DNA of 33,201 nt from Syntrophomonadaceae bacterium (GCA_012840385.1 DULK01000071.1:1-33201), one strand, 5' to 3'. Positions 1-33,201 are shown, counted from the first letter of the stretch. Numbers and translations are program-made. Notes: a model not told the origin generated them from the sequence alone.

Positions 1-466
1 AGATTCCCTCGTTCCATGCCCTTTTGGCGTTGACTCTGAGCACAACCGGCCGGGGGTCGTGCCTCTTGCCCACCTCCAGTGCGGTGTCAACATCCACGGA
101 GAGGTGAACGTACTGGCGCCCCTGGGGGAGCAATCCCTTTTCCCTGATGGAGGGAACAAAGCGCCTGGCCGTCCCGTGGAACAGCACTTCAGGCGGGGGA
201 ACAGGCTCCCGGGCAATCCTCTGGGGAATGGAATGGCCGTATAACGCCCTGATTTTGTCACCGGCTATCTCAAAGCGCTTTTTGTCGGAAAGGCGGATCA
301 TCTGCTGCAGATCCACTGCGGTGAGGCCTCGCCAGCCCCTTGCCTGCAGGGCCAGCAGCAGCTGCCGCAGGTCGGCCCACCCCTCGCGGTCCAGTTCAAG
401 GCCGTATTTCCACGGGGCGTGTCTCAAGGCATAGGAGATCTGTTTGCTGAGCCTTTTGTAATCCAC
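1..466 (-). CDS. kptA: RNA 2'-phosphotransferase, KptA/Tpt1 family (partial)
   Basis: The family moves the 2'-phosphate of a spliced or damaged RNA to NAD+, releasing nicotinamide and ADP-ribose cyclic phosphate. Only the first 155 or so codons are present, because the gene runs off the left edge. Seen in the translation: an N-terminal LSKQISYALRH segment, then LFHGTARRF, then VHLSVDVDTALEVGKRH and a PVVLRV strand, which are the NAD-binding and catalytic blocks of Tpt1/KptA (Arg, His and Arg residues in order). I chose the GTG at 464-466 because a GGGGGCGGG purine run lies six bases upstream, although a TTG two codons earlier is possible. The gene diverges from the alcohol dehydrogenase. The cellular substrate in bacteria is generally unclear. 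Confidence 0.85.
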   Translation of the reverse strand, partial: MDYKRLSKQISYALRHAPWKYGLELDREGWADLRQLLLALQARGWRGLTAVDLQQMIRLSDKKRFEIAGDKIRALYGHSIPQRIAREPVPPPEVLFHGTARRFVPSIREKGLLPQGRQYVHLSVDVDTALEVGKRHDPRPVVLRVNAKRAWNEGI

Positions 467-514
467 GGGCAACCCGCCCCCTTTCGGAAATTTTCAGCAG
501 CGGCCATCGAGTCT

Positions 515-523
515 ATTATAGCA
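515..523 (-). promoter_or_regulatory. Extended -10 promoter for kptA
   Basis: Read on the minus strand the sequence is TGCTATAAT, a perfect -10 with the TGn extension, about 50 bases upstream of the kptA start. No good -35 box is found 17 bases further up, which is usual for extended -10 promoters. Confidence 0.45.
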
Positions 524-621
524 CTCCGTTTCCCCTGAATAATCCGCTGCGGAAAAGCCAACCGGCCGGGTTCGGCCCGCGACCCCCCGGTTTTGCCCCT
601 TTAAACTGCCGCATCATGCCC

Positions 622-637
622 CGGCACAACCGTTGCA
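622..637 (+). promoter_or_regulatory. Sigma-54 (-24/-12) promoter candidate for the alcohol dehydrogenase
   Basis: The sequence CGGCAC, then five bases, then TTGCA matches the sigma-54 consensus TGGCAC-N5-TTGCW at all but the first base. The invariant GG and GC are ten bases apart, as required. It points toward the dehydrogenase start, with about 45 bases between the GC and the ATG. No competing sigma-A promoter is obvious. Sigma-54 promoters need an enhancer-binding activator, and none is encoded in this window. Confidence 0.55.
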
Positions 638-682
638 TCCACTGCTCCGGTGTGATGAAATAAAGGTAAGGAGGGATCACCA

Positions 683-1672
683 ATGCGTGCCATGATTCTT
701 GACGAGCCCGGCAGGCCGCTGCGCCCGGCGGACCTACCGGTGCCCGAACCCGGGCCGGGACAGGTCTTGCTGCAGGTCCATGCCTGCGGGATCTGCCGGA
801 CCGATCTGCACATCGTAGACGGGGAATTGAAGGAACCCAAGCTTCCGTTGGTGCTCGGCCACCAGATAGTGGGCACGGTGGTCAAGGCTGGCGAAGGGGT
901 CAAGACCTTTACTCCGGGGCAGCGGGTCGGCGTGCCCTGGCTGGGCTCCTCCTGCAACGGCTGCAAGCACTGCCTTTCCGGGAGGGAAAACCTCTGCGAC
1001 GCGGCCCGCTTTACCGGATACGACATCGACGGCGGCTTCGCCGAGTACACCGTTGCCGACCACCGCTTCTGCTTCCCGATCCCGGAGGGCTACCCGGACC
1101 TGCAGGCGGCGCCGCTGCTCTGCGCCGGGCTGATCGGCTACCGCTCCCTGGTCATGGCCGGGGACGCCGAACACCTCGGCATCTACGGCTTCGGCAATGC
1201 CGCCCACATCATCACCCAGGTGGCCAAATACCAGGGGCGGAAGGTCTACGCTTTCACCGTACCCGGCGACGTTGAGGCCCAGCGGTTTGCCATGGAAATG
1301 GGGGCAGACTGGGCAGGCGGTTCCGATCAGGCTCCGCCGGTAAAGCTGGATGCGGCAATTATTTTCGCACCGGTGGGGCCGCTGGTGCCGGAAGCGCTCA
1401 GGCACCTGGTGAAAGGGGGAACGGTGGTCTGCGGCGGGATCCACATGAGCGACATTCCCTCATTCCCTTACGAACTCCTCTGGGGTGAGCGGGTTGTACG
1501 GTCGGTGGCCAACCTGACCCGCAGGGACGGGGAAGAGTTTCTGGCCCTGGCCCCCAGGGTCCCGGTGCGCACCGAGGTGACCACCTTCCCGCTGGAGCAG
1601 GCCAACGAGGCCCTGAACGCCCTGCGCAACGGCGAAGTCCACGGGGCGGCCGTCCTGGTGGTAGGGGGGTAA
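683..1672 (+). CDS. Zinc-dependent alcohol dehydrogenase (AdhP-like MDR family)
   Basis: A medium-chain dehydrogenase/reductase that would oxidise alcohols or reduce aldehydes with NAD(P). The 329-residue length is normal for the family. Catalytic zinc ligands are C38 (GICRTDLH), H60 (VLGHQIVG) and probably C147 (LLCAGL). The structural zinc loop has C91, C94, C97 and C105. The Rossmann fold begins near residue 165, with GFGNAA as the dinucleotide-binding turn. A strong AAGGAGGG ribosome site precedes the ATG by about eight bases. It stands alone on the plus strand between two minus-strand genes and has a sigma-54-type promoter upstream, so it may be switched on by a specific activator. The substrate cannot be read from the sequence. 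Confidence 0.9.
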   Translation: MRAMILDEPGRPLRPADLPVPEPGPGQVLLQVHACGICRTDLHIVDGELKEPKLPLVLGHQIVGTVVKAGEGVKTFTPGQRVGVPWLGSSCNGCKHCLSGRENLCDAARFTGYDIDGGFAEYTVADHRFCFPIPEGYPDLQAAPLLCAGLIGYRSLVMAGDAEHLGIYGFGNAAHIITQVAKYQGRKVYAFTVPGDVEAQRFAMEMGADWAGGSDQAPPVKLDAAIIFAPVGPLVPEALRHLVKGGTVVCGGIHMSDIPSFPYELLWGERVVRSVANLTRRDGEEFLALAPRVPVRTEVTTFPLEQANEALNALRNGEVHGAAVLVVGG

Positions 1673-1684
1673 CCCCGACCCGGA

Positions 1685-3265
1685 TCAGGGAGATTTTTCT
1701 CCAAGCATCACGGTAATCCCCTCAGCGTCCCTATAAGCCGCTTCGGCTCCAAACAGCCGGGCAACCGTGAGGAAGGGCCACATGATAAATCCTTCTTTGC
1801 AAAAGACCGGGGTTTCTAAAGGCACCCTGCCGTTGTCGGTCTCCAGGCAGGCGCTCCCTGCCCCGGCGCGCAGAACCCTTCCCCTCTTTGTCAGCGAGAG
1901 GATGCCGGTTTTTTCATCAAATTCGATAAAGGCCTGCAGCACGTCGGCAAGAGTTACGGCAGGGAGGTAGAGATCAGCCGGTTTTTTCTCCGGTGGGACG
2001 GGATAGAAAACGGCTCTCCCGTTTACCACCGCTTTGTTATCCCCGCTCCGGAGGGCGATGGCCCGCCTGCCGGGTCCGGGCGGGCCGGCGAGTTCATGAT
2101 ATATCTTGTTGATAATCCCCTCCTCGATGTCGGTGAAGCCGCTGATCAGGGTGCGATAATACCCGCCGTTTGTCATCAAGATTATCCCTGTGTTTTCATC
2201 ACGGTCAAAGTACATGTCGCCGACCAGGCCGCAGGCCTCACCGGAATGCCCTGTGAGCCTCCGACCCGCCAGGGCGTCGGTGATGTGGAAGAACAGCCCC
2301 ATCTGCCTGAACATCCCGTTCAGGCCGGATCCGTGCCAGTGCATCTGCTGCATCAGGTCCGCGGTATCTTTCCTAAGAATGCGGACCCCCTGATAGACCC
2401 CGCCGCTCAGATGGGCGACCACGAACTTCGCCAGGTCCAGGACGCTCGTCCTGACCGCCCCGGCGGGCCCGATGTAATAGTTTCCCGGGGGCAGGTACGG
2501 CCTCCTCCGGGGAACCTCCCCTTCTTTGAAGCGGTCGCAGGCCGGGGAAAACCGGTCATTGCCTGTAGTCTTGTAAAGAACGGCCAGCTTCTCAAGGTGG
2601 GTGAGATCCGCCACCGCGTACCCTGCGTCCATGCCGAGCGGCCTGAAGATGTGGTTCCGGGCATACCGGTCGAAGTGTTCCCCGGAGAGCACTTCCACCA
2701 GGGCCCCGATGATGCCGGCGCCGAAATTGGAGTAGTTAAATCTCGTACCGGGCCTGTAATCTCCCCAGGTCGATCCGGTGTATGCCCCGCCGCCCGGGAC
2801 GAGGAGATCCTTCAACAGGGGGGGTTGAGGCGCGGTTAAAGCCTGCTCATACCCCCCGGCATCCAGTATGCTGGAGGTGTGGGTGAGGAGCATTCTAAAG
2901 GTTATTTTGACCTCCGGGTAATGCGGGTTCCTGACCGGGTACCCCAGGTATTCACCGATGTCGTCGTCGAGATGGAACATCCCCCGCTCCCAGAGCTGCA
3001 TTAAAGCGGTGGCGGTGATGGGCTTGGAAACCGAGGCAATTCTATAGAGGGTATCGGGGGCAGCCGGTCTTCCCCTTTCCAGGTCGGCCCACCCGTAGCC
3101 GCCGGACCAGAGCACCCGCCCGTCTTTAATAAAGGCGGCCGATACCCCCGCAATTTTTGCTTCGTACATCCGGGAGAGGATTGCCTCATCCAACCCGTCC
3201 CGGGGCGTGTTGCTGTACGGCTTGAAGGGCACCTCCCGGGTCCCCGGTCCCCCCGGTTCCTCCAC
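1685..3265 (-). CDS. Serine hydrolase, beta-lactamase/PBP4*-like family, with C-terminal stalk-like domain
   Basis: A class C beta-lactamase-fold serine hydrolase (peptidase, esterase or penicillin-binding type; substrate unknown). Numbering from the GTG at 3263-3265, the SxxK nucleophile motif is S78-V-S-K81, the YxN motif is Y178-S-N180 and an HxG triad element is H340-S-G342, so the catalytic centre looks intact. From about residue 405 a second domain resembles the copper-amine-oxidase N-terminal/stalk repeat often fused to clostridial surface proteins. No signal peptide is visible, which is odd for a wall-active enzyme. I prefer this start because a GGAAAGGGGG run lies nine bases upstream. 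An in-frame GTG-ATG pair at 3295 lacks a ribosome site. Its stop lies 12 bases from the convergent dehydrogenase stop. Confidence 0.8.
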   Translation of the reverse strand: MEEPGGPGTREVPFKPYSNTPRDGLDEAILSRMYEAKIAGVSAAFIKDGRVLWSGGYGWADLERGRPAAPDTLYRIASVSKPITATALMQLWERGMFHLDDDIGEYLGYPVRNPHYPEVKITFRMLLTHTSSILDAGGYEQALTAPQPPLLKDLLVPGGGAYTGSTWGDYRPGTRFNYSNFGAGIIGALVEVLSGEHFDRYARNHIFRPLGMDAGYAVADLTHLEKLAVLYKTTGNDRFSPACDRFKEGEVPRRRPYLPPGNYYIGPAGAVRTSVLDLAKFVVAHLSGGVYQGVRILRKDTADLMQQMHWHGSGLNGMFRQMGLFFHITDALAGRRLTGHSGEACGLVGDMYFDRDENTGIILMTNGGYYRTLISGFTDIEEGIINKIYHELAGPPGPGRRAIALRSGDNKAVVNGRAVFYPVPPEKKPADLYLPAVTLADVLQAFIEFDEKTGILSLTKRGRVLRAGAGSACLETDNGRVPLETPVFCKEGFIMWPFLTVARLFGAEAAYRDAEGITVMLGEKSP

Positions 3266-3443
3266 TGCCGTCCATCCCCCTTTCCAAAACATCACGGGAT
3301 CTTATCCGCCCCCTCCCCCATAAGACACTGCACCACGGCAATCTTTTTTCGAGGCCGGGGCGGCTTCCGCTTCTTTATTTTACGGGAAAACCCCGTAGAA
3401 AATGACCGCCGGCCATCACCACATACCGGTCGGAAGCAGGCGC

Positions 3444-3479
3444 AATAATTAAACCCTTCCGGAAAGCCACCGGAAGGGT
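3444..3479 (-). terminator. Rho-independent terminator of the MFS transporter gene
   Basis: On the minus strand a perfect 10-bp stem (ACCCTTCCGG with CCGGAAGGGT) with a 7-base loop is followed by TTTAATTATT. It lies 18 bases past the transporter stop codon. Confidence 0.75.
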
Positions 3480-3497
3480 CCCGGCAGGTCAAACCAT

Positions 3498-4925
3498 CTA
3501 AACTTCGATCCCTTTACCCCGGCCACCTACAGCCGCGGCCCTGCGCCCGTCCGGGACCAGCCGGATAAGCGGCATCGCCAGCAACAGCAGAGTGCTCATC
3601 CCCAGGAAAACCGTCCGGAATCCGGCCACTTTATCCGGGAAGTGGGAGAGGACCAGGACGATCCCCGCCGTTCCGATAACCCCGCCGGTCTGCCGGAACA
3701 TCCCCCTGAGCCCTGTAATGGCGCTGATCTTCTCGGGCATCAGCTCGATGGCGGCGTTGTTGGAAGAGGGGCTGGCCATCCCCACCCCCATACCGGATAC
3801 AAAAATGAGGGCAGCCAGCCACCAGAAGGTCGGGATCGCCCTTCCCAGGATCGCCGGGGGTCGCCAGTACGGATTCAATCCCAGGGTGGTCAGGGCCAGC
3901 ACGAGAAACCCTGCCGTCATAGGCAACCGGTAGCCGGTACGGTTCAGCAGCATGCTGGTCACCGTTGACATCCCCATCATCCCCAGGGCCCGGGCTGTCA
4001 GGAGGGTGCCGCTGACCAGGCTAGACATCCCGTACGTCACCTGCCCGAAGTAGGGGATGAATGCCATCAGGCCAAAGATGCAGGCCCCGTAGATCAGGTT
4101 GAGCCCGTTGATCACCGCAAAGGCCGGGGTCTTCAGAAGGGAGAGATCCAAAATGGGAGCAGCGGCGGTGCTTTCCCGATATAAGAAGAGGACGAAAAAA
4201 AGAACGGCCACAGCCGGCCAAATCCAGCTGTTCCACGACGCAAGCGATCCGGGCTGCTCCCCCAGTCGGGTCATAAAGTACATGATGCTGAGCATCATCC
4301 CGGCGAAGAGGGCGGCCCCGGGAAAGTCCACCCGGGTGCGGCGGAATTGAGGATCCGCCTCCAGCAAAAACTGCGACAACAGGAGCACCAGGCAGCCGAT
4401 GGGAACGTTGACCAGAAAAATGGCCTTCCACCCGGCGACATCCAGGATCCAGCCCCCCAGGGCGGGCCCGATAATCCCCCCCAGGGGAAAGATGCTGGTA
4501 AACAGCCCTATGGCCTGACTCCGGTTTTCCTGGAAGTAATCCCCGACGATCCCCGTCGCCGAGGGCATGAAACTCCCCCCGCCCAGGGCCTGTAAGAAAC
4601 GGAAAAGGATCAAAAAGTAGATGTTGGGTGAAAGGGCGCAGAGCATTGAACTCACCGTAAAAACCACCACACAGGCCATAAAGATCCTTTTGCGCCCCCA
4701 CTCGTCGCTGATGCGGCCCATCAATGGCATGATGGTCAGGGTCATCAACTGGTAGGCGGTGATTACCCATCCCGCCCAGTTCAAATCGGCCCGCAGGCTG
4801 CGCTCAATGACCGGAAGGGCGGTGGCCACAATGGTTGAATCCACCGAAGACATGAAAAGGGCAAGAGAAACCACAAAAAAAACAAGATACTTTCGATATC
4901 TGTTTCCTCTGTCCATTCGGATCAT
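3498..4925 (-). CDS. MFS transporter, DHA2 (EmrB/QacA) drug-efflux family
   Basis: A proton-coupled export permease in the inner membrane, 475 residues, consistent with the 14-helix DHA2 group. The first helix carries the family signature VDSTIVATALPVI (D29). Motif A between helices 2 and 3 is MGRISDEWGRKR, and motif C is FPLGGIIGPALGGW in helix 5. The rest of the translation is a run of hydrophobic segments with short basic loops. The substrate is not predictable. It is monocistronic: a terminator follows it and a non-coding stretch with repeats and tRNA-Sec precedes it. The ATG at 4925 has a weak ribosome site, and the ATG four codons in is an alternative. Confidence 0.88.
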   Translation of the reverse strand: MIRMDRGNRYRKYLVFFVVSLALFMSSVDSTIVATALPVIERSLRADLNWAGWVITAYQLMTLTIMPLMGRISDEWGRKRIFMACVVVFTVSSMLCALSPNIYFLILFRFLQALGGGSFMPSATGIVGDYFQENRSQAIGLFTSIFPLGGIIGPALGGWILDVAGWKAIFLVNVPIGCLVLLLSQFLLEADPQFRRTRVDFPGAALFAGMMLSIMYFMTRLGEQPGSLASWNSWIWPAVAVLFFVLFLYRESTAAAPILDLSLLKTPAFAVINGLNLIYGACIFGLMAFIPYFGQVTYGMSSLVSGTLLTARALGMMGMSTVTSMLLNRTGYRLPMTAGFLVLALTTLGLNPYWRPPAILGRAIPTFWWLAALIFVSGMGVGMASPSSNNAAIELMPEKISAITGLRGMFRQTGGVIGTAGIVLVLSHFPDKVAGFRTVFLGMSTLLLLAMPLIRLVPDGRRAAAVGGRGKGIEV

Positions 4926-5045
4926 GCTCCAACCCTCAACTTATCCCTTTTCCCGAACTGCCGGGGCGTCCGGAAAGATTTCGCGTGCCGGAGGCTACAG
5001 GATTAAGCTTCCTACTCCCTGCTGACCATTGTTAAAGATTGCTAA

Positions 5046-5070
5046 AGACAAAAGAACCGTCCCCTTGTCT
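5046..5070. repeat. 25-bp dispersed-type repeat, copy 1
   Basis: Identical to the copy at 5092-5116. Its ends, AGACAA and TTGTCT, are inverted repeats, so it can fold as a hairpin around a core containing GAACCGTCCCC. Short elements of this kind recur in many bacterial genomes and have been linked with REP-associated Y1 transposases. No such transposase is present here. Confidence 0.75.
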
Positions 5071-5091
5071 CTCTTGCCTGATGTATGACGA

Positions 5092-5116
5092 AGACAAAAG
5101 AACCGTCCCCTTGTCT
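5092..5116. repeat. 25-bp dispersed-type repeat, copy 2
   Basis: Exact direct copy of the element at 5046-5070, separated from it by 21 bases. It ends 30 bases past the 3' end of tRNA-Sec, and a partial TTGTCTGA echo follows it. Confidence 0.75.
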
Positions 5117-5146
5117 GACCTTGTCTGACTTGACTGCAGAAAAAAC

Positions 5147-5243
5147 TGGCGGGAGCGTGTGGGAATCGAACCCACCAGAGACACTCGTCATGCCTCTCGC
5201 CGGATTTGAAGTCCGGGCGCACCACCAGGCACAATCCGCTCCC
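5147..5243 (-). tRNA. selC: tRNA-Sec (anticodon TCA)
   Basis: A 97-base tRNA that reads UGA for selenocysteine. On the minus strand the anticodon loop CUUCAAA is closed by CCGGA/UCCGG, the T arm is GUGGG-UUCGAUU-CCCAC and the acceptor is GGGAGCG/CGCUCCC. A long variable arm typical of tRNA-Sec lies between the anticodon and T arms. The discriminator G and CCA are encoded, and a run of six T follows two bases later and may end transcription. tRNA-Sec normally has eight acceptor pairs, but here the eighth position would be G opposite A. SelA and SelB, its partners, lie 10-13 kb away in the same window. Confidence 0.93.
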
Positions 5244-5253
5244 GTCCCAGGCT

Positions 5254-5282
5254 ATTCTATCACAATCCACTGCCTGCGTCCA
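5254..5282 (-). promoter_or_regulatory. Sigma-A promoter for tRNA-Sec
   Basis: Minus-strand TGGACG (-35), a 17-base spacer and TAGAAT (-10) place the start site a few bases before the tRNA 5' end, as expected for a tRNA gene. Confidence 0.6.
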
Positions 5283-5313
5283 GTTAGCCGTTGTAAGGTT
5301 CTGGCAACTGCCG

Positions 5314-6105
5314 TCAGGCCTTCCCGGAGCGCTTCTTCCGGGCGATCAGGGCGGCGCCCAACGCCCCTACGATCTGCGGCTCCGGCGGGACGACGATCTC
5401 CGCCCCAAGTTTTTCGGACAGGGCCCTGACGACCCCCGGGTTCTTGGCCACGCCGCCGGTCATCATCACCCGGGGCATGACCCCCAGCCGGTTGGCCATA
5501 CCCGCCGTCCGTTCAGCGATAGACCGGTGCAGGCCCCGGACGATCTCCGGGCGGGGAACCCCCCGGGCGATCAGGGAGATGACCTCCGATTCCGCGAAAA
5601 CGGTGCACATGCTGCTGATCTCCGCCGCCCGCTCCGCTTTTAAGTCTTCATTCCCCAAACCGGCAACGGACAGCTCCAGCCTGTCCGCCATGACCTCCAG
5701 GAAGCGCCCGGTGCCTGCGGCGCACTTGTCGTTCATGAGGAAATCGATGACGTTCCCCTGCCCGTCGAGCCGGATCACCTTGCTGTCCTGCCCGCCGATG
5801 TCGATCACCGTCCGGACCTCCGGGTTCAGAAAGGCCGAACCGCGGCCGTGGCAGGAGATCTCCGTCACCTGGCCGTCTGCAAAGGGAACGCTCATCCTCC
5901 CGTAGCCGGTGGCCACCACGGTGTCCACTTCTGAAAGGCTTATCCCCGCCTTCTCCAGGACCTCCTCAAAGGCTCGCTCCGCCGCCGCCCGGGCCTGGGC
6001 GCCGGTGTTTACGATGCTGTATGCCAGCACCTCACCGTCCCGCAGGAGAACTGCGTCGGTGGACAGAGATCCGACGTCGATTCCGGCCGTAATCATATCA
6101 GGCAT
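5314..6105 (-). CDS. 2-hydroxyacyl-CoA dehydratase activator (HgdC/BadF/BcrA ATPase family)
   Basis: An ASKHA-fold ATPase whose homodimer holds one [4Fe-4S] cluster and uses ATP to fire one electron into the dehydratase. The 263-residue length is typical. Seen: the phosphate-binding GIDVGSLSTDAVLL at the N terminus, VVATGYGR, VIDIGGQDSKVI, and the cluster cysteines C128 (NDKCAAGTGRFLEVM) and C167 (ISSMCTVFAESEV), in the same spacing as in characterised activators. Its ATG overlaps the end of the upstream dehydratase subunit by 13 bases, so the two are translationally coupled. It is the last gene of a three-gene operon. Confidence 0.92.
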   Translation of the reverse strand: MPDMITAGIDVGSLSTDAVLLRDGEVLAYSIVNTGAQARAAAERAFEEVLEKAGISLSEVDTVVATGYGRMSVPFADGQVTEISCHGRGSAFLNPEVRTVIDIGGQDSKVIRLDGQGNVIDFLMNDKCAAGTGRFLEVMADRLELSVAGLGNEDLKAERAAEISSMCTVFAESEVISLIARGVPRPEIVRGLHRSIAERTAGMANRLGVMPRVMMTGGVAKNPGVVRALSEKLGAEIVVPPEPQIVGALGAALIARKKRSGKA

Positions 6106-7379
6106 CCCTCTTTCCTTTCTTCCAGGATTTCAAAAAAGGCCTGCAGGCGTGTCAGCATCCCTCCGGCCGCCTCGTTCCTTCCGTCCAGGCAGTCGCCGTC
6201 GAGGAGCAAAACCGGCCAGCCCGCTTCCTGCAAGGCTTCCTTCAGGATCAGGGAGCCCCCTGTGGACTGGCGGCAGCCGTGGTGGGAAAAGTGGACGATC
6301 CCGTCCACCCGGTACTTTTCGGCCAGTTCCCGGATCACCCTGATGCGCTCCTCCACCGGTTTGTAGTCGAAGTGGGCCAGCACCTTCCGGGCCAGGCTGA
6401 GGAAGGGCTCGCCCGGGTCCAGGGGCGGCCAGTAAATGTGGTTGAATTCCTCGTAGGCCAGAACCCCTCCCGCCTGCTCGATGAAGCTCATCACCTCATT
6501 GCTGTAGTAGGGCTTCAGGTGCAGCCAGAGCAGGCGGTATTTCTCCGTCCCGCCCCACCGGCCCCCGGCGATCTTTTCCTCGATCTCCTCCGCCAGGCAG
6601 GCGGAGATCTCCGCGGCCTCCCGGCTTCCCTGCCCGGCAAAAAACAGATAAATGAAGGCCAGCATGTCGTTCCCGGAAATGGGTGACGGCACCCGGCAGC
6701 GCAGTTCATTCGCCCGGAGCATGTTCTCCCTAAACTCGTTGCTGTGCCGGAGGGCCTCTTCCAGAGAGGCCCGGTCGGGCCTGCGCCCGGTCGCCTCCGC
6801 CAGGTCTTGCCACAGCCTCTCAAGCTGTTCGGCCACGTAAGCCTCGGCGTCCCGGCCGGCGGTGTAAGGCACATCCAGGATAAAACAGGGAGCGCCGTAG
6901 AGCTCCGCCATATTTTGAAAAAGCAGGGGCGCCCCGTCGCAGAGGTGGGTGCTGGCCAGGAGGGCGGCAGGCCTCGGCAGGTGGCCGGCCCGGGCGGCTC
7001 CTGCGATGCAGCGGTGAAAGGAGCAGAGGTCTCTGCTGTAGCCCGCCTCTTCACCCATGCTCAACGCCTCGGCCCCAAAGCCCATCCCCGTAATAAATCC
7101 GGCTGCCACCTCCGGCGAAAAAGGGCACAGCTGCAGGCCCCAGGCGATTTCCACGGGGAAAAAGGCGCTGGACCAGACCACCGGAACCTTCCCGGTGTAG
7201 GCGCGGCCCGTCTGGTTGAGGGCGAACCGGCTCATCTGGTAGATCGCCTGCCAGGGAAAGCTCTTTCTTGCCAGGACCAGTGCCCCCTCCACGATCCGGT
7301 AAGAGAGGGGGGAAGAAAGCACCTTTCCCCACCGGTCCCTGTCCTTTAAAAGGTTTTGGATTGTCCTGTTGAGATCCAT
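6093..7379 (-). CDS. 2-hydroxyacyl-CoA dehydratase family protein (HgdB/BcrC-like), subunit 2
   Basis: A 428-residue member of the HgdB/benzoyl-CoA reductase subunit family, which binds a [4Fe-4S] cluster through cysteines and dehydrates 2-hydroxyacyl-CoA by a ketyl-radical route. Candidate cluster ligands are in LCSFHRCIAGA and in VHFSHHGCRQS. The C terminus has the family's LLLDGDCLDGRNEAAGG and a tRLQAFFEIL-like helix. It follows the other subunit by 18 bases and overlaps the activator. Which hydroxyacyl-CoA it handles is unknown, and the two subunits diverge enough that reductase-like roles cannot be excluded. Confidence 0.82.
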   Translation of the reverse strand: MDLNRTIQNLLKDRDRWGKVLSSPLSYRIVEGALVLARKSFPWQAIYQMSRFALNQTGRAYTGKVPVVWSSAFFPVEIAWGLQLCPFSPEVAAGFITGMGFGAEALSMGEEAGYSRDLCSFHRCIAGAARAGHLPRPAALLASTHLCDGAPLLFQNMAELYGAPCFILDVPYTAGRDAEAYVAEQLERLWQDLAEATGRRPDRASLEEALRHSNEFRENMLRANELRCRVPSPISGNDMLAFIYLFFAGQGSREAAEISACLAEEIEEKIAGGRWGGTEKYRLLWLHLKPYYSNEVMSFIEQAGGVLAYEEFNHIYWPPLDPGEPFLSLARKVLAHFDYKPVEERIRVIRELAEKYRVDGIVHFSHHGCRQSTGGSLILKEALQEAGWPVLLLDGDCLDGRNEAAGGMLTRLQAFFEILEERKEGCLI

Positions 7380-7397
7380 CTAATCACCAGCCTGTTC

Positions 7398-8504
7398 TCA
7401 GAGCAGTTCCAGGTAGGCCTGGATGCGGGTGCGCGCCTGTTCGAGCCCGGCGTCCCTGTACTCGGTCTCCAGGTAAAGCACCGGTATCCCGGCCTCAGCA
7501 AAATACTCCCGGAATAAGGGGTACTCGTACAGGGAGGCGTCACAGAACTTCAAGGCATGGTAGATGACCCCCCGGGCACCGGCCTTCCTTGCCAGAGACA
7601 GCAGGTATGAAAAACGCTCTTTCCCCGCCAGCATCCTGGGGCAGGGTACCCGCCCCAGGTAGCCCCGGGCCAGGGAAAGGAAGGGGTCAGGCCCCTCCTC
7701 GACCTCCGGAAGACAGTACCGGTACCCCTGGCAGAGGTCGTCCCCGGCGATATTTCCCCCCAACTCCTCGATCAGGTCCAGGTAGGCGAAGGGAAGCGGG
7801 CTTCCCACCACCAGCAGGCGCGGGCCCTGGGGCGAGCCCCCGCGCCGCAGGCCGGCAAGCAGCGCTGCCGCCGGTGAGCCATCCACCCGGCTTTCCCCGT
7901 TTACATCCCCTTTCAGCGCCTTGACAATGCCGTCCAGGACCGGCAGAAACTCATCTTTTTTGGCCCGGCCTGCGGCCCGGACGACCTCCAGGAGCCCCGC
8001 CGCCCGAAAATTTTCCGGTTGGCCCATCCGCAGGCGGTAAAGCTCCCGCAGGAGACGCCGCACGCTTTGGTGTGCCTGCAGCGCCCCGTAAAAAGCACCA
8101 TCGTTCCAGGCAACTCCGTAGAAGCTGCTCAGGCGGCCGGCCAGGGAGCGGAGTGACGAAGCAAAAGCCCGCACCGCAGCATCGCCGTCGCCAGAGGTGC
8201 GGGGCAGATCCAGGAGGTGTACGAAAAATTCCTTTCCCCGGCGCTCACCGGCATACTTGAAGGCGCCGGCCAGGTGCACCAGGGCGTGGCAGGAAGCCGC
8301 CAAAACAATCCCTGTCAGAGAGGGGTTCCCTTTCCCCATCCCCTCGTTCAAGCACGCCCGGCCCAACGGGCAGAAGTTGACGGGGAGATATTCCAGATCC
8401 GCCTTTGCATATTCACCCCGGTCGTCCCCGTAAAGACGGTAGGACTCCAAACCCAGGGTGGCAAAGATCTCTTCCGGTGTGTACGTGCAAACCCAACCGA
8501 GCAT
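7398..8504 (-). CDS. 2-hydroxyacyl-CoA dehydratase family protein (HgdB/BcrC-like), subunit 1
   Basis: A 368-residue paralogue of the next gene, probably the partner subunit of the heterodimer. Seen: an N-terminal VNFCPLGRACLNEG that may supply a cluster cysteine, a central GPRLLVVGSPLP strand-loop, then VIYHALKFCDASLYEYP, and a C-terminal GIPVLYLETEYRD plus RIQAYLELL, all in the order expected for the family. The ATG has GGAG eight bases upstream. It is the first gene of the operon and is preceded by its own promoter with a perfect -35 and -10. Confidence 0.82.
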   Translation of the reverse strand: MLGWVCTYTPEEIFATLGLESYRLYGDDRGEYAKADLEYLPVNFCPLGRACLNEGMGKGNPSLTGIVLAASCHALVHLAGAFKYAGERRGKEFFVHLLDLPRTSGDGDAAVRAFASSLRSLAGRLSSFYGVAWNDGAFYGALQAHQSVRRLLRELYRLRMGQPENFRAAGLLEVVRAAGRAKKDEFLPVLDGIVKALKGDVNGESRVDGSPAAALLAGLRRGGSPQGPRLLVVGSPLPFAYLDLIEELGGNIAGDDLCQGYRYCLPEVEEGPDPFLSLARGYLGRVPCPRMLAGKERFSYLLSLARKAGARGVIYHALKFCDASLYEYPLFREYFAEAGIPVLYLETEYRDAGLEQARTRIQAYLELL

Positions 8505-8540
8505 CTGCGCATCTCCAGAACCAGATTAATATTCCCAGGG

Positions 8541-8563
8541 AAGCCGCCGGGATGCGGCGGTTT
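8541..8563 (-). other. Hairpin at the 5' end of the dehydratase mRNA
   Basis: A 9-bp stem (AAACCGCCG with CGGCGGCTT, one G-U pair) with a 5-base loop starts close to the predicted transcription start. A stem at the very 5' end could stabilise the mRNA. On the plus strand it is followed by TTTCTATTAT, so it could also act as a terminator in the opposite direction. Confidence 0.45.
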
Positions 8564-8565
8564 CT

Positions 8566-8593
8566 ATTATATGCATCCTCCATAATATGTCAA
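8566..8593 (-). promoter_or_regulatory. Consensus sigma-A promoter of the dehydratase operon
   Basis: Minus-strand TTGACA, a 16-base spacer and TATAAT: both hexamers are perfect. The start site would be near 8559, leaving a leader of about 55 bases before subunit 1. Confidence 0.8.
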
Positions 8594-8623
8594 GGCATCC
8601 CGGCCTGGCGTGCAGATTTGGGC

Positions 8624-8648
8624 ACAAAAAGCCGGCAGGCTCCGGCTT
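8624..8648 (-). terminator. Terminator of the liv operon
   Basis: On the minus strand AAGCCGG pairs with CCGGCTT around a 6-base loop and runs into TTTTTG. It lies 23 bases past the stop of the second livF and ahead of the dehydratase promoter, separating the two operons. Confidence 0.75.
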
Positions 8649-8670
8649 GTAGAGCCTGTCTGTAGCAGGC

Positions 8671-9393
8671 CTACCCTCCCAGATAGGCCTTCTTCACCTC
8701 CTCCCGGTCGAGCAGCTCCCGGGCCGGCCCCTCCAGGACGATCCTGCCGGTCTCCAGGACGTAGGCCCTGTGGGCGATCTGGAGGGCCATGCGGGCATTC
8801 TGTTCGACCAGGAGGATGGTGGTTCCCTCGCGGTTGATCTCCTGGATAATGGAAAAGATCTCTTTAACGAGCAGGGGAGCCAGTCCCATCGAGGGCTCGT
8901 CCAGGAGCATGAGGCGCGGGCGGGTCATCAGGGCTCTCCCAATGGCCAGCATCTGCTGCTCGCCGCCGCTCAGGGTTCCGGCAACCTGGTTTCTGCGCTC
9001 CCGCAGGCGGGGGAAGCGGTCCAGGACGCTCTCCAGGTTCCTCCTGACCTCCCTTTGATCGCTCCTGGTGTAGGCTCCCATCTCCAGGTTCTCCAGGACC
9101 GTCAGGTTGGCAAAGACCCTGCGCCCCTCCGGAACCTGGGCGATCCCCTTCCGGACGATCTGATGGGCAGGCAGCTTCATCAGCTCTTCCCCCCGGAAAA
9201 GGATCCTGCCCGAGGCGCTCCGGACTACACCGGAAATTGCCCGCAGGGTGGTGCTTTTTCCCGCGCCGTTCGCCCCGATCAGGCTGACAATTTCCCCCTC
9301 GTCCACCGTCAGGTTGATGCCCTTTAGCGCCCAGATGGCGCCGTAATAAACGTTTACATCCTCAAGGGCAAGGATCGGTTCCTTTCCTGCCAT
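8671..9393 (-). CDS. livF: Branched-chain amino acid ABC transporter ATPase, second LivF copy
   Basis: A 240-residue ABC ATPase of the LivF type. Seen: Walker A GANGAGKST, signature LSGGEQQMLAIGRAL, Walker B LMLLDEPSMGLAP and the switch histidine region ILLVEQNARMA. It is very similar to the LivF encoded at 10279-10989, so it looks like a duplicate. I chose the ATG at 9391-9393 because AAAGGGGAT lies upstream, whereas the longer frame starting at 9489 has no ribosome site and no family match. It follows the CBS-ACT gene by 181 bases and is the last gene before the operon terminator. It could pair with the same LivHM or with another permease. Confidence 0.88.
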   Translation of the reverse strand: MAGKEPILALEDVNVYYGAIWALKGINLTVDEGEIVSLIGANGAGKSTTLRAISGVVRSASGRILFRGEELMKLPAHQIVRKGIAQVPEGRRVFANLTVLENLEMGAYTRSDQREVRRNLESVLDRFPRLRERRNQVAGTLSGGEQQMLAIGRALMTRPRLMLLDEPSMGLAPLLVKEIFSIIQEINREGTTILLVEQNARMALQIAHRAYVLETGRIVLEGPARELLDREEVKKAYLGG

Positions 9394-9574
9394 GGATATC
9401 CCCTTTGCTCCTGAGTAGCCGCAGTCAAACCGCTGGCTCGGCGTGAAAAAGCCCGGCCACTCAATTAACGATTCCGTCCAATACGGCAAGTATTAAAGAC
9501 CGGAGCAAGCATACCGGTTATAGGTCAGGCTTACTTCTCATAAGTGCCGGGCGCAGCTTTCTTTATTTATACTG

Positions 9575-10231
9575 CTATACCGCAATATGCCCCTTCCAGG
9601 CTACAGATTTGACGGTAATGCCCAGGGCCTTTAAGGCCTCGGTGATGGCGGTGGCGTCGGTCGTCCTCAGCTGCATGATCAGGATCGCCCCGCCGTGGTC
9701 GCTGTGAAACACGGCCAGATGAGAGATGTCCCCGCCGTTTTTCCAGACGGCCTCCGTCACCTTGGCCAGCATCCCCGGTTTATCGGCCATCTCAAGAGTC
9801 AGCCTGGTGCCGGGATCGCGCAGTCCCATCAGCTCGATGAAGGCGTCAAAGATGTTGCTCTCGGTGATGATTCCCACCAGTTTGCCGTCTTCCACCACCG
9901 GAATCGCACCGATCTCGTTGTCCCGCATGATCAGGGCGGCCTCCTCCAGAAAGGCATCCGGACTGATGGTGATCACCTTCTGTTTCTTGATGATCTTTTC
10001 GATCTTCATGCGGGAGAGAAGGTAGTTCAGTTCAAATATGCTCAGCGAGGTTGCCGGCGATGGAGAGACCTCCATCAGGTCCCGGTCGGTGACGATACCG
10101 ACCAGCCTGCCCCTGTCAAGCACAGGAAGACGCCTGATGTTGTGTTCCCGCATCAGGCTCAAGGCATCCGCAATCGTGGTCTGCGGGGTGATGGTGATGG
10201 GGTCCGGTGTCATCTTGTCACGCACCAGCAT
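9575..10231 (-). CDS. CBS-pair and ACT domain protein (AcuB-like)
   Basis: A 218-residue small-molecule sensor-like protein. Two CBS motifs occupy about residues 1-60 (LVRDKMTPDPITI ... VGIVTDRDLMEV) and 75-130 (KVITISPDAFLEEA ... LVGIITESNIFDAF). An ACT-like domain from about 138 begins RLTLEMADKPGMLAKVTEAV. CBS pairs bind adenine nucleotides and ACT domains often bind amino acids. Its place inside a branched-chain amino acid transport operon, between two LivF genes, suggests that it senses energy state and an amino acid, possibly to tune transport. The effect on the transporter is inference. A start-proximal AAAGGGGCG precedes the ATG. Confidence 0.85.
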   Translation of the reverse strand: MLVRDKMTPDPITITPQTTIADALSLMREHNIRRLPVLDRGRLVGIVTDRDLMEVSPSPATSLSIFELNYLLSRMKIEKIIKKQKVITISPDAFLEEAALIMRDNEIGAIPVVEDGKLVGIITESNIFDAFIELMGLRDPGTRLTLEMADKPGMLAKVTEAVWKNGGDISHLAVFHSDHGGAILIMQLRTTDATAITEALKALGITVKSVAWKGHIAV

Positions 10232-10278
10232 GTTAAACGCCCCTTTCTTAAAATTTTATTTGAAAAGGACTTGAGAGC

Positions 10279-10989
10279 TTAAGCACTCTCTCCCAGGTAA
10301 GCGGCCCTGACCCCTTCGTTGGCCTGCAGTTCCCTCGAATCACCCGACAGGACTATGCGGCCGCTTTCCAGGACGTAGGCCCTGTTAGCAATCTGCAGGG
10401 CCATGTAGGCATTCTGCTCGACGAGGAGGACCGTGGTTCCCTGCTGGTTGATGGTGGAGATAATGTTGAAGATCTCCTCGACCAGGATCGGGGAGAGCCC
10501 CATGGACGGCTCGTCGAGCAAGAGCAGGACCGGCTTTGCCATCAATGCCCGACCGATGGCCAGCATCTGCTGTTCACCCCCGGAGAGGGTGCCGGCCAGC
10601 TGCCTGGACCTTTCCTTCAAGCGCGGAAAGCGCTGGAAAACCTCCTCGAGGGAGGCCTGGATTTCCGCCCGGTCGGTTCTTGTGTAGGCTCCCATCTTCA
10701 GGTTTTCCAGCACCGTCAGGTTGCCGATGATTCTTCTCCCCTCGGGAACGTGGGAGATGCCCATGGACACAATCTTATGGGGTTTCATGCCGGTGATCGG
10801 TTTTCCCCGGAACAGGATCTCCCCGCCGGTGGGCCTGTTCAGGGCGGAGATGGTCCGCAGGGTGGTGGTTTTTCCCGCACCGTTCGCCCCGATCAGGGTG
10901 ACGATTTCGCCTTCCTGCACATCAAAGGAGATGCCGTGCAGGGCGCGGATGTTTCCAAAAAAGACGCTCAGATCTCTGACTTCCAGCAT
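10279..10989 (-). CDS. livF: Branched-chain amino acid ABC transporter ATPase LivF
   Basis: A 236-residue cytoplasmic ATPase that pairs with LivG to power uptake. Walker A is GANGAGKTT, the signature is LSGGEQQMLAIGRAL and Walker B is LLLLDEPSMGLSP. Its ATG shares one base with the livG stop (TGATG), so the two ATPases are translationally coupled. The full-length protein begins MLEVRDLSVFFGNIRALHG, a standard LivF start. Confidence 0.94.
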   Translation of the reverse strand: MLEVRDLSVFFGNIRALHGISFDVQEGEIVTLIGANGAGKTTTLRTISALNRPTGGEILFRGKPITGMKPHKIVSMGISHVPEGRRIIGNLTVLENLKMGAYTRTDRAEIQASLEEVFQRFPRLKERSRQLAGTLSGGEQQMLAIGRALMAKPVLLLLDEPSMGLSPILVEEIFNIISTINQQGTTVLLVEQNAYMALQIANRAYVLESGRIVLSGDSRELQANEGVRAAYLGESA

Positions 10990-11759
10990 CAGGCGACAGC
11001 CCCCTTACCCAGGTAGGCCTCGAGAACCTTCGGGTTCTGGCGCACCTCGTGCGGCAGGCCCCGGGCGATGATCTCCCCGAAGTCCATCACCACCAGGCGC
11101 TCGCAGAGGTTCATCACAAGCCCCATCTGGTGCTCAATCAGGAGCACGGTCAGGTTGAATTTCTGCTTGATGAAGCGGATCAGTTCCACCAGTTGCTGCA
11201 CCTCCGCCGGGTTCATGCCCGCAGCGGGTTCGTCCAGCAGGAGCAGTTCCGGCCCCACGGCCAGGGCGCGGGCAATTTCCACGCGCCGCTGGTCGCCGTA
11301 CGGCAGGTTTTTCACCGCCGTGTTCGCCTTGTCGGCGATGTTCAGGGTTTCCAGGAGTTCAAAGGCCCGCTCGTTGATCTCCGCCTCCTTTGCCCTAAAG
11401 CGCGGGGTGCGCAGGAAGGCGTCGATCAGCCCGTAACCCGCCCGGGGGTGAAAGGCCACCCGTACGTTGTCCAGGACCGAATTATCCCGGAAAAGCCTGA
11501 TGTTTTGAAAGGTCCGGGCGATCCCCAGCCGGGCGATCTGGTAAGGCTTGAGCCCCACGATCGACCGCCCCTTAAAGACGATCGTCCCGTCGGTGGGCGG
11601 GAAATATCCGGAAATCATGTTGAAGACCGTCGTCTTGCCGGCTCCGTTGGGGCCGATCAGCCCGACAACCTCACCGGGCTCGATGGTAAGGTCAAACCTG
11701 TTTACGGCTCGCAAGCCTCCGAAATTGATGCCGAGTCCTTTAACCTCTAAGAGCGGCAT
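10989..11759 (-). CDS. livG: Branched-chain amino acid ABC transporter ATPase LivG
   Basis: A 256-residue ATPase, longer than LivF in the usual LivG way. Walker A is GPNGAGKTT, and the LivG-specific IARTFQNIRLF follows. The signature region is degenerate (LPYGDQRRVEIARAL), as is normal for LivG, and Walker B is LLLLDEPAAGMNP. The start overlaps the end of livM by 20 bases. A GGAGGGAG site precedes the ATG. Confidence 0.94.
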   Translation of the reverse strand: MPLLEVKGLGINFGGLRAVNRFDLTIEPGEVVGLIGPNGAGKTTVFNMISGYFPPTDGTIVFKGRSIVGLKPYQIARLGIARTFQNIRLFRDNSVLDNVRVAFHPRAGYGLIDAFLRTPRFRAKEAEINERAFELLETLNIADKANTAVKNLPYGDQRRVEIARALAVGPELLLLDEPAAGMNPAEVQQLVELIRFIKQKFNLTVLLIEHQMGLVMNLCERLVVMDFGEIIARGLPHEVRQNPKVLEAYLGKGAVA

Positions 11760-12735
11760 CGGGCTTCTCCCTCCGTACCTGCGGCACCAGGAAACCGAAC
11801 TCCTTACCGCCGAAGATGCCCTGGCGACGCACGAGAATTGTGATAATCAGGATCAGGGCGTAGATCACGCCGCGAAAATCGACAAACTGCGGGCCGAGCA
11901 CGAACCGCAGCCCCTCCAGGAGAAACGCCCAGCCGATGGCGGTAACTACGGTCCCCGTCATGCTGCCCAGGCCGCCCAGCACCACCACGATCAGGTAGTC
12001 GAAGGACTGCAGGAAGTAAAAGTCTCCCGGGCAGATGAACGGGTAGGTGTGGGCGTAAAGCCCGCCGCCGAGACCGGCAAGGGCGCAGCCGAAGGTGAAG
12101 GCCATCAGCTTCGTCTTGAAGGTGTTGACACCGATCATGTCGGCAGCCGTCTCATCCTCCCTGATGGAGGTACACGCCCTGCCGTAGGTGGAAAAAATGA
12201 AATTGCGGGTGAGAACGATCACTATCAGTGCAGTGAAGAAAAGCCATTCCAGGTTGGCCACCTGGGGGGTGCCCACCATTCCCCTGGCGCCGCCCAATTC
12301 GGGGATGATTTTATCAGCATTATCCAGGGCCACCTTGACGATGAAACCAAATCCGAGGGTGGCAATACCGAGGTAGTCGGACTTTAACCTGAGCACCGGC
12401 ACCCCGATCAGAAAGCCCATCAGGCCGGCAAAAACCATCCCCACGAGCAGGGCACCGATAAAGGAAAGCCCGCCATACTGCCCGAAGGTCTTACTGAAGT
12501 AGCCGGCGCTGTAAGCCCCCAGCCCCACGAAGGCGGCATGCCCCAGGGAAAACTGGCCGGTAAAACCGTAGATGATGCCCAAACCCAACGCCCCGATGGT
12601 GACGATCAGGGAGTAAAACAAAACGCGCTGCCAGTAAGGATTGATGACTCCGGTGGTGATCATTATTTTAAGGAGTACGTAGAGCACAACGGCTCCGATA
12701 ACCATCAAGAGCATCTTGTTTGTCTTCTGAAACAT
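11740..12735 (-). CDS. livM: Branched-chain amino acid ABC transporter permease LivM
   Basis: A 331-residue inner-membrane permease with about nine or ten hydrophobic helices. The family segments YGFTGQFSLGHAAFVGLGAY near the N terminus and GGLGSMTGTVVTAIGWAFL near the C terminus are present. It starts 15 bases after livH with a GGAAGGGGG site before the ATG, and its end overlaps livG. Confidence 0.93.
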   Translation of the reverse strand: MFQKTNKMLLMVIGAVVLYVLLKIMITTGVINPYWQRVLFYSLIVTIGALGLGIIYGFTGQFSLGHAAFVGLGAYSAGYFSKTFGQYGGLSFIGALLVGMVFAGLMGFLIGVPVLRLKSDYLGIATLGFGFIVKVALDNADKIIPELGGARGMVGTPQVANLEWLFFTALIVIVLTRNFIFSTYGRACTSIREDETAADMIGVNTFKTKLMAFTFGCALAGLGGGLYAHTYPFICPGDFYFLQSFDYLIVVVLGGLGSMTGTVVTAIGWAFLLEGLRFVLGPQFVDFRGVIYALILIITILVRRQGIFGGKEFGFLVPQVRREKPDAALRG

Positions 12736-12750
12736 ACCCCCACCCCCTTC

Positions 12751-13635
12751 CTAGATCTTCTCCTGCTGGCTGCGTCCCAGGATGCCCGACGGCCTGATCA
12801 AAAGCACCAGGATCAGGATGGCAAAGGCAATGGCGTCACGCAGCTGCGAGGAGATATAGGCTGCCGTCATGGTTTCGACCTGCCCCATGATCAGAGAACC
12901 CAGGACGGCCCCCGGGATCTGGCCGATCCCCCCCAAGACCGCGGCGGTGAAGGCCTTGAGGCCGGGCATGATCCCCATGAAGGGGTAGATCTGCGGATAG
13001 GCGATGGCGTAGAGGACACCGCCCACCGCCGCCAGAGCCGAGCCTATGGCAAAGGTGAAGGAAATGGTTTTGTCCACATCGACACCCATCAGCCGCGCCG
13101 CATCGTGGTCAAAGGAAACCGTGCGCATGGCGGCGCCGATCTTCGTCTTGAAAACAAGAAAAAGCAGGAACAGCAGGAATATAATGACCACAGCCATGAT
13201 TACGACCTGTATGTTGGTTATCGAAACTCCGCCCAGATTCCAGGTGATGCTTCTAAAGGGACGCTGGACCACCCGGTAATCGGGGCCAAAAATAAATTTC
13301 AGGCTGCTGCCGTATTCCAGAAAGAACGATACTCCGATGGCGCTGATCAGTGCCGCAATCTTGGGAGCGTAGCGGAGCGGGCGGTAGGCAATCCGCTCAA
13401 TGATAACCCCCAGGGCGGCGCAGACCGCCATAGAGACGATGATGGCCACAGGCCACGGGAGCCCCCAGGAGGAGTAGCCCAGGTACCCCACAAACGCTCC
13501 GATCATAAATACATCTCCATGGGCAAAGTTGATCAGCCCGATCGTGCCGTAAACCATGGTATAGCCGAGGGCGATCAGGGCGTACATAAGGCCGAGCTGG
13601 AGACCGTTGATAACCTGCTGAATAAAGGATTCCAA
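12751..13635 (-). CDS. livH: Branched-chain amino acid ABC transporter permease LivH
   Basis: A membrane permease of about 294 residues that forms the channel with LivM. It shows the LivH pattern IQQVINGLQLGLMYALIALG, then YGTIGLINFAHGDVFMIGAF, and GGIGQIPGAVLGSLIMG near the end. I chose the TTG at 13633-13635 because GGAGGGG lies six bases upstream. A GTG five codons earlier overlaps that ribosome site and so is unlikely. An 88-base gap containing a strong hairpin separates it from livK. Confidence 0.92.
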   Translation of the reverse strand: MESFIQQVINGLQLGLMYALIALGYTMVYGTIGLINFAHGDVFMIGAFVGYLGYSSWGLPWPVAIIVSMAVCAALGVIIERIAYRPLRYAPKIAALISAIGVSFFLEYGSSLKFIFGPDYRVVQRPFRSITWNLGGVSITNIQVVIMAVVIIFLLFLLFLVFKTKIGAAMRTVSFDHDAARLMGVDVDKTISFTFAIGSALAAVGGVLYAIAYPQIYPFMGIMPGLKAFTAAVLGGIGQIPGAVLGSLIMGQVETMTAAYISSQLRDAIAFAILILVLLIRPSGILGRSQQEKI

Positions 13636-13676
13636 TCTCTTCCCCTCCACTGCAAAGACGACAACTCGAAACAGGA

Positions 13677-13709
13677 ACGGGAAAGGGGCTCTGCCTGCCC
13701 CCTTCCCGT
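13677..13709 (-). promoter_or_regulatory. Intercistronic hairpin between livK and livH
   Basis: On the minus strand ACGGGAAGGGG pairs with CCCCTTTCCCGT, with one bulged base and a 10-base loop. Only a weak T-rich tract (TCCTGTTTCG) follows. Such a structure may cause partial termination or protect the livK 3' end, giving more binding protein than permease. Confidence 0.5.
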
Positions 13710-13723
13710 ATGCTGACCGGTTG

Positions 13724-14884
13724 TTAAGGTGTCATCTTCTTGACAAATACCTGTTTGTTGTCCTTGTACTGAATAATCGCCAGCGGCTTTACCGGGTTTC
13801 CGTTTTTATCGAAAGAAATCTTGGCGGTTACAGCTTCGATAGTCATGTTCTGGATGGCATCCCGAAGCTTGGTCGGGTCTCCGGAGTTCGTTGTCTCAAT
13901 TGCCTTGAAGAGAACCTGGGCGGCTTCATATCCGAGGGTTGCGAAAGAATCCGGACGTTTTCCGTATTTTGCCTGGTATTTCTTCACCCAATCCTGAACC
14001 TGGGGACGCGGGTCCTCCACCGAATAGTGGTTGGTGAAGTAGCCCCCGTTCATGGCAGCCTGGTCAATGGACGGAGAATCCCAGCCGTCGCCGCCGAGGA
14101 AGACCGCCTTGATCCCCTTATCCCGGGCCTGCTTGGCGATCAGGCTGACCTTCTGGTAGTAATCGGGCAGGTACAGAACATCCGGGTTCTTAGGGGCGAT
14201 CTTGGACAGGATCGCCGAAAAATCGGTGTCCTGGTTTGTGTAGGATTCGGAAGCCACGATCTTGCCGCCGCCCGCTTCAAAGTCCTTCTTGAAAACCTCG
14301 GAGAGTCCCACTGTATAGTCGTTGCCCTGGTCGTAGAGGACGGCAGCCGTCTTTGCTTGCAAGTCGTTGAGAGCAAACTTTGCCGCGACAGTGCCCTGGA
14401 AGGGGTCGATGAAGCAGACGCGGAAGACATAGTCCTTGCGTTTGCCGTTCTCGTCCAGAGTCACCTTTTCCGCGGTGGAGGTGGGGGTGATCATCAGGAC
14501 TTTGTACTGCTGTGCCAATTGGGAAACCGGGATCGAACACTTGGACGTAACCGCTCCGATAATGGCGCTGACTTTGTCTTCAGTGATCAGCTTTGTTGCC
14601 AGGTTTGTGGCTTCTTTGGGGTCGTTGCGGTCGTCTCCCGGAATAACCTCGATTTTAAAATTACCGAGCTTACCGTCTTTTAATTCCGATACCGCCAGAT
14701 CAACACCGTTTTTCACCGATTCGCCGAAGGTCTTGACGTCACCGGAAAGCGGTGCAATCACGCCGACTTTGATGACATTCTCCCCGGTTGTGGTAGCAGC
14801 CTGCTTCTGGCCGCAACCGCTCAGCAGGATTGCCGCCGAAAAGATAACAAGAACAAAGATTGCAACCCACCTGTTAAACCTCAT
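13724..14884 (-). CDS. livK: Branched-chain amino acid ABC transporter substrate-binding lipoprotein LivK
   Basis: An extracytoplasmic ligand-binding protein of 386 residues, anchored as a lipoprotein. The signal peptide MRFNRWVAIFVLVIFSAAIL ends in lipobox LSGC with C24 as the lipidated residue. The mature part has the type I periplasmic-binding fold of the Leu/Ile/Val family, beginning VIKVGVIAPLSGDVKTFGES, with VLYDQGNDYTVG and PDSFATLGYEA later. The ATG at 14884 has a GGGAGGGAG ribosome site, while the frame's earlier start at 14947 has none. First gene of the operon. The exact ligand could be other amino acids or small amides. Confidence 0.93.
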   Translation of the reverse strand: MRFNRWVAIFVLVIFSAAILLSGCGQKQAATTTGENVIKVGVIAPLSGDVKTFGESVKNGVDLAVSELKDGKLGNFKIEVIPGDDRNDPKEATNLATKLITEDKVSAIIGAVTSKCSIPVSQLAQQYKVLMITPTSTAEKVTLDENGKRKDYVFRVCFIDPFQGTVAAKFALNDLQAKTAAVLYDQGNDYTVGLSEVFKKDFEAGGGKIVASESYTNQDTDFSAILSKIAPKNPDVLYLPDYYQKVSLIAKQARDKGIKAVFLGGDGWDSPSIDQAAMNGGYFTNHYSVEDPRPQVQDWVKKYQAKYGKRPDSFATLGYEAAQVLFKAIETTNSGDPTKLRDAIQNMTIEAVTAKISFDKNGNPVKPLAIIQYKDNKQVFVKKMTP

Positions 14885-15204
14885 GAAACTTTCTCCCTCC
14901 CTGAATTTGTTTAGCTTCTTCCTTCCCCTTGCTGCAGAGTCAAGCAATCCAGCGGCCAGGACCGTTTACCCGTGGAAGCAGGGCTCCTGGCCTGATTCCC
15001 GCCCCCCAAAAATTCTCTATAAATCGGTAAGTCAGATGTCCTTGTCTGCTTCACCTCCCGTTACGACCAAAGATGTCGAAAAACCTCATTCCCTGCATAG
15101 AGCAAGATGCCCTCACACGCAAATGGAGGCACCGGTACCGTTCAAATTACGGACAAAATAAACGATCTATATTGATATTTGAAGAGGCTAAACATTTTTT
15201 CTTT
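14885..15204 (-). promoter_or_regulatory. Long untranslated leader of the liv operon
   Basis: About 310 bases separate the predicted start site from livK with no convincing gene. One clear stem pairs bases 14954-14961 with 14985-14992 (GGCCAGGA with TCCTGGCC) around a 23-base loop. No T-box motif, known riboswitch core or uridine-tailed terminator could be recognised. The length leaves room for a regulatory element, but none is identified. Confidence 0.35.
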
Positions 15205-15232
15205 ATTATAACCATTTACTAGGGCTTGTCAA
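15205..15232 (-). promoter_or_regulatory. Consensus sigma-A promoter of the liv operon
   Basis: Minus-strand TTGACA, a 16-base spacer and TATAAT: both boxes are perfect matches. It begins 60 bases past the selB stop. Start of transcription would be near 15198. Confidence 0.8.
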
Positions 15233-15291
15233 TTAAAATCCAGCCAAAATCAGGTTTTTTCTCGTCAATACAAGCGGCGGTTTCTTTGGCA

Positions 15292-17196
15292 TTATCGGGC
15301 ACTAAACAGCACCCTTTTGTCCCCTGTCCGGCGGGTTTTTTTCGCCCGGTCAAAATACTCAAGCAGCGGCAGGCAGTAGCGCCGCGATGTGCCCAGGAGG
15401 TCGCGGGCCTCGGCCACGGTAATTTCACCGTGCTCCCTCAGGTATTCCTCTATAATACCCCACGCTTTTGAGACAGCATCCTGCAAAAAATAGAGATCCT
15501 CGCCCAGCTTCATCAAGATCCCCGACTGGACGCAGTACTGCAGGAGATCCGTGTCCCCCCCGAGCAGTGCCAGCAGTTCCTCGGCGGAAGGGGGTGCATA
15601 GGGCCGGGAGGCCATTTCCGCCTTGAGCCTGCCGACCTTCTCCTCCTGACCGGTGGAGAGCTTTACCGCAAATCCCGGCAGAGCGAGGGTTTGCCCGGTT
15701 AAAACCAGGCTGCCCGATTCCGCCCACTTTTCCAGGAGCGCCTGGTAAAGGCGCGGCGGAAGCTGGCCGAAGGCACGGGAACGGAGTTCCTCCTTCGGGT
15801 AGCCGGGGCGCAGGGGATATTGCGCGTGGTAGGAGCGCAGGGCGGAATCCGCCTGGGACCACCAGCTATCCATGAGCGGAGCGGAAACCACAAAAGCCTC
15901 GTTCCCGAAGTCGAACAAGAAGGCCTCTCCCGACGAGTGCATCTCCTCCAGGACCTGTTTAACCTCCGTTTCGCTTACGCCCGCCTTTGACGCCAGTTCC
16001 TGGGGCGTAGCCGGTTTTCTGAGGGACCGCAGTTCTTCGGCGATCCGGGCGTAGGGGCTCCCCGTCATCTTCCGCCGCAGTCCGGAAAGGACCTCCTCCC
16101 GGAAGCGCCGGTAGCGGATGCCTCCTGTCTCCACCACTTCACCCCCCCCGATGGTGGTTACGGGGGAGTAGTACCTGATCACAAACCGGTCGTGCACAGC
16201 CGCCACCACCGGATCTTCCAGCTCAAACTGGACTAGGGCGTCATCACCCGGGATCAGTTCCTCCCGGTCGAGCAGGCGCACCCGGGCGACGGTTTCCCTC
16301 GTCCCCAGGTGGAAGTGCACCGGCTGCCAGTTTTTCAAGGGCCGCGGGGCGTTCTCCAGGAGGTGCAGGGATGCGGTCAGCCTCCTGACGGCTTGAAACG
16401 CCCCCGGAGTGACCAGGACGTCTCCCCGGTTCACCTCGCCGACCTCCAGGCCGGTCAGGTTTACTGCCACCCTCTGGCCGGCCACCGCCTCTTCCACCTT
16501 ATTGCCGTGCACCTGGAGCGACCGCACGCGCCCCTGCAGGCCGGTCGGGAGCAGCTGCAAGATGTCCCCCACCCGGATCCTCCCGCTGACCAGGGTTCCC
16601 GTCATCACCGTTCCGAAGCCGGTGATGGTGAACACCCGGTCGACGGGGAGGCGGGCATCCCCGGACCGGGGTTTCGGCCTGACCTCCCGCACCATCCTTT
16701 CTATCTGCGAGCGCAGTTCCCCAAGCCCCTCCCCGGTCACCACGGAAACGGGAACGACGGGCGCGTTCTCAAGGAATGTCCCTTTCAGCAGTTCCTGGAC
16801 GTCCTCTTTGACGAGGAGCAGCCAGTCCTCCTCCACCAGATCGATCTTGGTGAGCACCACGATCCCCTTCTGGACCCGGAGCAATTCCAGGATGTCCAGG
16901 TGCTCGCGGGTCTGCGGCATGACACCCTCGTCCGCGGCCACCACGAAGAGGACCATGTCGATGCCCCCGGCCCCGGCCAGCATGTTTTTAACAAAGCGCT
17001 CATGGCCGGGGACGTCGACGATACCCGCCGTAATACCGCCGGAAAGGCGCAGGGGGGCAAATCCCAGTTCGATGGAAATCCCCCGTTCCTTCTCCTCCTT
17101 AAGGCGGTCGGTGTCCACACCGGTCAGTGCCTTGACCAGTTGGGTCTTGCCGTGATCCACGTGCCCGGCCGTGCCGATGATTACGAATGTTTCCAA
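15292..17196 (-). CDS. selB: Selenocysteine-specific translation elongation factor SelB
   Basis: A 634-residue GTPase that carries Sec-tRNA to UGA codons by binding the mRNA SECIS hairpin. The G1 loop is [13 protein letters not shown] near the N terminus, followed by [11 protein letters not shown] (G2), [12 protein letters not shown] (G3) and LTKIDL (G4). EF-Tu-like beta barrels follow, and the C-terminal third has the winged-helix repeats that bind SECIS. I chose the TTG at 17194-17196, giving a protein beginning [18 protein letters not shown], because AGAGGG lies upstream; a longer frame starts at 17226. It lies 81 bases after selA in the same direction, and no clear terminator follows before the liv promoter. 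Confidence 0.95.
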
Positions 17197-17277
17197 ACCG
17201 TTACCCTCTTCCGCGCGAATTCTCAAGAATCAGCTGCCCAGTACCGCAAGAGCCTTAGAGTGTAACAATGCAAGCCG

Positions 17278-18684
17278 TTATCCCGTCTGTTCGGAAATCA
17301 AGCATCGTAAAGCCGCTGCCACCGCATCCACCAGGGCTTCTTCATCCCCTTCCCCGATGGTGCGCGGGTCGAGCAGAACCCCATCCTCCTGCACCCGAAC
17401 CAGCACAGGCGGATCACCCTTGCGCAGGCGCCCGGCCAGGGCTGCGGCGGTTGCCTTTTTTGGCCTCAGAACCACCAGAGACGTGGGCAGCTCGGTCAGG
17501 GGAAGGGCCCCCCCTCCCACCCGGGAGAAGCCGTCGATTACGGTCACAGAACAGGCATCCCCGGCGCGGCAAGCTATACCGTCACGGAGATGCTCCGCCC
17601 TGGACTGCAGTTCCTCCCGTCGGATGGCCAGCATCCGCAGAACAGGGAGTGTCTCCGCGGCATCCTTTCTCTGGTACGCCCGAAGGGTGGCCTCCAGGGC
17701 GGCAAGGGTGAGCTTATCCACCCGCAGCGCCCGCAGGAGGGGATGCTCCTTCAGAACCTGGAGCAGCCCGGAGCGCCCCAGAATAACGCCTGCCTGGGGG
17801 CCGCCCAGTAGCTTATCCCCGCTGAAGGTGACGAGATCCATTCCCGCATCAATGCTCGCCTGGACGGTCGGCTCGACCCCCACCCCGTACTGCTGCAGGT
17901 CCACCAGGACCCCGCTCCCCAGGTCCTCCATGACGGGCAGCTGGTATTTGCGCCCCAAGGAGACCAACTCCTCCCGGGTCACCTCCCGGGTGAACCCCAG
18001 GATCCTGTAATTGCTCGGATGCACCTTAAGCAGCAGGGCGGTTTCCGGCCCGATCGCACGCTCGTAGTCCCGGGGATAGATCTTGTTGGTGGTTCCGACC
18101 TCTTTCAGGATTGCTCCGCTCTGGGCCATGACCTCGGGTATCCGGAAGGAGCCCCCGATCTCCACCAGTTCGCCGCGGGAGACGACGACCTCCTTTCCCC
18201 GGGCGAGGGCGCTCAGGCAGAGGAGCACCGCAGCGGCATTGTTGTTGACCACAAGGGCGGCCTCGGCCCCGGTCAGGTCTTTCAACAGATCCTCCACGTG
18301 GCTGTAGCGCGAACCCCGGCCGCCTGTTTCCAGGTCCAGCTCCAGGTTGGAGTAGCCCCGGGCCACGGCGGTTGCCGCCGCAAGGGCGTCATCGCTCAAA
18401 GGCGCCCGGCCGAGGTTGGTGTGCAGGACAACCCCTGTTGCGTTGATCACCGGGCGCAGGCTCATGCGCAGTTTATCCAGCACTATCCGCCTCACCGCAT
18501 CAGCAAGATCGGCAATGCCCGGCGGCTCGGCCCCTTCTTCCAGGATGGCCCGCCGCCAGGCGGCCAACACTTCCCGCGCCGCATCAGTCAGCAGGTGCTG
18601 CGGGTAATTCCCGTGCTCCCCGGCGCTCTCCCGGACCAGTTCGTGAACCGGCGGCAGCTGGCGCACCAGTTGTTGTCTATCCAC
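17278..18684 (-). CDS. selA: L-seryl-tRNA(Sec) selenium transferase SelA
   Basis: A 468-residue PLP enzyme that converts Ser-tRNA(Sec) to Sec-tRNA(Sec) with selenophosphate; bacterial forms are decamers. Seen: RQLPPVHELV at the N terminus, VINATGVVLHTNLGRAPL, the NNNAAAVLL loop, and the PLP lysine in DLVTFSGDKLLGGPQAGVI. The start is the GTG at 18682-18684, with AAAGGAGAAAG immediately upstream. A TTG ten codons earlier sits too close to its purine run. Followed by selB. Confidence 0.95.
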   Translation of the reverse strand: MDRQQLVRQLPPVHELVRESAGEHGNYPQHLLTDAAREVLAAWRRAILEEGAEPPGIADLADAVRRIVLDKLRMSLRPVINATGVVLHTNLGRAPLSDDALAAATAVARGYSNLELDLETGGRGSRYSHVEDLLKDLTGAEAALVVNNNAAAVLLCLSALARGKEVVVSRGELVEIGGSFRIPEVMAQSGAILKEVGTTNKIYPRDYERAIGPETALLLKVHPSNYRILGFTREVTREELVSLGRKYQLPVMEDLGSGVLVDLQQYGVGVEPTVQASIDAGMDLVTFSGDKLLGGPQAGVILGRSGLLQVLKEHPLLRALRVDKLTLAALEATLRAYQRKDAAETLPVLRMLAIRREELQSRAEHLRDGIACRAGDACSVTVIDGFSRVGGGALPLTELPTSLVVLRPKKATAAALAGRLRKGDPPVLVRVQEDGVLLDPRTIGEGDEEALVDAVAAALRCLISEQTG

Positions 18685-18823
18685 GGGCTTTCTCCTTTCG
18701 CAAGTCTCAATCAATCCCTCCGGGCAATTTCAGATAAATTATTCCACAATTCACGCAAAAAATCCTTTCGGGCAACCCTTCTCCCCTTAACAACCATAAC
18801 ACATAAAACCGTCAGGCCGATGT

Positions 18824-18851
18824 GCATAAAATTTCGCATTTCCCCATATTA
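18824..18851 (+). promoter_or_regulatory. Forespore (SigF/SigG-type) promoter candidate for yyaC
   Basis: GCATA, a 16-base spacer and CATATTA match the SigG-type consensus (GHATR and CATNHTA), 29 bases upstream of the yyaC ATG. The Bacillus yyaC gene is known as a forespore-expressed gene, so the match fits the gene's role. SigF and SigG cannot be separated by eye. Confidence 0.5.
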
Positions 18852-18880
18852 CTTTAAGGAATGAGAACGGGAGGTTGAAG

Positions 18881-19480
18881 ATGTTATTCAGCCGGGGTTT
18901 ATCAAAAACCTTGCCGGAAACGACGGCCAGGCGGGACCTGCGGGTTGCGGTGGGCGACCAGCAGGCGGTCCAGAAAATGGGTGCCTTCTTGAGCACCCTG
19001 GTGGAGGAGCTAAACCCGGCAGGCCGGCGCCGGTGTGTGCTGCTCTCCATCGGAACGGACCGCTCGACGGGAGACAGCCTCGGCCCCCTGGTGGGCAGCC
19101 GCGTCAGCGAACTGGCCCCGGGGCTCATCCCCGTTTTCGGAACCCTCGAAGAACCGGTGCACGCCGTCAACCTCAAGGAAAAACTGCTTGAAATCAAGGG
19201 GATGTTTCCCGGCCAACCGCTGATCATCGCCGTAGACGCCTGCCTTGGCCAGCTTCAAAATGTGGGAACCATTTCCCTGGGGAAAGGCTCCCTGCAGCCG
19301 GGCACGGGGGTCCACAAGGAGCTTCCCCCTGTCGGGGACATCTTCATCTCAGGGGTAGTAAACCTGGGAGGCTTCCTGGAATTCCTGGTCCTGCAGAGCA
19401 CCCGGCTCTGCCTGGTGATGAAGATGGCGGACTGCATCGCCCGCGCCCTGGTCCTGGGGCTCTCTGCCCCACGGAGTTAA
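18881..19480 (+). CDS. yyaC: Spore protease/sporulation protein YyaC family
   Basis: A 199-residue protein of the YyaC family, related in fold to the GPR and hydrogenase-maturation peptidases and found in endospore formers near parAB. Recognised by VLLSIGTDRSTGDSLGPLVG, FGTLEEPVHAVNL, IIAVDACLG and GVVNLGGFLEF, with acidic residues in the SxGxD and VDAC positions. GGGAGG lies five bases before the ATG. A TTG two codons earlier overlaps that site. It is the only plus-strand gene between 1.7 and 24 kb and diverges from selA. The biochemical role is not well established. Confidence 0.9.
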   Translation: MLFSRGLSKTLPETTARRDLRVAVGDQQAVQKMGAFLSTLVEELNPAGRRRCVLLSIGTDRSTGDSLGPLVGSRVSELAPGLIPVFGTLEEPVHAVNLKEKLLEIKGMFPGQPLIIAVDACLGQLQNVGTISLGKGSLQPGTGVHKELPPVGDIFISGVVNLGGFLEFLVLQSTRLCLVMKMADCIARALVLGLSAPRS

Positions 19481-19756
19481 ATTCTCTGCCGTTAGCGAAC
19501 CGCTCCTCCCGCACGGAAGTGCATCTCGCTTCATCAGCGACCTGCGGTGCTTCCGGGTGCCCGTTTAACGGGCGCGCCTGAATTCGGGCGATCCCCGCCT
19601 CACTGCGTCGCCCGGCACTTCCCTCCGGCTTTACGGATTACAGGGCTACCGGGGTGCTTTGTATTCCGACCCCTTGCCTGCATTCCGTATTGTTATTATA
19701 CCAAATTTTCCCTACCCTTTCATCCCCTCCCTTTCGGTAGGAGACTTCCCCGTGGG
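19481..19756. other. Intergenic stretch without a gene
   Basis: No frame here has family resemblance or a usable ribosome site. A perfect small hairpin, GCCCGTT-T-AACGGGC, lies at 19559-19573, but no T run follows it, so no terminator for yyaC can be named. Confidence 0.5.
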
Positions 19757-19786
19757 TAAAATTAAAAAGGCCCCGGCAACGGGGCT
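19757..19786 (-). terminator. Terminator of the bactofilin-dagK-PRTase-ykuS unit
   Basis: On the minus strand GCCCCG pairs with CGGGGC around TTGC and runs into CTTTTTAATTTTA. It lies 31 bases past the ykuS stop. Confidence 0.75.
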
Positions 19787-19816
19787 CCCCCGTAGTTCCG
19801 GCTGCCTTTCGCTGCC

Positions 19817-20064
19817 CTATACCAGGTCGAACTTCTCCCTGACATCGTCGACGATCTCATCGGCGCTGCGGGCCTCGGCACTGATCACCGGCACATCGGT
19901 TTTAATGTCCTGCCGCTGCAGGAGGTCGATGTCCCCGCCGCCGATCACCACCGCCTGGGCGGACGCCCGAGTTCATCGGGCCCCATCCCGACCACCGTAA
20001 ACCCCGCTTCTTTCAAAGCAGCCCTTACATTGGTCAAACCATCTTCTACCGCAACAACGCGCAC
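19817..20064 (-). pseudogene. UPF0180 (YkuS-like) small protein, frameshifted
   Basis: Translation from the GTG at 20062-20064 gives VVAVEDGLTNVRAALKEAGF and then MGPDELG, after which the frame hits a stop. The other half, AQAVVIGGGDIDLLQ and ISAEARSADEIVDDVREKF, reads in the next frame to a TAG at 19817. Together they form an 82-residue UPF0180-family protein. One missing G in the run at 19966-19968 would restore the frame, and the total length is one base short of whole codons. It may be a recent mutation or a sequencing error. AGGGGGAGA precedes the start. Function of the family is unknown. Confidence 0.75.
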
Positions 20065-20099
20065 CTACGTCTCCCCCTCTGGCACTTATTTAGCTGGTA

Positions 20100-20765
20100 C
20101 TATTGTGACTCTGGATGGCGCCAATTATGCACCAGTGCGGCCACAACCTCCTCATCGCTGGTCTGGCGAAAATCCTTGTAGAACTGCCCCACGGCATAAA
20201 ATTCTTCGGGGGTCTCCAGGCAAACCACTTCGTCGACCTCATGACGAAACTTATCCACTACTTCGGGTGGCGCAACCGGCACGGCGAGGACCAGCTTTCC
20301 GGGGCCATGCCGGCTTATCGAGCGCAGGGCGGCCCGTAAAGTGAAGCCGGTGGCGATGCCGTCGTCGACCACGATCACCGTGCGGCCGCTGTAACTTAAG
20401 GGCTCCCTTTCCCCCCGGTACAGTTTCTGGCGCCTCCGGATCTCTTCCAGCTGGCGGGACACCTGTTCCTGAAGATCACCCCTCCCCAGGCCGAGCAGGT
20501 TCATCAGCCTCTCGTCATAGAGGACTGTGCCGTCCGGGGCCACCGCCCCCAGTGCCAGTTCGGGATTGAAGGGCGCCCCGATCTTGCGGGAGATGATCAC
20601 GTCAAGGGGCGCGGCCAGGGCTTTCGCCACCTCGGCGGCCACGATTACGCCCCCCCTGGGCACCCCCAGAACCAGGAGGTCTTTTCCTTGATATTTCAGG
20701 AGCTTTTCTGCCAACTGGCGACCCGCCGTCTGCCGATCCTGAAACAGGTTAATCACCCCCTGCAT
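20100..20765 (-). CDS. Phosphoribosyltransferase family protein
   Basis: A 221-residue type I PRTase-fold protein. The PRPP-binding loop is TVIVVDDGIATGFTLRAAL, with two acidic residues in VVDDG, and an upstream LVLGVPRGGVIVAAEVAKAL gives the pyrophosphate-binding turn. The hood region starts DVIISRKIGAPFNPELALGA. Stand-alone proteins of this kind occur in many bacteria without an assigned base. It lies 22 bases after the lipid kinase and 35 bases before the ykuS remnant, in one transcription unit. Confidence 0.85.
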   Translation of the reverse strand: MQGVINLFQDRQTAGRQLAEKLLKYQGKDLLVLGVPRGGVIVAAEVAKALAAPLDVIISRKIGAPFNPELALGAVAPDGTVLYDERLMNLLGLGRGDLQEQVSRQLEEIRRRQKLYRGEREPLSYSGRTVIVVDDGIATGFTLRAALRSISRHGPGKLVLAVPVAPPEVVDKFRHEVDEVVCLETPEEFYAVGQFYKDFRQTSDEEVVAALVHNWRHPESQ

Positions 20766-20787
20766 AGTTTTCCCTCAAAAGTACGGC

Positions 20788-21723
20788 TCAACCGGCTTTT
20801 TTTGAAAATTCCAGCCCTGCCCCCTTGTCCGGCACCAGCACCCTGATGGCCTGCTTGTGGATGTGAAAGGCCGCCGGGGTTTCTCCCAGCAGTTCACCGT
20901 CCCCCTGGATGTACAGCCTGCGGGCAGGAGAGGAAACCGTGACATCCCGGGCACGAAAGAAATGCACACATGGGTGATCTTCGTGGCGGCCGCTGTAGGT
21001 TAGAGGGAGGACCCGCAGCAGTTCCAACCTGCCGATATCGCCTACCACGCAGACGTCAAAAAGCCCGTCGTCAACCCTGGCTCTCGGGGCGATTTTGATT
21101 CCGGATCCAAAGAAAGCGCCGTTGGCAACAGCGACAAGGAGCCCCTTTATCTGCAGGTGATTGCCGTCGAGGGTGAGTTCAAGGGGAACCGGGCGGAAGC
21201 ACATCAGTGTTTTCAATACTCCCGCCAGGTACGCCCAGGTCCCTCTAAGCCAGCGGAAACCCTGGTTCACCGCGTGGGCAACCTCCGCATCAAAGCCGAC
21301 ACCGCAGATGTTCAGGAAGTAGCGGTTTTCCACCATCCCCAGGTCCAGCATGCGGTATTTACCCGAACAAATGGCCAGTGCCGTTGACAGAGGGTCCCCG
21401 GATATCCCCAGGGTCCGGCAGAGGTCGTTGCCGCTGCCGGTGGGAAGCAAGGCCAGAGCAGTTCCCGGGTAAGCGCCGTTGGATGCGATTCCGTTTACCA
21501 CCTCGTTGACGGTGCCGTCTCCCCCGACGGCCACCACCAGGTCGCAATCCTTTTTCACGGCCCTTTGTGCCAGTTCCCGTGCATGGCCGCGCCCCTCGGT
21601 GAAAAAGGTCCGGAAGCGCAGTCCCGCCCGGCGCATGACCCGCTCGATCTCCGGCCACAAGCGGGCGGTGCGGCCGCGCCCGGCGGTGGGGTTAACGATA
21701 CAGCAGAAAGGAAGATCCGGCAT
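20788..21723 (-). CDS. Diacylglycerol/lipid kinase, YegS/BmrU family
   Basis: A 311-residue cytosolic or membrane-associated kinase that phosphorylates diacylglycerol or a related lipid. Seen: FCCIVNPTAGRGRT at the N terminus, the nucleotide motif VAVGGDGTVNEVVNGI, ALLPTGSGNDLCRTL, then GVGFDAEVAHAV and KIAPRARVDDGLFDV, which are the conserved blocks of the DagK/YegS fold. Its ATG shares one base with the bactofilin stop (TGATG), implying coupling. In Firmicutes this family usually recycles diacylglycerol into phosphatidic acid; the substrate here is inferred. Confidence 0.9.
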   Translation of the reverse strand: MPDLPFCCIVNPTAGRGRTARLWPEIERVMRRAGLRFRTFFTEGRGHARELAQRAVKKDCDLVVAVGGDGTVNEVVNGIASNGAYPGTALALLPTGSGNDLCRTLGISGDPLSTALAICSGKYRMLDLGMVENRYFLNICGVGFDAEVAHAVNQGFRWLRGTWAYLAGVLKTLMCFRPVPLELTLDGNHLQIKGLLVAVANGAFFGSGIKIAPRARVDDGLFDVCVVGDIGRLELLRVLPLTYSGRHEDHPCVHFFRARDVTVSSPARRLYIQGDGELLGETPAAFHIHKQAIRVLVPDKGAGLEFSKKAG

Positions 21724-22115
21724 CAGGAGTTCCCACCCTCACCAGGGCCGCCGCGCCCGTCTTTGGCGATCATTTTGCAATCCCCCTGGAACACCGCCCC
21801 CTCTTCCACCACCAGGCTGGCCGCCTCCATGTTTCCATAGAGTTTCCCGGTTGCCGTAAGCTCCAGCTTGGCCCAGGCCGCCACCTGGCCGTGGACTTCG
21901 CCCGCGATTAAAACATTCCTTGCGTCAATCCCGGCCTCCACACAAGCCCCTTCCCCGACCACCACGTCGCCGGTCGCCTTGATCGACCCCTTGAAGAAGC
22001 CATCCAGGCGGACCGAACCCTCGCTCTCCAGTTTTCCCTCGAAGCGGGTACCCTTCCCCAAAACGGAATCCGCCTTTTCACCGATTCCGGCTTTTTCCGC
22101 TTTAATCCAGGCCAC
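21723..22115 (-). CDS. Bactofilin family polymer-forming protein
   Basis: A 130-residue bactofilin (DUF583) of the kind that self-assembles into a beta-helix filament scaffolding cell-wall enzymes. The core repeats are visible as FEGKLESEGSVRLDGFFKGSI, VVVGEGACVEAGIDARNVLI, GEVHGQVAAWAKLELTATG and KLYGNMEAASLVVEEGAVFQG, alternating hydrophobic residues and turns. The start is the GTG at 22113-22115, after AAGGAAGGG; a longer frame to 22208 runs through the upstream terminator and is rejected. It follows the M23 peptidase gene, a common bactofilin partner. Confidence 0.88.
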   Translation of the reverse strand: MAWIKAEKAGIGEKADSVLGKGTRFEGKLESEGSVRLDGFFKGSIKATGDVVVGEGACVEAGIDARNVLIAGEVHGQVAAWAKLELTATGKLYGNMEAASLVVEEGAVFQGDCKMIAKDGRGGPGEGGNS

Positions 22116-22179
22116 CTTTCTACCCTTCCTTTCCAGAATCACGTTCCCCCAATTTACCGCCTGACATAATGCAAAGATC

Positions 22180-22206
22180 AAAAAAGCAGAACCGTTTTGG
22201 CTCTGC
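22180..22206 (-). terminator. Terminator of the DUF4446-M23 peptidase unit
   Basis: On the minus strand GCAGAGCC pairs with GGTTCTGC (one G-U pair) around a 5-base loop and is followed by TTTTTTG. It lies nine bases past the peptidase stop and ahead of bactofilin. Confidence 0.8.
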
Positions 22207-22214
22207 ACCGATGG

Positions 22215-23159
22215 TCATTTTGCCAGAACAGAAAGCGGGTCCACCAGAACGCCGTCCTTTTCGATCATGAAATGCAGGTGGGGTCCGGTGCTCCGGCCGC
22301 TGCTGCCGACCAGCCCGAGGATCTGCCCCTTTTTGATGTGATCCCCTGTCTTGACCAGTGCCCTGCTGAGGTGGCAATAAGAGGACCTGTACCCGTACCC
22401 ATGGGAAATCTCCACCGTGCGTCCATACCCCGCCCGGTATCCCGCAAAAACGACCACCCCATCCCCTGCAGCACGAACGGGTGTACCGCCTGAGGCGGCC
22501 AGATCCAGGCCGTCGTGAAACTCTGAACCCCGCCTCCTGAAAGGAGACGACCGGTACCCGAAATAGGAAGAGATCTCGCCGGAGACCGGCATTCTGTCGG
22601 GCAGAGCCGCCAGGTATTTCAAACGGGCGTCAAGGTCCTCTTCCAGGCGCTGTAAAGAATCCCTTGCCTCCACGGCATCCCGGACGGCTGCGTTCAGGGC
22701 CGCACCCACCTGCTCCGGGCCGGCGTTCTGGTCGCCTAAGGAGGCGCCAAAGAGGGACCACCGCATCCGTTCGCCGCTTTTGCTGCCGGATCTGCTGCTG
22801 TACCCTCCGCCCTGCCGGAGACCGGCTTTTTCCCTGATCCTCTGTTCAAGATCCCTTACCTCCTGCAGGTACCGCTCGGCTGAACGGGCTTGCATTTGGA
22901 GTTCCGCCAGCTGCTCCTGCTGCTTCTTGTTGACGGCGCGCAGCCGCGCCAGTTCGGCGCGTTCCCCCCGCATGTAGTAATAGCGGATACAAGCCACTAT
23001 CGTCGTGGCCAGCAGCAGGAAAAGCAGGAACCCGCTCAAACTTAGCAGCCAGCACGGGAAGCGGACGCTCCTGGTCTGCGCTCCCCGCGGTGGGACGATC
23101 AAGAGTGTAAAGGGGCGCTTGAGATACTGCTTCCCCCTCGCAAACAGGCTTTGAGGCAT
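22215..23159 (-). CDS. Membrane-anchored M23 (LytM-type) peptidase
   Basis: A 314-residue protein: short cytoplasmic N terminus, one transmembrane helix at about 36-58, a charged coiled coil at about 64-115, and a C-terminal M23 domain. Zinc ligands are H215 and D219 (EFHDGLDLAAS) and H296 of the HLH motif, with H263 (SYCHLS) and H294 as catalytic histidines, so the domain looks active. The enzyme would cut peptidoglycan cross-bridges outside the membrane. It follows the DUF4446 gene in the same direction and precedes bactofilin, a pairing often seen in envelope and spore morphogenesis. Confidence 0.9.
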   Translation of the reverse strand: MPQSLFARGKQYLKRPFTLLIVPPRGAQTRSVRFPCWLLSLSGFLLFLLLATTIVACIRYYYMRGERAELARLRAVNKKQQEQLAELQMQARSAERYLQEVRDLEQRIREKAGLRQGGGYSSRSGSKSGERMRWSLFGASLGDQNAGPEQVGAALNAAVRDAVEARDSLQRLEEDLDARLKYLAALPDRMPVSGEISSYFGYRSSPFRRRGSEFHDGLDLAASGGTPVRAAGDGVVVFAGYRAGYGRTVEISHGYGYRSSYCHLSRALVKTGDHIKKGQILGLVGSSGRSTGPHLHFMIEKDGVLVDPLSVLAK

Positions 23160-23179
23160 GACTGCCCCTCCCCTTACAT

Positions 23180-23692
23180 CTACCTTTTCAGACTGCTGCC
23201 CGCCTCAAGGGCCTTGCGGATCGCCTCTTCCTCCTCATCACTCAGCGGATAGGGCGACGCACCTCCCTCAACGGGCTTGGCGTAAAGGCGGCAGTCTTCA
23301 CGGCTCACCAGGCAGCACAGGATAACCCCGTCGCCTGTTTCATTAAGCAGTGCGAGGGCGAAGCTCAAATCACTCCCCATATCGGAGAAGGCATTAAACC
23401 GCACAAAACCGACCCTGCGGATGGAGGCAGTGGAGAACTGCTTGAGTTCCCGGCAGAGCTCCTCAAGTTCATCGACGCGTTTCTCCGCAGCCCGGCAGGA
23501 CTGCACCGTTTCCTCAAGCAGTTTTTCCAGGTTCGCCCCGTTGACCCCCCGCATCAGGCGCCGGTATCGCCGCCCCACAAGCAGAAGGTGGATGTTTAAA
23601 ATCAGAAAAAGCAGAATGCTGATGCCAAAAAGTGCATAAATTATCAGCAGCGTTTTATTTCCCTGAACAAGCCAGATCCCGCCCATTGCCAC
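23180..23692 (-). CDS. DUF4446 family membrane protein
   Basis: A 170-residue protein of unknown function, common near parAB in spore-forming Firmicutes. One transmembrane helix lies at about residues 12-36 (TLLIIYALFGISILLFLIL). A predicted coiled coil spans about 55-90, and a soluble domain with VGFVRFNAFSDMGSDLSFALAL, the family hallmark, follows. Start is the GTG at 23692 with AGAGG upstream. It runs with the M23 peptidase, with a 20-base gap. Confidence 0.85.
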   Translation of the reverse strand: MAMGGIWLVQGNKTLLIIYALFGISILLFLILNIHLLLVGRRYRRLMRGVNGANLEKLLEETVQSCRAAEKRVDELEELCRELKQFSTASIRRVGFVRFNAFSDMGSDLSFALALLNETGDGVILCCLVSREDCRLYAKPVEGGASPYPLSDEEEEAIRKALEAGSSLKR

Positions 23693-23814
23693 AAACGCAA
23701 CCTCTTTTTTTAAAATTTGCTGCTTCCCGTCCGGTACCTCCTGAATCTATATCTTTCCACACAGATTAACATTTTCCTCTTTTTTTGTCGCTTCCCTGAA
23801 ATGCCCGTCCCACG

Positions 23815-24660
23815 TCATTTTTTCTGAAAGATCAGGATGAACTCGTGGACCTTGTTTACCCGGAAAACATAAGGGTATCCCAGCGGCCGCAGGTTGTTGT
23901 ACTCCTGCCTCCTGTCCCAGACGATCAGGTCGTCCAACTCAAAACCGATCCCCTGCATCACAGGCACCAGGTCCATGTGCAGGGGGTAAAAGGTGCTCCC
24001 CTTCCTTACGTCCATAACCACTACGATGCAGTACGCCCCCGGCTTCAGGCAAACCCAGACCTGTTTAAAGACGCTTCCCAACGCCCCTAAAAAATCCCTG
24101 TAGTCGGTGATGTTCCCGATGTCCTGCACCATGTCACCGTAACTGCGCTTCGGCTTTCCGTCTGCCGAGCGGCGTTGCTGCAAGATGTTCCAGTAAGGAG
24201 GGGAGGTGATGCAGAGCCCCACGCTTTCAGGGGCCAGGTAATCCGCCAGAAAACGGCAGTCCACCTGGTACAGCTGCGGGTAGCATTCCGGCGGCCCCTC
24301 GATCCGGGACAGCCTCCGGCGGGCTATCTCGAGGAACTCCGGAACCAGCTCAAAGCCCGCCGAGGGTATCCCCATCCGGTAGGCGGAGCAAACCGTGCTC
24401 CCGCTCCCCAGGAAGGGGTCGAGGATAAGGCCGCTCCGGCCGCGGTAAAAGATCCGGATCAGGCGGTCGGTCAGGGCGAGGGGAAACATGGCCGGGTGCC
24501 CAAACCGCCGCTCCTCCGGAGTTTTCACCAGGTCGTCCCAAATGCTGATGGAATAACGCAGCCAGGTCCTGCCGTCCAGGCAGTCGATGTCTTCCCGAGC
24601 ACTGATTACATCCCTGTCCCGAAGATCCTTATAGTCTTTATTGTTCCCCTTATTCGACAT
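23815..24660 (-). CDS. DNA methyltransferase, N4-cytosine or N6-adenine type (restriction-modification)
   Basis: A 281-residue SAM-dependent DNA methyltransferase. The SAM-binding motif I is ILDPFLGSGST at residues 79-89, followed by GFELVPEFLEIA (motif II), and the catalytic motif IV is TSPPYW at 152-157, which favours N4-cytosine. Motif I precedes motif IV, unlike the usual beta-class order. A family-typical GHPAMFPLALTDRLI precedes motif I. Start is the ATG at 24660 with AGGAGAG upstream. It is divergent from the regulator and nuclease genes. Its base composition is GC-rich like the chromosome, unlike the AT-rich rest of the island. The recognition sequence is unknown. Confidence 0.82.
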   Translation of the reverse strand: MSNKGNNKDYKDLRDRDVISAREDIDCLDGRTWLRYSISIWDDLVKTPEERRFGHPAMFPLALTDRLIRIFYRGRSGLILDPFLGSGSTVCSAYRMGIPSAGFELVPEFLEIARRRLSRIEGPPECYPQLYQVDCRFLADYLAPESVGLCITSPPYWNILQQRRSADGKPKRSYGDMVQDIGNITDYRDFLGALGSVFKQVWVCLKPGAYCIVVVMDVRKGSTFYPLHMDLVPVMQGIGFELDDLIVWDRRQEYNNLRPLGYPYVFRVNKVHEFILIFQKK

Positions 24661-24861
24661 AGAAACTCTCCTAGCCTGCCAAAAGAAGTGCAAGGATTAA
24701 CATATTACCTCCATTTATATTAAAAATAAAGCACCCTCCCCGAAAGTTTTTGACGTATGCATGTTATGCAATTTAAGATGGAACACTAAAGTCTGTAGAT
24801 ATATAGTATTCGCTGCTTTACCATCTTTTTAAAAGTGACATATTCCGAAAGGAAGACGATC
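24661..24861. promoter_or_regulatory. Divergent control region of the restriction-modification island
   Basis: On the plus strand TTGACG (24750-24755), an 18-base spacer and TAAGAT (24774-24779) form a promoter. Inside the spacer is the inverted repeat TGCAT-GTT-ATGCA (24758-24770). Just downstream, 24784-24808 reads ACTAAAGTC and then ATATAGT in the spacing of controller-protein C-boxes. These are good operator candidates for the XRE regulator. Binding is inferred, not shown. Confidence 0.45.
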
Positions 24862-25125
24862 ATGAAGATTTCAAAAGTTTTTGGACAAATTCTTAAAGAA
24901 TTCCGCACAGAACGAGGCTTCTCTCAAGAACGATTGGGATTTGAAAGCGGGTATCATCGCACTTACATTAGTCTTCTTGAGCGAGGCCAAAAAAGCCCTT
25001 CTCTTAACACAATTTTCAAACTTGCAGAATCACTCAACATAACTCCTTCGGAAATGATTTTACGTGTTGAAGAGGAATTGGGAACGTCCAAAAACAAAAG
25101 AAAAAGAAAGGAGTCCAAAAAATGA
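24862..25125 (+). CDS. XRE-family controller-like regulator
   Basis: An 87-residue helix-turn-helix protein of the size of restriction-modification C proteins. The HTH covers about residues 18-54 (FSQERLGFESGYHRTYISLLERG), and a lysine-rich tail ends the protein. The ATG has GAAAGGAAG upstream; an in-frame ATG at 24835 has no such site. Its stop overlaps the nuclease start (ATGA), so both would be made from one mRNA. A controller would keep the nuclease low until methylation is complete. It is AT-rich compared with the host genes. Confidence 0.8.
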   Translation: MKISKVFGQILKEFRTERGFSQERLGFESGYHRTYISLLERGQKSPSLNTIFKLAESLNITPSEMILRVEEELGTSKNKRKRKESKK

Positions 25126-25730
25126 AAATAATCCGCTTTGAGAGGTTAATTGATAAGGGTGAATTCTCAAAGTCCGGTACTTGGAATATAATAGAAAACC
25201 AAATTGTACAGGCGATAAAGGCAATTGCATGGCCTCCAGGGTCAGGCTCATTTATATTATACGATCAACCTGGAAAGGCCAGGGGAAAAGGTAATGGCGT
25301 AAAACCCATTAAAGAAGCATGTATGTTTCATTTAAAGTCTCTAGGCTGGAGCCTGGAAACTCCTGTGCACATAGCTACTTTAAAAAAACCAGGTCCTTTA
25401 GATGCAACATTTCCTGTTGGAGAGCGCCTTTTCTGCGTGGAATGGGAAACAGGTAACATTTCATCCAGTCATCGTGCGCTTAATAAAATTGCGCTGGGTA
25501 TTCTAAAAAACGTCTTAATTGGCGGAATTCTGATCCTGCCCACAAGGAAAATGTACAAGTATCTAACTGATCGCGTTGGTAATTTCGAAGAACTTGAACC
25601 ATATTTCCCTTTTTGGCGATCCCTGTGTGTTGATGAAGGTTTGCTGGGAGTTATTGCAATTGAGCATGATGCAGTAAGCAAAAACGTTCCTCGCATCCCA
25701 AAGGGAACCGATGGAAGAGCTTTACAATAA
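25122..25730 (+). CDS. Putative type II restriction endonuclease, BamHI/BglII-like
   Basis: A 202-residue protein coupled to an XRE regulator and flanked by two methyltransferases, the setting of a type II endonuclease. The likely PD-(D/E)xK centre is D94 (GPLDATF) and E107-W-E109 (VEWETGN), where a Glu replaces the usual Lys as in BamHI; E79 could be a further acidic ligand. After it comes a helix and a GGILILPTRKMYKYL strand like the BglII/BstYI group. This assignment is by pattern and context. It could be another PD-(D/E)xK nuclease. AT-rich, and it stops five bases from the convergent methyltransferase stop. Confidence 0.65.
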   Translation: MKIIRFERLIDKGEFSKSGTWNIIENQIVQAIKAIAWPPGSGSFILYDQPGKARGKGNGVKPIKEACMFHLKSLGWSLETPVHIATLKKPGPLDATFPVGERLFCVEWETGNISSSHRALNKIALGILKNVLIGGILILPTRKMYKYLTDRVGNFEELEPYFPFWRSLCVDEGLLGVIAIEHDAVSKNVPRIPKGTDGRALQ

Positions 25731-25735
25731 TTATG

Positions 25736-27103
25736 TTATTTGCGCTGTAAAATTATTATAAATTCGCTTCTCATGGTATTAGCCATACCCGTGATTTGGC
25801 GATTCATTTTACGCACAAGATGAAGCCCATGCTTCTTACCCAATTCAATTAATATATCATCAATACCCTGAACGTTTTCGGGTTTAACCCCAAGAATTTT
25901 CCCAAGCTGATTATTATTTGTCCCGACCACGATCGTACAAAAACGTTCTCGTTTTAAGACACGAGCACATTCGGAAAGCACCTTATCCATATCCAATTTA
26001 TAAAGCTCGAATTTCTCGCGCAGTGTTTTTCCGCGTAAACCAATCATCTTTTGTCTTAATTGATCTACCGGAACACCCAAGTAGTTCAAATGAAATGAAT
26101 CATTTTCCAAATAGTCGATAGCAAAACTATAAGGCGGCGAGAATATAACCCCATCTATACTCGAGTTTTCTAGCGGCAAGCTCCTTGCGTCACCCTCAAG
26201 CGGCGTTGCTTCAGCAAGCTCATTTTCAGTACCACTTAGAATACGTTGAATTTTTTCAGCTACAAATAGATAACGCTCCAGGATAGCTTTAAATTGTTCA
26301 TAATGTGATTTTCGGTTGCTTCTTTCTGAATAACCAGCGCTATCGAGGTATGCCAACAATAAAAAGTTATGTACTTTCTCATTTTCACAACCATTAGGTA
26401 AATTAGCTATATACCTGTCATTTGATTCCATAGTTAAGAAGGATTTTTGGAGATAATTCTCGGTGCGCATTTTAATCCCTTGCTCCGGTTCTCCTGCCAA
26501 TCTCTTAAAATATTCAAAAACAGACTGGCAGTTATTCAATGCACACCGAACTGGTGCAAGAGGAATTGTTAAACCGTCTAATTTGGCTTGTACCATAAAA
26601 CGACAAAACGGACTGGCATCGATACCAATCGATTTAATGCCCATAAGTCTTGCTTCTATTAACACAGTCCCTGAACCCATCATTGGGTCTAGAACCGTAT
26701 CACCAGGCTTTAAACCCATGACATTCATGAGGCCTTTAATCATCTGCGGATGAAATTTACCACGATAAGGAAATAAACCATGTGTTGCATACCCAGTTTT
26801 GAATTGATTGGTTTCGAAAAATGCCTTTAAACGCGACGAAGAATGCTGAGGAAGTTTGACCGGCTCACCTCTGCACATAAGAAAATGACGGGTTAACTGA
26901 TCGCCGACTCGTGCAAAATATGCTCCGTTATTAATAATTTCCTCATCACTCAATATCTGGCTTTCATAAAAAGCCAGCTCAAGTTCATAAACTTCGTTAA
27001 GTTGAGGAATAAGTTCCAAATGTTCGGGAAAAAGGCATTGGTATATATTTCGAGAGAAAATGTCTTCCTTTTTTGCAATCGATACCCGGTTTGCCGTTTT
27101 CAT
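25736..27103 (-). CDS. DNA methyltransferase with motif I and SPPY motif (second methyltransferase of the island)
   Basis: A 455-residue SAM-dependent DNA methyltransferase. The N-terminal 100 residues are unrecognised, followed by GLFPYRGKFHPQMIKG and motif I TVLDPMMGSGTVLIEA (136-151). Motif IV is FSPPYSFAIDY (321-331). A long insertion of about 175 residues between them could be the target recognition domain. The SPPY form suggests N4-cytosine or N6-adenine. AT-rich with A/T-ending codons, unlike the flanks. The ATG has GAGGGGAG upstream. Having two methyltransferases may mean asymmetric sites or each strand modified separately. Confidence 0.8.
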   Translation of the reverse strand: MKTANRVSIAKKEDIFSRNIYQCLFPEHLELIPQLNEVYELELAFYESQILSDEEIINNGAYFARVGDQLTRHFLMCRGEPVKLPQHSSSRLKAFFETNQFKTGYATHGLFPYRGKFHPQMIKGLMNVMGLKPGDTVLDPMMGSGTVLIEARLMGIKSIGIDASPFCRFMVQAKLDGLTIPLAPVRCALNNCQSVFEYFKRLAGEPEQGIKMRTENYLQKSFLTMESNDRYIANLPNGCENEKVHNFLLLAYLDSAGYSERSNRKSHYEQFKAILERYLFVAEKIQRILSGTENELAEATPLEGDARSLPLENSSIDGVIFSPPYSFAIDYLENDSFHLNYLGVPVDQLRQKMIGLRGKTLREKFELYKLDMDKVLSECARVLKRERFCTIVVGTNNNQLGKILGVKPENVQGIDDILIELGKKHGLHLVRKMNRQITGMANTMRSEFIIILQRK

Positions 27104-27199
27104 ATCAACGTTCTCCCCTCAGTCGTTATACCATAACATCATATAGAAAAATTCAATTTAACAACTGGAAATTCCTGCATTAATGTAACCTTCCACAGT

Positions 27200-27589
27200 C
27201 TAAACCTCATGGACCTTCCACTGTTCGTCCACCCAGAGCCCGGTGATCTCACAGGGAAACCCCCATGATTTCACCGTTTCAACAGCGGCGGCGATCTGCC
27301 TTAACTGTATCTCTTTGTCTGCAGGGTTTCCGGCACAGTCGTGGTGCCCGACAATCACCACATGCTTCGAACCGTGCTTCATTACCGAGATCTCCAGCCT
27401 GCGCCTGATTGAGTCGAGGGCGGCCCGGTCCCTGTTCTCGGCCAGGATCCTGTTCGGCCCCGGCTCCGTGATGGCGTCAACATAGTCAACCCCGTATTTG
27501 CTTCTCAAATACTCGATGACAGGCAGTTGTGCCCTTCCGTCCATACAGTTGATTGCGGTTGCAAAGGTTCCCTGACTGATGGTGATCAT
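27200..27589 (-). CDS. Small beta-carbonic-anhydrase-like protein
   Basis: A 129-residue protein, much shorter than typical beta-carbonic anhydrases (about 200). It keeps the metal motifs: CMDGR near the N terminus (Cys, Asp and Arg of CxDxR) and VVIVGHHDCAGN (His and Cys ligands). It is therefore a minimal zinc-binding form. Whether it hydrates CO2 is unknown. It lies alone on the minus strand between the island and larC. The ATG has only a poorly spaced GGGGG, so the start is uncertain. Confidence 0.75.
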   Translation of the reverse strand: MITISQGTFATAINCMDGRAQLPVIEYLRSKYGVDYVDAITEPGPNRILAENRDRAALDSIRRRLEISVMKHGSKHVVIVGHHDCAGNPADKEIQLRQIAAAVETVKSWGFPCEITGLWVDEQWKVHEV

Positions 27590-27815
27590 CCCCCGGCTTG
27601 TTTTTTGTGCACAACCCTATTTTGTGTTATTTTCCGGATCCGCATCAAGACCCTCTTTTCGTTTTTATTGTAAATCCTTCTGAAATCGAGAAGATCGGCA
27701 CGGGACAAAAACGGGACGGAATCTTGACAGAAAATCCCTGCTACAATTAAACTTTGTGTGGTAATAACGGCCTGATCCTGCAGTTTCACATACCCGGTGA
27801 AAGGAGCGGAGGAGA

Positions 27816-29039
27816 ATGAAAGTTCTTTACCTGGACTGTTTTTCAGGGATAAGCGGGGACATGCTCCTCGCCGCCCTGATCGACCTGGGGGTCCCCCTTT
27901 CGGTTTTCGAAGAGGTGATCGCCCAACTGGGCATTCCCGTTGAGATAAAAGGAACCGCCGTTTATAAAAAGGGTATCCGGGCAAGCCGGGCGGTCCTTGC
28001 CGAACAGGCCGGACAACCCGTAGAGCGAAGCTACCACCAGTTGCAGGAGATTGTCACCCGGAGCAGCCTACCGCCCCAAATCTCAACCAAGGTAGAGGGC
28101 GCCCTGCTCCGCCTCGCCCAGGCGGAAGCGGAGGCACACGGCGTGGAAGTGGAAAAGGTGCATTTCCACGAACTCGGGGGACTGGATACGCTGGTTGACC
28201 TGGCAGGAGCCTTCGCCGGCGTCTCTTACCTTGGGGTCGAGCAGGTGTGCGCCTCCCCCCTCCCCCTTGCCAGGGGAACCATCATGACGCAACACGGCCT
28301 GCTTCCGCTGCCCACCCCCGCAACCCTCAACCTGCTTAAGGGAGCGCCCACCTACGGTGTCTCCATTGAAGGGGAACTGGTAACCCCTACGGGGGCGGTA
28401 CTGGTCACAACCCTGGCCGGCAGCTTTGGCCCCCCTCCGGCTGCCCGCTGGGAGAAGTTCGGGTACGGAGCGGGAACGAAGGAACTTCCCCAGCCGAATC
28501 TGCTCCGTCTCTGGCTGGGAGAGAGCCTTGCTCACAAAGAAGACCGCGACCTCCCCGCACTCGCCTTCGACCAGGACCTGGTGCTGGTGCTGGAAACCCA
28601 GGTGGACGACGTCAACCCGGAATTTCTCCCTTATTTGCGGATGCAGCTCGAAAAAGAGGGGGCCATCGACGTGGCATTTATCCCCACCATGATGAAAAAA
28701 GGGAGGCCCGGCATCATCGTCAGCATCCTCTCACCTCCGGACAGGCTGTCTTCCCTCGCCCGCATTCTGTTTCGTGAAAGCACCGCAATAGGGCTGCGCT
28801 GGTACCAGGCCGGCCGGATCAAACTTTTCCGCACCAGTGTTGAAGTGGAAACGCCTTTCGGCAGCATTCCGGTTAAGCTCGGCTACGCCCTGAGGCCCGA
28901 CGGTTCCAGGGAATACCTTAACCTGGCCCCGGAATACGAGGCCTGTGCCAGGCGGGCGCTGGAAACGGGAAGAAGCATCAAGGAGGTCTACCGGGCCGCC
29001 CTGAAGGCTGCGGACGGCCTCGAACCCCCTGCGGAATGA
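27816..29039 (+). CDS. larC: Nickel pincer cofactor biosynthesis protein LarC
   Basis: A 407-residue cyclometallase that inserts nickel into the pincer nucleotide cofactor of lactate racemase and related enzymes, using CTP. Recognised by MKVLYLDCFSGISGDM at the N terminus, HFHELGGLDTLVDLAGA, PLPLARGTI and LVTPTGAVLVTTL, then VLETQVDDVNPEF in the second half. LarC is split by a programmed frameshift into LarC1 and LarC2 in some lactobacilli, but here both halves form one reading frame. GGAGGAG lies just before the ATG. LarB, LarE and a racemase are not in this window. The stop is back-to-back with the tautomerase stop. Confidence 0.93.
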   Translation: MKVLYLDCFSGISGDMLLAALIDLGVPLSVFEEVIAQLGIPVEIKGTAVYKKGIRASRAVLAEQAGQPVERSYHQLQEIVTRSSLPPQISTKVEGALLRLAQAEAEAHGVEVEKVHFHELGGLDTLVDLAGAFAGVSYLGVEQVCASPLPLARGTIMTQHGLLPLPTPATLNLLKGAPTYGVSIEGELVTPTGAVLVTTLAGSFGPPPAARWEKFGYGAGTKELPQPNLLRLWLGESLAHKEDRDLPALAFDQDLVLVLETQVDDVNPEFLPYLRMQLEKEGAIDVAFIPTMMKKGRPGIIVSILSPPDRLSSLARILFRESTAIGLRWYQAGRIKLFRTSVEVETPFGSIPVKLGYALRPDGSREYLNLAPEYEACARRALETGRSIKEVYRAALKAADGLEPPAE

Positions 29040-29228
29040 TTAATCCACCGAGAGCTTTCCGCCCTCCGCCCAGTTCTCCCTTTCCACCTCTTCGATGTTG
29101 ACCCATACCGCTTCCGGCTTGACATTCAGGGTGGAAGCCACAACCCCCGTGATCCCCTCCACCAGCTTCCTCTTTACGTGGACGTCTCTTTCCTTGCTTT
29201 TCAGCATCTTCACCGTAACAAATGGCAA
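29040..29228 (-). CDS. 4-oxalocrotonate tautomerase family enzyme
   Basis: A 62-residue tautomerase. The catalytic N-terminal proline appears if translation starts at the TTG at 29226-29228: the product reads M-P-F-V-T-V-K-M-L, and GGAGGTG lies six bases upstream. The rest, KLVEGITGVVASTLN and then PEAVWVNIEEV, is the standard beta-alpha-beta core that forms hexamers. Longer frames from 29276 would bury the proline and are rejected. It sits 24 bases past parB in the same direction. Confidence 0.88.
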   Translation of the reverse strand: MPFVTVKMLKSKERDVHVKRKLVEGITGVVASTLNVKPEAVWVNIEEVERENWAEGGKLSVD

Positions 29229-29251
29229 GTGAAACACCTCCGCATCTATGT

Positions 29252-30124
29252 TTAAGTTAAACCGCCCATAAACCACTCCAGCAGCCGCGCCAGTTCGTCC
29301 CGTGAGTAAAATTCGATCTCAATGCGGCCACCGCGGCGGCCGGTTTTAATCCTCACCTTTGTACCCAGCAGCTTTCTAAGCCGCTCTTCCAGATCGGCCA
29401 GTTCCAAATCCTGCCGGGTGTCTTTTTTCTGCCTTGCACCTTTTGAGGCCTTTTTGGCACCCTGCAGGCGCTGGGCCTCCTTTTCCGTGTCACGCACCGA
29501 GAGGCCCCGCCGGACGATTTCCTCGGCAAGCTTGCTCTGCTGTTCCGGGCCGGACAAGCCGAGCAGCACCTTGCCGTGCCCGGCGCTCAAAAAGCCCTTG
29601 GCCATCAAGGCCTGCACCTCAGGCGGCAACTGCAGCAGGCGCAGGGTATTGGCAATAAACGGCCGGCTCTTCCCCACCCGCCGGGAGATTTCATCCTGGG
29701 TCAGCCCGAACTCCTCAATCAAACGCTTGTAGGCCTGCGCCTCTTCAAGAGGATTGAGGTCCTTGCGCTGGACATTCTCGATCAGCATCATCTCACTCGA
29801 GGCGAGGTCGTCCACCCGGCGAATCACTGCGGGTATGTTCTGCAATCCCGCCTGCCGGCAGGCCCGCCAGCGCCGCTCACCAACGACCAACTGGTAGCGG
29901 TCGTCGCCTAGCGGCCGTACCACCACCGGCTGCATCACGCCGTGGGTTTTAATCGAAGCAGCCAGTTCGGAAAGGGACTCTTCGTCGAAATCCTGTCGTG
30001 CCTGAAAGGGACCGGGTTCGATCTTATCCAGGGGGAGTTCGACGATCTCATCAACCTCCCGTGCCCCCTCAGGAACAGTAGGAATCAAAGCCCGCAGGCC
30101 GCGGCCAAGCCCCTTATTTTTCAT
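29252..30124 (-). CDS. parB: Chromosome partitioning protein ParB (Spo0J)
   Basis: A 290-residue CTP-switched clamp that loads at parS. It begins KNKGLGRGLRALIP, has the CTP-binding box GERRWRACRQAGL, the LIENVQRKDLNPLEEAQAY segment and the helix-turn-helix GLTQDEISRRVGKSRPFIANTLRLLQLP. A basic linker and a C-terminal dimer domain follow. Its ATG overlaps the end of parA by 11 bases, so the pair is coupled. In spore formers it positions the origin and recruits SMC. Confidence 0.95.
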   Translation of the reverse strand: MKNKGLGRGLRALIPTVPEGAREVDEIVELPLDKIEPGPFQARQDFDEESLSELAASIKTHGVMQPVVVRPLGDDRYQLVVGERRWRACRQAGLQNIPAVIRRVDDLASSEMMLIENVQRKDLNPLEEAQAYKRLIEEFGLTQDEISRRVGKSRPFIANTLRLLQLPPEVQALMAKGFLSAGHGKVLLGLSGPEQQSKLAEEIVRRGLSVRDTEKEAQRLQGAKKASKGARQKKDTRQDLELADLEERLRKLLGTKVRIKTGRRGGRIEIEFYSRDELARLLEWFMGGLT

Positions 30125-30878
30125 GCTGGATCACTTCCTGAGCTAATTCTTGATAAAGCAAAGCCCCCCGGGAACGGGCGTCGTAAGCAATCACCGGCTT
30201 TCCGTGGCTCGGTGCTTCGCTGAGCCGCACGTTTCGGGGAATTATGGTGCGAAACACCTTGTTGCCGAAATAATTCTTCACCTCCTCGACCACCTGGATG
30301 GCCAGGTTGGTGCGGGCGTCAAACATGGTTAAAAGGATACCCTCGATTTCCAGTCCAGGATTCAGGTGCTGCTGCACCATCCGGACGGTCTGCAGCAACT
30401 GCCCCACTCCCTCAAGGGCGTAATACTCGCATTGGATGGGGATGAGTACCCGATCAGCTGCCGTGAGGGCATTGATGGTCAGGAGGCCAAGGGATGGAGG
30501 GCAGTCGATGAATATATAGTTGTAGGACTGCCGCAGGGGGGTAAGGGCACAGCGCAACCTGGTTTCACGGTTGGGCATGTTGACCAACTCGATTTCAGAC
30601 CCTGCAAGATTAATCGTGGCCGGTATCAAATCCAGGTTTTCGATCTGGGTAGGCACGATCACCTTTTCGGGCTGCTCCTCCCCCAACAGGAGGTTGTAAA
30701 TACACCTGGATAGGCTGCCGCGATCCACGCCCAAACCGCTTGTAGCGTTTCCCTGGGGATCGGTGTCCACCAGCAGGACCTTCCTTCCAGCCCTGGCGAG
30801 GCAGGCGCACAGGTTTACTGCCGTTGTTGTCTTCGCCACGCCGCCTTTCTGGTTAGCGATGGTGATGATCCGGTGCAC
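30114..30878 (-). CDS. parA: Chromosome partitioning ATPase ParA (Soj)
   Basis: A 254-residue ATPase of the Soj type. The deviant Walker A is NQKGGVAKTTTAVNL, with Ala in place of the usual Gly before Lys, then LVDTDPQGNATSGLG and IFIDCPPSLGLLTINAL, and the end IPRNVRLSEAPSHGKP. I chose the GTG at 30876-30878, preceded by GGAAGG. It gives the normal Soj length and N terminus. An ATG at 30980 with GGGAGG upstream would add 34 residues encoded across parS, and the longest frame reaches back into a decayed gene. Which start is used is not certain. Confidence 0.93.
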   Translation of the reverse strand: MHRIITIANQKGGVAKTTTAVNLCACLARAGRKVLLVDTDPQGNATSGLGVDRGSLSRCIYNLLLGEEQPEKVIVPTQIENLDLIPATINLAGSEIELVNMPNRETRLRCALTPLRQSYNYIFIDCPPSLGLLTINALTAADRVLIPIQCEYYALEGVGQLLQTVRMVQQHLNPGLEIEGILLTMFDARTNLAIQVVEEVKNYFGNKVFRTIIPRNVRLSEAPSHGKPVIAYDARSRGALLYQELAQEVIQHEK

Positions 30879-30924
30879 ACCGGGATCCTTCCGGAAGGCG
30901 CTATTATCAAGGGTTTCCGGCAAA

Positions 30925-30940
30925 TGTTCCACGTGGAACA
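30925..30940. promoter_or_regulatory. parS centromere site
   Basis: TGTTCCACGTGGAACA is a perfect 16-bp palindrome differing from the Bacillus consensus TGTTTCACGTGAAACA by one symmetrical change. It lies about 46 bases upstream of the chosen parA start. It is the loading site for ParB. Confidence 0.92.
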
Positions 30941-31023
30941 TTTCTTTCTTCAAACCATTCTTCTTTTTCCCCCACAGCATTTCTCCCGCCTCCCTGTAAC
31001 TGGCACAATCTCCATTCTGTTTC

Positions 31024-31032
31024 ATTATATCA
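31024..31032 (-). promoter_or_regulatory. Extended -10 promoter for parAB
   Basis: Minus-strand TGATATAAT is a perfect -10 with the TGn extension. It places the transcript start near 31017, upstream of parS and of every plausible parA start. No -35 is evident. Confidence 0.45.
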
Positions 31033-31107
31033 CCTGAAATGCTACGCAGGCTATCTTCAGATCGATTTCGCTGGTTAGTGTGGATTTTAGTAGCAGCCCA
31101 GAGGGGA

Positions 31108-31150
31108 ACGAAAAAAAAGACCGCTAGCTGTAGCCTCCGGAGAGGCAGCC
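31108..31150 (-). terminator. Terminator-like hairpin after the DUF1670 remnant
   Basis: On the minus strand GCCTC pairs with GAGGC around TCCG. The hairpin is followed at some distance by TTTTTTTT. The gap of about 14 bases between hairpin and T run (31111-31118) can be partly closed by an outer pairing. It would insulate parAB from the remnant gene upstream. Confidence 0.5.
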
Positions 31151-32270
31151 GGCTTCTAAACAAAGGGTTGAGTCTCATTTCCAGTTTACCGCAATTTGTA
31201 ATATTAAGGCAATTAACACCTCGTTTATGCAGGTGATCGCGCATGGTGTTAACGTCCTTGAGGTGTGTAGCGATTAGATCCAGTTATTCGTCGATCAGGG
31301 GCTCACCGCGGCTGAGGACGCTGGAAATCAGTTTGGGGGAAAGCCCTTAAAGTTATAGAATAAGTACATAGTCAGAGGATTTGGGACCGTTCCCGAGGGT
31401 ACCCGGCCTTGCCAGTTGGAGCGCAGGAAACGGGTTACCGACGCAGGGGAAGCTTCAGGGAATATTTCCCGGTATTTCGCCGCTCAGCTGTCAAGGATAT
31501 CGCGGCGTACCCTGTCCCACCCTTCACCGGCCACGACGCAGGAGAGGTCTTCCGGGGCGCGAAGGGGCAAGATAAGCAGGCCTCGCAACAACTCCCCCGG
31601 CCGGACCCTGAGAACCTGACGGCGTTTCTCTTCGGCATCCAGGACCTGATTGGTATGCTTGACGATTGCCTGAGCCAGCCTGGAGTCCCGTGAAAGGTCG
31701 TAGTGTTCCGCCAGGTGGCGTAAAGATAAGCCCCTACGCTCTCGTAGGTGTTACCGTTATTCTCGACGATTTCCGTCTCAATGTGCATCTCGAGGTACAG
31801 TTTCACGATCCTTTTCTTCTTTTTAACTCCCAGGCCAATGTCCTTGACCCTTCCCCGGGTGGGCATGACCACCTCGAGATGGACTGAGAGTTGCCGCCGG
31901 ATAGCGTCGACGTGAATTCCCATCAGCACCGCCAGGTCATGCAGGGTTAATGGCGCTCCCTGGGCCCATGCCTCGGTGGCAAAGCGCAGGAGGCAGCCGA
32001 ACTTCAAACTGACTATCCATTGGCGGGACCCCATGTAGGGCCCCTCCAAGTCTTATTCCGTCGTGAAGTACCGGAGGCGCATGGAGATGTGTTGATGCTC
32101 AGCCAGCTTGGCCCTGGCCCTCAATTCGGCGGTGAGGCCTGGAAAATTATTTCCTCAGGCGCCACGTGTCTCTACCCTTTTTCTGCCGCGAATTCTGCCA
32201 GACACCTGTGGTAGAGGCTGTCCGTCACGGGCGAGAAGCCATAGTGCCGCACCAGTTCGGCTTCGAACTT
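31151..32270 (-). pseudogene. Degraded DUF1670-like gene
   Basis: Pieces of one protein of unknown function are scattered over all minus-strand frames: AELVRHYGFSPVTDSLYHRC, then RARAKLAEHQHISMRLRYF, LHDLAVLMGIHVDAIRRQL with VVMPTRGRVKDIG, LRHLAEHYDLSRDSRLAQAI, GELLRGLLILPL, EIFPEASPASVTRFLRSN and RDHLHKRGVNCLNITNCGKL. At least three stop codons and several frameshifts separate them. A GGAGG at the upstream end is followed by AAG where an ATG would be expected. The family name is from memory of sequence style. The tail runs in frame into the parA reading frame. Confidence 0.6.
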
Positions 32271-32388
32271 TTATTCCTCCCGCGCATTGACAGCGGTGAT
32301 GTTAATATATCACAGGTGGGTTAAGTCATTTCCTCTTGATAACGTTGAGGGGACCGAAACTTGCACCTTTCCGGGTACAATGTGACAT

Positions 32389-32580
32389 TCATGGTTCATT
32401 ATTACATAGCTTATTTCTTTCATCTTTTTCATACAGGGGCACCACCGCGTTTTCAATGGCGTATAACCAGTTAATGCAGCGGCTGGTCAGAACCTCTGAC
32501 TCCAGCTTGCAGCGGCTAAATTCTTGTTGCATGGTATGTGCGATTATGCCCTGTACGCTTTTCAACTTAAAAGACTTCAT
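32389..32580 (-). CDS. Small ORF, unrecognised
   Basis: A 63-residue frame beginning MKSFKLKSVQGIIAHTMQQE. It has a plausible mixed helical composition and two cysteines, but no clear ribosome site and no family I recognise. It precedes the DUF1670-like remnant in the same direction and could be the left-over N terminus of that or a related gene. It may not be expressed. Confidence 0.25.
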   Translation of the reverse strand: MKSFKLKSVQGIIAHTMQQEFSRCKLESEVLTSRCINWLYAIENAVVPLYEKDERNKLCNNEP

Positions 32581-32589
32581 TTAGAATTC

Positions 32590-33201
32590 AATTCTATCTC
32601 GGTACCGGCGAAGTCGCCAAATCAGTCCTAACATCCTTTTTGGTTGTGATTCTGTTCTCATGCCATATCACAGCTTTCAGGAGGTTGAAATAAGCAACTT
32701 TGCGCCATGGATGGCGTCATAGGAGCCGGTCGGCTGCCGTCTGTGACGCGTTATAAGCGAGTTAAACCCGGCACTCAAAATCACTGCCTCATTGCCTAGT
32801 AAAACAACTCATTCTCACAATTTGTTCTGTGATGGTTTAGTCGGTGAATCTGTGCTGAGTGCCGGGGAGCAAGCGCAAGGATAAACCGGAACATATTTTC
32901 AGGGCAGACCATCACACCGCCTCCGGCGGCGGCACCAGCAGAGGATGAAAATACACGACGGGTCTACCGGCGAGCGACCTATGGAAGGCCGGGTAACAGG
33001 ACAGGCGAAGCGAGGATGACAGGTCGGGATGCGAGTACAGACACCTCTTTATCTGCGATAGAATGGATTTGCAGTGAGGCCAAACGCGGCGTTTGACAGA
33101 AGCAGTTAGCAACTTGTTACGCAGCATCCCAGAGCTGTCCCGAAGCGAGCCGTTGTCCTGTCCGGCCTGGAATCGGGAGTCGAGCGGTAGACCGGCGGGT
33201 G
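32590..33201. other. Repeat-rich non-coding DNA at the right edge
   Basis: No frame here resembles a protein. Two inverted-repeat systems are visible. CCCGGCACTCA at 32767-32777 pairs with TGAGTGCCGGG at 32856-32866. A diverged inverted repeat has arms 32961-33003 and 33154-33193. These suggest a structured RNA, a miniature element, or the edge of a mobile element that continues beyond the window. Confidence 0.4.

What the first reader, a model, noticed from the sequence alone, without database searches (positions are those of the whole stretch)
23815..27103. Restriction-modification island with two methyltransferases between DUF4446/M23 and parAB
The nuclease, controller and second methyltransferase are clearly AT-rich while the first methyltransferase matches host composition, so the island may be a mosaic of old and new parts. 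Two methyltransferases with a single BamHI/BglII-like nuclease is an uncommon arrangement, and insertion next to parAB is notable.
Basis: partly seen in the sequence, partly recalled or inferred. Interest (0 to 1): 0.65.

Follow-up and report, generated by a model that had tools for sequence, protein, structure and literature searches.

The report
BamHI-type restriction cassette beside resident methyltransferase
A small acquired anti-phage gene set (a BamHI-like DNA-cutting enzyme, its regulator and one protective methyltransferase) has landed next to an old, unrelated host methyltransferase, so the apparent two-methyltransferase island is really one newcomer and one long-term resident.

Summary
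The genes exist as described, but they are two things. (1) M1 (23815-24660, -; GC3 0.78) is a resident, apparently solitary N4C-type methyltransferase. It is present in 19 of 20 genomes of the same family, mostly in the same ParAB/LarC/DUF4446/M23 block, without any nuclease. (2) C-R-M2 (24785 to about 27190; GC3 0.32-0.34) is an acquired Type II restriction-modification cassette. R belongs to the BamHI/OkrAI family with catalytic and major base-contact residues conserved, so the predicted target is GGATCC. It is missing here, in the related genome G015, and in one archaeon. In the sister systems L003/L005, Mb sits exactly where M1 sits here. G015 carries the same cassette (77-81% third-position identity against 39-49% for neighbouring genes) plus a fragment of a gene native to the window's genus, so it was transferred between genera. 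Whether M1 functionally replaces Mb is open. Known kind of system, modestly unusual variant.

The parts
23815..24660 (-). M1: resident, apparently solitary SPPYW-type (N4C-like) DNA methyltransferase, 281 aa; not part of the acquired cassette
   Evidence: Pfam N6_N4_Mtase 2.6e-23; orthologue in 19/20 family genomes; conserved synteny without cassette; host-like GC3 0.784
24785..24811 (+). C-box operator (C.PvuII type): left half ACTAAAGTC, spacer TGTA, right half GATATATAGT
   Evidence: conserved ACTATAGTCTGTAGATTTATAGTCT upstream of C in sister cassettes; one match in the window with 3 mismatches, 0 expected
24793..24794 (.). left junction of cassette and host DNA, inside the operator
   Evidence: homology to cassette-free relative G006 ends after ACTAAAGTC
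24862..25125 (+). C: controller (HTH_3), 87 aa from ATG 24862
   Evidence: Pfam HTH_3 1.2e-15; PADLOC Control_protein 9.6e-17; PDB C.BclI 1.8e-13, C.AhdI 4.2e-13
25122..25730 (+). R: BamHI/OkrAI-family Type IIP endonuclease, 202 aa, predicted G^GATCC
   Evidence: Pfam BamHI 1.5e-64; OkrAI 1.7e-66, BamHI 4.7e-27 with E77, D94, E111, E113, N116, S118, R122, D154, R155 equivalents conserved
25736..27103 (-). M2: SPPY-type DNA methyltransferase (motif I before IV), 455 aa, tail-to-tail with R; the only cassette methyltransferase
   Evidence: Pfam N6_N4_Mtase 2e-13; tail-to-tail with R in L002-L015 and L042; family alignment, motifs intact
27104..27199 (.). right end of the cassette; position where most sister cassettes carry Mb upstream of M2; no Mb relic seen
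   Evidence: empty-site relative G002 resumes homology at 27200; translation of the stretch shows no Mb
27200..27589 (-). carbonic anhydrase-like gene (Pro_CA_2), host flank; its 3' fragment travelled to G015 with the cassette
   Evidence: Pfam Pro_CA_2 5.6e-52; found in G000, G002, broken in G001; absent from the other family genomes searched; fragment in G015

Best explanation
The stretch holds a resident orphan methyltransferase (M1) and, inserted just upstream of it, an acquired Type IIP restriction-modification cassette C-R-M2. R most likely cuts unmethylated GGATCC as a BamHI/OkrAI-type dimer. C binds the C-box before its own gene and switches on C and R together after a delay. M2 methylates the same site (probably N4-cytosine) and protects the host. 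The cassette descends from BamHI-type systems with two methyltransferases (M2 plus a beta-class Mb) and has lost Mb. It entered the window's genus next to M1, and a congener's copy, with a piece of the neighbouring carbonic anhydrase gene, was later transferred to another genus (G015). Shown here: homology, gene order, residency of M1, absence of Mb, HGT signal, operator. Inferred: target sequence, methylation chemistry, timing by C, direction of transfer.
For: R homology with conserved residues. C and operator (C-box form GACT-tat-AGTC with GT spacer in PMC4824078). C-R-M2 order in Bacillota, deltaproteobacteria, Lentisphaerota and others with no M1 nearby. M1 in 19/20 family genomes and in the same block without cassette. 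R found in only 2 of 61 genomes. Composition. Mb present next to R in every BamHI-type locus resolved except the window, L002 (=G015) and L042; no Mb orthologue in G000 or G015. R tree: window+L002 sister to L003+L005 inside the M2+Mb clade, 85/81. Third-position identity G000-G015: C/R/M2 0.77-0.81, flanking genes 0.39-0.49; G000-G002 flanks 0.78-0.91. Carbonic anhydrase fragment in G015.
Against: No methylation or cleavage data. GGATCC is not clearly depleted in carriers (224-260 per Mb against 225-320 in non-carriers), so long-term activity is not visible. M2 has no close solved DNA-methyltransferase relative; its predicted fold is nearest to archaeal Trm11 with low TM-score. G015 is 76% complete, so an unassembled Mb there cannot be ruled out. 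The tree supports are moderate.
Confidence: 0.85

Rival explanations
1. M1, although resident, has been functionally recruited: it takes over the job of the lost Mb (for example methylating GGATCC or single-stranded/hemimethylated GGATCC), and its promoter region is now shared with the C operator.
For: In the sister systems L003 and L005 Mb lies divergent from C, exactly where M1 lies here. The left junction is inside the operator, so M1's upstream region and the C promoter are fused. Landing next to a methyltransferase by chance is unlikely for one random event.
Against: M1 is not a homologue of Mb beyond the methyltransferase core (BLASTP only motif I and IV pieces). M1 is kept in 17 family genomes in which R was not found, so its conserved job is unrelated to R. 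M2 alone appears sufficient in L042. Only one original insertion event.
Confidence: 0.15
2. One reading: M1, C, R and M2 form one acquired two-methyltransferase system.
For: Adjacency; Type II systems with two methyltransferases exist (DpnII, BcnI; PMC3573125); relatives of this cassette do have two.
Against: M1 is at the same place without C, R, M2 in relatives, has host composition, and is 70% identical between G000 and G015 while M2 is 92% identical.
Confidence: 0.03
3. The cassette was present in the common ancestor of the two genera and lost elsewhere, rather than transferred between them.
For: Same position in G000 and G015. G006 keeps GCATACTAAAGTC, matching a left half-operator, at the end of homology, which could be a scar. 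G001 carries a deletion through the site (24709|27376).
Against: Cassette third-position identity 0.77-0.81 against saturated flanks 0.39-0.49. The carbonic anhydrase gene is found in no other genus of the family searched. G006 native sequence resumes where the foreign segment ends in G015.
Confidence: 0.08
4. M2 is not the protecting methyltransferase of R; the host survives because R is inactive or unexpressed.
For: M2 fits curated families only weakly; no clear site depletion.
Against: All catalytic residues of R and motifs of M2 are intact, reading frames open, operator kept; M2 is the sole methyltransferase found with R in L042.
Confidence: 0.07

Closest known systems
OkrAI endonuclease (BamHI isoschizomer, GGATCC; PDB 3odh)
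   Same: R is homologous over its full length (E 1.7e-66) with active-site and base-contact residues conserved
   Different: the methyltransferase content of the OkrAI locus was not examined here
BamHI-type systems on plasmids of Geobacillus and Desulfocapsa (<Mb C> R>)
   Same: same nuclease family, C protein directly upstream of R
   Different: Mb lost here; M2, which those systems lack, lies tail-to-tail with R
L003/L005-type systems (<Mb C> R> <M2) and L004/L006-L015-type systems (C> R> <M2 <Mb)
   Same: C, R and M2 homologous and in the same order; same operator
   Different: they keep Mb; here Mb is absent and a resident methyltransferase sits in its L003/L005 position
DpnII and BcnI systems (two methyltransferases, one active on single-stranded DNA)
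   Same: model for why relatives of this cassette have two methyltransferases for one palindromic site
   Different: other targets and enzymes; single-strand activity not tested for any protein here
Conserved orphan methyltransferases with patchy restriction systems (Halobacteria, PMC6471742)
   Same: pattern of a conserved solitary methyltransferase beside patchily distributed R-M genes
   Different: different lineage; target of M1 unknown

Membership tests
BamHI/OkrAI Type IIP endonuclease (R) | family-profile match over the whole domain | tested here: met
   Pfam BamHI 1.5e-64, residues 2-163 to profile 1-157; OkrAI 1-201
BamHI/OkrAI Type IIP endonuclease (R) | catalytic E77, D94, E111, E113 | tested here: met
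   E79, D94, E107, E109 in R, from the alignment to 1bam; residue roles from general knowledge
BamHI/OkrAI Type IIP endonuclease (R) | cleaves G^GATCC | not testable with these tools
   base-contact residues N116, S118, R122, D154, R155 conserved; no assay
C.PvuII-type controller | small HTH protein encoded just upstream of and overlapping R | tested here: met
C.PvuII-type controller | paired C-box GACT-N3-AGTC with GT spacer upstream of C | tested here: met
   consensus across sister cassettes; window copy with 3 mismatches, left half one mismatch
N4-cytosine DNA methyltransferase (M2, M1) | glycine-rich motif I and SPPY motif IV | tested here: met
   M2 DPMMGSGT and SPPY invariant in 14 sequences; M1 DPFLGSGST and SPPYW
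N4-cytosine DNA methyltransferase (M2, M1) | methylates cytosine N4 in GGATCC | not testable with these tools
   no methylome or enzyme assay available
Two-methyltransferase GGATCC system (C-R-M2-Mb) | C, R, M2 in fixed order | tested here: met
Two-methyltransferase GGATCC system (C-R-M2-Mb) | beta-class Mb next to M2 or divergent from C | tested here: not met
   absent at the locus and in the genome
Orphan (solitary) methyltransferase (M1) | conserved by descent without a cognate nuclease | tested here: met
   19/20 family genomes, same synteny, no BamHI-type R in 59 of 61 genomes; no obvious nuclease next to it in other families (one unassigned neighbour in G132)

The most novel reading that the evidence does not exclude
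A restriction cassette that lost its own BamHI-type methyltransferase settled beside, and now relies partly on, a pre-existing orphan methyltransferase of the host, with the C operator built half from cassette and half from host DNA so that the resident gene comes under cassette control: an in-flight case of an R-M system recruiting a resident enzyme.
Probability: 0.13. Interest if true: 0.65.

Novelty: new variant of a known kind. Interest (0 to 1): 0.36.

Why it matters
It separates a vertically kept orphan methyltransferase from a horizontally moving R-M cassette at one locus, with gained, empty and deleted states in close relatives. It also shows that many GGATCC systems come with two methyltransferases of different classes, and that one lineage has dropped the usual one. 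That makes the role of the second methyltransferase directly testable: backup, or single-strand protection as for DpnA. For M1, a family-wide solitary methyltransferase near parAB is a candidate epigenetic regulator with no assigned motif.

Tried and rejected
M1 as part of the acquired unit: rejected by empty sites and composition. Mb elsewhere in the genome: only motif-level hits. Restriction-site avoidance as evidence of activity: GGATCC density is about the same in carriers and non-carriers. Mobile-element ends: no inverted repeats and no bordering direct repeats around the cassette; the only tRNA in the window is tRNA-Sec at 5147, far away. Plasmid homologues of R exist but the two opened have Mb, not M2. 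Viral contigs hold one M2-like protein (38%) and one R relative, no M1 orthologue; their neighbourhoods were not followed up. Fold search of M2 gave only general Rossmann methyltransferases, best Trm11.

Full report
OBSERVATION. The four reading frames are real and intact. M1 23815-24660 (-), C 24862-25125 (+), R 25122-25730 (+), M2 25736-27103 (-). GC3 is 0.78 for M1 and 0.32-0.34 for C, R and M2; neighbouring genes are 0.63-0.72.

WHAT R, C AND M2 ARE. R matches Pfam BamHI at 1.5e-64 and OkrAI at 1.7e-66 over its whole length; the alignment to BamHI keeps E77, D94, E111, E113 and the base-contact residues N116, S118, R122, D154, R155 (the roles of these residues are from general knowledge of BamHI). 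The predicted target is therefore GGATCC. C resembles C.BclI and C.AhdI. Upstream of C in the sister cassettes lies a conserved ACTATAGTCTGTAGATTTATAGTCT, the C.PvuII-type C-box (two GACT-tat-AGTC operators around a GT spacer, PMC4824078). The window copy is at 24785 with three mismatches, none expected by chance. M2 has motif I before an SPPY motif IV, suggesting N4-cytosine methylation; it belongs to a family of 14 aligned relatives with invariant motifs.

M1 IS A RESIDENT. Among 20 genomes of the same family, 19 carry an M1 orthologue (62-100% identity), while R occurs in only two of 61 genomes and close M2 in the same two. In G001, G002, G003, G006, G016 and G018 M1 lies between LarC and DUF4446 (M23 and bactofilin beyond, where the fetched stretch reaches them), with ParAB beyond LarC wherever the stretch reaches it; in G012 and G013 it lies directly beside ParB. 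None of these has the cassette. Outside the family it appears at 49-66% identity in 9 further genomes of 149 sampled in the phylum, with no recognisable nuclease next to it in those opened (one unassigned neighbour in G132). Nothing supports M1 being acquired with R.

THE CASSETTE NORMALLY HAS TWO METHYLTRANSFERASES, BUT NOT M1. A genome-wide scan for R gave 51 loci. Annotating them with M1, C, R, M2 and a beta-class methyltransferase Mb (DPPF...FGGSG) gives three architectures. R with Mb only: cyanobacteria, Clostridium, Paenibacillus and plasmids of Geobacillus and Desulfocapsa. R with M2 and Mb: all 13 loci L003-L015, either C> R> <M2 <Mb or, in L003 and L005, <Mb C> R> <M2. R with M2 and no Mb: the window, L002 (the same locus as G015) and the archaeal L042. 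L032 and L052 are cut or partial and could not be typed. Mb fits one PADLOC methyltransferase model at 1.5e-156. No Mb orthologue exists in G000 or G015 (G015 is only 76% complete). The R tree places window+L002 beside L003+L005 within the M2+Mb clade (85/81), so Mb was most likely lost. In L003/L005 Mb occupies the position that M1 occupies here.

MOVEMENT. Between G000 and G015, C, R and M2 share 0.77-0.81 of third codon positions, while M1, DUF4446, M23, bactofilin, DAGK, LarC and ParB share 0.39-0.49; the same flanking genes share 0.78-0.91 within the genus (G000-G002). The shared segment runs from the operator into the carbonic anhydrase-like gene, whose 3' fragment persists in G015; that gene is otherwise found, among the family genomes searched, only in the window's genus. 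Hence a congener of the window organism, or DNA from one, was the likely donor. In the cassette-free G006 the homology to M1's upstream region ends with GCATACTAAAGTC, matching a left half-operator. Two readings fit: host and cassette were joined at this short match, so the left operator half is host-derived (it departs from the consensus in the same base), or G006 keeps a scar. The first is favoured because G006 native sequence resumes where the foreign segment ends in G015. G001 carries a deletion across the site (24709|27376), and G002 an empty site. No repeats or tRNA mark the ends.

MECHANISM. Most likely: M2 is expressed first, C accumulates and activates its own promoter with R, and R cuts unmethylated GGATCC on incoming DNA. 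This follows the established C-controlled Type II scheme; only the anatomy is shown here. GGATCC is not clearly depleted in carriers, compatible with recent acquisition. Why relatives have two methyltransferases is unknown; DpnII offers a model, where DpnM protects double-stranded and DpnA single-stranded DNA, and BcnI likewise has a single-strand methylase (PMC3573125).

NOVELTY. BamHI-type systems, C proteins and orphan methyltransferases beside patchy R-M genes (PMC6471742) are known. The unusual points are the M2-only state, the junction inside the operator, and M1 standing in the place of Mb. Whether M1 was recruited is open and testable; I give the full recruitment reading about 13%.

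Noticed in passing
L078 (G002) 7986-13671; L077 (G001) 7458-9615; window 27590-27815: A biotin-synthesis gene run (bioF, a transporter-like gene, bioW, bioD, bioA, bioB by eye) lies between the carbonic anhydrase gene and larC in G002, is reduced to a bioF-bioA fusion plus bioB in G001, and is absent at this place in the window.
   Followed up: no
L079 (G006) M1, corresponding to window 24385-24535: A short tract of M1 in G006 is 88-92% identical to the window's M1 although most of the rest is 56-83%, and is less like its own genus there (67-77%): possible local recombination between genera in the 5' part of M1.
   Followed up: partly
L113 (G132) 2892-3746: A 284-aa protein with no Pfam match lies directly downstream of an M1 homologue on the same strand; it looks LAGLIDADG-like by eye and might be a partner nuclease in that genome.
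   Followed up: partly
L078 (G002) 7280-7385: M1 of G002 has an unrelated N-terminus and upstream region (identity to the window starts at residue 25), suggesting a rearrangement at M1's 5' end.
   Followed up: no
L013 1-1193 and 3045-5038: An M2 fragment with Mb lies on the other side of a C-R-M2 unit whose M2 is cut by the contig end, suggesting a duplication or an assembly-edge effect.
   Followed up: no
window 5147-5243, 15292-17226, 17278-18714: tRNA-Sec and, by eye, selB and selA: selenocysteine machinery in the same window.
   Followed up: no
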